Below, one piece after another: positions 1-64,000 of a stretch of DNA of 64,000 nt; position 1 is the stretch's first letter; the number at the start of each line of letters is the position of its first letter. The stretch is taken from positions 62,001 to 126,000 of the forward strand of contig NZ_JACJPI010000045.1 in NCBI RefSeq assembly GCF_014695975.1, written 5' to 3'. The DNA comes from Leptolyngbya sp. FACHB-321 (GTDB taxonomy: Bacteria > Cyanobacteriota > Cyanobacteriia > Leptolyngbyales > Leptolyngbyaceae). The notes under the pieces are model-generated. The model worked only from the letters and a program-made list of their open reading frames with translations. It did not search any database and had not been told where the DNA came from. The translations under genes and the position numbers were made by a program.

Positions 1-1553
1 CGTTCTTTTAAGGCTGATTCTAGTTGCGTTTGAGCTTCTGCTAGCACGTGTGTTAAAGAAACGGGTACAAGCTCAATCTCTTCCCGACTCAGGTGACTAT
101 ACGCCAGCAAGTCTTGGACGAGGTTATTCATGCGGTGAATGCTTGCAATGACCTGATGAATGTAATCTTGCGCGACTTCATCTAATTGCGCTCCATAATC
201 TTCAATCAGCGCTGACGCATAGCCTTCAACGCCTCTCAGCGGTGCTCTCAGATCATGAGCCACTGTGTAAGAGAACGCTTCTAACTCGTCATTGGCTGCC
301 TGCAAACGCATAGTACGTTCTGCCACTCGCTGCTCCAGTTCAGCCGCATATTGTTGCAGTTGCGATCGCAGCCTCGACTGTTGAATTGCGATCGCTAACT
401 GAGCCGCCACTTCACGAAAAACTTCCTGCTTCTGAGCATCGAAAGCATCCACTGGGCTAGCAAACCAATGAAGATCACCGATCGAGTTCCCTTCTACGCG
501 CAGAGGCACCGTCAGGAGACTGTGATAGCCCTTGGCTAATAATGCTTCTAGAGCCGATGAACGATGAGGCAGGGTAGAGATGTCTTGGACGTAGCAGAGA
601 GAGTCACTGCATTCAAGCGAGTTTAGTGCCTCTTGCTCGGTCATGAGTACGATCATGCCAGCTAATTCTTGGTCAACATCCTCCGCTAAAACCTGGGTTT
701 CGTTGAGGTCAGAACTAGGCTTGAGCAGAATTACTGCCCCTTCTTTGTAAGCAGAAATGCCTTTCAGCTTGGATAGCGTTTCATGGGCTAACAACTCAAC
801 CGATTGCGCGGCTAAAATTGCCTGGTCAATCTCATGCAGAATTTTGAGGCGCTCAGCCGATCGTTGTACCGATTGAGTTTGTTCATGAGCTACCTTTAAG
901 GCGTCTTCGTAAAGACGAGAAACTGAGTAAATTTGACGCCAGATAAAATAGGCAAGTATGGCTCCGAGTACACCAGCCAGCACAAGACTACTGCCAACTA
1001 CCGTTTGGGTCGTACGTTGCACCATTGCAGAGCGGGTCGTTCGCAGTTGCTCCTCTGTTTGAATAAACTGGCTCATCTCTTGCCGGATCGCGACCATGAC
1101 CTGATTGCGCTTCTTTAAGACTGCGCTTGGTAAGGCTACGTTATTTTGTTTGCCAGCGATCAACGAAGGAATATAGCTGCTCCACTGCTGATATTGTGTT
1201 TCAACCTGAATTAAACGTTGACCCTGGGACGGGTTGTCTGAAACCAGATCGACTAGGTTCTTGAATGAAGGTTCTACCAGTACCTCTGCTTGTTTATACG
1301 GCTCAAGCAGTTCGGCTTCCCCCGTGAGTAAATAGCCTCGCAGCCCAGACTCCACCTCCGAAAATAGTCTTTCCACGCGGTTTGCTTGAGCAATGACCTG
1401 ATCGGTATGCTCAACCCACCGCATCACGAATAGAAGACGACTGATCTGCCAAATAGATACGCCTGCCAAGAACAGCATGAGCGAGACTGGCAGCGCGATC
1501 GTGCGGATGAGGCGACGTCTAAATGATAGTTGGGGCGTCAGAGTACTCGACAT
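1..1553 (-). CDS. Hybrid-input sensor histidine kinase (CHASE3-GAF-HisKA), 3' end cut by the window
   Basis: I translated this by hand from ATG at 1553; the frame stays open to base 1, giving 517 codons and no stop. Order of parts: a transmembrane helix at about residues 16-36, a periplasmic CHASE3-like region (about 45-175, with the segment SGLRGYLLTGE), a second transmembrane helix (about 187-207), a GAF-like domain (about 240-375), a short coiled coil, then a HisKA domain whose H-box reads SYTVAHDLRAPLRG with the phospho-acceptor His at residue 433. This H-box resembles cyanobacterial phytochrome-type kinases. The ATPase (HATPase_c) domain would lie outside the window. It probably senses a periplasmic signal and passes phosphate to an unseen response regulator. 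The architecture is secure; the signal and partner are unknown. Confidence 0.9.
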   Translation of the reverse strand, partial: MSSTLTPQLSFRRRLIRTIALPVSLMLFLAGVSIWQISRLLFVMRWVEHTDQVIAQANRVERLFSEVESGLRGYLLTGEAELLEPYKQAEVLVEPSFKNLVDLVSDNPSQGQRLIQVETQYQQWSSYIPSLIAGKQNNVALPSAVLKKRNQVMVAIRQEMSQFIQTEEQLRTTRSAMVQRTTQTVVGSSLVLAGVLGAILAYFIWRQIYSVSRLYEDALKVAHEQTQSVQRSAERLKILHEIDQAILAAQSVELLAHETLSKLKGISAYKEGAVILLKPSSDLNETQVLAEDVDQELAGMIVLMTEQEALNSLECSDSLCYVQDISTLPHRSSALEALLAKGYHSLLTVPLRVEGNSIGDLHWFASPVDAFDAQKQEVFREVAAQLAIAIQQSRLRSQLQQYAAELEQRVAERTMRLQAANDELEAFSYTVAHDLRAPLRGVEGYASALIEDYGAQLDEVAQDYIHQVIASIHRMNNLVQDLLAYSHLSREEIELVPVSLTHVLAEAQTQLESALKE

Positions 1554-1790
1554 ACTGTCATCTTACTGATTCAGCTCAATCGAACCCTACTGAAAAAGAC
1601 AGTAATCTACTCAATGCATTGAGATTGCTGGATCGCTAGGGCGCTTTAGCATTCGATCGTAAGTATGCGTTTGTAACGCTATCCTCAGCAGTAGGAAACA
1701 CTCGTAAGCTAGATGATTCATTGAGGAGACAGTTGCTCACTTCGCTTAGAATTGGTGCTACTAAACGTCGAGTGTGATGGAAGACCGTTT

Positions 1791-2216
1791 ATGAAAAGCG
1801 GTAAGCAGCGTCGTCAAGAAATTAAAGCCAGGCGAAAGAAAGCAGCAGCCCAAACAATTGCTCAACAAGTGGCTGAACAAGCAAAATTGGAAGTAGCACT
1901 GGGTGGAGTCTTGGTTGATGGAGCTGCCCTTGCTCCAGATAACAGCTATGGTGCACCAGACTTTGTTCAACGTGGCTATTACCTCGATCGCCCATTCGTG
2001 TGCCAAGACTGTGGCGTGAGGGCGATTTGGACAGCAAGCCAACAAAAATGGTGGTACGAAGTCGCTAAAGGCGGCGTATGGACAACAGCCATTCGGTGCC
2101 GACCCTGCCGGGTACGAGAACGAGAGCGTCGTCAGACAGCACGTCGGCTTCATCTGGAAGGACTTGCTCGTAAAAAAGGTATAACGCCTAATCCTAAGCC
2201 AGACTGTCAGGAGTGA
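1791..2216 (+). CDS. Probable zinc-ribbon domain protein
   Basis: A 141-residue basic protein. The N-terminal third is a Lys/Arg/Ala-rich helix (KSGKQRRQEIKARRKKAAAQ), followed by a CxDC...CRPC pair of cysteine knuckles around a Trp-rich stretch (IWTASQQKWWYEVAKGG). This matches the 'probable zinc-ribbon domain' family (zf-trcl) as I recall it. A further in-frame TTG lies at 1752, but the ATG at 1791 has a GGAAG about 8 bases upstream and opens the usual KxGKQRR sequence, so I prefer it. The role is unknown; RNA or ribosome contact is only a guess from the charge pattern. Confidence 0.75.
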   Translation: MKSGKQRRQEIKARRKKAAAQTIAQQVAEQAKLEVALGGVLVDGAALAPDNSYGAPDFVQRGYYLDRPFVCQDCGVRAIWTASQQKWWYEVAKGGVWTTAIRCRPCRVRERERRQTARRLHLEGLARKKGITPNPKPDCQE

Positions 2217-2904
2217 AAGATCTAACCCTCAAGCTATCAGCCTGCTTTGGCTAACCAACTCTTCAAGAGCATCCCGGAATTTTATCTCTGTGCAGTGTAG
2301 AACTGGTTAAGCAACTGAGTGTAATTACTGAAGCTGCTTTTAGAGAAAGAATTTAGTTCGATCGTGCAACAGCTAGAACTAGCATTTGCAGCAGTTTGAT
2401 CACCAGACTTTGCTCCCCATTCACCAATCAAAAAGCATATCAGTCTGATTAAATGGGCTTGGAAAAGTAAGCAAGTTGAATTAAATGTAAAAGACTTTTA
2501 GCTGGCTGATACTTCTCAATAGAATCCAGAGTAACTGCAGATTAATCCATTGAAAAATCAAGGAAAAGCTTGCTTCTCCTCTTGCCATAAAAGATGAAAT
2601 CAAGCAATAGTTGAATTGGAAATATCTGAAAAAGATTAAGACAGTTACTATGACGAAGAATTAGGGCTTTAACAGCCTTAATTAAGATGAACGATTATGT
2701 CAAACAGAGCGAAAACGTTTCTCTACTTGACTTTCAGCTTTGTGTGGGAAGCCAATGAAAAGCGGTGTTAAAGTATCTTCTAAGTTTATTTTTGCTCATA
2801 GAAATCACCCCAGCGGGTAGCAGACTTTCAAATTATTTCAGCCAGAATTGATTTGTAAAGGCATTGAGCCTGGAGTTAACCCCCACACCTGGAGATTGCA
2901 AAGT
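2217..2904. other. Gene-poor spacer
   Basis: About 690 AT-rich bases without a credible reading frame. The only structure seen is a short imperfect hairpin at 2659-2683 (10-base arms, one mismatch). No tRNA or known RNA motif was recognised. Confidence 0.5.
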
Positions 2905-3735
2905 ATGGAACTTTCAACGTTTGAACTGTTAGTAAAACCAATCGCGCCACGTTTTCCTGCTGCCGTTCCTGGTAGTGGTGCTATTACGGCTGTCGCTCGA
3001 CGTGCTGTGCAAGGTTACTTCCTCACTATCAGTAATTTAGAAACCAAAGATCTCACGTTTCGATTGGAATTTGTCATCAGCAAACCTAATCCGGCTGACC
3101 CCGATCGCACGTTGTTCAATAATGCTGATTTGCTGGTTGATATTGCTGGAGCTAACACATCGATCGCCCTTTCTGGTGGCGTGACGGCTACTAGCTTTAG
3201 CGGTTTCTTCCGCTTACCAGCAGGACAAACTGCCTCGGTGCAGCTCTTGCCCAAGTTGTCTTTGGGTCTGTTATCTGACCCAAACCCCGATTTGGAAATT
3301 CGTGGTTATGTCAAACTGACCCTACCTGCTCTGTTCAAGAATATTAGGGAAGGCTTTGTGTCTCAGAGTGCTACGCCTGCCAAAGTGCTGCTCAACCCAG
3401 AGATTCGTGGCACATTCTTGCCTAACAACTATCCCGCTACCCTGACTGGGGACTTTGACCAGATCAACTATGCGTTGGCGATCGCGTCTGGCAAAGCACT
3501 TAATGAAGTTGCACCAGAGCCAAGTCGCCCGATCCTCATCGGTCCCATTCTGACGGATGTGCTGGCAGAAATGACGACCGAGGTACCCCCTCAATTGATT
3601 GAAGGCACACCGCTAGAGCAAGCACAGTCATTGGTTGGCTTGATGGCTCAATTAGATTTCAGCCCTGAAAACCTCCAGAGTTTCAGCGATCTGCTGTCCA
3701 AGCTAGAAATTCCTATTCAAGTCAGCCGGAAGTAG
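2905..3735 (+). CDS. Hypothetical protein, beta-rich
   Basis: A 276-residue protein not assigned to a family. From ATG at 2905 (GGAG about 10 bases upstream) it begins MELSTFELLVKPIAPRF. An upstream in-frame TTG at 2848 has no good ribosome site. The first 160 residues alternate hydrophobic and polar residues with many Gly/Asn/Thr, as in an Ig-like or jelly-roll beta domain (FLTISNLETKDLTFRLEF). The last third has the mainly helical segment QAQSLVGLMAQLDFSPENLQ. No signal peptide or transmembrane helix is visible. It stands alone between long spacers. Confidence 0.6.
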   Translation: MELSTFELLVKPIAPRFPAAVPGSGAITAVARRAVQGYFLTISNLETKDLTFRLEFVISKPNPADPDRTLFNNADLLVDIAGANTSIALSGGVTATSFSGFFRLPAGQTASVQLLPKLSLGLLSDPNPDLEIRGYVKLTLPALFKNIREGFVSQSATPAKVLLNPEIRGTFLPNNYPATLTGDFDQINYALAIASGKALNEVAPEPSRPILIGPILTDVLAEMTTEVPPQLIEGTPLEQAQSLVGLMAQLDFSPENLQSFSDLLSKLEIPIQVSRK

Positions 3736-3818
3736 CTTCAAACCGATCGCGCTACGGTCAACGGGGTCATAGACATTGCCTTTCAATCTCTGTGACCCCA
3801 TTCTCTAGAAGAAAACTT

Positions 3819-4760
3819 ATGCAGCCCTCTTTTCGCTTTCAACCACTTTTGTTTAGCTGGGTTGCCTTACATCCCAAGCCCAAAGGTGTCATTCAGTTTG
3901 TCGGCGGCGCTTTTTTTGGCTCTTTTCCCACGCTGTTTTATCGCTATTTCCTGAGCCAATTATTTGAGGCAGGTTACACGATCGTTGCCTTGCCGTTCCG
4001 GTTTACCTTTCGGCACTGGTCAGTAGCGCTATCACTGCTGGACGAACAGCAGCGTCTTCAACCAGAAATTATTGCTCTGGCAGCGCGATCGGGCTATGAG
4101 ACTGACATATATCAGCATCCCGAAAACTACACCTGGATTGGACACAGCCTCGGGTGTAAATATATTGCCTTGCTGGAACTGTTAAGTGACGATCAGTGGC
4201 AAGCAAACCTGCAAGTCTGCACCCCGTCTCGGCAAACGCAGGTACAAAGACAGCAAATCAGCGATCGCCTTGGTAGCCGGAGTGCCATTCGCGATCAGCG
4301 ATCGCTGCTACTGGCTCCTGATATCAGCGACACTGAAAGCGCCATTCCAATCAAGCCTTTGGCAAAGCTATTGGATCGTCTGGGCTTAGGAGTATTGCCC
4401 GATCGTCAGCAGACCTTATGCCTGATCGATCGCAGCCGCCTCTTTAACCTGACTAGTCTCATTTCGTTTGATCATGACACTATCGCGGGCAGTATTAACG
4501 GTCAAGACGAGGCAACCAGTGATGTGCTGTGGTTGGTCAAACACTTAGAACGTCAGCACTTGATACAGGCTGAACTGGCTGGAAAACATCTAGAGCCGAT
4601 CGGGGTGCGAATTGGTCAATGGATTGTGGATTTCAATCCTCTAGACAAGTTCATTAAACCCCTATGGCTACGGGATCTTGAGCCGGTAACGTTGGATATT
4701 CTTAAGACGTTGGAGGAACGTAGTAGGGCGTTGAGTGGAAGGGTGAAGGTGAAGGCGTGA
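3819..4760 (+). CDS. DUF1350 family protein (alpha/beta-hydrolase-like)
   Basis: A 313-residue protein that matches the DUF1350 family of cyanobacteria and plastids: the opening WVALHPKPKGVIQFVGGAF, then SFPTLFYRYFLSQLFEAGY and the nucleophile-elbow-like WIGHSLGCKY. The family has an alpha/beta hydrolase fold but no established reaction. The ATG at 3819 is chosen because AGAAG sits about 7 bases upstream; a GTG nine codons earlier (3792) is possible. The stretch between the elbow and the C-terminus carries several GCGATCGC-type sites, so its sequence there may be shaped by HIP1 expansion. The family call is fairly sure; function is unknown. Confidence 0.75.
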   Translation: MQPSFRFQPLLFSWVALHPKPKGVIQFVGGAFFGSFPTLFYRYFLSQLFEAGYTIVALPFRFTFRHWSVALSLLDEQQRLQPEIIALAARSGYETDIYQHPENYTWIGHSLGCKYIALLELLSDDQWQANLQVCTPSRQTQVQRQQISDRLGSRSAIRDQRSLLLAPDISDTESAIPIKPLAKLLDRLGLGVLPDRQQTLCLIDRSRLFNLTSLISFDHDTIAGSINGQDEATSDVLWLVKHLERQHLIQAELAGKHLEPIGVRIGQWIVDFNPLDKFIKPLWLRDLEPVTLDILKTLEERSRALSGRVKVKA

Positions 4761-5131
4761 AGGCGTGGAAGGGGCAGTTAAATGCTGGGCTGGAAACTGT
4801 CCCAAAACTTTGCTGCTCTACTACGGGCAGCTTGTTTAGGGGTGATCGATCGCGCTTAAATGACACATAGCACCTCAAGCTTCAAGATTATCTATTTAGT
4901 CTGATGCTACGTGACTGAGCTGCCAGCGCTTAGTTAGAGATAGGCAAGTTTCCAGGGCAGCAATAACGTCAATCGGCCTAATGACGACCCGTACAAGGGG
5001 GAGGCACTTGGTGTTCAGTTTGACGCCTCGAAACTTTCCAGCACTTTCTTTGTCCGGCGAGCCATCGGTAAAGCAAATGGAAAACTGTCTAATTGAGATA
5101 AAATTTGTATGAGAAAGATATTAGGAAATAT
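4761..5131. other. Spacer with no recognised feature
   Basis: About 370 bases between the DUF1350 gene and a small membrane-protein gene. It starts with a short purine-rich run that continues the GGTGAAGG end of the gene before it. Nothing else could be supported. Confidence 0.4.
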
Positions 5132-5635
5132 ATGACATCCCGTCCTAAACTTGCTAAATCGCGATATGTAATTATTGTGTCAGTTGCAGCTACGTTTATC
5201 TTCTTTGCTAGTTATATGCTGTGGGGGAAAGTTTCAGGTTCGCTTCTGCAAATTTTTACAGATTTATCGCGAAACAATGGAATTGGTGCAAGTTCTGGAA
5301 TGTTGGATTTTCAAGTGGTTACAGCTATTACAGGTTGGAACGGCAGGCTTTCTTTTTGGAAACTGGAGTTACCAAACTGGCTAGTTCCTCTATCAGCGAT
5401 AGGAGCTGCAACAGTATGCTGGCTAAAAGAATTGGACCTATGGGATGTTCCTGTAATCATTCCTATTGGGCTAGCAGCATATGGTTTTTTGCATTCTGGT
5501 TTTTTCTTACATACACTTCTGACCGCTAATGGTAATGAAGGGATTATTGGGGTAGGCAGTTTGTTAACATTTTTCTCCTGTATTGTGATGCTTGTTGTTT
5601 TAATAAAACAATTTGGTCGTCAAAAGATTCTTTAA
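5132..5635 (+). CDS. Hypothetical integral membrane protein
   Basis: A 167-residue protein from ATG 5132 with AGGA upstream. Four hydrophobic helices are likely: residues about 12-32 (YVIIVSVAATFIFFASYMLW), one near LVPLSAIGAATVCWL, one near VPVIIPIGLAAYGFLHSGFF, and a last one near LLTFFSCIVMLVVLI. A loop rich in Gly/Asn/Ser follows the first helix. No family was recognised. The base composition is more AT-rich than in neighbouring genes, which could mean recent acquisition. An in-frame TTG start nine codons upstream is less likely. Confidence 0.5.
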   Translation: MTSRPKLAKSRYVIIVSVAATFIFFASYMLWGKVSGSLLQIFTDLSRNNGIGASSGMLDFQVVTAITGWNGRLSFWKLELPNWLVPLSAIGAATVCWLKELDLWDVPVIIPIGLAAYGFLHSGFFLHTLLTANGNEGIIGVGSLLTFFSCIVMLVVLIKQFGRQKIL

Positions 5636-5969
5636 AGTTTTAAGTAATTATTATGTACCAGAGAGCAATGGTTGTTCTTGTCTAATTAAGTGGAACACTG
5701 CATAACCCAGCGCAGCCTTGGCAGCGATTTACTCCTTAAGCCTAAATGGGAGGATGCTAAGTTGTAGCAAGGCGTAAGTTGATAGCACTTTGACAGTCTT
5801 GCTAAATAAGGATGGTTTTGCCTATCGTGATGAAGTTTATGCATCTCAGGTTTAGCCGATAGATTGCAGCAAACAATTATGTCAAAATCATGGCGTTACC
5901 AGTGGAGCTTTCGAAGGTCTGGGCGATCGCCTTCGCTTCCAAATTGATCGCTGACTACCAACTATACAA
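5636..5969. other. Spacer upstream of the DUF1823-bioF pair
   Basis: About 330 bases, no credible frame. It should hold the promoter for the DUF1823 gene and bioF. A GGGCGATCGC site lies near 5920. No clear operator was seen. Confidence 0.35.
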
Positions 5970-6344
5970 ATGTCTAACCTTCCACCCCTAACTACCGAAA
6001 CCCTTTGGGCGATCCTTCACGATACGCTGGATGACGCGACGGTGAATCAATTGGTGTGGCATTATTTGGGCTATCGTCGGGATGATGCAGGCGATCGCTG
6101 GGACGCTACTGCTGTTGCGCCTGATTGGAAAGAAACGTATCCTGAACCGCCAGACTTTATTGAGAACCGTCCGCCAACGGTGAAGCTAACGCGATCGATT
6201 CCTGCTGAAAACAAGCAACTGCTGAAGGACAAGCTGGGGTTTCAGGGCTACAAGGTGAATGAGTTGGTGCCACGAAAGACGAGACGGGCGACGATCGCCA
6301 ACTGGCTTCTCAGCTATATGCACCAAACGGGTATTGATGCTTAA
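5970..6344 (+). CDS. DUF1823 family protein
   Basis: A 124-residue soluble protein of the cyanobacterial/plastid DUF1823 family. Recognisable blocks are TETLWAILHDTLDDATVNQL, VWHYLGYRRD, PEPPDFIENRPPTVKLTRSI and ENKQLLKDKLGFQGYK. Its length is normal for the family, whose function is not known. The stop codon is only about a dozen bases before the bioF start, so the two genes are very probably co-transcribed and may be translationally coupled. No special regulation is visible. Confidence 0.8.
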   Translation: MSNLPPLTTETLWAILHDTLDDATVNQLVWHYLGYRRDDAGDRWDATAVAPDWKETYPEPPDFIENRPPTVKLTRSIPAENKQLLKDKLGFQGYKVNELVPRKTRRATIANWLLSYMHQTGIDA

Positions 6345-6356
6345 CCTTACGTGGTC

Positions 6357-7565
6357 ATGACTGCCAATCCGTATGCCTGGCTTGAGTCTGCTCTCACGAC
6401 GATTCATCGAGCGGACTGGTATCGCTCTGTACATGCGATCGAGGGACGTTCTGGATCGGTTGTGCAGATGGCAGGGCAACCTGTACTTAACTTTGGCAGT
6501 AATGACTATCTGGGCTTGGCAGGGGACGATCGTCTGATACAAGCCGCGCTCGCTGCCACACAAGCGTACGGCACAGGCAGCACTGGTTCTCGTCTAGTGA
6601 GTGGGCATCGAGCACTGCATGAGCAGTTGGAACAGGCGATCGCCGAGCTCAAGCAAACCGAAGCCGCCCTGGTTTTTAGCTCTGGCTACCTGACGAATCT
6701 GGGAACCGTGAGCGCACTAGTAGGCAAACGTGATCTGATCCTGTCAGACCAGTACAATCATTCCAGCCTCAAGCAGGGTGCTGTTCTCAGCGGTGCCACT
6801 GTGCTGAACTATGCCCACTGTGATGTTGTTCAACTACAGCAGTTGTTGGAGCAGCACCGCGATCGTCACCGTCGTTGTCTATTGCTAACTGACAGCGTGT
6901 TTAGTATGGATGGTGACCTGTGCCCGTTACCAGAGCTTTTGGCATTAGCAGAAACGTTTGATGCCATGCTGTTGGTGGATGAAGCCCACGCTACAGGTGT
7001 ATTAGGCGCAACGGGCGCGGGCTGTGTCGAGCATTTTGGATGTACGGGTCGGGCGATCGTGCAGGTCGGCACCCTTAGCAAAGCGCTGGGTAGTTTGGGC
7101 GGTTATGTCGCTGGTTCAGCCACGTTGATCGACTACTTGCGGAACCGTGCGGCTGGCTTCATTTACACTACAGGGCTGTCTCCAGCCGATACCGCCGCCG
7201 CACTGGCAGCCGTAACGATTGTCCAGCAAGACCCCGATCGCCGTGCCCAGCTCTGGCAAAACGTAACGCAGCTCAAGCAGGCGCTCCAGCCATTGAGTCA
7301 ACAACTTACAGCCACGACTGATACAGCAATCACACTTCTACCGTCTGAATCACCCATTTTATGTTTGCAAGTTGGCAGTCCAGCGATCGTGCTGCACCTC
7401 GGAACCTTGCTGCGGCAAGCAGGCATCTTTGCACCTGCTATCCGCCCACCGACTGTGCCGACCAGCCGTCTGCGTCTCACGCTCATGGCTACCCATGAGT
7501 GTAAGCATTTACAGCAGTTCACGACGGCTCTAAGCCAGGCAATGCAGGTACGATGGGACGGATAG
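6357..7565 (+). CDS. bioF: 8-amino-7-oxononanoate synthase
   Basis: A PLP-dependent alpha-oxoamine synthase that condenses pimeloyl-ACP (or -CoA) with alanine, releasing CO2, as the first committed step of biotin ring assembly. The family signatures are complete: [32 protein letters not shown], the PLP-site [10 protein letters not shown] and the Schiff-base lysine in [10 protein letters not shown] (about residue 242). Length is about 402, as usual. ATG 6357 and GTG 6351 are both possible starts. The other biotin genes are not in the window, but pdxH, which makes the PLP cofactor this enzyme needs, follows 86 bases downstream on the same strand. Confidence 0.93.
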
Positions 7566-7651
7566 CCAACCCTACTTATCGCTGACTGCTCTGATCTTGC
7601 TAGAATCGCCAGTGCCGTCCTCAACGCTTTGTTGCATCGCTGTTCAAGCCA

Positions 7652-8293
7652 ATGACTCAATCTATTGCTGACCTTCGTCAAAATTACACATTGCAAGCGC
7701 TGAACGAGGCAGATGTTGACCCTGATCCCATCCAGCAATTTCAACGCTGGATGGATCAGGCGATCGCCGCCGAGTTACCAGAGCCAAACGCCATGACCCT
7801 TGCGACCGCTACTCGTGATGGCATTCCTTCTGCTCGTATTGTGCTACTCAAAGGCTTAGATGCGCGTGGCTTTGCCTTTTACACCAACTACGAAAGCCGC
7901 AAAGGGCGGGAACTGGCGGACAATCCACAGGCAGCGCTAGTTTTCTTATGGACAGTGCTGGAGCGCCAGGTACGGATTGAGGGACAGGTAGAAAAGGTGG
8001 CAGCAGCAGAAACAGATGCCTATTTTCAAAGCCGACCTTTAGCCAGCCGATTGGGTGCCTGGGCTTCTGAGCAGAGCCGTGTGATTCGCAATCGCGAGGT
8101 GCTGGAACAACGGTTTGCTGAGTTGAAGGCAACTTATGCCGATGAAACAGTTCCCCGTCCGCCGCATTGGGGTGGCTATCGAGTCATTCCTCATCAAATT
8201 GAGTTTTGGCAGGGACGCACTAGCCGTTTGCACGATCGTCTCCGCTACCGTTTAGAGGAAGGCAATTGGCACCTGGAACGACTGGCACCTTGA
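7652..8293 (+). CDS. pdxH: Pyridoxine/pyridoxamine 5'-phosphate oxidase
   Basis: A 213-residue FMN enzyme that oxidises PNP or PMP to pyridoxal 5'-phosphate. Family signatures: [40 protein letters not shown], the substrate-binding [17 protein letters not shown], and the C-terminal block [17 protein letters not shown] ending in the near-invariant RLAP. Length and termini are normal. The start ATG follows the bioF stop by 86 bases; the two may share a transcript, which would join cofactor supply to a PLP-using biotin enzyme. Confidence 0.95.
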
Positions 8294-8346
8294 GTGCTTT
8301 TCAATATATTTTTGCTAAAGAAACCTTCTGCTCAGGGTGCTTAAGC

Positions 8347-9654
8347 CTACCGTGCTTGTCCTGGTGTATTGCCTGACTGCCCTGGCGTCGTACCTGCCTG
8401 GCCTGGAGGTAAACCACCACCTTGTCCTGGTGTATTGCCTGACTGCCCTGGCGTTGTACCTGCCTGGCCTGGAGGTAAACCGCGTCCTGGTGTGTCGCCT
8501 GCTTGTCCTGGTGTGTTACCGACCTGCCCTGGTGGTGGACTGCCGCCTTGCCCCGGTGTATTGCCGACCTGCCCTGGTGGGTCGCCGCCTTGCCCCGGTG
8601 TATTGCCGACCTGCTCCGGTGGTAGGCCGCCTTGTCCTGGTATGTTGCCGGTTGGCACTGTGCCAGTACCAACTGACCCTGGAATTGGAGCTGCCCCTGC
8701 TGCTGAGTTAGGTGGTGTTGGAATCGCTACTGTTGGGGGAAAGGCAGTTGGTAAGGCAAGTGTTGGGGATACGAATAAGTAATTGTTTGGCAAGGCGCTC
8801 GGGCTGGCAGGTGCAGTTAGCTGATCCAGGGGTCTGATAGACGTTGTTTGGTTTCCCTGGGAGGCGTTGACGTTGGGAGTTAGCGGTTGCCCATCTGCTG
8901 CTGTTGCTCCGTTAAAAATTCCAAGACTGGCTTGTGTTTTTACAGCCTCAGAGGTTTCTGTACGGACTGCCGCGATCGCCTGATCAACTGGTGTGCCAGT
9001 ACCATTGCTAGGTGCAGAGCGCTGCAAATCCAGCCCTTTTACCAAGTCGCTACTGTCATAGAACGTCTTGAGGTCAAAGCGATAAACCTGCTCAATTCGA
9101 TCCTTAACGACAACTGCAATCTGCCCTGCTTCTAGCGGTTGCGTTTGAGTGCGATCGCGGTTGGTAATTTCAATGCCACTGTCGGTGAGTGCCCCAATCA
9201 GGGTTACGTCTGTATCGGGAAGGTAGCGCACAAACAGCGCCGACCCACGAATGCCAGCGGCGGCATTGGGTGTCTGAATACGAGTTTGCCCACGACCCGG
9301 CGGCACTAAGAGTAGCAACGTCCCGTTCGAGAGGTTAAAGGTGCGAGTCTTTGGCAGAAAACGAAACAGCGCTTGCCCACCGATCCTTGCTAAAGAGCCA
9401 TCATTGAAGCGAAGTTCTGCAAGTGCAGCACGAGCGGTCGAAAGCGCATCACCAGGAACCAGCGTATCGCGAACCTTTGCCGATCGCCGTGCTTGATTTT
9501 TTAACAGTAGCTCTACCTTATTGCGCAATGAAGCAATGACTGCGCGATTAAGCGGCACTTCGGCGTGTGCCACGGATGGCAGCAACACTGCTGCACCCCA
9601 AATGCTAAGGGCTATGCATGGCGCAAAATGGCTAAACATAGATCTTTTAACCAT
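8347..9654 (-). CDS. FecR-domain exported protein with Pro/Gly repeat tail
   Basis: A 435-residue protein. The N-terminus is a signal peptide (hydrophobic core IALSIWGAAVLL, cleavage near VAHA/EV). Residues about 35-190 form a FecR-like periplasmic domain (LVPGDALSTARAALAELRFN, DGSLARIGGQALFRF, ggrgQTRIQTPNAAAGIRGS region). Cyanobacterial proteins of this kind are usually free-standing rather than anti-sigma partners. After a linker, residues about 335-435 are tandem repeats of GQxGNTPGQGG type, encoded by 42- and 66-base DNA repeats. ATG 9654 is preferred over TTG 9663; ATG 9639 would also leave an intact signal peptide. Tail length probably varies between strains. Confidence 0.8.
   Translation of the reverse strand: MVKRSMFSHFAPCIALSIWGAAVLLPSVAHAEVPLNRAVIASLRNKVELLLKNQARRSAKVRDTLVPGDALSTARAALAELRFNDGSLARIGGQALFRFLPKTRTFNLSNGTLLLLVPPGRGQTRIQTPNAAAGIRGSALFVRYLPDTDVTLIGALTDSGIEITNRDRTQTQPLEAGQIAVVVKDRIEQVYRFDLKTFYDSSDLVKGLDLQRSAPSNGTGTPVDQAIAAVRTETSEAVKTQASLGIFNGATAADGQPLTPNVNASQGNQTTSIRPLDQLTAPASPSALPNNYLFVSPTLALPTAFPPTVAIPTPPNSAAGAAPIPGSVGTGTVPTGNIPGQGGLPPEQVGNTPGQGGDPPGQVGNTPGQGGSPPPGQVGNTPGQAGDTPGRGLPPGQAGTTPGQSGNTPGQGGGLPPGQAGTTPGQSGNTPGQAR
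8353..8640. repeat. Tandem coding repeats in the FecR-protein tail
   Basis: Two almost identical units of about 66 bases (roughly 8353-8484) are followed by about four shorter units of near 42 bases, each containing CCTGGTGTATTGCC or a close variant. They encode the Pro/Gly/Gln tail. The near identity of the two long units points to recent duplication by slippage or unequal exchange. The long open frames seen on the opposite strand here are by-products of the repeat. Confidence 0.85.
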
Positions 9655-10011
9655 GAGTTCCAACCCGCTAAGAAGGCATTAACTTTGAGTTGACTGATGA
9701 AGCTGACTGTAGTGCTAGCAACCCTATAGGCTTTCGATCGTAGTCTAGTGATGGGTTATATAGGTCATATCTTCAACAAGTCTTTTTCATAACCTCACAT
9801 TCGGGCTAGCGCTCTAACGTCCTGCTTTTCTTACGGTAAAGGCAATTGCAGTATGGTGATGACTCAAGCAGCTTGCCATATCAACAGATTAGCTCCCTCA
9901 ACAGGTAGCTTTAAGTCTTTGTACGGGGGGCTTTGGGGCTTCGTGCTCAGACAATAAGTTTTATGTTTAGCTGAGTACTGACGTCGAAGCCTGTCTATCT
10001 CTAAAATATTC
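9655..10011. other. Spacer upstream of the FecR-domain gene
   Basis: About 355 bases. It must contain the promoter of the leftward FecR-protein gene. No reading frame, hairpin terminator or known motif could be supported. Confidence 0.35.
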
Positions 10012-10590
10012 TCAGTTTAATGACGCAACTGACTCTTTCTCGGCTGCTGTTGCAATGAGGGCTACGTCCACCTTCTGATCACCCGCCTGGCTAACGGTTG
10101 CTTTCACGCCGGGTCCAAAAAAGCCTGCAATTTTGTCCTGCTTTTCTTGCCAAACCTCAAGGGGAATTAAGGGCGACTCAAACTCCAACACCAGTGTATA
10201 AGCCCCCTCTGTTTCAACCTCTTGCACCCCTACTAAAACAGGGCATTCTTCATCGGTAGGGCTTAACCCAAGGTGAGTCAGGGAACTGTCGAGGTGTGCC
10301 CGTTGACCGTAGCGATAGCGGGTTACGTCTTTACGAATCTGATTTTGGGTTGCGGTTGCCTGTTGCTCTCGTAAGGTCAGCACGCTGGCAGGGGTCGGTT
10401 CTCTAAGCGGTACTGGGTGCAATTCAGACGCTTTTAGCGCTAGCCCTCCCAGTAGGAGCGGAATGCCATAGAAAAAGCCAACCAGGTTTAGCGTTGCGTT
10501 ATCGACAACAAAATATGCCCAAAAACCAACGACGGTTAAAATGCCACCAATGCTTAGACCCAGCGTACCCAAAGAAGTTCGACGTAGCAT
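10012..10590 (-). CDS. DUF2854 membrane protein
   Basis: A 192-residue protein with two N-terminal transmembrane helices (residues about 8-28 and 33-52, the second ending at YGIPLLLGGLALKASEL), then a soluble alpha/beta domain with the conserved PVLVGVQEVETEGAYTLVLE and GFFGPGVKATV. This fits DUF2854, a family of cyanobacteria and plant chloroplasts of unknown role. Length is normal. The gene is monocistronic by its spacing. Family call fairly sure; function unknown. Confidence 0.8.
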   Translation of the reverse strand: MLRRTSLGTLGLSIGGILTVVGFWAYFVVDNATLNLVGFFYGIPLLLGGLALKASELHPVPLREPTPASVLTLREQQATATQNQIRKDVTRYRYGQRAHLDSSLTHLGLSPTDEECPVLVGVQEVETEGAYTLVLEFESPLIPLEVWQEKQDKIAGFFGPGVKATVSQAGDQKVDVALIATAAEKESVASLN

Positions 10591-10879
10591 AGAGTTAAAG
10601 ATCTAGCAGGTGAGTCAATATTTATTCTAAGTTTATTATCCGTCTCTTAGGGCAAAACAACCGCGCGATCGTGCGAATGAGTGAGTCCCTGCTCTGCACG
10701 TCTCTTGCGATCGTGGGGCTGTCACAAAGATAGCGGCAGCGTTTTGCTAAAGCCGGGATAGTGGGTTAACGCGAATGCTAGACGGATGACGATGGCAGCC
10801 TTAGACTCGTGTCATAAGGGTACATAGACAGATGCGACCCGCGATCGTTGGCTTTAATTTCCTCACTTTGGGCGCTTCT

Positions 10880-11134
10880 ATGTTTAAGAATGAAAAACGT
10901 GCCGCTGAAAAAGATTCGCTGCTAGAACAGATCAATGCCCTCAAGCGCGAAGATGAAAAGCTTTACAACATCCTTGCGGTGGATATCTGGGCACTTGCTA
11001 AGACAATGGATGAATTTCAGCCAGGCTTTTGGGCGGCGTTTATGAAAAATCGCGATCGAGCACTCAAGCGATTTATTGAGGAAGTGGTGAAAAGCAAGCC
11101 AGCGGATGTCAAACGTCCACCTTATCTACATTAG
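10880..11134 (+). CDS. Small conserved hypothetical protein, helical
   Basis: An 84-residue charged protein, mainly helical: MFKNEKRAAEKDSLLEQINA starts a coiled-coil-like helix, followed by a Trp-containing segment (ILAVDIWALAKTMDEFQPGF) and a basic C-terminus. An ATG 16 codons upstream (10832) extends it with an unremarkable sequence; neither start has a strong ribosome site, and I prefer 10880 because the charged helix begins there. No family was recognised. It lies alone upstream of a MITE-like element. Confidence 0.5.
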   Translation: MFKNEKRAAEKDSLLEQINALKREDEKLYNILAVDIWALAKTMDEFQPGFWAAFMKNRDRALKRFIEEVVKSKPADVKRPPYLH

Positions 11135-11172
11135 GAAAAGATACCTTTGGAAAAGGCAATCGGTCTCTTAAA

Positions 11173-11292
11173 AGACTTCTGAGAAAGAATGTACTGCTTG
11201 TAAGAGGCAGGTTTTACCAGAAGCTTTGCTCCTAGCCAACCACGTTGGTAGCAAACCTGCCCCTACAGGTATTTTGTTCGCTAGAAATCTCC
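11173..11292 (+). mobile_element. MITE-like palindromic element, copy A
   Basis: About 120 bases that match, in reverse complement, the element at 35967-36085 at roughly 85 percent of positions by eye. The outer ends are inverted (CTTCTGAGAAAG against CTAGAAATCTCC) and an inner inverted pair is built on GCAGGTTTTAC and GTAGCAAACCTGCCCCTAC. It encodes no protein, so it would need a transposase elsewhere in the genome. Confidence 0.75.
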
Positions 11293-11404
11293 TTGGAGGC
11301 AGCTTACTAACCGCTTACTGTCTTTACAGTCGATTGTGAATAGAGGCTTTACAATAGGGACGTATTAGCTGCCTCATAAGCCACCATCAAGAAAGGACGT
11401 GCCA

Positions 11405-11590
11405 ATGATTAATTCTGAAACTCTCCGAGAACGCATTGATCTGATTCAAGGTAAGCGCGAAGCCTTAGTGCGCTTGCTGGAGCAACCAGATCTTGGCACC
11501 CTCAGAATTGACGTTAATCAGGCAATTGAAGAAATTGATGATTTGTTGGATGAATTTAAGCAAACGTTTCCCGAAGCGCGATTAGGTTAG
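11405..11590 (+). CDS. Small conserved hypothetical protein
   Basis: A 61-residue acidic, helical protein (INSETLRERIDLIQGKREAL, then NQAIEEIDDLLDEFKQTFPE). ATG 11405 is chosen because AAAGGA at 11392-11397 sits 7 bases upstream; the GTG at 11399 would lie right against that site. No domain was recognised. The two amphipathic helices would suit a small helical hairpin or dimer. It is next to, and convergent with, a receiver-domain gene. Confidence 0.6.
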   Translation: MINSETLRERIDLIQGKREALVRLLEQPDLGTLRIDVNQAIEEIDDLLDEFKQTFPEARLG

Positions 11591-11673
11591 CGTTGACTCC
11601 ACTGCTAACTAATTGCATGAAAGCGTTTAGTTGGCAGGACGCGATCGCCCCACCTCATTCACTGCGGCGATCG

Positions 11674-12072
11674 CTACATCTTTGCAGCCCGTTGGCTAAG
11701 TTGTCTGACTGTTGCAATCAGTTCTTCTGTGGTAGTGTCTTTCTTCCGAAAGGCATCAATCTTCGCAGTCTGCAACATGACCTCAGTTTGAGGGTCATCC
11801 AGAGAGGAGTAGGCAAGAATCTGCACAGTTGGGTTGGCGCTTTTGATATGAGTAGAAGCACTCAAGCCATCCATTACGGGCATCTGGAGATCTAAAACAA
11901 TGACATCAGGATGATGTTGTCTCACCAGGTCGATCGCTTCTTGCCCATTACTTGCTACCCCTACTAGCTCCATATCTTGCTGATTCTGAAATGCCAAACT
12001 CAAGCTGAGTCGGGTTAGTTCATGGTCATCAACAATCAGAACACGGATAGCGGAAAGGTCACAGGTCGTCAT
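11674..12072 (-). CDS. Stand-alone response-regulator receiver domain protein
   Basis: A 132-residue CheY-like protein made of one receiver domain and no output domain. It has the acidic pair in VLIVDDHEL, the phospho-acceptor Asp 61 in VIVLDLQMPVMDG and the conserved Lys in DAFRKKD near the C-terminus. The sequence is closest to the receivers of NarL-type regulators, so it may descend from one that lost its DNA-binding domain. It probably acts in a phosphorelay or by protein contact. No kinase gene adjoins it. Confidence 0.85.
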   Translation of the reverse strand: MTTCDLSAIRVLIVDDHELTRLSLSLAFQNQQDMELVGVASNGQEAIDLVRQHHPDVIVLDLQMPVMDGLSASTHIKSANPTVQILAYSSLDDPQTEVMLQTAKIDAFRKKDTTTEELIATVRQLSQRAAKM

Positions 12073-12536
12073 TCTAGCCCTGCTAAATTACTAAACATCA
12101 AGGGGATTTAGTTTAGAGTTTAATCTGCGATCGTCTTAATCGCCTCTGTCATCCGAGCGAACCCCGCTGATCAGCTGACGTTTGCATAAAAGAAGGGTTG
12201 GGATCAACAGCATATCAAGTTTCAGGTCAACGCTTTTTAATCAGGTGGTGCCTCAAAGCGGTCTCTAAGCGTAATTCTGACTCAATTTAAGCTCATACCA
12301 ATTTAAATTGAGCAAATATCGCTTTTATAGTGGCGATCGACGGTTTGCTTCTATAAATGATTGGTTAACGGGCAAAATTAAATTGTTTGAAGAACCTGTA
12401 AACCCTGTTGAGGCAATGAGCGTAGCCATCTTTAACCCGACGGTTCTACCACTTGCAGCAGCCACACGTATCGTCCCTCCCGCATCTGGGTGGCTATCAT
12501 AACTAGCGTGTGGCGATCGCCCAGTGATGAACCGCG
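12073..12536. other. Spacer between receiver and sigma genes
   Basis: About 460 bases, with a 12-base perfect palindrome (CAATTTAAATTG at about 12299-12310). A 64-codon frame starting at TTG 12308 exists but has no ribosome site or recognisable product, so it is not annotated. Confidence 0.4.
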
Positions 12537-13538
12537 TTAGCGAATCCAGTCTTTAAGCAACGCTTGACGACGTGGGTGCCGTAGCTTACGCATGGCTTTT
12601 GCTTGAATTTGACGTACCCGTTCTCTCGAAAGTTGATAGAGTTCACCGATTTCGGTGAGGGTGTAGTGCTGTCCATCTTCAAGCCCAAAGCGCAGTTTGA
12701 TGATGTCACGTTCGCGATCGCTAAGATGATCCAGAACAGAATTGAGACGATCGCACAGCAATTTATGATCCAGGCAATCGTTCGGCGCAATATTATCTGC
12801 GTCTTCAATTAATTGCATGAGTTCTGTATCTTCTTCGCGCCCGACCCAGGCGTGCAGTGAGAGTGTGCCCTGGCTCACGTCCAACACTTGCTCTAGCTTG
12901 TCTTCATCAATTTCCAACGCTGCTGCTAGTTCAGCTTTGGTAGGCTTGCGTCCGAGTGCTTGTGAGAGTGTTTGACGGGCTTTGCGAACCTGGTTCAGCT
13001 TCTCGACCATGTGGACGGGCAGCCGCACGGTGCGCGACTGAGAGGCGATCGCACGGGTAATACCTTGACGAATCCACCAGTACGCATAGGTTGAAAACTT
13101 GTAGCCACGCTCGTAGTCAAATTTTTCGGCTGCTCGCATCAATCCCATTGCACCTTCCTGGATCAGATCCAAAAACGGTACGCCACGATTGAGGTATTTT
13201 TTGGCGATCGAAACAACGAGGCGTAAATTCGCTCGCACCAATTTCCGCTTTGCTTGTTCGCCTCGATCGCCGCCCTTCACAATTTCTCGTGCTAGCTCGA
13301 TTTCCTGTGCTTGAGTCAGCAGAGGATAGCGTGCCATTTCACGTAAGAATAACCCGACTGAATCATCGGTCAGACCCAGACGTTCAGCTTTGGTTGGTTT
13401 ATAGGGAACCTTGTCTGGAACTGGATCGTCGGGATCTAGCTCTTCAATTTCGGTTAGATCGATCGCAAAATCAAGTTCAGCAACTTCTGATTCAGCAGAA
13501 TCAGTTTCAGGGAGATCAGAAGACAATTTAGCAGTCAT
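12537..13538 (-). CDS. RNA polymerase sigma factor, RpoD/SigA-like (group 2 type)
   Basis: A 333-residue sigma-70 family factor with regions 1.2 ([17 protein letters not shown]), 2 ([53 protein letters not shown]), 3 ([16 protein letters not shown]) and 4 ([20 protein letters not shown]). The near-identity of regions 2.4 and 4.2 to primary sigma factors, with only a short acidic N-terminus, suits the non-essential group 2 factors (SigB to SigE) that cyanobacteria use for light, carbon and stress responses. I cannot say which. A T-rich upstream region is likely to hold its own promoter. Confidence 0.9.
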
Positions 13539-13985
13539 ACACGCTCAAATAAAACTCTCGGAAAGGATGTAAAATTGCCTCCAACTTTAACAAAGAATCT
13601 CGAAAATGCTCACTTTTTTTGAAAAAACTTTCTAAACTTTTGTGTTGAGATTGAAGCAATCAATAATGGACGATAGCAACTCCTTAAATTTTTGTCCATT
13701 TTATTTTTGACGTTGTACAATCTTTTGTTCCCTACTACCCAGTGAAACTAGCTTGCGATCAGTTTTTTTACGTACCTAACGTGTGGTTTAGTAGCTGGCT
13801 GATCAACAATGCAGTTGCGTTCAAGAGTGAGCAGAACCGTGTTGATCGGTTTTGCTCTGTGCAAGTTGTCTCCACAGCGTTAGCTGCTGGAGGCTGATTG
13901 CCGCTATTTCATTCGTTAGTTCGCCTCGGATTCCTCTCTGCCTTGAGGAAAAATTCTGCCACCATCAAAACGACTCAAAAATCTC
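13539..13985. other. Divergent spacer upstream of the sigma gene
   Basis: About 450 bases between the leftward sigma gene and the rightward DUF2809 gene. It includes AT-rich tracts at 13600-13720 that look like promoter DNA for the sigma gene. No specific operator could be named. Confidence 0.35.
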
Positions 13986-14402
13986 ATGCTGCTTTTGCAC
14001 TTTAGACATTCCTGGTTTTTTAAAAAACGTCTTGTGCTGTTAGTTAGCATGAGCTTTATTGCGCCGATGGGTTACATCATTCGCTTCGCTCCAACACCAA
14101 CATTCGTATGGTTGAATGATGCACTTGGCAGCATTGCTTACGAAGTTTTCTGGATTTTGCTTGTTGCTTTTCTCTTGCCGCGCATTTCTTTGCGAGCAAT
14201 CGCCATTGGCGTTTGTCTCACCACTTGCGGCTTAGAGGGGCTTCAGCTCTGGCATCCACCATTTTTAGAGGCGGCTCGCGCCACTGTAGCAGGACGGCTC
14301 GTTTTAGGCAATACCTTTAGCTGGATTGATTTTCCTTCCTACATAATTGGCAGTTGGCTTGGCTGGCTCTGGGCGCGATCGATGCAATGGTTGCAAGTGT
14401 AG
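13986..14402 (+). CDS. DUF2809 family membrane protein
   Basis: A 138-residue integral membrane protein with about four helices. Family blocks: the C-terminal LVLGNTFSWIDFPSYIIGSW and the preceding TTCGLEGLQLW and ATVAGRL, typical of DUF2809. Proteins of this family resemble VanZ-like small membrane proteins; no reaction is known. The start ATG lies in a Leu/Phe-rich segment without a strong ribosome site, so a later start is possible. It is followed directly by a purine-rich tandem repeat. Confidence 0.75.
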   Translation: MLLLHFRHSWFFKKRLVLLVSMSFIAPMGYIIRFAPTPTFVWLNDALGSIAYEVFWILLVAFLLPRISLRAIAIGVCLTTCGLEGLQLWHPPFLEAARATVAGRLVLGNTFSWIDFPSYIIGSWLGWLWARSMQWLQV

Positions 14403-14480
14403 GGAGAGAGGGAAGAGTAAGGGAGTGGAAGAGTGGAAGAGTGGAAGAGTAAGGGGGTGGAAGGGTGAAGGGATGGTTGT
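14403..14480. repeat. Purine-rich short tandem repeat
   Basis: Degenerate 7-9 base units of GAGTGGAA and GAGTAAGGG type are repeated about seven times directly after the DUF2809 stop. Such short tandem repeats are common in filamentous cyanobacteria. Similar tracts occur at about 25520-25700, 38810-38850 and 55430-55485. Confidence 0.7.
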
Positions 14481-14599
14481 AGGTGAGGCAAACTACTTTA
14501 GACTGTGGGTTGTAGGCTGGTGGGGTGTGGGTTTTTGAAGCCTAAACTCAAAGCTGCACTTGCAAAGCTGCAATTTAAATTGGACGCTGGAGCAGAGTT

Positions 14600-15709
14600 A
14601 TGGATGTCAAAGCCGCTGTTGCGCTAGAAGCAGGCAAGCCACTAAGCATTGAAATGGTGCAGCTTGAAGGACCTAAAGCTGGCGAAGTGCTGGTCGAAAT
14701 CAAAGCTACAGGCGTTTGCCATACTGATGCTTATACCTTGTCTGGTAAAGATCCTGAAGGGCTGTTTCCTGCCATCCTGGGGCATGAGGGTGCAGGCATT
14801 GTGGTCGAAGTGGGTGCAGGCGTGACATCACTGAAACCGGGAGATCATGTCATTCCTCTGTACACACCGGAATGTCGCAACTGTGAGTATTGTTTGAGCC
14901 AAAAGACTAATCTCTGTCAGGCAATTCGATCAACCCAAGGACGTGGTGTAATGCCTGATGGTAGCAGTCGGTTTTCGATCGATGGTCAGCCGCTCTATCA
15001 CTATATGGGCACGTCCACTTTTGCAAACTACACGGTGTTGCCTGAAATTGCACTCGCTAAGATTCGGGAAGATGCCCCCTTTGAAAAAGTTTGCTACATC
15101 GGTTGCGGTGTTACGACAGGTATTGGCGCAGTCGTTAACACCGCCAAAGTAGAATACGGCTCTACTGTCGTTGTGTTTGGTTTGGGTGGCATTGGGCTAA
15201 ACGTGATTCAAGGTGCCCGCATGGTTGGCGCAAAGACGATCGTCGGCGTAGACCTGAACCCTAAAAAGAAAGTGCTGGCAGAAAAGCTGGGCATGACTCA
15301 CTTTGTGAATCCCAGTGAAGTTGAAGGTGATCTGGTGGCACATTTAGTCGAGTTGACCAAGGGTGGAGCCGACTACAGCTTTGAATGTATTGGCAATGTC
15401 AACGTGATGCGGCAAGCGCTGGAATGCTGTCATAAAGGCTGGGGCGTGAGCGTCATCATTGGCGTGGCAGGTGCAGGGCAAGAAATCAGCACGCGACCGT
15501 TTCAACTGGTGACAGGGCGAGTGTGGAAGGGTAGTGCTTTTGGTGGAGCTAGAGGACGCACAGACGTACCCAAAATTGTGGATTGGTATATGGAAGGCAA
15601 AATCAATATTGATGATCTGATTACCAATGTGATGCCGCTCGATCGCATCAACGAAGCCTTCGACCTGATGCATAGTGGTGAAGGCATTCGTACTGTGATC
15701 ACGTTTTAG
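14600..15709 (+). CDS. frmA: S-(hydroxymethyl)glutathione dehydrogenase / class III alcohol dehydrogenase
   Basis: A 369-residue zinc-dependent medium-chain dehydrogenase that oxidises S-hydroxymethylglutathione (formaldehyde adduct) with NAD, and can reduce S-nitrosoglutathione. Visible signatures: catalytic zinc Cys in [25 protein letters not shown], the four-Cys structural zinc loop [15 protein letters not shown], and the NAD site [15 protein letters not shown]. Length is exactly typical. No esterase partner (frmB/fghA) lies next to it. A strong hairpin 12 bases after the stop probably ends the transcript. Confidence 0.95.
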
Positions 15710-15721
15710 TCAGTAATGAAA

Positions 15722-15757
15722 AAGCGATCGGTGTTGGTTTACCCACATCGATCGCTT
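15722..15757 (+). terminator. Hairpin after frmA
   Basis: Sixteen-base arms (AAGCGATCGGTGTTGG and CCCACATCGATCGCTT, 14 of 16 pairs matched) around a 4-base loop, between the convergent frmA and the leftward gene ending at 15857. No T-run follows, so it could be a terminator for either direction or simply a HIP1-containing palindrome. Confidence 0.45.
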
Positions 15758-15856
15758 GCCGCTTCCTCTCTTTGGCACCGCTCAACTACCAGTACCAGAC
15801 GTTATAGCGTGCAACTATTCAGTTGCTACTGTCTATAACTGGTTGCAATAGAGAGG

Positions 15857-16786
15857 CTAAATTCTGCTCTTGCGTCGTCTTGGCACAGGGGATACGTCTA
15901 GCGGCGATGGCTGCTTACGTGAGCGTGATGGTGTCACGCTAGTTTCATGCTCAAGTGTTGATTTCGCAGCGGCTTTAGGGCGACCTCTGGTAGGCTTGGG
16001 CGGTGCAAGCGTTGGCTCTACTGGGGTCTCCGCTGTTAGCGATGGCTCTGAGGTGCTGGAGTCGGTGGGTTCTGCTACAGTGTCTGCGGTGTCGGACGAT
16101 CGCGTTTCAGTGGCGGTTGGTGTCGCGTCTACGCTGACCGACTTTTTCGCTGAACCTCTGCCTACTTTTGCTTTCCGTCTGGCAGCCGACAGATAATTTC
16201 TGAGCGTGGAAGCGCTGATCTTGGCACCGTTGCTGGTCAACAACGCGGCAAGATCATCCATCGTTTTGCCTTCTTTGAGCAGTACGGTGAGTTGTTCGTG
16301 CTGCTGCTCAATCACTTCTCGCGATGTTAGTTTTGCAGTCGATGGGTCAGAGAGGCTCTTCAACAGAGTATCCGTTGCTTTGCTGGGCGACGTTAGTGCG
16401 GGTGCTTTTGCTGAGGACTTTGTCTTCGTTTGCTGTGCTTTGGGTGCGGAAGTTTCAATTGGCGGAGCGCTCGTTTCATCACTTTGTGGCTCTACCACTG
16501 TGTCAACAGCACTGTCACTGCTTTCAACCGCGATCGTTGGAATCGTATTTGTTTCAATTGGAGGCAGCAGCAGACCTTGCGCAACGCCTTGCTTGCGCCA
16601 ATCATCAAACGATGGCAACCCTGCAATGCGCAAATGGCGAATTTGCTCTCGCAAAACATCATCGGAATTACGCAGCGTTGCTTCGCAGACAAATTTGAGA
16701 TATTGATACTCAATTTCTGCTAGAGCTACTTCCACATCAACAGTTTGAAAGGAAATTTTTCTGAAAGCTGTGAGATCTTGAGGCAC
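15857..16786 (-). CDS. Hypothetical protein with helix-turn-helix-like core and disordered Ala/Pro/Ser tail
   Basis: A 309-residue protein starting at GTG 16786; AAGGAG lies 6 bases upstream, which decides the start over the longer frame from 16924. Residues 1-70 are helical (TAFRKISFQTVDVEVALAEI). After a low-complexity linker, about residues 165-210 read LTVLLKEGKTMDDLAALLTS then NGAKISASTLRNYLSAARRK, the pattern of a small helix-turn-helix seen in plasmid and phage accessory proteins. The last 100 residues are disordered with basic AT-hook-like GRPK and RSRKQ motifs. It is probably DNA-binding; the family was not recognised. Confidence 0.6.
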   Translation of the reverse strand: MPQDLTAFRKISFQTVDVEVALAEIEYQYLKFVCEATLRNSDDVLREQIRHLRIAGLPSFDDWRKQGVAQGLLLPPIETNTIPTIAVESSDSAVDTVVEPQSDETSAPPIETSAPKAQQTKTKSSAKAPALTSPSKATDTLLKSLSDPSTAKLTSREVIEQQHEQLTVLLKEGKTMDDLAALLTSNGAKISASTLRNYLSAARRKAKVGRGSAKKSVSVDATPTATETRSSDTADTVAEPTDSSTSEPSLTAETPVEPTLAPPKPTRGRPKAAAKSTLEHETSVTPSRSRKQPSPLDVSPVPRRRKSRI

Positions 16787-17455
16787 GCGGTTCTCCTTAT
16801 ACGTTGAGAGGATGGTTGAAAAAATGCTTCTTGCCAGCGTCGTGTGAGGATGCAAAACGACACAATTCAAAAATGTTGCTACAGGGGCTAGTGCCCCTTT
16901 ACTAATGGCTTTTAGCCGACTCAAGTAGATTCTCTAGTCACTAAATGAAGCCTCAGTCCGTCAAAACTGCACGATAGCGAAATAATTTTATGCGTCAATC
17001 TAAGACAACTTTTACACTTACTGCCGTTATACTGCCTCTGGCTCTAGGTTGAAGCAAAATTTTAGTCAGTTTTGCAATCGCAACAACAATTTGGTCAGTT
17101 CAACAATCAGCTTCATTAACTCACAAAACTTTTTGCTGGGCGCTTAAAACCGTAGCTACAAGGGCAAAAGCTGTGTTGGTGGATAGTCAAAACTCTAAAT
17201 ATATGACTGAGGCTGTGGAGGCACACTTTGTCTTGATAAACCCATGTTATCTTGACTAGCCCCAACAGTAGATGGATGAGGGTTCTAGACTTTTAGCCAG
17301 TCAACTCAATAATCAGCTTTAATTGGTCTGCTGATGACTCAAGACGATCGCTCAAGCCTTTGAGCATTTAATCAAGTAATGATGCGGATGTCTCCTGCGA
17401 CTGAGTTTTGTTAACGTTTGGTTTATTCTTTCTCACGCAGCCACGACCAACCATC
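16787..17455. other. Long divergent spacer
   Basis: About 670 bases between the leftward unknown gene and the lipoprotein array. A small hairpin (AGGGGC-TAGT-GCCCCT) lies at about 16883-16898. It should hold promoters in both directions. No gene was seen. Confidence 0.4.
16793..16798 (-). promoter_or_regulatory. Ribosome binding site deciding the GTG start at 16786
   Basis: AAGGAG on the minus strand, 6 bases before GTG. This is the best ribosome site around this gene and excludes the 46 extra codons of the longer frame. Confidence 0.75.
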
Positions 17456-18001
17456 ATGAGAGCTTTACTAATTCCACTGCTGCTTCCAGTTTTGCTGGTG
17501 TCAACATCTTGTACTCAAGCAGTGCTCTCTGCAAAAGCCGTTGACGATCGCCCTGCGTCTCTCAAGCCTGCGATCGCCTCGCCTGTTACTGCACCGCCCA
17601 CGATCAAGTCACTGGCAGGAACGTATAAAGGTGCTGTTGATGAGCAGTGGCTAGCAAAGTTCTTGAAGGAAGAAAGAAAAATTGGCTTGAGTGACAAGGA
17701 ATTAAAAAGACTTGCAGAGTTTGCCCGACATATGTTTGACGATTGTGAGATCACTCTCAATGCCGATAGCGGCTTTGACTTCCAGGATCTTGACGCTAAG
17801 AAGGTGCAGGGCAAAGCCAAGGTTGCTGGCAACCAACTCCTTCTCGTTGATAGTGTAGGCAAACCGATCAGCATCAAAACAGATGCCGCCATCAACGTTT
17901 CTACAGTTGTGGCTCTCAATGTCTCAGCCGACAAGAAAAAATTACTGTTTTACAATCCCCGCAATCCCTCGCAACTGCTACGTGTGTATGTGAAGCAGTA
18001 A
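17456..18001 (+). CDS. Lipoprotein-like exported protein, tandem paralogue 1 of 3
   Basis: A 181-residue protein from ATG 17456. The signal peptide MRALLIPLLLPVLLVSTSC ends in a Cys, but the residue at -3 is Ser, so the lipobox is weaker than in the two following copies. The mature part shares with its neighbours a Pro/Ala spacer (IASPVTAPP), the block IKSLAGTYKGAVDE, a charged helix (LSDKELKRLAEFAR), a beta segment (ITLNADSGFDFQD) and the C-terminal NPSQLLRVYVKQ. The fold may be a small lipocalin-like or META-like beta domain; this is a guess. Upstream bases (CATC before ATG) are shared with the next copies, so the repeat unit includes the leader. Confidence 0.7.
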   Translation: MRALLIPLLLPVLLVSTSCTQAVLSAKAVDDRPASLKPAIASPVTAPPTIKSLAGTYKGAVDEQWLAKFLKEERKIGLSDKELKRLAEFARHMFDDCEITLNADSGFDFQDLDAKKVQGKAKVAGNQLLLVDSVGKPISIKTDAAINVSTVVALNVSADKKKLLFYNPRNPSQLLRVYVKQ

Positions 18002-18062
18002 AGCACTGGCGATGAAAAGGATACGCACTATTTTTAAGCCAAAAGCTCTTTGTCCAGTCATC

Positions 18063-18641
18063 ATGCGAATTCCGTCGGTTTTGCTGCTGCCAGTTGTGGT
18101 GTCATTGGGCGCGTGTACTCAAACTGTACCGTCCGCGATCGCCACCGGCGATCGTCCCGCTCCGTCTCAGCCTACGATCGCCTCACCGGTTGCCACACCA
18201 CTCATGATCAAGTCATTAGCAGGAACATACAAAGGAGTCGTTGATGAAAAAGCACTGAAAAATCTGTCAAGCGATTTGGAGAAGCAGATGTCAAGCAGGC
18301 TGACAAAGCAGGGCGAAAATGTACCTGTAGAAGTTGTAGAACAGCTTGAGAGGGATATCCGTCAGTCTTACGAGCAAGTAAGAATAACTATCAACTCTGA
18401 TAGCACGTTTGAAGCTCGCATAAATTTTGAGCAGCGTGGCAAAGTCAAACTTGACGGGAACAAGCTCATTTTCACTGCTGATTCATCCAAACCGATTGAC
18501 GGTGCGGACGGTTCAACCAATACTCCCAAATGTAGTGAGTGCTGCACGTTTGCGCTTCATATCTCAGCCGATAGAAAAACTCTATCGTTGGATAAGCCTT
18601 CAAATCCCTCAGAACTTCTGCGTGGGTATGTGAAGCAGTAA
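18063..18641 (+). CDS. Lipoprotein, tandem paralogue 2 of 3
   Basis: A 192-residue protein from ATG 18063, with signal peptide MRIPSVLLLPVVVSLGAC and a good lipobox (LGAC). It shares IKSLAGTYKGVVDE, a central helix, RITINSDSTFEARI and the end NPSELLRGYVKQ with its neighbours, but has a longer helical middle and a CSECC cysteine cluster at about residue 157 absent from the other two. A longer frame starts at ATG 18012, but the shared CAGTCATC leader and the lipobox fix the start at 18063. Function unknown; envelope-anchored. Confidence 0.75.
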   Translation: MRIPSVLLLPVVVSLGACTQTVPSAIATGDRPAPSQPTIASPVATPLMIKSLAGTYKGVVDEKALKNLSSDLEKQMSSRLTKQGENVPVEVVEQLERDIRQSYEQVRITINSDSTFEARINFEQRGKVKLDGNKLIFTADSSKPIDGADGSTNTPKCSECCTFALHISADRKTLSLDKPSNPSELLRGYVKQ

Positions 18642-18712
18642 CGTATCGGTATGCAGGGATCTAAACCTTTCCGCGTACTATTTTTCAGCAAACAGCTCTC
18701 TGTACAGTCATC

Positions 18713-19249
18713 ATGCGAATGCCGTCGGTCTTACTTCTGCTGCCAGTTTTGGTGTTATTGAGCGCGTGTACTCAAACCGTACCGTCCGCGATCGCCGCTG
18801 ACGATCGTCCTACTTCTCCCGAACCCGCGATCGCCTCCCCTGTTCCCGCACCACTCACGCTCAAATCACTAGCAGGAACATATCAATGGCAAGCAGTTAT
18901 CAACGAACAATGGCTGGCAGAATTGCTAGAAGCAGCAAGAAGAATGGGCTTGGATGAGAAGGAGCTAAAAGAACTTGAAGAATTCACTCGCTCCGCCTAC
19001 AGCAAATCCAAAATAACAATCTATGCAGACGGTTGGTGTGAATTTCAGGAGGGCAATTTTAAGGGATACGGTAAAGTCAGACTTGATGGCAATAAACTCT
19101 TTTTCCTCCAGAAGCCCACTGACGATACAGGCAGTTCAACGAAAGTTGACGAAACAGCTATGGATGTCTCAGTCGATAGGAGGAACATACTGCTTTATAA
19201 CGACCCTCAAAACCCCTCCCAACTCCTGCGTAGGTATGTGAAGCAGTAA
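18713..19249 (+). CDS. Lipoprotein, tandem paralogue 3 of 3
   Basis: A 178-residue protein with signal peptide MRMPSVLLLLPVLVLLSAC and a lipobox (LSAC). The start and the 30 bases before it closely match copy 2, so the duplicated unit includes untranslated leader sequence. The mature part keeps LKSLAGTYQWQAVINEQWLA, LDEKELKELEEF, ITIYADGWCEFQEGNFKGYG and NPSQLLRRYVKQ. The helical middle is closer to copy 1, while the signal peptide is closer to copy 2, which suggests gene conversion or stepwise duplication. Confidence 0.75.
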   Translation: MRMPSVLLLLPVLVLLSACTQTVPSAIAADDRPTSPEPAIASPVPAPLTLKSLAGTYQWQAVINEQWLAELLEAARRMGLDEKELKELEEFTRSAYSKSKITIYADGWCEFQEGNFKGYGKVRLDGNKLFFLQKPTDDTGSSTKVDETAMDVSVDRRNILLYNDPQNPSQLLRRYVKQ

Positions 19250-19777
19250 AGCATCTGTTACGAAAAGGATACAGTTTCGCAAGTTGTCACTATTTTTAAT
19301 AAAAAAGCGGTTTGCGACGGTTAGAGAGCAGAGAGTCAGCCGCAATCTATGGATACTTGGCTGAGTTTTAGTGTACTAATCGCCTCTCAGTAAGGATTAC
19401 AGTGCTGCTAATCCCTGCCACGTAGGCTGTGAGAGGGATAGCTGTAGCGTTTAAGCGGTGAATCGACTTGTGATGAAGGGTCGATCGCAGCAAAATTCCG
19501 CCAGAGTAAACATTTCAGCGGATTTCTCTTTGTTGTCTATTGTTCCGCTTTATCTAAAAAGCAAAGGTTAAAACTGATTACGGTGCGGTTTTCGAGACTG
19601 ACAGGCGTTTATGATTTCACTGTAAGAGATGGGTGATTTCAGGGAAGCCAAGGCTCTCTTTTATAAACCTGTTCATTATTGGCAGCCCTTTCCTTTGCGA
19701 TGGAGTTGCCCAATAATGACTTCATTACCCAGCGGCGATCGCCCAGATGACACGACACGATTAGGAGACTAACTAGA
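19250..19777. other. Long leader of the chlL operon
   Basis: About 530 bases without a credible gene before chlL. A transcript start within it would leave a long 5' leader; AGGAG at 19762-19766 is the likely ribosome site for chlL. No known riboswitch was recognised. Confidence 0.4.
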
Positions 19778-20641
19778 GTGAAACTCGCAGTTTACGGCAA
19801 AGGCGGCATTGGCAAATCCACGACAAGCTGCAATATCTCAGTAGCACTGGCGCGTCGTGGCAAAAAAGTACTGCAAATTGGTTGCGACCCCAAACACGAC
19901 AGCACCTTTACGCTGACTGGCTTTCTCATTCCCACCATTATCGACACGCTGCAAGAAAAAGACTATCACTACGAAGATGTGTGGTCTGAAGATGTCATTT
20001 ACAAAGGCTACGGTGGCGTGGACTGCGTGGAAGCGGGTGGACCGCCAGCTGGTGCAGGCTGCGGTGGCTACGTTGTAGGTGAAACCGTCAAGCTGTTGAA
20101 AGAACTCAACGCCTTCGACGAATATGATGTCATTTTGTTTGATGTGCTGGGTGACGTAGTGTGTGGTGGCTTTGCGGCTCCCCTCAACTACGCCGACTAC
20201 TGCATGATTGTGACCGACAACGGCTTTGATGCTCTGTTCGCCGCCAATCGAATTGCAGCTTCCGTCCGTGAAAAAGCGCGCACCCATCCCCTACGTCTCG
20301 GCGGCTTGATCGGCAACCGTACCTCCAAGCGTGACCTGATTGACAAATACGTTGAAACGGTGCCCATGCCCATTCTGGAAATTTTGCCGCTGATTGAAGA
20401 TATTCGCGTATCGCGTGTGAAAGGCAAGACGCTGTTTGAAATGGCAGAAACCGATCCGTCGCTCAACTATGTGTGCGATTACTACCTCAACATCGCAGAT
20501 CAAATTCTGGCGCGCCCTGAAGGTGTAGTGCCCACCGACACACCCGATCGCGAACTATTCTCGCTCTTGTCTGACTTCTACCTCAATCCCGCTAAGCCAC
20601 CTGTGCGGTCAGAAGAAGAATTAGATCTGATGGTGGTCTAA
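19778..20641 (+). CDS. chlL: Light-independent protochlorophyllide reductase, iron-sulfur ATP-binding protein
   Basis: A 287-residue NifH-like homodimeric reductase. It passes electrons, driven by ATP, to the ChlN-ChlB catalytic part of DPOR, which reduces protochlorophyllide to chlorophyllide in the dark. Signatures: P-loop [25 protein letters not shown], and the cluster cysteines in [14 protein letters not shown] and [15 protein letters not shown]. The start is GTG with AGGAG 11 bases upstream. The order chlL, small DUF5331 gene, chlN is the usual cyanobacterial arrangement; chlB lies elsewhere. Confidence 0.97.
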
Positions 20642-20683
20642 AGGAAAGTTATGAGTGATAAGTTTTGAGTGATGAGTGGCGAC

Positions 20684-20718
20684 CAAACTCAAAACTCAAA
20701 ACTCAAAACTCAAAACTT
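20684..20718 (+). repeat. Heptamer tandem repeat, unit AAACTCA
   Basis: Four to five tandem copies of AAACTCA lie just after chlL, inside what would be the 5' extension of the next gene. Because 7 is not a multiple of 3, the units are read in shifting frames; the encoded N-terminal extension is probably not real protein. Confidence 0.8.
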
Positions 20719-20727
20719 CTTTACCCC

Positions 20728-21156
20728 GTGAATACCGAGCAAATCCGCCAGTCGGTGCGAGAGAAATGGCTGACCTACTACGCTGAAAATCGCCAATGGC
20801 TATCGCGTTTAGGTATATGGGTCAACTGCGATGGTCAACGCCGTCCGTCTTCTGGCTTCATCCTGGCAACTCTCTCAGTGTTAGAACCCCGACTTGCCCA
20901 ACTGTTGCCTCTGGTGGTCGATCTGAGCAATAACCCCGATCGCATTGTGATGGCATTAGGGCTGAACTTCAACCCCGAAGATCATGTAAACACGCTCGCT
21001 GCCCAAAATGGCAAAGCTAATAAAACTGCCAATGGTGCTGTCAGGATGCTCCCCGCTGCTTTGAATGAGATAAACATCCAGGCAAGCAAGCTCCCTGAGA
21101 AAGCACCTGCCCAAATCGACGAAGACTGCCGAGGCTCCCGCGATCGACGCGATTAA
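20728..21156 (+). CDS. DUF5331 family protein between chlL and chlN
   Basis: A 142-residue protein of the small family found between chlL and chlN in many cyanobacteria. Conserved part: TEQIRQSVREKWLTYYAENR, WLSRLGIWVNCDGQRRPSSG, FILATLSVLEPRLAQLLP and NPDRIVMALGLNFNPE. The tail after about residue 95 is variable. I start it at GTG 20728, since the 21 extra codons back to TTG 20665 only translate a heptamer repeat; no strong ribosome site is seen, so it may be coupled to chlL. Its role is unknown; the position suggests a link to DPOR. Confidence 0.75.
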   Translation: MNTEQIRQSVREKWLTYYAENRQWLSRLGIWVNCDGQRRPSSGFILATLSVLEPRLAQLLPLVVDLSNNPDRIVMALGLNFNPEDHVNTLAAQNGKANKTANGAVRMLPAALNEINIQASKLPEKAPAQIDEDCRGSRDRRD

Positions 21157-21172
21157 GCCTCCACCATCTTCT

Positions 21173-21235
21173 GTACGGGCGGGTTTGTCGATCCCCTCTG
21201 CTACTAATCAAGTTGATTCTTAAATCCGCCCCTAC
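21173..21235. repeat. Palindromic repeat between the DUF5331 gene and chlN
   Basis: Fourteen-base arms (GTACGGGCGGGTTT and AAATCCGCCCCTAC, two mismatches) separated by about 35 bases. This GTAGGGGCGGGTTT type is a frequent dispersed palindrome in cyanobacteria. It lies just before the chlN ribosome site (AGAGAGGA) and would be part of the operon mRNA. Confidence 0.65.
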
Positions 21236-21258
21236 CAACCATTAGCAATTCCTTCTAG

Positions 21259-22680
<1,422 letters not shown>

Positions 22681-22712
22681 TCGATCGTCTTTCAAATAAG
22701 TTGGTTTCCTTT

Positions 22713-22746
22713 GTAGGGGCGTTCCGTGGATCGTCCCTACTTTTTT
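22713..22746 (+). terminator. Intrinsic terminator after chlN
   Basis: Nine-base arms (GTAGGGGCG and CGTCCCTAC, one mismatch) followed at once by six T residues, about 33 bases after the chlN stop. The arms belong to the same GTAGGGGCG repeat type seen in spacers, so a dispersed repeat seems to serve as the operon terminator. Confidence 0.8.
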
Positions 22747-22934
22747 GCTAACTTGAGTGCTCTCTTTATAGCCAAGATGAATTGACCAGCCTGACCTTGC
22801 CCGACTATAGCTATTTAGTCAGCAAGTTTTTTTAGTGCTCCATGAATTGTCAGAAACTGGGTTTCTCGCTGTTAGAACGCTACTGGTTCCACTTAACCTT
22901 TGCCAGCAATCCGGTTTCTAAGGTTGTTTGCTTT

Positions 22935-24215
22935 TTACAACACCGATCGCCCCAGAAACGGTTGCAACACTTCGGGAATGCTAACCGTGCCATTCGGCTG
23001 TTGATAGTTCTCAAGCACCGCCGCCATCGTGCGACCGACCGCTAGACCAGAACCGTTAAGCGTGTGGACAAACTCAGTGCCTTTTTTGCCTGCTTCCTTA
23101 AAGCGAATATTGCCGCGTCGTGCTTGGAAATCGCCAAAGTTGGAGCAGCTTGAGATTTCCCGATAAGTTTCAGCAGATGGTAGCCATACTTCTAGGTCGT
23201 AGCATTTGGCAGCACCAAAGCCGATGTCACCTGTGCAGAGTTCAATCACGCGGTAGGGCAGCTTGAGCGCTTGCAGAATTGCCTCAGCATTTTGAACCAG
23301 CGTTTGGTGCTCTTGCTCGGAGGTTTCGGGACGGACGAGTTTGACGAGTTCGACTTTGTTAAACTGGTGCAGCCGGATCAGCCCACGAGTGTCGCGCCCA
23401 TAGCTGCCTGCCTCACGTCGGAAGCAAGGCGTATAAGCACAGTGATGGATGGGTAATTCCTCTGCTGCTAGAATTTCGTCTCGGTAGAGGTTGGTAACAG
23501 GCACTTCCGCAGTAGGGATCAGCCAGAGATCATCATCTTTGCACTGGAAGCTTTCTTCGGCAAATTTGGGCAACTGTCCTGTTGCAGTTAGTGATTGGGT
23601 GTTGACCAGGAGCGGCGGCAACACTTCGAGGTAGCCTGCGGCAGTTTGACGATCGAGCATAAAACTAATCAATGCCCGCTCTAACGCGGCACCTGTACCC
23701 AGTAAGGCAATAAAGCGAGCCTGAGCAAGCTTCGTCGCCCGTTCTGTATTGAGGATGCCAAGTTTTTCAGCAATTTCCCAATGAGGTAAAAGCCCAGGGT
23801 GTTGCGGTTTGTATTCATCGCCCCAGCGTCGTACTTCAACGTTTTCGGTTTCATTCTTGCCGATCGGCGTGGTGTCGCTGGGCAAATTGGGCAACTCCAA
23901 CAGGCGCTCTTCAATCTGCGCTTTCAACTCTTTTTCCTGCGGTTCCAGATCGCTCAATTTGGCTTTAACCTGGTTGCCTTCATCCTTCAGGGCTTGAATT
24001 TCAGCATCGTCAGGTTTGCTGCCAGACTTCATCTTTTGCCCGACCAGCTTCCCGATTTCGTTGCCCCTTGCCTGAAGCTGCGATCGCTCCTGCTCTAGTG
24101 ATCGGCGTTGCTCATCCAACTGCAATAGTGGCTGAATGTCGTAGCTACCATTGCGAGTTGCTAGCTTTTCGCGCACAAGGTCTGGATTTTCTCGAATTAG
24201 CTTTAGGTCAAGCAC
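22935..24215 (-). CDS. serS: Seryl-tRNA synthetase
   Basis: A 426-residue class II synthetase that charges tRNA-Ser. The N-terminal arm (residues about 30-100) is an antiparallel coiled coil that binds the long variable arm of the tRNA. The catalytic core shows class II motifs: [35 protein letters not shown] (motif 2) and the C-terminal [19 protein letters not shown] (motif 3). Length is normal. The start is GTG 24215. It is convergent with chlN. Confidence 0.97.
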
Positions 24216-24425
24216 AGGAATATCAGCTTTTAGAAAGGTGTTGGTTGATCAGGTGGGTAGAAAACCACAAGCCCCATTCTAGAGTAATGGTTTTGTCTAT
24301 CAAACATTTATCCACAACCTCTTGCCAACTCTCAAAGGCAGATGCTTGACTACTTTAGTTATTTTGAGGCTCGGCGATCGCCTGCTTCGCCAATAACTTA
24401 AAGCAGTAAAACCCAGCTTAAGACG

Positions 24426-25517
24426 TTAACGCTTGGCTCCTCGCAGAAAAATGAGGCTGCTGTAGAGATGAAAGGCGGAATCCCAATAACTGTCTTCCCG
24501 TCGTGAGAGATAAATGTGAGGCTTCAAGCGGAGGAGCGGTCTGCTAAAGTCTGCGGCAGTTTCGCCAAACGGGGTGAACTGTGACCAGGTTTCGGCGTTT
24601 GGTGTTTGGCGCTTGAGCAGAGCCATCAACTGATTCCAGTTTGTGCGGATGGTCGTGCGATCAGTCGGGGCGATCGCCACCTGAGCGTTAGCAGTAACCC
24701 CTTCATCAAACTGATAGCTACTGTCGTGCAGACGCAGAATGCAGCGTCGCCCTGGCAAATGTAGATCACAGAAATGAGCATAATCCTGGGTTTCTGCTTT
24801 GCGTTCCAGCCGATTGCGGTAGCCCACATCCAACACTTGCTCAAAAATTGGCAGCATCCCCTCGACTCGCTGCGTTACCTCTGACCAATCGAAGCTGAGA
24901 AAACCAACCTGATCCTGCACGTTCTGGCAAACCACTGTTGCTTTGGGCGAGGCAGCTTGAAACGAGTTAACTCGAAAGAGTTGAATTGCCTCAATTTCAG
25001 GCTGTGATGCCCAAAAGGTTGGAATGCCCGCCTGCCGAAGTTCTTGACCGTACACTTGCAGTTCACCTGTGACCCCAGCCCGATACAGCCGCCAACCACG
25101 ATTGGGAAGCAGCATCCGTACGGTGTAAGCGTCTAGCTTCATGACCCGCGCAAAATTTTGTACAACTGTAGCGCGATCGTCACCCGTCACCGCTTCTAGC
25201 ACCAAAAACCCAGGGGCATTGTTGTTGGGTTCTGCCGTTGCCTGTGCGATCGCTTGCTGTCGGCGATCGCGCTGTTTTGCCTCAATCCGCTGGATACCCT
25301 GACGCAAGTAACCAGCCAGTTTTTGATTGGTTGTAGCGCGCAGCAGTTGCCGATACGTGTCCGCCGCTGTATCGAGTTTCCCCGACACTTCCTGCAAGCG
25401 ACCAGCATAAAACTGCGCCCACGGGTTTTGCGGTGATTGCGCCAACAGTTGTGCTACCAATTGAGCAGCCGTTTGGTAATCCTGACGATCGAAAGCAGCG
25501 GCAATGGCGTCAAGCAT
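24426..25517 (-). CDS. TPR-containing conserved hypothetical protein
   Basis: A 363-residue protein. The first 90 residues resemble two to three tetratricopeptide repeats (YQTAAQLVAQLLAQSPQNPW, YAGRLQEVSGKLDTAADTYR), followed by a basic helix. The rest is an unrecognised alpha/beta domain with APGFLVLEAVTGDDR, LLPNRGWRLYRAG and a C-terminal DSAFHLYSSLIFLRGAKR. Proteins of this build appear to be conserved in cyanobacteria, but no function is known to me. It lies 180 bases downstream of rsmE, with a repeat-rich spacer between. Confidence 0.65.
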   Translation of the reverse strand: MLDAIAAAFDRQDYQTAAQLVAQLLAQSPQNPWAQFYAGRLQEVSGKLDTAADTYRQLLRATTNQKLAGYLRQGIQRIEAKQRDRRQQAIAQATAEPNNNAPGFLVLEAVTGDDRATVVQNFARVMKLDAYTVRMLLPNRGWRLYRAGVTGELQVYGQELRQAGIPTFWASQPEIEAIQLFRVNSFQAASPKATVVCQNVQDQVGFLSFDWSEVTQRVEGMLPIFEQVLDVGYRNRLERKAETQDYAHFCDLHLPGRRCILRLHDSSYQFDEGVTANAQVAIAPTDRTTIRTNWNQLMALLKRQTPNAETWSQFTPFGETAADFSRPLLRLKPHIYLSRREDSYWDSAFHLYSSLIFLRGAKR

Positions 25518-25697
25518 GGGAGGAGAGGGGTGAGGGGTAAGAGGTGAGGAATGAGGAGTGAAGGGTAAAGCGTGAAAAATTGAAAAATTGAAGGGGTGAA
25601 AGGGTAAAAAATTGAAGGGGTGAAAGGGGGAGCCATTAGCTTTTAAGTGTCAGCTTTTACCTTCTATCTTTTGCCTTCTGCCTTTTGCCTTTTACCT
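25518..25697. repeat. Low-complexity tandem-repeat spacer
   Basis: Degenerate units such as GAAGGGGTGAAAGG, TGAGGGGT and TTTTGCCTTCTGCC fill the spacer between rsmE and the TPR-like gene. This is the same kind of material that is found inside coding regions elsewhere in the window (near 48.5 and 61.9 kb). Confidence 0.75.
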
Positions 25698-26468
25698 TTA
25701 CCTTTCGCTCTCCCACACAGCGGCAATTAACGACAACGCTACTAGCGGAGCGGTGACAGCGCGAAGAATGCGGCTGCCGAGAGAGACGGGTTGATAGCCT
25801 GCGTCGATCGCGGCTGCAACTTCAGCATCAGTCCAACCACCTTCGGGACCAATGGCGATCGTCACTTGAGGTAAGGATGCATCTGACATTGAGGCTTGCA
25901 AGCAGTTTAGCAAGTGAGGTGTCGATCCCCGTGCGACGCAGAGATATTTCTGGAGGCGCGAATCGGTCTGCGAACAGGTCTGTTGAAGATGGGCGGTGAA
26001 AGAGATAGGAGCGGTAATATGGGGCACACAAAGACGTTCGGACTGTTCAGCCGCTTCGTTCGCAATGCGTTGCCAGCGATCGAGCTTTTGTGGGCTTGGG
26101 TTGAGCAACGTACGATCGCTTATGACAGGCAAAAGTTGGTCAACTCCCAATTCTGTAGACTGGCGCACCACTTCATCAAACCCATTACCTTTGGGCAATG
26201 CTGCCACCAGCGTTACACGTACCGCTAACTCGGTAGGTGCAGTAATTGGCTCTAAGATTGTTGCCTGAATGCTGGTTGCCTGTGCAAGCGAATCAGTCGG
26301 CAGTTTTAGTGTCGCCAGCCATGCGTGTCCCTCTCCATCCATTGCAATAAAGCGATCGCCTACACTTAACCGCAGCACTCGTTGGAGGTAGTGCAGTTGA
26401 GACGGCTCCAAACGCACGTGCTCATTTTGCAGTTGTTCTGCCTTAACCACCAGTCGTTGTAATTGCAC
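25698..26468 (-). CDS. rsmE: 16S rRNA (uracil-1498-N3)-methyltransferase
   Basis: A 256-residue SPOUT-class methyltransferase that methylates U1498 in the decoding centre of the small ribosomal subunit. Signatures: HYLQRVLRLSVGDRF near the N-terminus (PUA-like part), ALPKGNGFDEVVRQSTELGV, NEAAEQSERLCVPHI, and the knot-forming AIGPEGGWTDAEV and SLGSRILRAVTAPLVALSLI. Length is normal. The likely start is GTG 26468. Confidence 0.93.
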   Translation of the reverse strand: MQLQRLVVKAEQLQNEHVRLEPSQLHYLQRVLRLSVGDRFIAMDGEGHAWLATLKLPTDSLAQATSIQATILEPITAPTELAVRVTLVAALPKGNGFDEVVRQSTELGVDQLLPVISDRTLLNPSPQKLDRWQRIANEAAEQSERLCVPHITAPISFTAHLQQTCSQTDSRLQKYLCVARGSTPHLLNCLQASMSDASLPQVTIAIGPEGGWTDAEVAAAIDAGYQPVSLGSRILRAVTAPLVALSLIAAVWESER

Positions 26469-27082
26469 GACTTATCCTCAGTCATCTCACCACGATCGCT
26501 CTAATCCGATCGCCACTATCTTAAGACTAGCGAAGATCGAACCCAGCGTTAGCGTAGACGCAAAAGGCTTACTCTTCAGCGGTCGATCGACTACTTAGCA
26601 ACGTTAGCTGCGCCTGAGCAGTCCTGACACGACGGTCTAGTGACAAATTTCCGGTTGATCCCCTTCAACATTCCTCAAACAAGAGCCGTAGGCAAGGACT
26701 CTTAATTTACCGCCTATAAGAAGAGAATTGATATTAGCTCACTCTTTAGAGAGGCTGACAAAGCAGCGGCAGGACGATAACTTGTAAGCCTGAGGACGGT
26801 AAAAGTTCGTCAAAGCAAAGCTAGACGAAATTAACACTTTCTCAGACACGATGTTTCTCTTTGCCAGTGTTCTATAGCACTGAAAGCTAACTGGAGTTGC
26901 AGGCATAGTAGAGGGCAAGGCAATGCCGCTAGCTCTTAAACCATCCCCTATCTCATAACAAAGCTAGATAAAGCCTAGTACACCGTAAAACTGGTGCTGC
27001 CACAACGTAAAGTTTGAGTCTAAAAGCATCTCAAATCGGAAAACCGTGTAATTATAAAGAAAAGCTTAAGAGGTTCGACTCT
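26469..27082. other. Spacer with no recognised feature
   Basis: About 610 bases between rsmE and a small gene on the other strand. No stable hairpin, tRNA or credible frame was found. An extension of the next gene back to TTG 27014 is possible but lacks a ribosome site. Confidence 0.4.
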
Positions 27083-27319
27083 ATGGTCTCTCCAAAAATG
27101 ATGCGACAGCTTTGGGCTTTAGTAGAGTCTACTCAAGTTAGTACGTTACTGCAATTTGAAGATTCTGACCTAGTGCAATTTCTCCTTAAACGATTTAAAG
27201 CTCAACAGTCGATCGACCCTCAAGATGCTCGATATCTCGATACCTACATACAGTCGAAGCTGCCACTCATTCGCGATATTGCTGAAGATAGACAAGCAAT
27301 TAACCAGGGAAGTCACTAA
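27083..27319 (+). CDS. Small hypothetical protein
   Basis: A 78-residue protein from ATG 27083, chosen because AAGAGG lies about 9 bases upstream. It is helical and soluble: MMRQLWALVESTQVSTLLQF, DSDLVQFLLKRFKAQQ, and DARYLDTYIQSKLPLIRDIA. The build resembles small cyanobacterial conserved proteins of unknown role. The next small gene starts about 60 bases on, so they may be co-transcribed. Confidence 0.6.
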   Translation: MVSPKMMRQLWALVESTQVSTLLQFEDSDLVQFLLKRFKAQQSIDPQDARYLDTYIQSKLPLIRDIAEDRQAINQGSH

Positions 27320-27382
27320 CGCTGAACATTAACCAAGCCCTCGATATCCGCTTCATCGCTCACAGTTCAAGGGCACACTGTT

Positions 27383-27649
27383 ATGAATAACTGGTTAGGC
27401 ATTGCCCTGGCGGCTTATATGATTGGAGCCGCGATCGAAGGCGTGAATGCAGCCAGTCAACTATCGCACTCGTCATTGGATGGTGTGGATCGCTCTGAAA
27501 CCACTACATCAGAAGCACCCGAGCCACCTGAAAGTCGATGGAAAATTTTTACAGCGATCGCAGCCGTTAGTCTCTGTGGTGCCTTTCTTTGGCCCTGTCG
27601 GCTGATCCATCGCTCCATTAAGGCAACCCAACCGTGCGGTGACGACTGA
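27383..27649 (+). CDS. Small hypothetical membrane protein
   Basis: An 88-residue protein with a hydrophobic N-terminus (WLGIALAAYMIGAAIEGVNA), a Ser/Thr/Glu/Pro-rich loop, and a second transmembrane helix (IFTAIAAVSLCGAFLWPCRL). Its last 32 bases overlap the convergent LysR-family gene. No family recognised. Confidence 0.5.
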   Translation: MNNWLGIALAAYMIGAAIEGVNAASQLSHSSLDGVDRSETTTSEAPEPPESRWKIFTAIAAVSLCGAFLWPCRLIHRSIKATQPCGDD

Positions 27650-28586
27650 GTTGTGCTTTTGCCGCAGGCTCCAGCAAGCTACACACTGTTTTAATCGCAT
27701 CGCGTAGCCAACAAGCTGCTTCGTCATGACCACTGAGCGTGCTCCACAGCATCGACACCATCCACGGTCTGGTTTCGACAGGCAGTTCAAAAATGGTCAA
27801 CTGACAGCTACTTGCTAAACGTAGAGCGACTCGATACGGCACTGCTGCTACTAAATCACTAGACGCAATTACAAAGGGCAATACCAGCATATGCGGCGTT
27901 GTCAGGGTAATGCGGCGCTCTAAACTCTGTTTGCCTAAGGCACGATCAATGGCACCAACACTATCCCGACGCAGCGTTGCCAGGGCATGAGAATGGTTGA
28001 CATAGGTTTCCAGGCTCATTGCGCCCTGCTTTAATGCCGGATGCCCTTGACGTGCAATGCCTACAAAGCGCTCTTCAAACAATGGTTCGCATTGGGTCTG
28101 TCGCAGTAAATGAGGGAACACACCCACCGCAACCTCGATCGCGCCTTGTTCTAGTAATGTGCCAACGCTGTCCTTCTCAAAACCAACCAGACGAAAATTG
28201 AGCAATGGTGCTGTTTGCTGACTAAATTCCAGTAGCGGTGGCGCTAGAACAAAGCTGGTGTAGTCGGAACTACCAAGCGCAAAGGTACGATCGCTCGTTG
28301 CCGGATGAAACGTTTGGCTAGAGGCAATGGTCTGACGAATCTGCTGCAAGGCTGTCAAAAGCCCCGGAGCGATCGTCTGTGCTTTGAGCGTTGGTTGCAT
28401 CTGTCGTCCCAGTCGCACAAACAGTTCATCTTCAAACAAGCGCCGCAAACGGTTGAGTGCAGCACTCATGGCAGGCTGTCCGATCTGAAGCTGCTCGGCT
28501 GCAAGCGTCACGCTCTGTTGCTCTAGCATTGCTTCAAACGCAACTAGCAGATTCAGGTCGATCGCAGCTAAATCAATTGATTTCAT
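27618..28586 (-). CDS. LysR family transcriptional regulator
   Basis: A 322-residue regulator. The N-terminal winged helix (IDLNLLVAFEAMLEQQSVTL, AAEQLQIGQPAMSAALNRLR) is followed by the linker helix and a periplasmic-binding-like effector domain (from about residue 92). It is divergent from an SDR gene with 94 bases between the start codons, the classical LysR layout in which the regulator controls its neighbour and itself. A T-N11-A palindrome lies in that gap. The co-inducer is unknown. Confidence 0.92.
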   Translation of the reverse strand: MKSIDLAAIDLNLLVAFEAMLEQQSVTLAAEQLQIGQPAMSAALNRLRRLFEDELFVRLGRQMQPTLKAQTIAPGLLTALQQIRQTIASSQTFHPATSDRTFALGSSDYTSFVLAPPLLEFSQQTAPLLNFRLVGFEKDSVGTLLEQGAIEVAVGVFPHLLRQTQCEPLFEERFVGIARQGHPALKQGAMSLETYVNHSHALATLRRDSVGAIDRALGKQSLERRITLTTPHMLVLPFVIASSDLVAAVPYRVALRLASSCQLTIFELPVETRPWMVSMLWSTLSGHDEAACWLRDAIKTVCSLLEPAAKAQLSRHRTVGLP

Positions 28587-28607
28587 TGATACAATCTATC
28601 GCCAAAA

Positions 28608-28620
28608 TTGACTTGCTCAA
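28608..28620. promoter_or_regulatory. Candidate LysR-type operator
   Basis: TTGACTTGCTCAA, a perfect TTGA-N5-TCAA inverted repeat that meets the T-N11-A rule, midway between the divergent LysR and SDR genes. It is likely to be the regulator's recognition site; this is inferred from position and pattern. Confidence 0.55.
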
Positions 28621-28680
28621 TAGTTTAACGGTTGCTACAGTGCTGCTAAAGCAAAATCAATCCAAACTACAAGGAATGCA

Positions 28681-29427
28681 ATGAGCGTGCCACAAAAAAT
28701 TGCGCTGGTAACCGGCAGTCACAAAGGGCTTGGTTATGCGATCGCTCGTAAATTAGCTCAGCAAGATAACATTCAGGTTGTTGTAACCAGCCGTAAAGAG
28801 CAGGATGGTCTGACCGCACAACAACGTCTGGCAGCGGAAGGTATTCAGGTGGCTTATCACACTCTGGACGTGAACGATGACTCTAGCGTGCAGCAGCTAG
28901 CCACCTGGGCACAGCAAACCTATGGCAGAGTCGATATTCTGGTCAATAACGCGGGTGTAAATCCTGGTCAGCCTGAAGAAGCTAGCCTGCTCACGGTACA
29001 GCTAGAAACAATGCTTTCAACCTTTGCAACAAATGTGTTGGCTGTGGCTCGGATCACGCAGGCGCTCTTGCCACTGATGCAGACACATAACTACGGTCGC
29101 ATTGTAAACGTCTCCACTGAAATGGCTTCACTAACGACGCTCGGCAGTGATTACTACCCTCTCTCGCCCTCTTATCGGCTGTCGAAGTTGGGGCTGAACG
29201 GCTTAACCGTCCTGCTGGCAAAAGAGCTTCAGGGCACCAACATTCTGGTCAATGCCTACTCTCCAGGCTGGATGAAAACTGATATGGGCGGCTCGGATGC
29301 ACCCTTTACCGCTGATGAGGGTGCTGAAACGGCTGTCTACCTGGCAACTTTGCCAGAACATGGCGCACAAGGTAAGTTCTTCGCTGAAATGCGGAAATTT
29401 GGTGGTCCGATCGCGTTGCCGTGGTAA
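28681..29427 (+). CDS. SDR family NAD(P)-dependent oxidoreductase
   Basis: A 248-residue short-chain dehydrogenase/reductase with the cofactor motif TGSHKGLGYA, NNAGVNPG, catalytic Ser in VNVSTEMASL and the YxxxK pair in SPSYRLSKLGLNGLT. It is closest in style to carbonyl-reductase-like SDRs; no substrate can be named. ATG 28681 has AAGGA 6 bases upstream. It is divergent from, and probably controlled by, the LysR-type gene; induction by a carbonyl or xenobiotic compound would fit. Confidence 0.88.
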   Translation: MSVPQKIALVTGSHKGLGYAIARKLAQQDNIQVVVTSRKEQDGLTAQQRLAAEGIQVAYHTLDVNDDSSVQQLATWAQQTYGRVDILVNNAGVNPGQPEEASLLTVQLETMLSTFATNVLAVARITQALLPLMQTHNYGRIVNVSTEMASLTTLGSDYYPLSPSYRLSKLGLNGLTVLLAKELQGTNILVNAYSPGWMKTDMGGSDAPFTADEGAETAVYLATLPEHGAQGKFFAEMRKFGGPIALPW

Positions 29428-29440
29428 GAGCGTTTTTCTT

Positions 29441-30331
29441 TCAATTGGTATGGCTATGGTTGCCAGTTGTTACTTTCTGCTCATTCACCAGAGTCAGGCT
29501 CACCCATGCTCCTTTACTGTCATAGCTGCGGATCAACCGCTGGCGTTGATGGGGCTGAAGGAGCCAACCAACCTCCAAAAAGAACGGTTGCTGTGTCTGG
29601 ATCTGAAGAGGACTGGTTGCAGAAGCCCCATCTGGCAAGAGCAGCACTTGCACGGGCAACGCGCCCTGATTGAACTGTAAGCGTGAGCCAGCCACATTCG
29701 CTGTCGATCGTATCGTTGAGCCAGCACCGTTACCAAACGTTAGTGCCTGCACTACCTGATTGTCACCACTACGGCTGATTTGTAAGTGGGTTGAGTACGT
29801 AGTCGGCGATCGCCAATCAGGATACAGCGTGATCGCTTCACCGTGCCATTCACCCATTAGTGCCTCTAGTGTTAACGGTGCGCGTTCGGCAGCATCACTA
29901 CCTGCGCGTTGTTCACGAATGAGGGTAAGTTGTGAAAGCTGGCTCTCGCGATCGAACAACTGCACCAACCGCAACCGACGATCGCCAGCAATCAAACCCA
30001 ACTCCGCTCCAAACTCTGAAAAGGGCGCAAACTGCATCGAGCCTTGCGAAAACGCACCATCCTTAAAAAACAGCACACCTCGACCTAGAGAGCTGTACTC
30101 CAAAACTTTTTCATCGATCGGTACATCAGCTTGCAAGGGAGGACGAGAACCTGCTTCTACCATCGGCGTATAGCGCTGAATTATCTGACGCACTGTTTGG
30201 TCATCGTTCAAGCCCTCTAGAGAGACGATCGTGGGCGTTTCTTCTCGCCACTCTCCCGTCGGCGAAAATCTAGCAAACGAACCTTGCCATACGCCCAGAT
30301 TTTTTAGTAGACAATGCCATTGGGATTGCAT
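29441..30331 (-). CDS. DUF3598 family protein
   Basis: A 296-residue protein of two related calycin-like beta-barrel halves. Family blocks: QSQWHCLLKNLGVWQGSFAR, EYSSLGRGVLFFKDGAFSQG, LTLEALMGEWHGEAITLYPD and the C-terminal FFLEVGWLLQPHQRQRLIRS. DUF3598 members are found in cyanobacteria and chloroplasts; some relatives are lipocalin-like. It ends 14 bases from the convergent SDR stop. Function unknown. Confidence 0.75.
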   Translation of the reverse strand: MQSQWHCLLKNLGVWQGSFARFSPTGEWREETPTIVSLEGLNDDQTVRQIIQRYTPMVEAGSRPPLQADVPIDEKVLEYSSLGRGVLFFKDGAFSQGSMQFAPFSEFGAELGLIAGDRRLRLVQLFDRESQLSQLTLIREQRAGSDAAERAPLTLEALMGEWHGEAITLYPDWRSPTTYSTHLQISRSGDNQVVQALTFGNGAGSTIRSTANVAGSRLQFNQGALPVQVLLLPDGASATSPLQIQTQQPFFLEVGWLLQPHQRQRLIRSYDSKGAWVSLTLVNEQKVTTGNHSHTN

Positions 30332-30424
30332 GGGTAGAAGGCAGAAGGTAAAAGCAGAGGGCAGTTTTCAGGTCTGATTGAGTGACAAAGCTTTTCATCC
30401 CGGTGGTTTCAACTACTGGCTCCC

Positions 30425-31327
30425 CTACTTCACCGCAATCCGGCGCACGGCAAACAGACTGCCCAGTATGCCCACAGAACTGCCAAAACTCAGCAAAATC
30501 AACGGTAGAAGAATTACGCGCAGCGGGCTGATTTGTACGCCATTCGCTAGAAATTGGACAAATTCGGGCTGTTGGGAGAGTAGGTTATTGAGAAAGTGCT
30601 GAATGCTGCTAATTAGCCCCCAAGACAGTACTGCGCCTACAACGCCGAAGGTGATGCCCTGCAGGATGAAGGGCAAATAAATCCAGATCGCTGTTGCACC
30701 AACCAGTTGCATCACTTCGATTTCTCGCTTGCGTGCCATCACGATGAGGCGAATCGTTGTAGTAATGACGGCGATCGCCGTTAAGGTCAACAAGGTCGTC
30801 ACCGTGAAGCTCACCCAACTTAAGCCGCGATTCAGTTGCCCAACGCGCTGTACGGCTTCATCGACGTACTGCACCTCATCCACCCCTTCAACCTTTGCAA
30901 GCCTTTGGGCAACAAGTGGTACATCCTGCGACGATCGCGCTTTTACCTTAAGCTGATCGACCAGTGGGTTGCCATCTAGCTGCTTTGTCGCACCGTTGAT
31001 ATCCGACACGCCCAAATCTTGCACCAACGCTGACCAGGCGGCTTCTTTAGAAACAGTCTGGGTGTCTGCTACTCCCGGCATTGCAGCAACGATCGACTTT
31101 AGCGTCTCTGCCTGCACACCTGTATCTAGGTAAACGGAGACTTCCAACTGGCTGCCAAACTGATTGAGCAGTCCTTCAAGCTGCCAGGATGCCTGGAGGC
31201 TCACACCAAAGAGGAACAGCAACACCGTTACAGTGCTAATCGCTGCCCAGTTCATCCACCCACCTCGCCGTAGACCCAGCAGCGTTTCGCGGAGGAGATA
31301 ATCTAACTTTGTCAAAAATTGAAACAC
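30425..31327 (-). CDS. ftsX: Cell-division ABC transporter permease-like protein FtsX
   Basis: A 300-residue FtsX. An N-terminal transmembrane helix (ISTVTVLLFLFGVSLQASWQ) is followed by an extracytoplasmic domain (VYLDTGVQAETLKSIVAAMP) and three C-terminal helices with the FtsX-type VMARKREIEVMQLVGATAIW segment. FtsX works with the ATPase FtsE to activate cell-wall hydrolases at division. GTG 31327 has AAGGAATGG just upstream. No ftsE is adjacent, as is usual in cyanobacteria. Confidence 0.92.
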   Translation of the reverse strand: MFQFLTKLDYLLRETLLGLRRGGWMNWAAISTVTVLLFLFGVSLQASWQLEGLLNQFGSQLEVSVYLDTGVQAETLKSIVAAMPGVADTQTVSKEAAWSALVQDLGVSDINGATKQLDGNPLVDQLKVKARSSQDVPLVAQRLAKVEGVDEVQYVDEAVQRVGQLNRGLSWVSFTVTTLLTLTAIAVITTTIRLIVMARKREIEVMQLVGATAIWIYLPFILQGITFGVVGAVLSWGLISSIQHFLNNLLSQQPEFVQFLANGVQISPLRVILLPLILLSFGSSVGILGSLFAVRRIAVK

Positions 31328-31490
31328 GCGCCATTCCTTCTATAGCAGTCCTAAATCCTTTGTGAGCAAGACTGAATCATTTAGTGATCAGCGATCGGCT
31401 TTTTTGCTGGCTGCTGACCGCTGACCGCTCATACCAGCATAATTCTCATCATTCAAATAGGATCACTATAGGATGTGCCACCGCTACTAC

Positions 31491-31892
31491 CTAATCATCC
31501 TCATCAAGATGCTCTGCCACCTCACGATAAAGATTGAGGACGTGGCTATCTTTGAGGCAATAAAAGACGTTGCGACCCTGCTTGCGATAGCTGACTAAAC
31601 GCATGGCTCGTAATGCCCGAAGCTGGTGTGATACCGCTGATTCCGACATCTTTACAGCAGCGGCTAGATCGCAGACGCATAGCTCTTGTATTGCCAGTGC
31701 CGACAAAAGGCGAAGGCGGTTTGCGTCGCCCAGCAAGCTAAAAAACTCTGCCATGCGTTGCGCTTTCTCAACGTTGAGCAGGTCTCGATGCAACTGTCGC
31801 ACGCTGGTTAAGTCGACCGGGTGCTGAACGGTGCAATTTAGCTCTGCCTCCGGCGGAGAGGCGCTAGCAGCAATGGGTTTGAGGCAAGACAT
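31491..31892 (-). CDS. ArsR/SmtB family metal-sensing repressor
   Basis: A 133-residue winged-helix repressor. It shows the metal-site motif [11 protein letters not shown] on the third helix, the recognition helix [13 protein letters not shown], and C-terminal [19 protein letters not shown] with the His/Asp/Glu ligands of the alpha-5 site. Extra Cys at the N-terminus ([14 protein letters not shown]) resemble ZiaR/CadC-like zinc or cadmium sensors. ATG 31892 is chosen over an in-frame TTG at 31913. No metallothionein or metal ATPase gene adjoins it, so its target may be elsewhere or itself. Confidence 0.88.
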
Positions 31893-32410
31893 GGCTAAAC
31901 CATTGAAGGACAAAGAATAACGATCGTTCTCTAGTTTCGGCTGTCACGTTAGCACAATCAACTCAACGCCTATTAAACGTCAATTTCAAGTAATTGGCAC
32001 AGCAAGCGTAACGTTATGGTCTTTTGCTAGCGCGTCAAAACGTTAAAGCGTTGAAGATAGCAAAGCACCCCTGTTACGATCGCGCCAGAGCAATCACAAA
32101 CGATAATAATCGCCCCTGATCATAGTCTAGCCTTGGCAGCACTATCTCTGCTTATGCAGGCGCGATCGTCAGCCGTAAGCGCAAGTCAGCGACAAAGTTT
32201 TACAAAGATCGACCCTCTTTCCCAACTTTCATTTCGGCTTCTCAGTAATGGTCGTCCGTGCGATCGACATTGTAAGACGATGGTTAAGTAAGTTAAAGTC
32301 AACCAAGTCAGGCAATTGTCCGACGCGATCGTCTCTGCTCAACTCAGACGAAGAATGAGCAATTTCTGATAAAATCTTACAAAAAGTTAAGAAATAGTTA
32401 CTACTCCCTC
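31893..32410. other. Divergent spacer between ArsR-type gene and ycf39
   Basis: About 520 bases with promoters for both directions expected. It has no metallothionein-size Cys-rich frame. No clear 12-2-12 inverted repeat of SmtB type was found by eye. Confidence 0.4.
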
Positions 32411-33397
32411 ATGAATCTATTAATTGTGGGTGCCACAGGCACTTTAGGCAGACAGATTACCCGTCGCGCGTTAGATGAGGGATATCAGGTTCGCTGCCTA
32501 GTGCGTAGCTTCAAAAAAGCAGCGTTTTTAAGGGAATGGGGAGCAGAGCTGGTAGTCGGCAACTTGTGCGTGCCAGAAACGTTGACGCCAGCTCTGGAAG
32601 GCATTGATGCTGTGATTGATGCAGCGACCACGCGAGCAACCGATTCACTCAACATCAAGCAGGTGGATTGGGAGGGCAACGTCAACTTGATTCAGGCAGC
32701 GAAAGCCGCAGACGTGAAGCGTTTCATCTTCTTTTCAATTCTTGATGCCGAAAAGTATCCCCATGTGCCGCTGATGGAGGTGAAACACTGTACAGAGCTT
32801 TTTCTGGCAGAATCGGGGTTAAATTACACCATTCTTCGTCCCTGCGGCTTTTTGCAGGGGTTGATTGGGCAATATGCGATTCCAGTGCTAGAAAACCAAT
32901 CGGTTTGGGTCATGGGCGATACGTCACCCACAGCTTATATGGATACGCAGGATGTCGCTAAGTTTGCTATTCAGGCGCTAAAAGTACCAGAAACAGAAAA
33001 CAAAACGTTTCCGATCGTTGGTTCACGGGCATGGGGCGCGTATGAAATTATTCGGCTGTGTGAGCGCTTGTCAGGACGCGATGCGAAGGTTACGCGCATG
33101 CCGCTCGGTCTGATGCGAACTGTACGCCGGATTACCCGCTTTTTTCAGTGGACGTGGAACATCTCTGATCGGCTCGCTTTTGCAGAGGTGGTGTCTACAG
33201 GCAAGCCACTGACTGCGCCGATGGATGACGTTTACACGGTGTTTGGGCTAGATCCAAACGAGACGACGACGCTAGAAGCGTATATGCAAGATTACTTCAG
33301 CCGGATTCTTAAAAAGCTGAAAGAGCTTGATTACGAGAAATCAAAAGGCAAAAGCAAACAAAAAAACGATAAGAAGCGAACCTACCCTAGATTCTAG
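32411..33397 (+). CDS. ycf39: Photosystem II assembly factor Ycf39 (NmrA-like)
   Basis: A 328-residue atypical short-chain dehydrogenase with the NAD(P) motif VGATGTLGRQI and no catalytic Tyr/Lys pair. It matches Ycf39/HCF244, which binds high-light-inducible proteins and helps insert chlorophyll into newly made D1 during PSII assembly. Recognisable blocks: ALDEGYQVRCLVRS, FIFFSILDAEKYPHVPLMEV, YTILRPCGFLQGLIGQYAIP, and the C-terminal EAYMQDYFSRILKKLKE. The Lys-rich tail is normal. nadK follows at about 70 bases. Confidence 0.9.
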   Translation: MNLLIVGATGTLGRQITRRALDEGYQVRCLVRSFKKAAFLREWGAELVVGNLCVPETLTPALEGIDAVIDAATTRATDSLNIKQVDWEGNVNLIQAAKAADVKRFIFFSILDAEKYPHVPLMEVKHCTELFLAESGLNYTILRPCGFLQGLIGQYAIPVLENQSVWVMGDTSPTAYMDTQDVAKFAIQALKVPETENKTFPIVGSRAWGAYEIIRLCERLSGRDAKVTRMPLGLMRTVRRITRFFQWTWNISDRLAFAEVVSTGKPLTAPMDDVYTVFGLDPNETTTLEAYMQDYFSRILKKLKELDYEKSKGKSKQKNDKKRTYPRF

Positions 33398-33470
33398 ACT
33401 GCTCTAGGAGACGACCCAAAATGGTATAGTCCCTAGTACTCAATCATTGCCCTTCAGCCGAGCCTTTCCC

Positions 33471-34388
33471 GTGCCCAAAGCTGGCATTATTTACAACGAC
33501 ATTAAGCCTGTGGCTTGTCGTACTGCCGAAGAGATTAGAGACAAGCTGGTAGCGTGTGGCTGGGAGGTCTGTCTGGCAACCGGTGCTGGTGGCATCCTGG
33601 GCTACTCTGACCCGCAGGGTCCAGTTTGCCATATGCCGATCGAGTATCTCAATCCACCAGGGTTCGATCGCGATATGGTCTTTGCGATCGTGCTGGGAGG
33701 CGATGGCACTGTGCTTTCTGCCTTCCGCCAGGTGGCTCCCTACGGCATTCCGCTGCTAACGGTGAATACAGGACACATGGGCTTTCTTACAGAAACCTAC
33801 CTGAACCAACTGCCGCAAGCGTTGGAAGGCATCCTGGCTAACGAGTACGAGCTAGAAGAACGAGCCATGCTGCTGGTGCAAGTGCATCGCGGTGACACGA
33901 TGCTCTGGGAGGCACTGTGCCTGAATGAAATGGTCATTCACCGTGAGCCGTTGACGAGTATGTGTCATTTTGAAGTCAAAATTGGCAAGCATGCGCCGGT
34001 TGATATTGCGGCAGATGGGTTGATTGTCTCTACGCCGACTGGCTCGACGGCATACTCACTTTCAGCTGGTGGTCCCGTAGTGACGCCTGGTGTACCTGTG
34101 CTTCAGTTGGTGCCTATTTGCCCTCATTCGCTGGCATCGCGGGCACTCGTCTTTGCGGATACGGAATGCGTAACTATTTTCCCCGCTACCCCAAATCGAA
34201 TGGTGATGGTGGTAGATGGCAATGGTGGGTGTTTTGTGTTTCCAGACGATCGTGTTCGCATTGAGCGATCGCGCTATCACGCTCGCTTCATACGGCTGCG
34301 ACCACCAGAATTTTTTCATCTCTTGCGCGAAAAGCTTGGCTGGGGGCTGCCTCACGTTGCTAAACCCACTTCCGTAGAGCTACCGTAA
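33471..34388 (+). CDS. nadK: NAD kinase
   Basis: A 305-residue kinase that makes NADP from NAD. Signatures: the [11 protein letters not shown] motif, [10 protein letters not shown], the LNEMVIHRE block and the [19 protein letters not shown] signature. The start is taken at GTG 33471, where the family sequence begins (PKAGIIYND), rather than at TTG 33447. Cyanobacteria commonly have two NAD kinases; this one is of the type with an extended C-terminal [14 protein letters not shown] region. An OmpR-type regulator lies just downstream on the same strand. Confidence 0.93.
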
Positions 34389-34505
34389 TAAAATAGTCTG
34401 GTGCAGACGTGCTACAACAGGAAGGATATTGACTAGGTATTCATTCCTACTAATATTCTTATAAATTTGGTTATCGCCTGATTGCCATCCTTCTCCCCAC
34501 TGCAT

Positions 34506-35201
34506 ATGAATAGCGTCCTCTCTGACACAAATCCCTGTGTACTGTTGGTTGAAACTGATGAAGCACTGGCAAAGCACGTCAGCCTTGACCTTAAAGAATC
34601 TGGCTATGACACAATGCTCGCACCGGATGCGATCGGTGGGTTAAGGCAGGTGACTGAGCAGCAGCCGGCTCTGATCGTGGTTGATCGTTTGTTAGCGGGC
34701 GAATCGGGGCTATGGTTTTGCAACCGCCTGCGATCGCTGGGCAATCGTGCTCCTGTCTTACTGATGATGGCGCGCGATGGCGTAGACGATCGAGTTGCCT
34801 GCCTGGAAGCTGGCGCAGATGATTACTTCCTCAAACCCTATCGGACAGAAGATTTTCTGCGGCTTGTGCGTCTCTATCTGCAACCCGATAACCCCGCTAA
34901 CGAACGGTTGCGCTTTGGCGATTTAATGTTGGATTTAGCCACTCGACGCGCCTTGCGAAACGGTCGGGCGATCGACCTGACTATGAAAGAATTTGAACTC
35001 CTGAAGTACCTGATGGAGCATCCCCGCGAAGTCCTGACCCGTGAACAGATTTTGGAAAACGTGTGGGGTTACGACTTTGTGGGCGAATCAAACGTCATCG
35101 AGGTGTACATCCGCTACCTGCGCCTGAAGATTGAGGACGAAGGTGAAAAGCGCCTGATCCAGACTGTGCGCGGTGTCGGTTACGTCATGCGTGAAGCGTA
35201 A
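34506..35201 (+). CDS. nblR: Atypical OmpR-family response regulator, NblR-like
   Basis: A 231-residue regulator with a receiver domain (residues 10-125) and a winged-helix DNA-binding domain (LTMKEFELLKYLMEHPREVL, VIEVYIRYLRLKIEDEGEK). The receiver is unusual: the acidic pair is replaced by Glu-Thr in LLVETDEA and the switch Thr by Met in LLMMARDG, although Asp 60 (IVVDRLLAGESG) and Lys (FLKPYRTEDF) remain. This matches NblR, needed for phycobilisome breakdown during starvation and reported to work without phosphorylation. ATG 34506 is chosen over TTG 34482. The gene symbol is probable, not certain. Confidence 0.7.
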   Translation: MNSVLSDTNPCVLLVETDEALAKHVSLDLKESGYDTMLAPDAIGGLRQVTEQQPALIVVDRLLAGESGLWFCNRLRSLGNRAPVLLMMARDGVDDRVACLEAGADDYFLKPYRTEDFLRLVRLYLQPDNPANERLRFGDLMLDLATRRALRNGRAIDLTMKEFELLKYLMEHPREVLTREQILENVWGYDFVGESNVIEVYIRYLRLKIEDEGEKRLIQTVRGVGYVMREA

Positions 35202-35365
35202 GCCGCACGGTGGGAACTTAGCCTTCGCAGTGAGCGACTAAGCAAAAAAGCTAGAAGACTTCAGGCGAAGGTCTGGGGCACGTTTAAGTTGGTTGCTGGT
35301 TGCGACAACGACCTTGCAAAGCCGCCGCTTGCCGTCTGAACCTGGAACGTTTGTAGAAAAAGAGT

Positions 35366-35959
35366 ATGCATTGGATTATGAAAGACGGTAGCCATCGCCT
35401 AACCAAAGCAGTGCGGTGGTATGCTCCGGTACGCTTGACAGGGTTTCTGCTTTTAGGGCTGCTGTTGCTTGGTTGCGCTCGATCGAACCTGGTAACGTCA
35501 CCGGATGTCAGCGGCACACCCCCCACTTCAGACGCTCCAGCTAGCAGGCAGACAAATATACAAACGACAACGGAGGTTGGTCAGCAGTTGCCACTCTCAG
35601 CGCAGATTGAAGTTGCCAATCAGGTGATCCAGCTTGAAGTTGCGGGCACCCAAGAGCAGCAAGCGATCGGGTTAATGTCTCGCACAAACTTACCTGACAA
35701 TCGAGGCATGCTTTTCCTGTTTGATTCGCCGCGCCGGGCTAGTTTCTGGATGAAAAACACCCTGATTCCGCTGGATATGATTTTTTTGCTGAACGATAAG
35801 GTGCAGGCAATCTTCAGTAATGTGCCACCCTGCAAAGCCGACCCCTGTCCTACTTATGGTCCAAAGGGTCTGGTGGATCAAGTCATTGAGCTACGGGCTG
35901 GACGGGCAGCAGAACTGAGACTAAAGCAAGGCGATCGCATTAACGTGCAAAAGCTGTAA
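35366..35959 (+). CDS. DUF192 domain lipoprotein
   Basis: A 197-residue protein. A basic N-terminus and hydrophobic helix (FLLLGLLLLGC) end in a good lipobox, then a Ser/Thr/Pro linker, then a DUF192 domain (about residues 82-195) with the family motif QAIGLMSRTNLPDNRGMLFL, FWMKNTLIPLDMIFL and a C-terminal VIELRAGRAAELRLKQGDRI. DUF192 is a small beta fold of unknown role. The start is ATG 35366 or, five codons later, ATG 35378. Confidence 0.85.
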   Translation: MHWIMKDGSHRLTKAVRWYAPVRLTGFLLLGLLLLGCARSNLVTSPDVSGTPPTSDAPASRQTNIQTTTEVGQQLPLSAQIEVANQVIQLEVAGTQEQQAIGLMSRTNLPDNRGMLFLFDSPRRASFWMKNTLIPLDMIFLLNDKVQAIFSNVPPCKADPCPTYGPKGLVDQVIELRAGRAAELRLKQGDRINVQKL

Positions 35960-35966
35960 GTCAAAT

Positions 35967-36085
35967 GAGGTTTCTAGTAAACAAAATACCCGTAGGGGCA
36001 GGTTTGCTACTAACGTGATCGGATGAGCCAAGATTCTCGTAAAACCTGCCCCCTACAAGCGGTACATTCTTTCTCAGAAATCTCC
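35967..36085 (-). mobile_element. MITE-like palindromic element, copy B
   Basis: About 119 bases matching copy A (11173-11292) in reverse complement. In this copy the inner inverted arms are clearest: GTAGGGGCAGGTTTGCTAC against GTAAAACCTGCCCCCTAC. The outer ends are GAGGTTTCTAG and CAGAAATCTCC. It sits 8 bases after the DUF192 gene stop, where the hairpin could act as a transcript end. Confidence 0.75.
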
Positions 36086-36188
36086 TACTTAAGCCAAAGC
36101 TGCGCAGTAGGCTGATAGGTGATGGGGAACTGATTTGGTAAGGGGGATGGCTCAAGACAATAGGGCACTGAATCTATTTTTTGGCTTG

Positions 36189-38591
36189 CTACTGTTGCCA
36201 AAGCCGAATCGTACCGTCCCAACTGCTGCTGGCGATCGTGCGGTTGTTAGTAGAAAGGGCGATCGCAGAAACCACTGATGTATGACCCGTCAGCGTGGCG
36301 AGTGCTTTGCCTGTGCGGGGTTGCCAGAGTTTGAGGGTATCGCTGCCAGTACACAAAAGCTTGCCATCAGGGCTGACAGTAAGTGCTGTGACGCGACCAG
36401 ATTCGGGCTGAAGGGTGCGCTTTTCGCGCTGGGTGCGGGTGCTCCACAGTTTAACGGTGCCATCCCAACTGCCGCTAGCGAGGGTTTTACCATCCGGCTC
36501 AAAGGTCAGCGCTGCAACGGTTTGGGAATGTCCTTTCAGCATACGCAAGGCGCGCCCTGTCGCTGGCTGCTCCAGGTTTAGCTCCCAGAGTGCGATCGTG
36601 GCATCGTTGCTACCACTGGCGAGCCACAGCCCATCAGGACTAAAGGCGAGTGCTTCGATACGTCCGGCTTGTCCAGACAGGCTAACAAGTTCCTGGTTCG
36701 TTTCCAAGTCCCATAGTTTAATTGGATCGTAGAGGCTACCGCTAGCGAGCATCCGTCCGTCTGAGCTAAGGGCAAGGCTGAGAATTGTATCGGTGTGGAG
36801 GGCGATCGTACTAATACGTTGTCCTGTCTGCAAATCCCACAGTCGAATGCTTTTGTCGGCACTCCCGCTGATCAGCAGCTTGCCGTCGGGACTAATGTCC
36901 AGACAGGAGACAACATCCAGATGCCCTGTCAGAGTGCGGAGCAGTTGCCCCGTTTGCACATCCCAGAGCTTGATAGTGGTGCCGCTGCTGCTTGCCAAAA
37001 TTGGCTCTGTCGGACTTAGCGCGATCGCGTAGACCTTACCTGGATTGAGCCATTGGTGCACGCACTGCCAGGACGCTGCTTTTGGCTGGCGATGTGACAC
37101 TGAGTTTTTTGCACCGTTGGCACTACTGGGCCGCTGAATATTCTGTGGGGCATTTTGTTGAGGTAATGGCTGGGGTTTTTGTTGAGGTAATGGCTGGAGC
37201 AATGGCTGGGGTTTTTGCTGGGGTTTTTGCTGGGGCAACGACGGTGCGATCGCGTGAGCTATTGCCTGCACAGCAGCAGAGGCAGCAGAGCGAAACGTCA
37301 TAGGTATAGGGGCAGGGGGAGCAAGCCCAGCAATCGGTGCCGCCAGCGACACAGCAAGCAATGGGGCAGCCACTGGAGACAAATGTTCCTCAGGTCGTGC
37401 TCCATCCAGATCGCGCAGTACCTCTGTTGCAGACTGGTAGCGCTGATTGACGCCAGGCTCCAGAAGACGATCAAGAACGTGCCCTAGCGCTTCACTGACG
37501 GGGACGGTCAGATATTTGCGCCAGATCCAGGTATGGTCGCTGCTATCAAACAGATCGAAGGGCGATCGCTGGGTCAGTAAATGGATGCACGTCACGCCTA
37601 GGCTAAACAAATCGCTGGCAAACACGGCTTTGCCTCGACTTTGCTCCGGCGCAAGATATTCAGGACTGCCGATCGTCGTTCCGGTTTTGTTCCATGTGGT
37701 GCCTGTCGCTGCTTTTGCCGCCCCAAAGTCTACCAGTGCCAACCGTCTTTCGATCGCCTCCCCATGAGGCTCACACTGCCGCCGCAGTTCGTACAGCAAG
37801 CGACTGGTGTTAGCGATGAGAGCCTGCCGTTGGGCAAGGGACAACTCGGTATAGCTAGCAAACTGGGTGGTAAGCTGCTGCCAGCGTTTATAGACGGCGA
37901 TCGACAACGCTTTGGGCGGTTGAGCAAAACTGGCGCTCAGCCGATCGCTAAACCGACGATCGCTGACAAAATCATGGCATCCTTGTGCCGCCTCTAGCGC
38001 CAGTGCATGCTGTAAGGCAGCCCAGTCAGGTTGATTAGATGCTTGTTCGGACGATTGCCCTGCTCCCCCGCCTGACATCTGAATCACGTTAGAAGGCTTA
38101 AGATCACGATGAATAACGCTGTGAGCATGGATAAACTCCAGCACAGGCAGCAACCCTACCAACACCGATCGCACCTGTGCCTCTGTAAACGCACCCTCAT
38201 CGTGCAGCAGTTCTGCCAGATTTTTGCCATTCACAAACTCCTGCACCAGGTATTGCTGCCGCTCTTGCCTAAAGTACGCCAGCAGCGTCGGAATTTGCGG
38301 ATGATTGCCTAACTCCTCCAGCCGCATTGCCTCCCGCTCAAAGAGTTGAGCCGCTTTTTTCAAATGCTGCGCGTCCTGATTTACAGGCAGAAATTGCTTG
38401 ATCACACAGCGCGGTTTGGATGGTTTGTCTTCATCGATCGCCAGAAACGTTCTGCCAAAGCCACCCTGACCGATCGGCTTCGCAGGTCGATAGCGATCCT
38501 TCAACAGTAGCCTTGCGCCACAGTAATGGCAAAGCTCTGCACTGTTTCGATTTTGAGGCTTTTGACAATCGGGATTGAGGCAGTAGCTCAT
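36189..38591 (-). CDS. 4-Cys-type Ser/Thr protein kinase with WD40 repeats
   Basis: An 800-residue protein starting MSYCLNPDCQKPQN at 38591. Order: a four-Cys zinc knuckle (Cys 4, 9, 21, 24), a Hanks-type kinase domain (about 35-445) with GQGGFG (41-46), ATP Lys 65, HRDLKPSN (161-168), DFGAAK (288-293) and the APE equivalent YLAPEQSRG, a Pro/Gln linker (about 495-545), then seven WD40 repeats (560-800), each with SPDGK...SGS...IRLWD. A segment of about 110 residues separates the HRD and DFG motifs, far longer than the normal few residues. It is probably a soluble scaffolded kinase; substrates are unknown. Confidence 0.92.
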   Translation of the reverse strand: MSYCLNPDCQKPQNRNSAELCHYCGARLLLKDRYRPAKPIGQGGFGRTFLAIDEDKPSKPRCVIKQFLPVNQDAQHLKKAAQLFEREAMRLEELGNHPQIPTLLAYFRQERQQYLVQEFVNGKNLAELLHDEGAFTEAQVRSVLVGLLPVLEFIHAHSVIHRDLKPSNVIQMSGGGAGQSSEQASNQPDWAALQHALALEAAQGCHDFVSDRRFSDRLSASFAQPPKALSIAVYKRWQQLTTQFASYTELSLAQRQALIANTSRLLYELRRQCEPHGEAIERRLALVDFGAAKAATGTTWNKTGTTIGSPEYLAPEQSRGKAVFASDLFSLGVTCIHLLTQRSPFDLFDSSDHTWIWRKYLTVPVSEALGHVLDRLLEPGVNQRYQSATEVLRDLDGARPEEHLSPVAAPLLAVSLAAPIAGLAPPAPIPMTFRSAASAAVQAIAHAIAPSLPQQKPQQKPQPLLQPLPQQKPQPLPQQNAPQNIQRPSSANGAKNSVSHRQPKAASWQCVHQWLNPGKVYAIALSPTEPILASSSGTTIKLWDVQTGQLLRTLTGHLDVVSCLDISPDGKLLISGSADKSIRLWDLQTGQRISTIALHTDTILSLALSSDGRMLASGSLYDPIKLWDLETNQELVSLSGQAGRIEALAFSPDGLWLASGSNDATIALWELNLEQPATGRALRMLKGHSQTVAALTFEPDGKTLASGSWDGTVKLWSTRTQREKRTLQPESGRVTALTVSPDGKLLCTGSDTLKLWQPRTGKALATLTGHTSVVSAIALSTNNRTIASSSWDGTIRLWQQ

Positions 38592-38846
38592 AGCGAAAGA
38601 GCAACCAGCAACTAGATGCTTATAATAAGCGGTTCGTGAGGGTTGTGAGGGGAGAGGTGTGAGGAAGTAAGGGCGGCAGAGAGAATGGGGCGGCAGGCGT
38701 GGCAAGGAGAATGAGGCGGCAGGGGAAGCAAGGGGAATGGCGCAGTAGGAGTTGTTGGTTTTTGGCTTTTAGAAGAAAGCTGACTGCTGACTGCTAAAGC
38801 AACTCAAAACTTTATCTCTTATCCTTCATCCCTCATCCTTTATCCT
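38592..38846. repeat. Repeat-rich spacer before the kinase gene
   Basis: It contains imperfect repeats of GGCGGCAGG...AAGGGGAATG (about 38660-38750) and a degenerate ATCCTTC heptamer tract (38815-38850). No gene. Confidence 0.55.
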
Positions 38847-39560
38847 TCATACCTCCCCCACCGCTCCATACCTTGCCGTTACCTTCGCGTCAGGATTCGC
38901 TTGCATCGTTAGCCATGCCCACATCTGGTCGCCCAAGCAAAAGTGCCACCATTCGTTGGGATGTTGCTGAAAGCCAGCCGTGAGCATGATCGATCGCAGT
39001 CGTTGGCGCTGTTCATGAAAGGAACGATCGCGAAAATCAGTGCTGGCAGCAAAGTGGTCGGGATACGATCGAGGCGAGAGTTCATCAATGGGAGAACCCA
39101 TAGCCACGGCTTGACCAAACTCATCCACCAACGTGACATCGATCGCGCCACCTGTGCTGTGTGGCGGCGGCGTAGCGGGATTGAGGCTTGGCACTGCCCA
39201 AAACTCGTAAACCAGTTCTAAAAGCGACTCACGCTCCGACTCAGTGAGACGATCCGGCGACAAGCCCTTTGACTGCGCTACATCCCGAAACGTATAGTCC
39301 ACCATGTATTGCTGTACCGCGATCGGGCGATAGGCATCAAAGACCTGAATCCGCCAGCCAGGAAATTCTTTCTGTAGTAGCGCTTGCGCTTCAATCAGAT
39401 GCTTTAGTACGCCTTCCCGTAAGTAGAAGGGCGACTTTTCACCATATGGTGCCCCTACAGTGGCATAGGGGTGGGGCGATACTAAGGCAAACAGTGACTC
39501 AGGGATGGGTAGTAACGGTTCACCACACTCGACGATCGCAACGTGTTGGTACGGTTTCAT
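38847..39560 (-). CDS. D-alanyl-D-alanine dipeptidase (VanX-type, M15 family)
   Basis: A 237-residue zinc peptidase. The metal site is seen in PPHSTGGAIDVTLVDE (His and Asp ligands) and PNEWWHFCLGDQ (catalytic Glu and third ligand His). The conserved VFDAYRPIAVQQYMVDY supplies the substrate-site Arg. Such enzymes cleave D-Ala-D-Ala from peptidoglycan turnover; in cyanobacteria this is a housekeeping recycling role and no van resistance genes are near. It starts 6 bases after the yidD stop, so the two form an operon. Confidence 0.88.
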   Translation of the reverse strand: MKPYQHVAIVECGEPLLPIPESLFALVSPHPYATVGAPYGEKSPFYLREGVLKHLIEAQALLQKEFPGWRIQVFDAYRPIAVQQYMVDYTFRDVAQSKGLSPDRLTESERESLLELVYEFWAVPSLNPATPPPHSTGGAIDVTLVDEFGQAVAMGSPIDELSPRSYPDHFAASTDFRDRSFHEQRQRLRSIMLTAGFQQHPNEWWHFCLGDQMWAWLTMQANPDAKVTARYGAVGEV

Positions 39561-39566
39561 GGCAGC

Positions 39567-39815
39567 TTAAACCTCGTCCCGTTCCAGTGGTTTAGGTGAG
39601 GAGGGTCGTGGCACTGGATCGTAACCGCCAGGATGAAACGGATGACAGCGACAGATTCGTTGTGCCGTGAGCCAGCTTCCTTGTAAGACACCGAAGCGAT
39701 CGACTGCCTCTAGCGCATACTGTGAACAGGTTGGCTGAAAGCGACACATTGGCGGAAACAGCGGTGAAAGAAACACCCGGTAGCCGCGAATTAGCCCCAT
39801 AAGTAAGATCTTCAT
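39567..39815 (-). CDS. yidD: Membrane protein insertion efficiency factor YidD
   Basis: An 82-residue protein with the full YidD signature: [35 protein letters not shown], and [17 protein letters not shown]. YidD aids insertion of inner-membrane proteins with YidC. In many bacteria it sits with rpmH-rnpA-yidC; here it is alone with the dipeptidase gene. The amphipathic N-terminal helix and three conserved Cys are present. Confidence 0.95.
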
Positions 39816-39965
39816 ACTGCCAGTTCATTGCGGTAAGGGTTGAGGCAGCAGTACGGCTCCTGCCTTCTAAAGTTGCTTTTCACTGGTCGCACCTAGCTTT
39901 CTATCGTAGCGGATTCCACGCTTGGTGGTCGGTGTCCGTTGGTATGGTTGGTTCGTCTCGACAAA

Positions 39966-40289
39966 CTAGGAGTTAGCTGTCCCTGACTCATCTACAACTT
40001 CAAAATCAGACCCTAACTCTTCCCGTAACAAATGTAATACTTCTTGTGCAGCAGCACTGAACTGTACTACTTCCCTATCGCTCCACCGAGAAGGTTGTGG
40101 GGCATTGTCCCAGTTCAGAAATGTATTATGCCAACTCAAGACGAAATTAATACGCTTCTCTAGCGTTTGAGATATCGGCAGTTTAAAGCTATCGATTGGG
40201 TAATTACCAAAATGTTCGTAGGCTGCATCGTTTGCACTCCACAAGCAGATACCTGAACCAAAATCGAAGAAATAACGGAGCCTATACAT
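39966..40289 (-). CDS. Conserved hypothetical protein
   Basis: A 107-residue soluble protein beginning MYRLRYFFDFGSGICLWSAN, with SWHNTFLNWDNAPQPSRWSD in the middle and LREELGSDFEVVDESG at the end. I recall similar orphan proteins (FDxGSGxCLW..ND.A) in distant bacteria, some near toxin or contact systems, but the family has no assigned role and I cannot confirm this. It is isolated here, with no toxin gene beside it. Confidence 0.6.
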   Translation of the reverse strand: MYRLRYFFDFGSGICLWSANDAAYEHFGNYPIDSFKLPISQTLEKRINFVLSWHNTFLNWDNAPQPSRWSDREVVQFSAAAQEVLHLLREELGSDFEVVDESGTANS

Positions 40290-40486
40290 GGTCTCTGCAA
40301 AAAACTTCCAACAGCATACCAGTTACAGCTTTCCGCCTCTCTGAGCGTAGCGTTTCACAAATAGCCTCTCGCTACGTTTCTACAGGTGACTCTACCCAAC
40401 AAGTCACTAACAGAATGGGCACTAATCTATCTGTTGGTCGTCTATCTGCCCTATTCTAGCCATCAGTCCTCAGTCTCTAGCTTCTC

Positions 40487-41824
40487 ATGCGCGTACTCTG
40501 TCTCAGCAATGGTCATGGTGAAGATGCGATCGCCATCCGCATTCTGCGCGAACTGCAACAGCACCCCACACCACCGGAACTTGCAGCCCTACCGATCGTT
40601 GGCGAAGGTCATGCCTATACCAACAGTGGCATCCCTCTCATCGGTTCCGTCAAAACCATGCCGTCTGGTGGCTTCATTTACCAGGATGGTCGGCAGCTTG
40701 CACGAGATATCCGAGGCGGCTTACTACAACTGACCCTGACACAACTCCGGGCGATTCGCACATGGGCAAGTTCCGCAGAGACGCAGAGACGCGCAGAGAC
40801 GGAGAGGCATCTCTCTCCTTCCACTCCCCACTCCCCACTCCCCACTCCCCACTCCCTCATTCTTGCGGTCGGCGACATCGTGCCACTGCTCTTTGCCCGT
40901 TTAAGTGGGCTTCCCTACGCCTTTGTGGGCACTGCCAAGTCTGAATACTACCTGCGCGATGAGGCGGGTTGGTTGCCACGAAAATCCTGGTGGGACGATC
41001 GCCTTGAGCGTTGGACGGGCTGCATTTATCATCCGTGGGAGCGCTGGCTGATGAGCCATCCCAACTGCAAAGCTGTGTTTCCCAGAGACACCATTACTGC
41101 CAATAGCCTTAAGCAACGCGGAATTCTAGCCTTTGACCTGGGCAACCCGATGATGGATGGGCTGGAGTGGGAAGGGGAAAAGGATAAAGAATTAAGGCTA
41201 AAGGATGAGCAGAATTTAGCTTTTAGCCTTGGTCCTTCTGCCTTAACGATCGCCCTCCTGCCTGGTTCGCGCCCACCGGAAGCGTATGCTAATTGGGAAA
41301 CGATGCTGCAAGCGGTGAATGGAGTGGTTGCCCAAACGCTTCGACCGTTGACGTTTTTAGCGGCGATCGCGTCTGAACTAGAAGCAGAGAAACTGCGGCA
41401 GACGCTCATGACGTATCGCTGGCAGCAAGTGACAGAGGATTCCTACACGGTAGGTTTGGGCGAACGAAAATCAACGCTGGTGTTAGCGCAACATCGGTTT
41501 GCTGAGTGCCTGCATCGTGCGGATCTCGCGATCGCGATGGCAGGCACCGCAACAGAGCAGTTTGTTGGCTTAGGCAAGCCTGCGATTACGCTGCCCGGTA
41601 AAGGTCCACAGTTCACACCTGCTTTCGCCGAAGCGCAAACCCGTTTGCTGGGTGCCTCTGCTGTGTTGGTGAAGGAACCCGATCGTGTGGCGACTGTCAT
41701 TCAATCGCTGCTGCAAAATCCCGATGCCCTGCAAACGATCGCCGAGAGTGGTCGTCGTCGGATGGGCGCATCCGGAGCTGCCAAACGCATTGCAGATTGT
41801 TTGATGACGATGGACGCACCGTGA
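40487..41824 (+). CDS. Lipid-A-disaccharide-synthase-related protein
   Basis: A 445-residue GT-B-fold protein of the cyanobacterial family related to LpxB. Blocks: MRVLCLSNGHGEDAIAIRIL, ILAVGDIVPLLFARLSGLPY, FVGTAKSEYYLRDEAGWLPR, VFPRDTITANSLKQRGI and the C-terminal sugar-nucleotide site AIAMAGTATEQFVGLGKPAI. The acceptor is unknown. Residues about 95-123 (between QLRAIRTW and LILAVGD) are an in-frame insertion of repeat DNA: CAGAGACG units, then five ACTCCCC heptamers. A second low-complexity stretch occurs near residues 225-255. Both lie at loop-like positions, so the protein is probably functional. Confidence 0.82.
   Translation: MRVLCLSNGHGEDAIAIRILRELQQHPTPPELAALPIVGEGHAYTNSGIPLIGSVKTMPSGGFIYQDGRQLARDIRGGLLQLTLTQLRAIRTWASSAETQRRAETERHLSPSTPHSPLPTPHSLILAVGDIVPLLFARLSGLPYAFVGTAKSEYYLRDEAGWLPRKSWWDDRLERWTGCIYHPWERWLMSHPNCKAVFPRDTITANSLKQRGILAFDLGNPMMDGLEWEGEKDKELRLKDEQNLAFSLGPSALTIALLPGSRPPEAYANWETMLQAVNGVVAQTLRPLTFLAAIASELEAEKLRQTLMTYRWQQVTEDSYTVGLGERKSTLVLAQHRFAECLHRADLAIAMAGTATEQFVGLGKPAITLPGKGPQFTPAFAEAQTRLLGASAVLVKEPDRVATVIQSLLQNPDALQTIAESGRRRMGASGAAKRIADCLMTMDAP
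40773..40857 (+). repeat. Tandem repeats inside a coding region
   Basis: CAGAGACG-type units at about 40773-40806 are followed by five ACTCCCC/T heptamers at 40823-40857. Together they add about 28 codons in frame to the lipid-A-disaccharide-synthase-related gene. The first tract matches, in reverse complement, the repeat at 56896-56920 before folC. Confidence 0.85.
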
Positions 41825-41925
41825 GATCCAGAAGGAGGTTTCGTTGACAAACGTTTTTGATGAAACTTGTCTGAAAGCACTGCACGGTTATCGGTATTCT
41901 GGTAGCAGCTAGTTCCAGGTTCGCA

Positions 41926-44112
41926 GTGTCTCGACAACTCCATGCTTTGCTTTTGCTGGTGGTTTGGGCAGTGGTAACGTTAACCAGTTTGCCTCAACCG
42001 CTGTGGGCAACGATCGCCCAACCCGATCGCGTTCCCCTGACGCTGGAGCTTTTGCAAGCGCGGCTCAAGAATCCGATGCAGAGTGACGGGGTGCGTATTC
42101 TCGATTTGAGTCGCCTGACGATCGATTTGCGTCCCGAAAATGCAGCCTTGCGCGATCAGTTTTATGAGTTGGTGCGGGGGCAACTACAGCGTCCTGGTAC
42201 TCCTGTCGGGCTTGATCTCAGCTACTCACAGATCCAGGGCGAGTTTAAAATCAGCCAGTTGGGGCTACGAGCACCGCTGTATGGGCAATCGCTCTCGCCA
42301 CTTTTTACACCTACTGAACAAAAGCAGCTACAGCGCGATCGACGGCTTTTATCACGACTCAGCACCCTTTCCCAGTCGTTGCTGTCTAAACCTGATGTTG
42401 GTACTCCGCCAGCACCGCTGCAAATCACTGTTTTTCGGGGACCGCTCAAGCTAATTCAAACGCGCTTTACTGGGTTAGCTGACTTTACCAATACGTTTTT
42501 TCTTAATCGCGTCGAAGCGCAGGGCGTGCAGTTTGCTCAGTTGGCAGACTGGTCGCAGGCACGCTTAAGCCAGAACGCTAGCTTCGCTGGAGCCACCTTT
42601 GAGCGCGATGCTCGGTTTCGTAGCAGCATTTTCTTCGCCAAAACAGAGTTCACGCAGACGCAGTGGCAGGGTGCCGTCAATTTTCAGAACAGCGAATTTC
42701 AGGCGACAGCAAACTTCAATCAGGCGTTGTTTCAGCAGCCGACCAACTTCATGCGGGTGCAGTGGGTAGGCAACGCCGACTTTGCCCAGGCGCATTGGCA
42801 AAACCAAGCAATTTTTACGAAGGGTACGTTCAACCAATCGCTGTTTCTGACAGATGCGGTGTTTGAGAAAACGGCGTTGTTTCGAGAAGCGCAGTTTAAT
42901 CGTCCGGTAAACTTGCGCGGTGCTTCCATCTTGGATCGAGCAGAGTTTGGCTATACCGGGTTTGCTAAGGGTGCCTACCTGAATGTGCCGGGACTCCGCT
43001 TTGACTCTGATCGCGCCAAAATTATCGGTAATCCAGGGCAAATTAGTCGCGTGATCTCCGTGCCAACGCTGCAAGGCAACGAAAACCTGCTGCGGGAACT
43101 GGTGCGAAATTTTCGCCGCTTGGAGCAAATTCCCGATGCGAATCAATTGGAGTATATGCGGGAGCGGTTGCGCTTACGAGAACTACGTCAGCAACTGGTT
43201 GGGATCAATATCAACACAGCACCCGCAACACAGTTGGTAGCCGTAGGGTTTTCGCAACGACAGGCAGATGCGATCGCCGAACGACGTACGCAGCAACCGT
43301 TTCGCAGCACTGCCGATCTATTGATTGTGGGCAGTGTTGATCTGGCAACGTATATCAATGTGCGCGATCGCGTTATTGCCAAAGAAGCGGTTTCACCAAG
43401 TCTAGAAGCCCTCAATCGCCTTTCTACGGGGTTGAGTTGGTTGGGGCTAAGCCAGTTGCTACTGCTGACGCGCTACGGCACTGATTTCTGGCTCATTTTT
43501 GGTGTCGGGTTAGTGGCAAGCGCGTACTTTGGAGTCCTGTTTTGGCTGGTCGATCGTTGGCGACGCATCACGCCTGCACCCGTTTTGCCAAAGCTTCCTG
43601 AGACCTTTTGGGTACTCTCGCTCTTTAGCGTTTTGTCTTTGTGGGGAGTTGTTTCTATCTTTCGGGCTGCTGATCGCCCCTGGCTCACCCTTGCTAGCAT
43701 TGCGGCACTCATTATCCCCATACCAGCCTTACTCACCATCCGATTGTATAAAGTGGGTCGCTATCACCCCTTAATGGATGTCAGCTACTTCACCGAAGAA
43801 GGGACGTTGCGCCAGCTACGTATCCTGATTGGGCGGTTGCCTGTCATTCCTCGATATGAGCTATTCCGCGAACGCTACATTCCCCTCCTATGGGATCGTC
43901 GCTGGAGTTGGCTCAACTACTTCGATTTCAGCCTCAACAATTTACTCAAGTTCGGCTTTAACGACATTCGTCTGCGTGACGAACATCTTCCTGGGCTCAT
44001 TAGTGCGCTTGTCTGGTATCAGTGGGGGCTAGGCATTCTCTATATTGCTTTGCTGCTATGGACACTCTCCCGCACAATTCCGGGGCTGAATCTGTTGATT
44101 TACTTTAAGTGA
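41926..44112 (+). CDS. Pentapeptide-repeat membrane protein with helix-hairpin-helix motif
   Basis: A 728-residue protein. A signal sequence (LLLLVVWAVVTLTSLPQPLWA) precedes a region with VGLDLSYSQIQGEFKIS. Residues about 170-350 are degenerate pentapeptide repeats (ANFNQALF, ADFAQAHW, VNFQNSEF style) that form a right-handed beta helix. At about 425-455 lies a helix-hairpin-helix of ComEA type (ININTAPATQLVAVGFSQRQ). The C-terminal 250 residues carry about four transmembrane helices. The likely start is GTG 41926. The unusual combination leaves the function open; the repeat part is probably extracytoplasmic. Confidence 0.75.
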   Translation: MSRQLHALLLLVVWAVVTLTSLPQPLWATIAQPDRVPLTLELLQARLKNPMQSDGVRILDLSRLTIDLRPENAALRDQFYELVRGQLQRPGTPVGLDLSYSQIQGEFKISQLGLRAPLYGQSLSPLFTPTEQKQLQRDRRLLSRLSTLSQSLLSKPDVGTPPAPLQITVFRGPLKLIQTRFTGLADFTNTFFLNRVEAQGVQFAQLADWSQARLSQNASFAGATFERDARFRSSIFFAKTEFTQTQWQGAVNFQNSEFQATANFNQALFQQPTNFMRVQWVGNADFAQAHWQNQAIFTKGTFNQSLFLTDAVFEKTALFREAQFNRPVNLRGASILDRAEFGYTGFAKGAYLNVPGLRFDSDRAKIIGNPGQISRVISVPTLQGNENLLRELVRNFRRLEQIPDANQLEYMRERLRLRELRQQLVGININTAPATQLVAVGFSQRQADAIAERRTQQPFRSTADLLIVGSVDLATYINVRDRVIAKEAVSPSLEALNRLSTGLSWLGLSQLLLLTRYGTDFWLIFGVGLVASAYFGVLFWLVDRWRRITPAPVLPKLPETFWVLSLFSVLSLWGVVSIFRAADRPWLTLASIAALIIPIPALLTIRLYKVGRYHPLMDVSYFTEEGTLRQLRILIGRLPVIPRYELFRERYIPLLWDRRWSWLNYFDFSLNNLLKFGFNDIRLRDEHLPGLISALVWYQWGLGILYIALLLWTLSRTIPGLNLLIYFK

Positions 44113-44129
44113 GGAGAGAGTCGACGGAT

Positions 44130-44262
44130 GGGGCGGCTAGGGAAGTTAAGGAAGATAGGGAGGCAGAGAATTTTAAGTTTTGAGTTTCCCCCTGCCTCCC
44201 CTGCTCCCCCTGCCCTCTGCCCTCTGCCTCCTCTGCTTCCCCCTTCGACAGGCTGTCTTTTG
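44130..44262. repeat. Polypurine/polypyrimidine repeat spacer
   Basis: GGGAGGCAG-like units on one side and CCCTGCCCTCTG-like units on the other, with AAGTTTTGAGTTT in the centre, form an imperfect palindrome-like low-complexity tract. It happens to be open in the frame of the next gene, but is unlikely to be translated. Confidence 0.6.
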
Positions 44263-44313
44263 ACAGTAAGTATGGTTCACGCCACAGTAAACGAGTTGTT
44301 ATGTGCTGGTTCT

Positions 44314-44757
44314 ATGGTTCGTATGGGTAATTTTCGTCGGGCGATCAGTTGGCTCGTCGTTCCTGTGCTTTTGACCACGCCTGTCCTGGCGCATACTGTG
44401 AAAGTTTCGGGTGATGTGGCGGCAACCTTTCATATTGAACCGAACCATAACCCCAGAGCAGGCACACCATCTCAAGCGTGGTTTGGTCTGACGCGCAAAG
44501 GTGGCAGCACGATTCCGTTGTCGCAATGCAACTGTCGGTTGGCAGTTTACGCAGTGCCCCATAACAGTAAGGCAGCGCCACTGCTACAACCTGCCCTCAA
44601 GCCGATCAATGCAGCGAAGTACAAAGGTGTTCCGGGTGCCAACATTGTGTTTCCTAAGGCGGGGCGGTACGAGCTACGACTCAGTGGTACACCTAAGGCA
44701 CCGGCAAGTTTTAGACCGTTTCAGCTTAGTTACAGCGTTACGGTTGGAGGGCGTTAG
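44314..44757 (+). CDS. Exported hypothetical protein
   Basis: A 147-residue protein from ATG 44314 with a signal peptide (SWLVVPVLLTTPVLA, cleavage before HTVKVSG). The mature part is a likely Ig-like beta domain: VAATFHIEPNHNPRAG, SQAWFGLTRKGGSTIPLSQC, NCRLAVYAVPHNS, FPKAGRYELRLSGTP and FRPFQLSYSVTVGG. An N-terminal extension of up to 62 codons is open but only translates repeats. ATG 44272 and 44323 are other possible starts. Periplasmic; function unknown. Confidence 0.65.
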   Translation: MVRMGNFRRAISWLVVPVLLTTPVLAHTVKVSGDVAATFHIEPNHNPRAGTPSQAWFGLTRKGGSTIPLSQCNCRLAVYAVPHNSKAAPLLQPALKPINAAKYKGVPGANIVFPKAGRYELRLSGTPKAPASFRPFQLSYSVTVGGR

Positions 44758-44941
44758 TGCCGCTCGTCATCACGGTAAATTAGTAAGTGGGTGTAACGAC
44801 AGGTTCGATCAAGCCTAAGCCCAAATCTTTGGAGCCTAATAGAGTCACAGATACTGTCAGATTCAAAATCTATCTTTATGCATAATCTTTGCATCACCTT
44901 TTCCCGTACAACAGAGTGAGGTTAAGGAGATGCAGGTGTGA

Positions 44942-47900
44942 ATGTTTTCAGATAAACCCGATCGAGAGCTGGTTGAAGAGGATGTCTTTATTTTTCCGGC
45001 CTCGTTTGCTCAACAGCGCTTGTGGTTTATCGAACAACTGCTTCCTGGAGATGCTCTTTACGTTATTCCGCTGGTTTTCCGGCTTACAGGTTCGCTCCAG
45101 CGATCGCTCCTCCATCAGAGTTTGCAGGCGATCGTGCAGCGTCATGAAAGCCTCCGCACTACCTTTGATGTCGTGGATGGACAACTGATGCAGGCGATCG
45201 CGCCTGAGTTGTCAGTGCCGCTCAACTTCACAGATTTACGAGCCTTGCCCGCTAGCACCCGCGAAGATAGTGCGCTAGCTCAAATCTGGCAGGCAATTCA
45301 ACAGCCGTTTCATTTAAACCAGGGACCACTGTTTCGCGTCCAGTTGTGGCAATTGCAGGATACGGAACATCTGTTGCTGCTGGCACTGCATCACATTGTT
45401 TTTGATGAGTGGTCAAGCGGTGTGTTGATCCGCGAGTTGGGCGCACTCTACGCCGCGTTGGTGGAAAACAAACCGATCGCGTTGCCAGACTTACCCATTC
45501 AATATGCTGATTTTGCCCACTGGCAGCGGGAGTGGTTGCAAGGAGAGGTGCTAAACGCCCAATTACGCTACTGGAAGCAGCAGTTAGCAGATGTCCCAGT
45601 GCTTAGTTTACCTGGTGCGGCAGCTCGTCCGCTCCTGCATTCAGTGGTGCAGGGGCATCAGGGTGCCAGCCAACTGTTGGAATTACCGCAGCCGTTATTG
45701 GATGAGTTAGAGGCACTAAGCCAGCAGGCAGGCGTAACGTTGTTTATGACTCTGCTGGCAGCCTTTCAGACGTTGCTACATCGCTATACTGGGCAGACTG
45801 ATCTGGCGATCGGCTCTCCCATTGCTAATCGTCATCGCAGCGAGTTGGAAGGGTTGATTGGGTTCTTGGTCAATAGCCTGGTGTTGCGAACCAATCTGGC
45901 AGGTGATCCCACCTTTCGCGAGTTACTAGACCGGGTGCGGGATGTCACTTTGGCAGCGTACGCTCATCAGGATTTACCGTTTGAAAAGCTGGTAGAAGAA
46001 CTGCAACCCGTACGTAGCCTGGGTCAAAATCCGCTCTTTCAAGTGGTCTTTGCGCTGCAAAATACACCGATGGAGCAACTGACGTTACCGGGCTTAATCC
46101 TTAGCCCGGTGGAGTTGGAGACGAAGACTTCACGCTTTGACCTGGAACTCTATGTTTGGAAAAGTGGGGACAACTTCAGAAATTTGTGGGGTAAGGGTTG
46201 GCAGCAAGCGGATGGGTTGCGCGGTGTCATCGTTTACAACACGGCTTTGTTTGATTCGACCACGATCGCAGCACTACGACAGCACTTTCAGACGTTATTG
46301 GAGGGGATCGTCGCAAAGCCAGAGACTCCTCTCTCGGCATTGCCATTGCTAACGGTTGCAGAACAGCGATCGTTGTTACAGCAGTGGCAAGGCAAGCAAT
46401 CCAGTTATCCCGCTCATGTTTGTATCCACCAACTGTTTGAAGCACAGGTTAAGGAACGACCCACCGCGATCGCTATCCAATTTAATGATCAATCGTTCAC
46501 CTATCAGGCATTGAATCAAGGCAGTAATCAACTGGCGCGGTATTTGCAACGATTAGGGGTTGGCGCTATGCCCGTTGGCATCTGTCTGGAACAAGGGGTG
46601 GAAGCGATCGCGGCAATGTTGGCAATTCTCAAAGTCGGTGGTGCTTACGTGCCGCTTGATCCCACCTATCCCTCAGAGCGGCTGCACTTCATGCTGGAGG
46701 ATGCGGGTATTACAGTGGTGTTGACGCAGGCAGACTGGGCAGAGGCACTGCGAACTGACCACACAACGATCGTTTGTTTGGAACAAGCCTGGGGCACGAT
46801 CGCTAAGGAGTCGGATGAAAACCTGTCGGCTCCCTGCACTGCCGATCAACTTGCCTACGTCATCTATACCTCTGGCTCAACTGGAACGCCCAAAGGTGTG
46901 ATGGTGCCCCATCGGGCAGTGAATCGGCTGGTGTGTGACACCAACTATGTGCAGATCGAACCGGGCGCTCGGGTGGCACAAGTGGCAAACCTTGCCTTTG
47001 ATGCCGCCACCTTTGAAGTTTGGGGTGCTTTATTGAACGGTGCCCAACTGATTGGCATAGAGCGAGAAACGACACTGACACCCACTGCGTTTGTTGCTGC
47101 TCTGGAACACCAGCGCATCAGCATTCTGTTTTTGACAACCGCGTTATTTAATCAAACGGTAAGCCAGATTCCTACTGCCTTTCGATCGCTCAAATACCTG
47201 CTGTTTGGCGGTGAAATGGTGAATGTGGATTGCGCGCGATCAGTGGTGCAACAGGGCAAACCCCAGCATCTCATCCATGTCTATGGTCCCACTGAAAACA
47301 CGACCTTTTCCACCTGGTACGAGGTGCAAAACGTGCCAGAGAACGCCACGACCATTCCCATTGGTCAAGCCATCGCTCAGACCCAGGTGTATTTATTAGA
47401 TGCTAGGCAAAATCCAGTCCCAGCAGGCGTAGGCGGTGAACTTTATTTAGGTGGCGATGGGCTGTCACGAGGCTACTTGAAGCGTCCAGAGCTGACAGCA
47501 GAACGGTTTATTGACAATCCCTTTAAGGAGTGGGGCATGGGGAATGGGGCAAAGCACTCAACTCCTGGCTCCCAACTCCCAACTCTTTACAAAACGGGCG
47601 ATCGCGCCCTGTATCGTTCTGATGGCGCGCTTGAGTTTTTAGGACGCACAGACCATCAAATCAAACTGCGCGGTTTTCGGGTGGAACTGGGCGAGATTGA
47701 AACGGCGATCGTGCAACATCCAGCCGTGCGAACCGCCCTAGTGGTGCTGCGAGAGATGGACAACGCGCCTACAGAGACGCTGCGCGAACGACAGTTGGTT
47801 GCCTATGTTGTAGCCGACGCGGCGGTTGTACCAACAGAGCGGGAGCTGCGATCGTTTCTCAAAACAAAACTACCGCTTTATATGCTGCCTGCAGCCGTTG

Positions 47901-48298
47901 TAGTGCTAGACGCATTGCCACTTACTGCCAATGGCAAGGTGAATCAAAAGGCATTGCCACCACCTTACGTGGCTGTTGCGATGGAAGCCAGCCCAATCAT
48001 TGCACCCACCACCTCCCTAGAGGCATCCCTGGTCGAAGTCTGGACGCAGCTTTTGGGACGGACAGTGGGCATCCACGACAATTTCTTTGAGTTGGGTGGG
48101 CATTCCCTCCTGGCAACTCAGCTTGTCTCGCGTCTGCGCGATCGCTTGCAAGTGGAATTGCCGCTACGCAGTGTGTTTGAAGCGTCCACAATCGCAGCAC
48201 TGGCAGAGAAGATTGAAGCGCTGGAGGCAGCGCAAACAGTCTCCAGCAGGGCACCTCGTCAGCCAGCAGCACAACGACGTGAGGAAGTAGAACTATGA
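44942..48298 (+). CDS. Nonribosomal peptide synthetase, module 1 (C-A-T)
   Basis: An 1118-residue protein. A condensation domain (about 18-455) has SFAQQRLWF and HHIVFDEWS (His 150-151, Asp 155; the usual next Gly is Glu). An adenylation domain (about 490-985) has YVIYTSGSTGTPKG, AFDAATFEVW, VYGPTEN, LYKTGDRA and NGKVNQKALP (Lys 999). A carrier domain has the phosphopantetheine Ser 1055 in NFFELGGHSLLATQ. The specificity residues read D-A-F-F-L-G-V-T-F-K, which suggests a branched aliphatic residue such as Ile or Val. AAGGAG lies about 15 bases before the ATG. A repeat-like insert (about 860-880) sits before the TGD motif. A C domain at the start may acylate the first residue or be inactive. 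Confidence 0.93.
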   Translation: MFSDKPDRELVEEDVFIFPASFAQQRLWFIEQLLPGDALYVIPLVFRLTGSLQRSLLHQSLQAIVQRHESLRTTFDVVDGQLMQAIAPELSVPLNFTDLRALPASTREDSALAQIWQAIQQPFHLNQGPLFRVQLWQLQDTEHLLLLALHHIVFDEWSSGVLIRELGALYAALVENKPIALPDLPIQYADFAHWQREWLQGEVLNAQLRYWKQQLADVPVLSLPGAAARPLLHSVVQGHQGASQLLELPQPLLDELEALSQQAGVTLFMTLLAAFQTLLHRYTGQTDLAIGSPIANRHRSELEGLIGFLVNSLVLRTNLAGDPTFRELLDRVRDVTLAAYAHQDLPFEKLVEELQPVRSLGQNPLFQVVFALQNTPMEQLTLPGLILSPVELETKTSRFDLELYVWKSGDNFRNLWGKGWQQADGLRGVIVYNTALFDSTTIAALRQHFQTLLEGIVAKPETPLSALPLLTVAEQRSLLQQWQGKQSSYPAHVCIHQLFEAQVKERPTAIAIQFNDQSFTYQALNQGSNQLARYLQRLGVGAMPVGICLEQGVEAIAAMLAILKVGGAYVPLDPTYPSERLHFMLEDAGITVVLTQADWAEALRTDHTTIVCLEQAWGTIAKESDENLSAPCTADQLAYVIYTSGSTGTPKGVMVPHRAVNRLVCDTNYVQIEPGARVAQVANLAFDAATFEVWGALLNGAQLIGIERETTLTPTAFVAALEHQRISILFLTTALFNQTVSQIPTAFRSLKYLLFGGEMVNVDCARSVVQQGKPQHLIHVYGPTENTTFSTWYEVQNVPENATTIPIGQAIAQTQVYLLDARQNPVPAGVGGELYLGGDGLSRGYLKRPELTAERFIDNPFKEWGMGNGAKHSTPGSQLPTLYKTGDRALYRSDGALEFLGRTDHQIKLRGFRVELGEIETAIVQHPAVRTALVVLREMDNAPTETLRERQLVAYVVADAAVVPTERELRSFLKTKLPLYMLPAAVVVLDALPLTANGKVNQKALPPPYVAVAMEASPIIAPTTSLEASLVEVWTQLLGRTVGIHDNFFELGGHSLLATQLVSRLRDRLQVELPLRSVFEASTIAALAEKIEALEAAQTVSSRAPRQPAAQRREEVEL
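47525..47592 (+). repeat. Repeat-like insertion in the module 1 adenylation domain
   Basis: GTGGGGCATGGGGAATGGGG followed by CTCCCAACTCCCAACTC units, read in frame as a Gly/Asn- then Ser/Pro/Leu-rich loop between RFIDNPF and LYKTGDRA, where most synthetases have a shorter loop. Confidence 0.65.
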
Positions 48299-51200
48299 CG
48301 CAGAAAACGATCGCTGAATTTGTTTCCCAGCTAAACAGCCTGGATGTAGAGGTTTTTGTGGAGGGCGATCGCGATTCATCCTTAGAGGTGATGCGTTTGC
48401 GCTGTACTGCTCCTGAAGGAACGCTAACCACTGCATTGCGCCAGGAATTAGCCGATCGTAAAGCCGAACTTGTTTCGTACCTGTCTCAGGAGAAGACAGA
48501 GGGCGGAGGGCAGAAGGTAGAGGGCAGAGGGCAGAGGGCAGAGGGCAAGGACGTACTATTTTCTCCAACCTCAACTCCTGCTGCTCGACTCCCGACTCGT
48601 ACGCAAAGCCCCCTTTCCTTTGCTCAACAGCGCTTGTGGTTTCTCTATCAACTCACTCCAGGCAACCCTTTCTACAATGTGCCTGCTGCTATCCGGTTAA
48701 CAGGGACGCTGGATCAAACAGCGCTAGAGCGATCGTTTCAGGTGGTGGTGCGTCGTCATGCTGCCCTTCGCACTACTTTTACAACCCATGAGGGACAGCC
48801 CGTTCAAGTCGTTGAACCCGATGTCACGGTTGAGTTGGCGGTTGTGAATCTGCAGGCAGTGGCGGTGAGCGATCGCGAACGCATTAGCCAACAGCTAGCC
48901 ACGGCTGAAGCCCAACATCCGTTTAACCTCACCACCGATCCGCTGTTGCGAGTGACGTTGCTGCAATTTGACTCTACTGAAGCAGTGCTGTTGCTGACGA
49001 TGCATCATATCGTTGCCGATGGCTGGTCGTTGGGCGTGTTGATCAAAGAATTGGCGTGTTGCTACACCGCCTTTGTAGAAGGGCAATCGCCCAGCTTGCC
49101 ACCTTTACCCATCCAATACACAGATTTTGCTGACTGGCAGCACCGTTGGTTGCAGGGAGAGGTTTTAGAGAAACAACTGGCTTACTGGCGAAAGCAATTA
49201 CAGGCGTTGCCAGTACTACAATTGCCCAGCGATCGTCCCCGTCCTGCCGTTCAGAGCTACCGGGGCGCAACCTATCCGCTGCAAATTTCCGCTACGCTGA
49301 CACAAGCCTTAGAGACACTTAGCCAACAGTCGGGCGCATCGCTCTTTATGACCCTGCTGGCAGCTTTTCAAACGCTGCTATATCGCTATACCGGGCAGAC
49401 TGATATTGCGATCGGCTGTCCCATTGCTAACCGCCATCGAAGTGAGTTGGAAGGGCTGATTGGCTTTTTTGTAAACAGTTTGGTGCTGCGATCGAATTTA
49501 TCTGGTCAGCCCACCTTCCGTACTTTATTGGAGCGGGTGCGCAATGTTGCCCTAGAAGCTTACAAATATCAGGACTTGCCGTTTGAGAAGCTGGTCGAAG
49601 CGTTAGATCCCGATCGCGATCTCAGTCGCAATCCCTTATTCCAGGTTGCCTTTGCGCTACAAAATGCTCCCATGCAGCCCTTAGAATTGCCAGGTTTAAC
49701 GCTGACACCTGCGCCTCTAGAGTCAGGCAGCACTCGGTTTGATCTGGAAGTTCACCTATGGGAACCTGCTCACGGGCTGCGAAGCTTGTGGCAATCGCAG
49801 GAAGGTTTGAGCGGCTTTATCTCCTACAGCACTGATTTGTTCGATCGCGACAGAATTGGTCGCCTCATTGGTCATTTTCAAACGTTGCTGGAAGGCATTG
49901 TTGCCAACCCTGATGCTTCTCTAGCAGACTTGCCGCTGCTCACACCCGTAGAACAGCAGCTGCTTGTTGGATGGAACCGCTCCCCCCTAGCCCTTCTTGA
50001 AAAAGGGAGGGATCAGTCTGAAGTCCCCGTTTTTAAGGAAGATTTAGGGGGGGCACGCTGCTTCCATCACCTTTTTGAGGCGCAGGTGGCTTTGGCTCCA
50101 GAGGCGATCGCCCTTGTGTCAGAACAGGGATCGCTCACTTACCAAGAACTTAACCAGCAAGCGGATCAGTTGGCGCAAACCTTGCACGAGATGGGCACTC
50201 AACCCGGTGATCTGGTGGGCTTATGTGTCGATCGCTCCGCCGACATGGTGATTGGCATTCTCGGCATTCTCAAAGCTGGAGGAGCCTATGTGCCGCTCGA
50301 CCCCAACTACCCAAGCGATCGACTTCACTTTATGTTGACCGATACGCAGGTGCCGCTTTTGCTGACGCAATCCTGGTTGCTCGAACAGCTACCGCGATCG
50401 CAAGCAACGGTCCTTTGTCTCGATCAACCCTTGCCCCCGGGAAAACAGGCTAGGAGAGAGGGTTGCACAGTTACGCCTGATCAGCTTGCCTATGTAATCT
50501 ATACATCTGGTTCGACGGGCACACCAAAAGGCGTTCTCCTCTCTCATCATGGGTTGTGCAATGTCGTTGAAGCACAGCAGCAAGTCTTTCATCTTTCCCG
50601 CAGCAGTCGCATTCTGCAATTTAGTTCGCTGAGTTTTGATGCCTCCATTTTTGAGCTTGCCCTGGCATTTGGTTCGGGTGGCACCTTATATCTTCCACCC
50701 AAGTCTGCCCAGCTGCCGGGCATGGCATTGGTACAATTTCTAAACGACAACGCGATTACCCATGCCCTACTGACTCCAGCAGTGCTAGCTGTGCTGCCGC
50801 CTGCGGTACTACCTGCCCTTCAGGTATTGATTACAGGTGGAGAAGCCTGCTCCAGTCAGGTGGTCGATCGCTGGGCAGTGGGGCGGCACTTCTTCAACGC
50901 GTATGGACCGACAGAAGTTACCATCTGGGCAACCGTTGCTGAACTCCATCCAGGCGACAACCCATCGACGATCGGTCGCCCCATTCTCAATACCCAGGTG
51001 TATATTCTGGATGCCAACTTAAATCCTGTGCCCGCAGGCATTCCAGGCGAGCTATACATCGGCGGTGCCGGACTCGCTCGTGGCTATCTCAATCGTCCAG
51101 AGCTAACAGCAGAGCGGTTTGTGCCTAATCCATTTCAGGAGAAGGGAGACGCAACCCCAACTTCCTTGCTTTATAAAACGGGCGATCGTGCTTTCTTTCG

Positions 51201-54150
51201 CACTGACGGCACCATTGAGTTTCTCGGTCGGGTCGATTACCAAATTAAAATCCGAGGGTTTCGGGTTGAATTAGGCGAAATTGAAGCAACACTGCAACGC
51301 CATCCCGCGATTCAGGAAGCAATCGTCATCCCTTCCGGCGAACCATCAAACGAGATGCGCCTCATCACTTACTTCAGCCTCGATCGCCAACATTTTCAGC
51401 AAACCATTCTGCAATCGCTGCAAACTCAACATATTCAATACTGGCAAACCCTTTACAACCAAACCTACCAGGCTCCACAGCCTACAGCCATTACCCCACA
51501 ACATCCAGTTGAGCGCTCACGCCGAAACTCTACCCCCCCATTCAACATCACCGGTTGGAACAGCAGCTACACCGGAGAGCCCATTCCCCTTGAGCAAATG
51601 CAAGAGTGGGTGAGCGATCGCGTCCAGCAAATGCTTGCCCTTAAACCCAAGCGAATCTTGGAAATCGGTTGTGGTACTGGCTTGTTACTCTTTCAACTTG
51701 CACCGCATTGCCGAAAATATGTGGGAACGGACTTTTCAAAGGATGCGTTGGAGTCAATTCAAACTCAATTGAACCCCCTCAATCTTCCTCAAGTCGAACT
51801 ACTGCACCGCATGGCAACTGATTTTGAGGGTATTGATGTAGCCTCGTTTGATGTGGTGCTTTTGAATTCGATCGTGCAATATTTTCCAAGCCAGGATTAT
51901 CTAATGCAGGTGTTGGAGAAAGCCATGCAAGCAGTGGCACCCGGAGGTGTTTTGTTTCTGGGCGATGTGCGAAGCCTGCCGTTATTGACGGCGTTTCATA
52001 CCTGGGTGCAATTTTGTCAGGCAGATGGAGGTATGGAGCGCACCCAATTACAGCAACAAGTGGAACGATCGCGGTTTGAAGAACCAGAACTAGCGATCGA
52101 TCCAGCGTTTTTTCATGCCTTGCGCGATCGCTTCCCCCAAATTCAACAGGTGCAAATTCGTCTCTCGCGTGGTCGCAGCCAAAATGAAATGACGCAGTTT
52201 CGCTATAACGTTTTGCTGCACCTAGAACCGCTACGATCCCCAACCGCTCAAGCATTGCAGGGATCGTCGGCTCACGAGCAATCGCGCTCCATCCAACAAC
52301 ATGATTGGCAACGTCAGCCTATTACAGTGGAAGCGATGCAAACACAACTACGTGAGACTGAACCAGCGCTAGTCACGATCGCGAATGTTGCAAACAGCCG
52401 TGTGCAGGCTGCTGTTCAAGCGGCAAACTGGTTACGCAACAACGACACGCCAAAAACGGTTGGGCGGATGCGAGAAACGTTACAGGATGCTGTTGCCTTG
52501 GCGATCGATCCTGAAGATTGGTGGGCTTTAGAAACAGTGCTGCCCTACACCGTAGAAATCACCTGGTCAACGCAAACCCATACAGGTGCTTATGATGTGC
52601 TGCTGACTCGGCAGGGTGTTGATGCGACGTTTGCCGTACCCCTCTCTCAGCCATTCAGCCAAGCCGGTCAGCCTTACACGAATGATCCGCTTCAGTCGAA
52701 CTTTGCCCGTCAGCTCATTCCTGAACTCCGGCACCATCTCAAGCAAACCTTGCCAGATTACATGGTGCCGTCTGCCTTTGTGCCGTTGGAAACGCTGCCG
52801 CTTACTGTCAATGGCAAAGTAGACCGTCGTGCCCTCCCAACGCTGAGTAATGCCCTCCCCTCCGCCAGCACTGCACTTTCCGCCAGCACTACCATTGCAC
52901 CCTCAACCCAAACAGAATCAACTTTAATTGACATCTGGCAAGAACTCTTGCGGCTCAAGCAAGTGACGGTTCACGACAACTTTTTTGAACTCGGTGGGCA
53001 TTCCCTTCTGGCTACGCAAATGACCTCCCGTGTACGCGATGCTTTTGGGCTAGAGCTACCGTTGCAGAGCGTGTTTGAAACACCCACGATCGCTCAACTG
53101 GCTCCGATTCTAGAAACATTACGCGCAGCCCCTTCTGCCCCTAACGTGCCCCCGCTTGTCCGTTTGGATCGTGCGGCTCATCGTCGCTCGCGATCGCAGC
53201 AATCCAGCGTTCCGGCTCAGGCTCTCCAAGATCTGGCTGCTCAAGACCAGGCTCTTCAAGACTTCGCTCCTCAAGATCTATCCGTCCAGGCAACTCCACC
53301 ATTCAACAATCAAGTTGCCTCTGAGCAAGCGATCGCCGCTCGATCGCCGCTAGTGCCCTTAACGCTGGGTGGAAGCAAGCAACCGTTCTTCTGCGTGCAT
53401 CCCATGTTTGGAGTTGTGTTTCCCTATCTAGAACTGGCGCAGCAGCTAGGCAGCGATCGCAGTTTTTATGGGCTGCAACCGCTGGGATTGGACGGCAAAC
53501 ATGCGCCCCTAACTAAGATTGAAGCGATCGCCGCTTACTACGTTCAAGCAATGCAAACCCTTCAGCCACACGGTCCCTATTTTTTAGGCGGATGGTCATT
53601 TGGTGGGCTGGTTGCCTTCGAGATGGCGCAACAGCTCACGCAGGCAGGGCAGAAGGTGGGTCTCCTGGCAATGCTTGATACGCCTGCACCGACCAACCAC
53701 CAACCGTCGTTGGGTCAAAGCCTCAAGTTTCTTCTGGGAACGGCTCTCTGGTCTACGCTACCGTTTGTGCTGGACTATGGTGCGATCGCGGCAAATCGAT
53801 TGCGCTCCTTGACCTGGGTATCTCGCTGGCAGTGGTCTGCGCTGATCCGTCGGTTGCCTGAAGAATCCCGCTTACAGCTTTTGGATGAATCGGCGATCGC
53901 ACCCCTGCTGCGTATTGTCTATGCCAACGCTCAAGCAGCGTACCGCTATGTGCCGCAGCCTTACCCCGATCGCATCACGCTCTTTAAAGCCACTGAACAA
54001 GCCGATGTCATGGGGCAGGACTCAACGTTAGGCTGGAGCACTTTAACGACGGATGTGCAACTGCATCCGGTGCCGGGAAACCATCTCTCTTTGCTGAAAC
54101 AACCGCATGTGCAAACCCTGGCGCAGCAACTTCGACCCTATCTGGCTTAA
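48295..54150 (+). CDS. Nonribosomal peptide synthetase, module 2 (docking-C-A-NMT-T-TE)
   Basis: A 1951-residue protein. It has a TubC-type docking domain (1-65); a repeat-derived linker (66-100); a condensation domain (105-540) with HHIVADGW (His 237-238, Asp 242); and an adenylation domain (590-1020) with YVIYTSGSTGTPKG, SFDASIFELA and AYGPTEVTIW. An N-methyltransferase is set between A8 and A9 (about 1025-1430), with the SAM motif EIGCGTG at 1123-1129. The A10 segment NGKVDRRALP follows, then a carrier domain (Ser 1570 in FFELGGHS) and a thioesterase with Ser 1768 (GGWSFGG) and His 1930 (GNHLSLL). The A code reads D-A-F-L-I-G-A-I-W-K, hydrophobic but not assignable. The start overlaps the module 1 stop (ATGA). 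Confidence 0.95.
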   Translation: MTQKTIAEFVSQLNSLDVEVFVEGDRDSSLEVMRLRCTAPEGTLTTALRQELADRKAELVSYLSQEKTEGGGQKVEGRGQRAEGKDVLFSPTSTPAARLPTRTQSPLSFAQQRLWFLYQLTPGNPFYNVPAAIRLTGTLDQTALERSFQVVVRRHAALRTTFTTHEGQPVQVVEPDVTVELAVVNLQAVAVSDRERISQQLATAEAQHPFNLTTDPLLRVTLLQFDSTEAVLLLTMHHIVADGWSLGVLIKELACCYTAFVEGQSPSLPPLPIQYTDFADWQHRWLQGEVLEKQLAYWRKQLQALPVLQLPSDRPRPAVQSYRGATYPLQISATLTQALETLSQQSGASLFMTLLAAFQTLLYRYTGQTDIAIGCPIANRHRSELEGLIGFFVNSLVLRSNLSGQPTFRTLLERVRNVALEAYKYQDLPFEKLVEALDPDRDLSRNPLFQVAFALQNAPMQPLELPGLTLTPAPLESGSTRFDLEVHLWEPAHGLRSLWQSQEGLSGFISYSTDLFDRDRIGRLIGHFQTLLEGIVANPDASLADLPLLTPVEQQLLVGWNRSPLALLEKGRDQSEVPVFKEDLGGARCFHHLFEAQVALAPEAIALVSEQGSLTYQELNQQADQLAQTLHEMGTQPGDLVGLCVDRSADMVIGILGILKAGGAYVPLDPNYPSDRLHFMLTDTQVPLLLTQSWLLEQLPRSQATVLCLDQPLPPGKQARREGCTVTPDQLAYVIYTSGSTGTPKGVLLSHHGLCNVVEAQQQVFHLSRSSRILQFSSLSFDASIFELALAFGSGGTLYLPPKSAQLPGMALVQFLNDNAITHALLTPAVLAVLPPAVLPALQVLITGGEACSSQVVDRWAVGRHFFNAYGPTEVTIWATVAELHPGDNPSTIGRPILNTQVYILDANLNPVPAGIPGELYIGGAGLARGYLNRPELTAERFVPNPFQEKGDATPTSLLYKTGDRAFFRTDGTIEFLGRVDYQIKIRGFRVELGEIEATLQRHPAIQEAIVIPSGEPSNEMRLITYFSLDRQHFQQTILQSLQTQHIQYWQTLYNQTYQAPQPTAITPQHPVERSRRNSTPPFNITGWNSSYTGEPIPLEQMQEWVSDRVQQMLALKPKRILEIGCGTGLLLFQLAPHCRKYVGTDFSKDALESIQTQLNPLNLPQVELLHRMATDFEGIDVASFDVVLLNSIVQYFPSQDYLMQVLEKAMQAVAPGGVLFLGDVRSLPLLTAFHTWVQFCQADGGMERTQLQQQVERSRFEEPELAIDPAFFHALRDRFPQIQQVQIRLSRGRSQNEMTQFRYNVLLHLEPLRSPTAQALQGSSAHEQSRSIQQHDWQRQPITVEAMQTQLRETEPALVTIANVANSRVQAAVQAANWLRNNDTPKTVGRMRETLQDAVALAIDPEDWWALETVLPYTVEITWSTQTHTGAYDVLLTRQGVDATFAVPLSQPFSQAGQPYTNDPLQSNFARQLIPELRHHLKQTLPDYMVPSAFVPLETLPLTVNGKVDRRALPTLSNALPSASTALSASTTIAPSTQTESTLIDIWQELLRLKQVTVHDNFFELGGHSLLATQMTSRVRDAFGLELPLQSVFETPTIAQLAPILETLRAAPSAPNVPPLVRLDRAAHRRSRSQQSSVPAQALQDLAAQDQALQDFAPQDLSVQATPPFNNQVASEQAIAARSPLVPLTLGGSKQPFFCVHPMFGVVFPYLELAQQLGSDRSFYGLQPLGLDGKHAPLTKIEAIAAYYVQAMQTLQPHGPYFLGGWSFGGLVAFEMAQQLTQAGQKVGLLAMLDTPAPTNHQPSLGQSLKFLLGTALWSTLPFVLDYGAIAANRLRSLTWVSRWQWSALIRRLPEESRLQLLDESAIAPLLRIVYANAQAAYRYVPQPYPDRITLFKATEQADVMGQDSTLGWSTLTTDVQLHPVPGNHLSLLKQPHVQTLAQQLRPYLA
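48495..48547 (+). repeat. Heptamer repeat in the docking-C linker
   Basis: GAGGGCA/GAGGGCG-type heptamers, about seven copies, read in frame as a Gly/Glu/Gln/Arg-rich linker after the docking domain. Confidence 0.85.
49982..50053 (+). repeat. Palindromic dispersed repeat inserted between C and A domains of module 2
   Basis: About 70 bases of the cyanobacterial CCCCCTAG...AAAAAGGGAGGGAT...CCCCGTTTTTAAGGA...TTTAGGGGGGG type. It is read through in frame as a loop between LLVGWNRS and CFHHLFEAQV, two blocks that are normally about 8-12 residues apart. Confidence 0.8.
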
Positions 54151-54244
54151 ACGCTGCTTTTTCTAACTTCCGGGGGTTCTCCAGGTTCAAGCATCCCCTT
54201 AAACTCAATGCACCTTAATCCTTAGTACGGACGTTTGACTTGCC

Positions 54245-55360
54245 ATGTTCATGCCCTTCGGTTTTCTGTTGCAGTGGTTAACCAATTTATTTACCGTTGC
54301 TATTCTTGGCGGTGGCGCTTACGTTCTTTACGAATGGTATGAAGGCGACCTGGTGAGCGATCGCTGGTTATATCTAGGGGTAGGGTTGCTGCTGTGGTCA
54401 TTTTTGGGCTTTCTGCCCATTTTGCTGCTGCGTCGTCCCGGCAGCGATGAACCGAGAGTAATCCGTAGCAACCGCACTGAACGTTTACCCCGACCCGATG
54501 GCAGCGAAATTCACGTCGAAATCTATGGACCCGATCGTGCTCCTACCCTTATCCTGACGCATGGCTGGGGACCTGATAGCACTGTCTGGTATTACCCTAA
54601 GCAGCAACTCACCGAGCACTTTCGCATTATCGTTTGGGATCTACCTGGTTTAGGTAAGTCCAAAAAACCAAAAAATCGAGATTTCTCACTAGAAAAATTT
54701 GCTTGTGACCTGGAAGCAGTCTTAACGCTGGCAGGCGATCAACCCGTCATTTTGTTGGGGCATAGCATCGGCGCAATGATCCTGCTGACCTTCTGCCGCT
54801 TGTTTCCACAACATCTAGGGCAACGGGTGGCTGGCTTGATTTTGGTCGATGGCACATATATCAATCCGCTGAAAACTACCATTCTCAGCAAGCTGTTGCT
54901 GACATTGCAGAAGCCATTGCTAGAACCATTGCTTTACCTGTCGATCGCGATCGCTCCCTTACTCTGGCTCATCAGTTGGCTCAGCTATTTCAATGGCACG
55001 ACGCTGTTAACGACAGAAATTTCTGGCTTCACGGGCAGAGAAACACGGGGGCAGCTTAATTTTTCCAGTTTGATTGGCATTAAGGCATCACCGGGAATAC
55101 TTGCGCGAGGCGTCTTGGCAATGTTCAAGTTCGACGAAACAGCAACATTACCAAAAATCTCCGTTCCTACGCTGGTGGTCGTTGGTAAGTCTGACATTGC
55201 AACCCGACCCTTTGCTAGCAAACGCATCAGTACAGACATACCGCAAGCAGAACTAACAGTCTTGGCTCCGGGAGGGCACATGGTATTAATGGAACGCAAC
55301 CAACAATTTGCCGAAGTAGTCCAAACCTTTAGTAAGACCTGCTTGAGTTTAAAGAGTTGA
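54245..55360 (+). CDS. Membrane-anchored alpha/beta hydrolase next to the NRPS
   Basis: A 371-residue protein. Two N-terminal transmembrane helices (LFTVAILGGGAYVLYEW; YLGVGLLLWSFLGFLPILLL) are followed by an alpha/beta hydrolase domain (from about 75) with the oxyanion motif ILTHGWGPDS, the nucleophile elbow LLGHSIGAM, Asp in VVGKSDIA and His in APGGHMVLM. A hydrophobic cap (PLLEPLLYLSIAIAPLLWLI) suits a lipid-like or membrane substrate. It follows the NRPS by 94 bases on the same strand and could edit, release or modify the peptide, or be an unrelated lipase. Confidence 0.8.
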   Translation: MFMPFGFLLQWLTNLFTVAILGGGAYVLYEWYEGDLVSDRWLYLGVGLLLWSFLGFLPILLLRRPGSDEPRVIRSNRTERLPRPDGSEIHVEIYGPDRAPTLILTHGWGPDSTVWYYPKQQLTEHFRIIVWDLPGLGKSKKPKNRDFSLEKFACDLEAVLTLAGDQPVILLGHSIGAMILLTFCRLFPQHLGQRVAGLILVDGTYINPLKTTILSKLLLTLQKPLLEPLLYLSIAIAPLLWLISWLSYFNGTTLLTTEISGFTGRETRGQLNFSSLIGIKASPGILARGVLAMFKFDETATLPKISVPTLVVVGKSDIATRPFASKRISTDIPQAELTVLAPGGHMVLMERNQQFAEVVQTFSKTCLSLKS

Positions 55361-55429
55361 GTCTATCAGGGGGAATTACAAGTGCTTTACAGCCGGCTCC
55401 AGTAATCTCCAATTAATAAGTCACACTCT

Positions 55430-55485
55430 TTATCCCTTCACTCTTTCACTCCTTCACCCTCTCACCCCCTCACTCCTTCACAAGA
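55430..55485. repeat. Pyrimidine-rich tandem repeat
   Basis: CACTCCTT and CACCCTCT units repeat about seven times between the convergent hydrolase and folC genes. It mirrors the purine-rich tract at 14403-14480 on the other strand. Confidence 0.7.
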
Positions 55486-55487
55486 AA

Positions 55488-56891
55488 CTACGGCTTACTG
55501 ATCGAAGCATCACTGTCCTGCTCCATCCCCTGCCGCTCAATTATGTGAAAGAAGTGCCCAATCAGGTAAAGTGACCCGCACAAAACGGTGAGAGGCGTGT
55601 CTGTTTGGGGCTGTGTTGTCCCCGCTTGGTCGAGCGAACTGTTGTAAGTTGCAGCTTCTAAAGCAGACAGTACATCAGCGTAGGTTTGGCACGCTGCTAA
55701 ATCGGGGCAGATTTCGTGCGCTAAAGTAGCCAGTTCTTTGGGGTCGGCAGTGCTATGGTCGGGAACGGGCACCAGGTAAAGTCGATCGCCCCCCCGCAAG
55801 AGCGCCTCAAAGACCTCGGCATGATCTTTGGTGGAGAGCATTCCCATCACCCAATGAATTGATGCGCTGCGATTCATGGCGATCGCAGGGCTATCTACAA
55901 ACTGTCGCAACACTTCAGCACTGGCGGGATTGTGAGCACCGTCGATGAGAATGTTGTGCCCCTGCCAAGTGAACCATTGCAACCGTCCCGCCCACTTCGT
56001 TTTGGCAATGCCGTTGACGATCGTTTCGTCTGAAAACTGCCATCCTTGCTGTCGAAGCATTTGCAGCGTAGCGATCGCGAGTGCTGCGTTATGGCGCTGG
56101 ATATCACCCAGGAGGGGCGATCGATACTTGAGAGTCTTGAGGACAATCATGCCCTCTGCCTCGCTATCCGGCGACTCTGGCTGTATGTCGTACTCTTCGA
56201 TGCCCTGATACTCTGCCCAACCATCGCCTAAGTCCTTTGCAGGCTGGGGATAAACCGTCAGACACTCTAGCTCGGCAGTGCGACGATGAACGACAGCAGC
56301 AGCTTCTGGCGGCAGTTGCCCAATCACTGCAACCCCGCCCTGCTTAAGGATGCCTGCTTTTTCCCAGGCAATGTCTGCCAGCGTGGGACCCAGCCGTTGC
56401 CAGTGTTCGCGGCTAAGGGAGGTGATGACACTGACGAGGGGGCGATCGCACACATTCGTTGCATCCAGCCGCCCGCCCAGCCCAACCTCCATCACCGCAA
56501 TATCGACGTTCTGTTGCGCAAAGTAAAGCCATGCAGCGGCAGTAAAGACCTCAAACTGAGTGGGAGATGGCTCCAACGGCTGAGCGGCTGCAATCACCTG
56601 CTGAAGGACGTGTTCTAGATCGCTGGTAGCGATCGGTTGTTCGTTGAGACAAATGCGTTCTTGCCATCTAATCAGATGGGGGGAGGTGTAGCGTCCCACA
56701 CGATAGCCTGCTTCCGTCAACACAGCCGAGAGGTAGGCGCAAACGGAGCCTTTGCCGTTGCTCCCTGCTACATGGACGATCGGCACTTGCTTCTGGGGAT
56801 TGCCAAGCGCTGCTAAAAGCGCTTGAATCGATTCAAGCCCTAACCTCACACCAAAACGGGCAAATTGTTGGAGTGTTGAGTCGATATCCAA
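55488..56891 (-). CDS. folC: Bifunctional folylpolyglutamate synthase / dihydrofolate synthase
   Basis: A 467-residue Mur-ligase-family enzyme that adds Glu to dihydropteroate and then to folates. Signatures: P-loop VAGSNGKGSVCAYL, RYTSPHLIRWQERI, VMEVGLGGRLDATNV, AWEKAGILKQG and ILIDGAHNPASAEVL. Length is normal. The start is uncertain: TTG 56891 is the first codon that gives the family N-terminus (DIDSTLQQFARFGVRLG), and no ATG is near. The ribosome region overlaps a CAGAGA-type repeat (56896-56920). Confidence 0.92.
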   Translation of the reverse strand: MDIDSTLQQFARFGVRLGLESIQALLAALGNPQKQVPIVHVAGSNGKGSVCAYLSAVLTEAGYRVGRYTSPHLIRWQERICLNEQPIATSDLEHVLQQVIAAAQPLEPSPTQFEVFTAAAWLYFAQQNVDIAVMEVGLGGRLDATNVCDRPLVSVITSLSREHWQRLGPTLADIAWEKAGILKQGGVAVIGQLPPEAAAVVHRRTAELECLTVYPQPAKDLGDGWAEYQGIEEYDIQPESPDSEAEGMIVLKTLKYRSPLLGDIQRHNAALAIATLQMLRQQGWQFSDETIVNGIAKTKWAGRLQWFTWQGHNILIDGAHNPASAEVLRQFVDSPAIAMNRSASIHWVMGMLSTKDHAEVFEALLRGGDRLYLVPVPDHSTADPKELATLAHEICPDLAACQTYADVLSALEAATYNSSLDQAGTTQPQTDTPLTVLCGSLYLIGHFFHIIERQGMEQDSDASISKP

Positions 56892-56961
56892 AATCTCTGC
56901 GCTCTCTGTGTCTCTGCGGTTCCTTCAACTATCTTAGGCACCGAAGTCATACGTGAACGCG

Positions 56962-56994
56962 AGATCCCCGACTTCTTCAAGAAGTCGGGGATCT
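56962..56994. repeat. Perfect palindrome between folC and the serpin gene
   Basis: Perfect 16-base arms (AGATCCCCGACTTCTT and its complement) with one base at the centre. This GATCCCCGACTTCTT hairpin is a well-spread cyanobacterial repeat. It lies about 20 bases after the serpin gene (minus strand) and may serve as its terminator. Confidence 0.85.
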
Positions 56995-57016
56995 GAACAG
57001 CTAACTTTCAGAGCGA

Positions 57017-58294
57017 TCATTTTGGATCGACGATCGCGCCCATAAACAACACCGTCCCAGTTTTGTTATCGCGGATGGCACAGAAGAAAGGGCGATCGAC
57101 GTTCATTTGAAACGGTTGACTTGTGGGCATGGAGGTTGTGACAATTCCGATCGACGTCGCTGCTGCCGCTTCGGTGCCTTCTTCGTTTACCTCGACAAAG
57201 GTTTTGTGCTTTACCTGGTCAATTTTGGTGGACGCAGTACTCAGCTCATCAAAGGTAGCTTTATTGGCATCAAAGGCGATCGACATTCCCAACGTAGACA
57301 GCGCTTTTTTCAATGCCACATCATATTCCAGCTTGAAGCGGGGTACTTGTACTGAGCCTGGTTGCGTGCGAAAGCGACCCATCCATTGCTGCCAGTTCTC
57401 AGCCGTCAGGATTTTGGTAAAGCGAGACAGGTTGGATGCTTTCTTGGGCAGAAAGAGATACATACTGACGCGCTCGTTGCCGTAGGGGAGGCTTACTGCC
57501 TGAAACTGGTTCGTTTCGTAATACTTGTAGCTGCCAGTCTGCGCCATCGTGGGGTGACTTTTCGAGCGACCGTTCGACAGGTAAAAAGGCTTGTTAGCAG
57601 TTTCACTCTTGTCAAACGCTTTTGTCCAGTTGCCTTTGAAGTAGATGGCGTTAACCAAAAACATGACGTCATCGGGCTTCAGACCGTCCACAATTTGACT
57701 GATCTTGCCACGAGTGTTTTCTTTCACCCAGTTGTTAATCGTTGCTGTAGACTCGGGGGCTGCAAAGTCTAGCTCTGTAATCTGTGCGCCGTAAAAGTCT
57801 CGATTGCGTTGGATAAAAGCTGGCTTGAAGGGGGTGCCCTGCCGTGCCCAGAGTGAGTTGGCGATCGTAAGCTGCACGCCACTATCAGGGCTTTCTAGCA
57901 TTTTCTTTAGGTCAGCGTTGGCTCGGTTAAGCTGGCTCAAGCTCATGCCCTGAAGCTCCAGGGTTTTTGCCATTTGCTGTTGGGTCGCTCCGCTGGCACC
58001 GTTGTAGGTCATGGCAAGGGCGATCGCCACGCTCGACGGCGACACAAACACATTTTTCTTGTCGTCCTGCTTCAGCACCTCTGAAAACAGCTTGAAGCCA
58101 AACTTGGTATTTGCACTGACGAGCTTCGGATCAACGGCTGAGGGCTTTTGCATCGCTACCGGCTGCGGTGGTTGGGTCGGCTGCGGGGCAGTTGCCGAAT
58201 TTACATTCGTCCCGTGCAAACACCCCATCAAGCCCAGCAGTAGGAAACTGCCGATCGCCACTACCCCTGTCCGCCGTAACTTACGATGACCCAT
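57017..58294 (-). CDS. Lipoprotein serpin (inhibitory type)
   Basis: A 425-residue protein. The signal peptide has a good lipobox (LLLGLMGC), followed by a Thr/Pro/Gln linker and a full serpin domain (from about 62): NVFVSPSSVAIALAMTYNGA, FLVNAIYFKGNWTKAFD, VSLPYGNERVSMYLFLP, and the C-terminal VDRPFFCAIRDNKTGTVLFM. The hinge EEGTEAAAATS is that of an inhibitory serpin, with the scissile bond probably in the GIVTTSMPT loop. ATG 58294 is chosen for its AGGAG site 7 bases upstream. It is likely to be outer-membrane or cell-surface anchored and to trap a serine or cysteine protease. Confidence 0.93.
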   Translation of the reverse strand: MGHRKLRRTGVVAIGSFLLLGLMGCLHGTNVNSATAPQPTQPPQPVAMQKPSAVDPKLVSANTKFGFKLFSEVLKQDDKKNVFVSPSSVAIALAMTYNGASGATQQQMAKTLELQGMSLSQLNRANADLKKMLESPDSGVQLTIANSLWARQGTPFKPAFIQRNRDFYGAQITELDFAAPESTATINNWVKENTRGKISQIVDGLKPDDVMFLVNAIYFKGNWTKAFDKSETANKPFYLSNGRSKSHPTMAQTGSYKYYETNQFQAVSLPYGNERVSMYLFLPKKASNLSRFTKILTAENWQQWMGRFRTQPGSVQVPRFKLEYDVALKKALSTLGMSIAFDANKATFDELSTASTKIDQVKHKTFVEVNEEGTEAAAATSIGIVTTSMPTSQPFQMNVDRPFFCAIRDNKTGTVLFMGAIVDPK

Positions 58295-58633
58295 CTTTCC
58301 ACTCCTGACCAAACGCTGCATGAAGCTCTTTACCTCTCAACAATGCCACGTTCGGGATGGAAGGGCGCGATCGTTGCAGATTCGGTAACTGCAACAAAAA
58401 AGTTGACAGCAAAATGCGCTTGGTTTCCTTTATAAGCATCTCCAAGTAGCTTGTCAAAGCTAACTATGAATTAAGTGGCTCATAATTATTTGTAAGATGC
58501 ATTGAGCGAAGTCGAAACGCCCTCAGTTCTGCGTGTCGGTGGGTTGAGCGCAGTCGAAACCCGATCTCTCAGTAGTGCTTAATTTAGCCCTCCTACTTAT
58601 TTTTTACAGATTGGGTGTCGAGAATCTGTACAG
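58295..58633. other. Spacer with a paired 17-base repeat
   Basis: It contains two direct copies of TTGAGCGxAGTCGAAAC at 58502-58518 and 58544-58560. This motif is a common dispersed element in cyanobacteria. Otherwise it is the promoter region of the serpin gene and the end of the next gene; no further structure was seen. Confidence 0.55.
58302..58306 (-). promoter_or_regulatory. Ribosome binding site deciding the serpin start
   Basis: AGGAG on the minus strand, 7 bases before ATG 58294; the frame is open for nine further codons to ATG 58321, which has no such site. Confidence 0.7.
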
Positions 58634-59050
58634 CTAAGAGCCACAAGCTTTTTGCAAGATAGAAGCATCTATAGTATCAACTTTGACTGCTTCCCAGGCT
58701 GTAGTTTCTTTAAAGACTCTCATCGACTGATCATCAAAAAGAGCAATGAGCTGTTTCACTCTAGACTTCTTTTCTTTACAGGTATATTCCCGCGTCACAA
58801 TAGTAGCAACAGTGCCATCTTCTTCTGGCTTCTGCCCGATTTCAAACGTTTTGATCTCGGAAACATTCCCTTTGCGTTTGATAGAGCTTCGATCAAGAAA
58901 AAACTTGTTTCCTGCATCACTCTCTGCGACAAAGAACCAATCCTCAGCTTGAGCAGCAGTGGCGAGAACAACAACGGTTGCTGTTAGGAAAAGCGAACAA
59001 TAAACTCTCGAAATTCTCATACTTTTCAGCTTTTTAGTAACGAACGACAT
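58634..59050 (-). CDS. Exported protein, surface-adhesin-E-like
   Basis: A 138-residue protein with a signal peptide (FLTATVVVLATAAQA, cleavage before EDW). The mature part (DWFFVAESDAGNKFFLDRSS, ATIVTREYTCKEKKSRVKQL, two conserved Cys) resembles the small beta proteins annotated as 'surface-adhesin protein E-like'. That label is by similarity only. ATG 59050 or ATG 59020 could be the start; neither has a strong ribosome site and both keep the signal peptide. Confidence 0.65.
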   Translation of the reverse strand: MSFVTKKLKSMRISRVYCSLFLTATVVVLATAAQAEDWFFVAESDAGNKFFLDRSSIKRKGNVSEIKTFEIGQKPEEDGTVATIVTREYTCKEKKSRVKQLIALFDDQSMRVFKETTAWEAVKVDTIDASILQKACGS

Positions 59051-59474
59051 ACCAGAACAACTAACTCACTTAATCACCAATTTGCACCGTACCAGAAGTG
59101 CAACAGTTTAATGGCTGGATCACTAGCGGCAGGCCTCGACCAACCGAAGCAGAAGCAGCTAAGCCACCTGGCACAGGCAAGAATTAGATGAAGAGGCTAG
59201 GTTTCCCTGCATTAACCTAACCGATAATATCGGCGATCGCGATGTTTTGCTTTTATTTGATCAAAGCCCTGGTTTGGATGGGTATATTGACATCAGATAG
59301 TTTTGTCCAGCACTAGAGAATAATTGCCACTTTTAGGAGTTCTGCCAGAGAAAGCCCTCCCAATCAAGCTTTTTCTCTGTCTTTCACAAAAGCGCCCCAC
59401 CTGGCAGCGTAGATAGTTGAATATTTTTTGTACTAGCCTGACTCTCACTTACTCATACAGTAGGAGCATTCTGC
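59051..59474. other. Divergent spacer
   Basis: About 420 bases between the exported-protein gene and the YiaAB-family gene. It holds promoters for both; AGGAG at about 59462 is the ribosome site of the latter. No other feature was recognised. Confidence 0.35.
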
Positions 59475-59882
59475 ATGAACACAAGACCTACACCCGCATT
59501 CGTCGCGGCATCATATTTCGCTCTAGCAGTGGGGATGGTTGCCTTCCTCATGGGGCTTTGGAACTCTTCAATGCTTTTGGATGAAAAGGGGTTGTACTTT
59601 ACGCTTTTAATGTACGCCCTCTTTTCTGCAGTCTCGCTACAAAAGAGTGTTCGCGATCGCAGTGAAGGCATTCCAGTTACCAGTTTTTACTACGGGATTT
59701 GTTGGTGCTCCATCATTCTCTGTGTCGGGTTACTCTCTGTTAGTTTATGGAATGCCAGTTGGGCATTGAGCGAAAAGGGGTTTTATGGCATGGCTTTTCT
59801 GCTCAGCTTGTTTGCAGCAATTGCCGTTCAGAAGAATACCCGAGACTTAAGCACAACTTTGGATAGGCTAAAGAGCCGCTAG
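59475..59882 (+). CDS. YiaA/YiaB family inner membrane protein
   Basis: A 135-residue membrane protein made of two YiaAB repeats, each of two helices: YFALAVGMVAFLMGLWNSSM with LDEKGLYFTLLMYALFSAVS, then GICWCSIILCVGLLSVSLWN with LSEKGFYGMAFLLSLFAAIA. The repeated (L/S)xEKGxY...Q(K)xxRD signature is typical. AGGAG lies 9 bases before ATG. Function unknown; members are often linked to stress. Confidence 0.88.
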   Translation: MNTRPTPAFVAASYFALAVGMVAFLMGLWNSSMLLDEKGLYFTLLMYALFSAVSLQKSVRDRSEGIPVTSFYYGICWCSIILCVGLLSVSLWNASWALSEKGFYGMAFLLSLFAAIAVQKNTRDLSTTLDRLKSR

Positions 59883-60022
59883 CCAAACAGGACTACCGTA
59901 AGCAGCGAAAAAAGCGCGATCGCCTCTCACTGTCGATCGTGTTGAGTATAGTTAAATCCTTGCCCTTATTGTCGATCGTGCTCAACTACTAGAATAAAGA
60001 AAAGTTCTTGTGAACAGAAGCG

Positions 60023-60970
60023 ATGACAACTTCCCTGCATTGGCGACATCGGGTAGGCAATCAGCGCGATTGGGTTTGGCGCGGCTGGCAGACTCGCTAC
60101 ACCTACCTTCGAGCCGCGAAACCGGGGAGTACAACGCCGCTCATTTTGCTGCATGGGTTTGGTGCGTCGATCGGGCATTGGCGCAACAACCTGGATGCAT
60201 TGGCAGAGCATCACACCGTTTATGCACTGGATATGTTGGGTTTTGGCGCCTCTGAGAAAGCCTGTGCATCCTATAAAACCGATCTGTGGGTCGAGCAGGT
60301 TTACGACTTTTGGCAAACTTTTATCCAAACTCCTGTAGTGCTGGTGGGAAACTCGATCGGCTCGCTAATCTGTATGGCTGCTGCTGCTGCTCATCCCGAT
60401 ATGGTTGCAGGCGTGGTGATGATCAGCCTGCCCGATCTGTCGATGGAGGAAGAAGCACTGCCGAAACCATTGCGTCCTTTCGTCGCCAGTGTCAAACGCT
60501 TGATCCTCTCGCCACTTTTGCTTAGAGCGTTGTTCCCCCTAGTGCGACGACCAAAGTTTGTGCGTACTTGGGCATCGATCGCCTACGCTCAGCCAACCGC
60601 TATCACTGACGAACTGATCGACATCCTTGCAGGACCGCCTCAAGACCGGGGTTCGGCTCAAGCCTTTGCCGCCATTTTTAGAGCCGTTACCGATGCGCGC
60701 TATAGTCCTCACATTAGAACCGTCTTACCGACGCTGACAGTGCCAATGCTGTTGCTCTGGGGACAGCAAGACCGCATGATTCCCAAACAGTTTGCCCGTC
60801 CAAGTCAGTACGGTGAGTACAATCCCAACCTCAAACTGATTGAACTCGAAAATGCGGGACATTGCCCCCACGATGAATGCCCCGAACAAGTGAACGAAGC
60901 GATTTTAGACTGGCTGGTTTCGTGGAAACTTAAGAGGGGTGAGGAGAGAATAGCAAAGGTAGAAGAGTAG
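60023..60970 (+). CDS. Alpha/beta-fold hydrolase
   Basis: A 315-residue hydrolase: oxyanion motif LLHGFGASIGHW, LDMLGFGASEK, nucleophile elbow VLVGNSIGS (Ser), Asp in LLWGQQDRMIP and His in ENAGHCPHDECPEQVN. The N-terminal HWRHRVGNQRDWVWRGWQTR is typical of the cyanobacterial/plastid subgroup related to pheophytinase and other chlorophyll-related hydrolases. The substrate cannot be fixed from the sequence. Its last codons (EERIAKVEE) run into a low-complexity tract. Confidence 0.85.
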   Translation: MTTSLHWRHRVGNQRDWVWRGWQTRYTYLRAAKPGSTTPLILLHGFGASIGHWRNNLDALAEHHTVYALDMLGFGASEKACASYKTDLWVEQVYDFWQTFIQTPVVLVGNSIGSLICMAAAAAHPDMVAGVVMISLPDLSMEEEALPKPLRPFVASVKRLILSPLLLRALFPLVRRPKFVRTWASIAYAQPTAITDELIDILAGPPQDRGSAQAFAAIFRAVTDARYSPHIRTVLPTLTVPMLLLWGQQDRMIPKQFARPSQYGEYNPNLKLIELENAGHCPHDECPEQVNEAILDWLVSWKLKRGEERIAKVEE

Positions 60971-61071
60971 GGCGGGAGCAGGGGGAGCAGAGGACATAAC
61001 TGATAACGCTCCGGCAAGAAGGCGTAAAGCGCTACCCAGAACTTCCCTTGCCTCCTCTGCCTCTCATCCTC

Positions 61072-62421
61072 CTATGCAATGCTGCCGCGTTTTCTAGCTT
61101 CCTTGTAGGAAGTGCCAACGTTTTTCAAGCCAGCGCGAATCATTTGTTGTTCCAGAAGGGCGAAGAAACGGCTGCGATCGCCCCCCCTTACAACTGCCTG
61201 ATTGTGTGCCTCTGCCAATGCCACTGGATAGCCATACCCTTTCTGCACCTGTGCCAACGTTAGACTAAGCGCTGTATCTAGCAAATTAGCATCTTCTGCA
61301 ACCCAGGCAGGGAACTCAATGCGGGCGATCTCTGTACCGACATGGACATAGCAGAAGTAGATGTGATGGTTTCCGTAAAGCTCTAGAATGCGGGCAGAAC
61401 TCCGCCAGAGAGGGCTGCGCTGTCCAGGTTTTAGCTCCATTGCCCACAGGGCTGCATCCTTCAGTGGCTCTAATACCTGACAGGGCGCATGAGCCAGTGG
61501 AAAGCCTTCACGATCGCCCAACCCACTACAGTGCGTGGGGCAATCAGGCGTATCGTAGGGGCAGGCTTGCAACCGCAGAAAGTTGAGCGCTTCCCCACTC
61601 CGCGAGGCGCTGATGTAGCCAACGAGTGGAATCCCCAGAGTGCGAAGTTTCTCCCAGGCATCTAGAATAGGCGGCAAGATGCGATCGCGTGCCTCCCCTG
61701 GCAACGAGTCGAGAAACCAGTAAATGAGAGAGCCATCGACCATTGCGAGGGATGGGGGAGTCGGGAGTCGGGAGTCGGGAGTCGGGAGTTGAGAGGTTCT
61801 GAGTTTTGAGTTTTGAAATGTTTTTGCCTCCGTATCTCCACATCTCCACGTTTCCGTGTCCTCTCTTACCTCCCCTGCTGCTTCCGCCTTCTGCCTTCTG
61901 CCTTCTGCCTCCTGCCTTCTAATCTCTTCTCCTAACTCTGCTAGCACGATCGCCTCCGACACGGTGCGCCGATAGCCCATCCATTCTTCGGTGCGGATGC
62001 CCCACTGGCGTGAGACGTAAAGATCTTCAGGACGGTAAAACACTTCGGGCAAGCTATCGAGCAGGGGAAGACGGTTTTGACCGTAATGCAGCACAATCCG
62101 CCCAACGTTGATGAGGTAGCAATAGGCAATTTCGTGGTGGCTGGGGGCGATTTGAGACCCATCAGTTGCCAAAACAGTGTGAGCCGCCGGTGGAACGGAA
62201 ATACTGCCGCGCAGGTTGAGCGACTCGACTGGTGCGGCAGCGGTAAAGCTCAGGCGATCGCGCCAGGTCTGTTGCTGCTCAACTAACACATCCTGGTGTC
62301 GATGTGCCTGTCCTAACAGCGTTTGCGCTCGTTCTAGCCGCTGTTTGGTTGCCGTTGCTTCAAGCGTTAGCTGCTGACTGATGCCCTGCATTTGTTGGGC
62401 AAGCTTTGTGAGGTCAAGCAT
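61072..62421 (-). CDS. nurA: NurA domain protein (DNA double-strand-break repair nuclease family)
   Basis: A 449-residue protein with a NurA nuclease core split by a repeat insert. The first half has VLATDGSQIAPSHHEIAY (metal-binding Asp), FYRPEDLYV and EEWMGYRRTVSEAIVLAEL. After the insert (residues about 168-224) it has LAMVDGSLIYWFLDSL (second Asp motif), YISASRSGEALNF, and C-terminal YPVALAEAHNQAVVRGGDRS. NurA proteins act with the HerA helicase in archaea; the cyanobacterial role is not settled. The insert translates heptamer repeats (GGGAGTC, CTGCCTT types) in frame. Confidence 0.83.
   Translation of the reverse strand: MLDLTKLAQQMQGISQQLTLEATATKQRLERAQTLLGQAHRHQDVLVEQQQTWRDRLSFTAAAPVESLNLRGSISVPPAAHTVLATDGSQIAPSHHEIAYCYLINVGRIVLHYGQNRLPLLDSLPEVFYRPEDLYVSRQWGIRTEEWMGYRRTVSEAIVLAELGEEIRRQEAEGRRQKAEAAGEVREDTETWRCGDTEAKTFQNSKLRTSQLPTPDSRLPTPPSLAMVDGSLIYWFLDSLPGEARDRILPPILDAWEKLRTLGIPLVGYISASRSGEALNFLRLQACPYDTPDCPTHCSGLGDREGFPLAHAPCQVLEPLKDAALWAMELKPGQRSPLWRSSARILELYGNHHIYFCYVHVGTEIARIEFPAWVAEDANLLDTALSLTLAQVQKGYGYPVALAEAHNQAVVRGGDRSRFFALLEQQMIRAGLKNVGTSYKEARKRGSIA
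61745..61925. repeat. Tandem repeats inside nurA
   Basis: Four GGGAGTC heptamers (about 61757-61790), an AGTTTTGAGTTTTGA tract, a CATCTCCACGTTTCC tract and CTGCCTT heptamers (about 61878-61920) follow one another. They add about 55 codons in frame. The same kinds of units fill spacers elsewhere in the window. Confidence 0.85.
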
Positions 62422-63128
62422 GGGGGAAAGGCGTAGGGGAGCATAGAGAATGGGCTTCGGCTTGAGCTTTCAACCTGCGCTCAAGCCGAAGGGCGCTCAA
62501 CTGAACGGGCGTTAGGAGAAGTTTTGAGTTGTAAGTGATGGTGTCACTTATTATCGCTTTGTGGCGGAGTGAGGGTAGTCGGCAACAGGTGAAAAATTGA
62601 GTTTTGAGGGTTCTATTCTCCTCGAAGAGTGTTCTGCATTGCTTCCTCTGCCTTCCCTGCTCCCTTCTAGCTGCTGGTTGCGCACTCCTTGCGCCTCGCT
62701 CCGCTTCTTTCTTTACCTATTTTCCAAAATTTTTTGATCAACTCTCCAAAATATGTGTAACATCGCTGGTGAGTAAGTAAGAGCGCTAGAGAGGGAAAGT
62801 CTTTTTTCTGACGATCGCACCCTTCATTATTGTAGTAAGGGCAATGTATGATTGCTTTCAAACGTAGGGTCAAGACTGCGATTGATGGCTTTAATGATGG
62901 TTGCTTAAGACAAAAAGGTTTTTGCTTTCAAGCCTCCTTACCCAGCGCAGACTTTGGATCGTTTTTCTTTGTTGAAAAGCTGCTAAATTGGTGAATCTTT
63001 TTAAGGTTTATCTCTTTGTTTCTAAAGTGGTCGATCTGAACTAGATTGGGTATCATACCTAACACTAGATTCTGCTTGATTCGTTTTCATAAACTCGCCT
63101 TTAACTGTTTAAGTGAGTAGACAGCATT
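62422..63128. other. Divergent spacer between nurA and pilM
   Basis: About 700 bases. A perfect inverted repeat of 13-base arms (CTTCGGCTTGAGC) lies at 62455-62491 with an 11-base loop. The remainder is AT-rich near 62940-63110 and should hold the promoter of the pil operon. A 68-codon frame on the minus strand is not convincing. Confidence 0.5.
62455..62491. repeat. Perfect inverted repeat upstream of nurA
   Basis: Arms CTTCGGCTTGAGC at 62455-62467 and GCTCAAGCCGAAG at 62479-62491. No T-run follows on either strand, so it is more likely a dispersed palindrome than a terminator. Confidence 0.75.
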
Positions 63129-64000
63129 GTGGTTAACTCTCTGAGAAATCTGCTTCCTGGAAAGCCTAAGGGCATTGGTATTGAGCTGTCTCCCGATCGG
63201 ATTAGCGTGGCTCAGCTACGCAAGCAAGGTCAGACGTTTAAACTAGAGGCTTTGGCAACGGTTCCTATGCCAGAGGGACTGTTTCAAGAAGGTCAAATTG
63301 TTGATGCTGCGGGCATGGCTGAACTTATTCAGTCAACGCTTGCAGAAAATAAACTCAAAATTAAGCGGGTTGCTACAGCAGTGCCAGGGGGGCGCGATAC
63401 TGTTACCCGCATTATTCCAATTCCAGCAGAGCTGAATGATCAGGAACTGCGGGAAATGGTTCTTAATCAAGAAGCGGGGCTTTATTTACCCTTTCCACGT
63501 GAAGAAGCAGACGTTGACTATCAAAAACTAGGGCTGTTTGTTGACGAAGACGGCATTGAAAAATTTCAGGTTTTGCTGGTAGCGACACGCAAAGAAATTA
63601 CAGATTCTTATGTTCGCACCTTTCAGCAGGCTGGCTTGCAGATTGATGTGCTGGAAATCAGCAGCTTTTCACTAATTCGCACCATTCGTGAGCAGCTACG
63701 GCAGTTTTCACCCCAAGAAGCAGTAGCGATTGTAGATATTGAGTTTGAGAGCACCGAAATCTCGATCGCGGTGGATGGCGTACCTCAGTTTTCTCGTACT
63801 GTACCGATCGGCACTTACCAAATTCAAAGCGCTTTGTCGCGGGCTATGAACCTGCCTCCGTCGAGAAGTACTGAGTTACTCCAGAGCATGACTATTCCCG
63901 TGAACCCGGCAGATGGGATGGGTAATCCTGGCAAGATGGGAGGCGGTAATCCAGGTGCAGCCGCTATGCTGCGGATTATTGGTGAACTGGCAGATGAGTT
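63129..64000 (+). CDS. pilM: Type IV pilus assembly protein PilM, 5' part
   Basis: Translated by hand from GTG 63129 to the window end: 290 codons with no stop. The FtsA/actin-like signature is clear: GKPKGIGIELSPDRISVAQL, VATAVPGGRDTVTRIIPIPA, EAGLYLPFPREEADVDYQKL, and VAIVDIEFESTEISIAVDGV. PilM forms the cytoplasmic ring that binds the PilN tail in the type IV pilus machine, used for twitching motility and DNA uptake. A Gly/Asn/Met-rich loop near residue 260 is longer than in many homologues. pilN, pilO and pilQ are expected just beyond. Confidence 0.95.
   Translation, partial: MVNSLRNLLPGKPKGIGIELSPDRISVAQLRKQGQTFKLEALATVPMPEGLFQEGQIVDAAGMAELIQSTLAENKLKIKRVATAVPGGRDTVTRIIPIPAELNDQELREMVLNQEAGLYLPFPREEADVDYQKLGLFVDEDGIEKFQVLLVATRKEITDSYVRTFQQAGLQIDVLEISSFSLIRTIREQLRQFSPQEAVAIVDIEFESTEISIAVDGVPQFSRTVPIGTYQIQSALSRAMNLPPSRSTELLQSMTIPVNPADGMGNPGKMGGGNPGAAAMLRIIGELADE

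Follow-up and report, generated by a model that had tools for sequence, protein, structure and literature searches.

The lyngbyatoxin synthetase LtxA is a single protein with the domain order A-MT-T-C-A-T-R, with its methyltransferase (MT) in module 1 and reductive release of the product. Synthetases of the enniatin/beauvericin type are fungal, incorporate a hydroxy acid in module 1 and carry twin T domains and a terminal C domain. The microcystin, cyanopeptolin, anabaenopeptin and aeruginosin lines of cyanobacteria contain more modules, or PKS parts. We analyzed two overlapping NRPS genes, P1 and P2, and the 64,000-nucleotide stretch of DNA from Leptolyngbya sp. FACHB-321 in which they lie (hereafter, the window). 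The preliminary description of this DNA had set the pair apart from those four cyanobacterial pathways, and we agree: the pair comprises only two modules, and across 22 loci with the two-module form a KS domain is matched only weakly, and only by a 420-aa protein at L043 and L094.

We propose that P1 and P2 form a two-module line for an N-methylated dipeptide, probably capped at its N-terminus, that was shortened from a three-module line; we give this whole statement a probability of roughly 0.6. This value is a compromise between parts of different strength. The core, a self-standing line that yields two residues with N-methylation, is held with good confidence, and its two residues are shared by a rival reading that ends in a diketopiperazine. 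N-capping by the first condensation domain is tentative, at somewhat under even odds. The features of the pair and of the adjacent hydrolase gene are as follows.

P1: 44942-48298, forward strand; NRPS module 1 (C-A-T), 1118 aa, open frame intact
P2: 48295-54150, forward strand; module 2 and release (TubC_N-C-A-MT-T-TE), 1951 aa, frame intact
C1: 44993-46378, forward strand; first condensation domain with the motif HHIVFDEWS; groups with elongation-type C domains and is kept by purifying selection
A1: 46436-47956, forward strand; adenylation domain, P1 residues 499-1005
T1: 48008-48226, forward strand; carrier domain, P1 residues 1023-1095
TubC_N: 48310-48489, forward strand; docking domain, the single one found in this genome
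C2: 48601-49965, forward strand; condensation domain, motif HHIVADGWS
A2: 50074-51414, forward strand; main part of the adenylation domain, P2 residues 594-1040, code DAFLIGAIWK, predicted hydrophobic pocket
N-methyltransferase: 51520-52674, forward strand; inserted between A8 and A9 of A2
T2: 52900-53118, forward strand; carrier domain, P2 residues 1536-1608
T-TE linker: 53119-53364, forward strand; contains PPLVRLDRAAHRRSRS, which matches the C-terminal tail of three-module P2 proteins
TE: 53365-54147, forward strand; P2 residues 1691-1951, nucleophile motif GWSFGG
abH: 54245-55360, forward strand; alpha/beta hydrolase, 95 bases downstream of P2, two predicted N-terminal helices

The open frames and Pfam domains confirm to the base the overlapping C-A-T and docking-C-A-NMT-T-TE genes that had been described; the overlap is of 4 bases (48295-48298). 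Pfam domains of P1 are Condensation (residues 18-479), AMP-binding (499-846), AMP-binding_C (918-999) and PP-binding (1030-1089); those of P2 are TubC_N (6-65), Condensation (103-557), AMP-binding (594-932), Methyltransf_12 (1122-1220), AMP-binding_C (1474-1508), PP-binding (1543-1603) and Thioesterase (1697-1943), and all domains reported for both proteins exceed the gathering score. Reading the sequence, we found the NGK lysine after A9 in A1 and A2, DNFFELGGHSLLATQ in both T1 and T2, the methyltransferase motif EIGCGTG and the TE motif GWSFGG; these motifs, like the names A8 and A9, are used here in their generally known meaning. The C, A and T domains stand in order with intact catalytic motifs and a terminal TE, as in modular type I NRPS. 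The methyltransferase lies between motifs A8 and A9 of the A domain, and its best solved relative is 5wmm (E 2e-49; labelled 'NRPS' in the structure table), which we take to be the interrupted A domain of the backbone N-methylator TioS. Its position and this similarity mark A2 as an interrupted A domain that is predicted to methylate its residue. The best solved match of the TE is 4zxh. Rfam and tRNA scans of the window returned no matches; promoter-like sites numbered 2 against 6.8 expected, and terminator-like sites 10 against 12.2 expected. Elsewhere in the window we observed a serpin gene (57017-58321, reverse strand; Pfam E 1e-120), a protease inhibitor family that is, to our knowledge, uncommon in bacteria, and a gene (36189-38705, reverse strand) whose product joins a protein kinase to WD40 repeats and has a 4-Cys prefix domain.

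The search for a conserved two-module cluster that the preliminary description had called for was successful. The pair is intact at 20 distinct loci, window included, in genera that include Oculatella, Phormidesmis, Elainella, Nodosilinea, Pantanalinema, Leptolyngbya and others. Loci fetched twice (L079, L080, L088 and L102, matched by contig and gene lengths) were removed before this count, which also excludes L100 (frame break near the TE), the broken copies at L045/L102 and L101, and the truncated copy at L071; at L045 the hydrolase is a remnant as well. Partial loci are L071, L081, L084, L090, L095, L097 and L098. A scan of genome contigs with the TE alignment yielded 25 loci with organism names. 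Among 58 related genomes, the pair is intact in five others (G025, G016, G026, G011 and G050), broken in G018 and cut by a contig end in G007. A TE search of 386 genomes of the phylum contributed two more genomes: G061, in which the pair is intact, and G064, where the truncated locus L071 retains the second part of P2 only and P1 is absent within 20 kb. The pair is missing from all six further genomes of this genus that were searched, one of which, G003, has the three-module form. The pair is a real, conserved and orphan two-module NRPS: among the literature matches listed, none names a described cluster of this two-module kind, such an NRPS family or its shortening. Several genera have retained it, although it is absent from other genomes within the same family, and a small metabolite under selection is therefore probable.

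We read the A-domain codes by alignment to hand-placed anchors, the tenth letter, K, being supplied by the script rather than read for each row. All 24 two-module P1 rows (21 distinct loci) carry the A1 code DAFFLGVTFK. The same code belongs to the cyanopeptolin domains OciB-A5 and OciC-A7, which incorporate Ile or Val (PMC2533009), and to the domains for Ile in suomilide, aeruginosin and pseudospumigin (PMC13122637). Ile or Val is the predicted substrate of A1. Of the 29 two-module rows with a readable A2 code (26 distinct), 27 (24 distinct) have DAFLIGAIWK and the remaining two (L078 and L090) DAFLVGAIWK; A2 was unreadable in 4 further rows. All variable positions of this code are hydrophobic or Gly/Ala. 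The code and the close variants that we tried found no match in the literature searched, and we therefore define residue 2 simply as hydrophobic. Both codes (DAFFLGVTFK and DAFL[IV]GAIWK) are near-invariant across loci, as are the C1 motif HHI[IV]FDEWS and the C-terminal tail of P1.

The closest relatives of the pair are three-module lines, C-A-T / TubC_N-C-A-MT-T / C-A-T-TE, in other cyanobacteria (G008, G053, G351, G174, G425, G125 and G242). Further cases are G003, split over two contigs, G178, whose P1 is cut by the fetched region, the frame-broken G216, and G248 and G149, which are of the three-module type with P1 missing from the fetched region. Among the literature matches listed, no described product was found for these lines. 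They share with the two-module pair the same P1 and P2 domains, related C1, C2, MT and TE domains and the same kind of P1 tail, and the same hydrolase lies beside several of them; at L072 the docking domain was not scored. However, their TE is carried by a third C-A-T protein (P3) and their P2 ends after its T domain, whereas the TE of the two-module pair is carried by P2. The codes differ as well: three-module P2 reads DAWFLGNVVK or DAFIIGAIWK in place of DAFL[IV]GAIWK, and P3 reads DAFT[IV]AA[VI]WK in 8 of 8 rows read. At L049, an A-MT-T protein ending in REEVEF (13541-16744, reverse strand) directly precedes a three-module line whose P1 ends in REEIEF, which makes the two possible competitors for a single docking domain.

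Three-module P2 proteins end soon after the T domain with a tail like PALVPVSREARRMKLSS in 12 of 12 rows read, of which the L149 row is a frame-broken piece. The same stretch (PPLVRLDRxAYRRKRS and variants) is found between T and TE in two-module P2, where the two domains are separated by 46-88 residues (33 rows, 29 distinct; partial and broken loci included), against 15-25 residues in three-module P3 (13 rows, 12 distinct). The three-module tail also resembles a T-C linker. The presence of this tail-like stretch in the T-TE linker suggests that the third C-A-T was probably lost and the TE fused to P2. We further built a tree of 117 C domains, midpoint-rooted on a long branch, after removing duplicates (the loci that had been fetched twice and two other rows). 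The two-module C1 domains are monophyletic (support 1.0), and the C1 domains of the three-module loci L072 (0.911) and L047 (0.994) fall just outside this clade, which, together with the linker stretch, favors module loss. Several points weigh against this direction: the C1 domains of the three-module loci L048, L049 and L076 take other positions within the family, the C2 domains of L047 and L072 are sister to the two-module C2 (0.852) rather than stepwise outside it, and the TE and NMT trees separate the two types but are also midpoint-rooted; within the trees, only the C1 domains of L047 and L072 point to loss. The two-module line is probably a shortened three-module line.

In a comparison of 29 loci, many of which have short flanks, the hydrolase abH is the single neighbor family that recurs at more than 3 of them (9 loci). 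It lies directly downstream of the pair in the window, L041 and L083, persists as a remnant at L045 and is 3 kb off at L085; it stands beside or between three-module genes at L047, L073, L074 and L076, and also at L148, L149 and L163, the last being the L076 locus again. The following counts, which ignore shared ancestry and use lists of NRPS-positive genomes hand-drawn after the adjacency was noticed (with G113, which has a P3 homologue only, and the truncated G064 taken as positive), show that abH and the NRPS family co-occur: at E<=1e-60, abH is found among the 58 relatives in 9 of 11 genomes with the family (two- and three-module types, also where broken; G018 has a remnant copy) and in 2 of 47 without it (Fisher p 3e-7); within the family of the Leptolyngbya genome, in 8 of 9 and 2 of 26 genomes, respectively (p 2e-5); in the 386-genome sample, in 9 of 14 and 2 of 372, the copies of G425 and G174 containing a stop; and in that sample after removal of our own genome, G008 and G017, which occur in both samples, in 7 of 12 and 1 of 371 (p 3e-11; further shared genomes were left in). 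At the same threshold abH is absent from the two-module genomes G016, G050 and G061 and from the truncated G064, and it is present but non-adjacent in G026, G011, G008 and G053. The AlphaFold model of abH (mean pLDDT 73.7) consists of two N-terminal helices and an alpha/beta hydrolase fold; it is closest to esterases, and the membrane phospholipase 6i8w and ABHD6 are also among its matches. Residues S174, D317 and H345 are invariant in 16 homologues and likely constitute the catalytic triad, and the putative N-terminal helices probably anchor the protein in the membrane.

We then considered the function of C1, which the preliminary description had raised as a possible starter domain, to be placed in a C-domain phylogeny. 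C1 falls inside the elongation-type group and is separate from the N-terminal, low-scoring C domains that single-module C-A-T-TE proteins carry, but two FAAL-fused C domains (L103 and L108) fall inside the same broad group, so the tree is neutral on an acyl starter. Compared with solved structures, C1 and C2 behave alike: Txo1/Txo2-type C domains score highest, and CDA-C1 (4jn3) and 7c1h, which we take to be starter C domains, score low. The motif HHI[IV]FDEWS is present in 24 of 24 two-module rows. The Gly of HHxxxDG is replaced in other cyanobacterial C domains of the set too (DA, DL, DR, DV, DI and DD), and among the C domains compared the DE variant is confined to C1 of this NRPS family. 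The dN/dS of C1 is 0.06-0.11 in 8 of 8 pairs, with 0.05-0.10 for C2, 0.06-0.12 for TE and 0.11-0.18 for A1 over the same pairs, five of which come from one closely related group and are not independent; an A2 value for the pair L089-L092, computed with domain borders set too wide, was left out. This purifying selection, as strong as on C2, rules out that C1 is a dead relic. Acyl capping of the first amino group is the most likely role of this conserved, selected domain.

The acyl donor is a separate matter. No donor enzyme is conserved beside the pair in the neighbor comparison of 29 loci. We rejected a FAAL-supplied fatty acid as a fixed component, since 4 of the 14 two- and three-module genomes searched have no FAAL-type ligase at E<=1e-40: G011 (intact pair, 99% complete), G018 (broken), G050 (88% complete) and G003. 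The Leptolyngbya genome encodes a FAAL homologue on contig C74, in a row (L166, 7873-13626) with an amine-oxidase-like protein, a fatty acid desaturase, an ACP and a CMAS-type methyltransferase, which looks like a separate fatty-acyl pathway. The lack of a donor gene conserved beside the pair is what one would expect if C1 had no donor chemistry and the Ile-N-Me-X dipeptidyl thioester cyclized on P2 or in the TE to an N-methyl diketopiperazine, a ring closure that N-alkylated second residues favor. However, C1 retains its HH...D motif in all 24 two-module rows and is selected as strongly as C2, and a diketopiperazine would scarcely require a TE domain; we consider this outcome unlikely. An elongation-type C1 under selection could also be explained by iteration, in which the line would join dipeptide units two or three times into a cyclic N-methylated tetra- or hexapeptide and C1 would possibly take the growing chain, as in fungal two-module synthetases; the C-A-T / C-A-MT-T layout indeed resembles that of enniatin-type synthetases. 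But the second T and the terminal C domain are absent here, and the TE is related to that of the three-module lines, where iteration is not implied, which makes this quite improbable. Slightly less probable still is a fuller version, in which the pair would be a bacterial, two-protein counterpart of the fungal iterative synthetases, with the selected C1, whose HHxxxDE motif is unusual, and the fused TE linking two or three Ile-N-Me-X units into a small cyclic peptide with N-methylation, this trait having been gained when the third module was lost, and with abH as a release or self-protection enzyme.

The reading of the pair as a self-standing dipeptide line further depends on how P1 and P2 meet each other and other NRPS proteins. 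P1 ends in RREEVEL, and the pattern REE[VIFL][ED][LF] fits the tails of all 24 two-module P1 rows (21 distinct loci). Short acidic tails of this kind bind TubC_N-type docking domains. The TubC_N of P2 is the only one found by a domain search of the Leptolyngbya genome (6.7 Mb, 91 contigs, 97% complete), and its binding to the conserved P1 tail is predicted from this pairing. The other NRPS line of the genome lies on two contig ends: C62 encodes A-T-C-A-T-C-A and runs off its end, C55 encodes the end of an A domain, a T and then C-A-T-reductase, and the pieces are perhaps one line. In this C62/C55 line, a PilZ-like Pfam domain lies inside two A domains at the usual place of methyltransferase insertion (L018, 1-7281, reverse strand, residues 1579-1667, on C62; L017, 900-5714, residues 962-1048, on C55), a reductase stands at the end and a cytochrome P450 gene nearby; an NRPS line of similar layout is present at L107 of G016. 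Contig C71 encodes a single C-A-T-TE protein with its own TE. NRPS genes elsewhere that dock with the pair had been named as a ground for refutation: with one TubC_N in the genome and other full lines that have their own loading or release parts, docking of P1 or P2 with them is unlikely. No further NRPS module was found in the fetched flanks of 22 two-module loci (the 20 intact ones, L045 and L100), which extend upstream over 4.3-44.9 kb in 7 loci and 0.7-2.1 kb in the other 15, and downstream over 0.4-10 kb. The single TubC_N and these module-free flanks support the earlier claim of a self-standing two-module line with a backbone-type NMT in module 2.

Alternatively, P1 and P2 could be the later section of a longer line, with C1 receiving its donor substrate from a first partner encoded elsewhere. 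G053 has an A-MT-T protein just upstream of its related three-module line, a gene may be missing from our 97% complete assembly, weak partial C matches are found on contigs C36 and C80, and contig C2 encodes PKS-type proteins. Yet the 17 residues ahead of C1 in P1 are too few for a docking domain and contain none, and the 7 loci with long upstream flanks show no further module. The REEVEF tail of the A-MT-T protein of G053 would suit P2 rather than P1, and neither the C62/C55 line, which starts with A-T and ends in a reductase, nor the C71 protein, which has its own TE, is donor-like; we regard a longer line as doubtful. Finally, a ureido bond formed by C1 between two amino acids, as in the syringolin or anabaenopeptin pathways, is very improbable, as C1 reads HHI[IV]FDE in 24 of 24 two-module rows, with no His before the D of the signature EHHXXHDG and, in the 8 two- and three-module rows displayed with this motif, no Glu before HH.

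Under the preferred reading of a probably N-capped, N-methylated dipeptide, A1 would load Ile or Val on T1, and P1 would pass this residue through its acidic tail to the TubC_N of P2. A2 would load a hydrophobic amino acid, which the inserted methyltransferase would N-methylate; C2 would join both residues and the TE would release the product. C1 would most likely cap the first amino group with an acyl group arriving as a thioester, and the commonest product would be N-acyl-Ile/Val-N-Me-X. The hydrolase abH may act on this product or on an export form of it. Such a line would derive from a three-module ancestor through loss of the third C-A-T and fusion of the TE to module 2.

The pair is a very small yet complete NRPS line of a kind of system that is already known. 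The stretch common to its T-TE linker and the tail of three-module P2 would represent a natural change of one module, useful for engineering, and the genes (9.2 kb for P1 and P2, 1.1 kb for abH) are small enough for expression and readout of the product. LtxA and its relatives are likewise two-module cyanobacterial NRPS that give an N-methylated dipeptide, but P1 and P2 are two proteins, with the MT in module 2, predicted release by a TE and an extra C1. Enniatin/beauvericin-type synthetases also place C-A-T before C-A-MT-T and have an extra N-terminal C domain, whereas P1 and P2 have a TE in place of the twin T and terminal C domains. The motif variant of C1 is shared with the fuscachelin C3 domain, which has an HHxxxDE motif with the Glu near the amine of its Gly acceptor, where it lowers acceptance of larger residues such as Leu (PMC8097023). 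Unlike fuscachelin C3, C1 is the first domain of its line and its predicted acceptor is Ile or Val.
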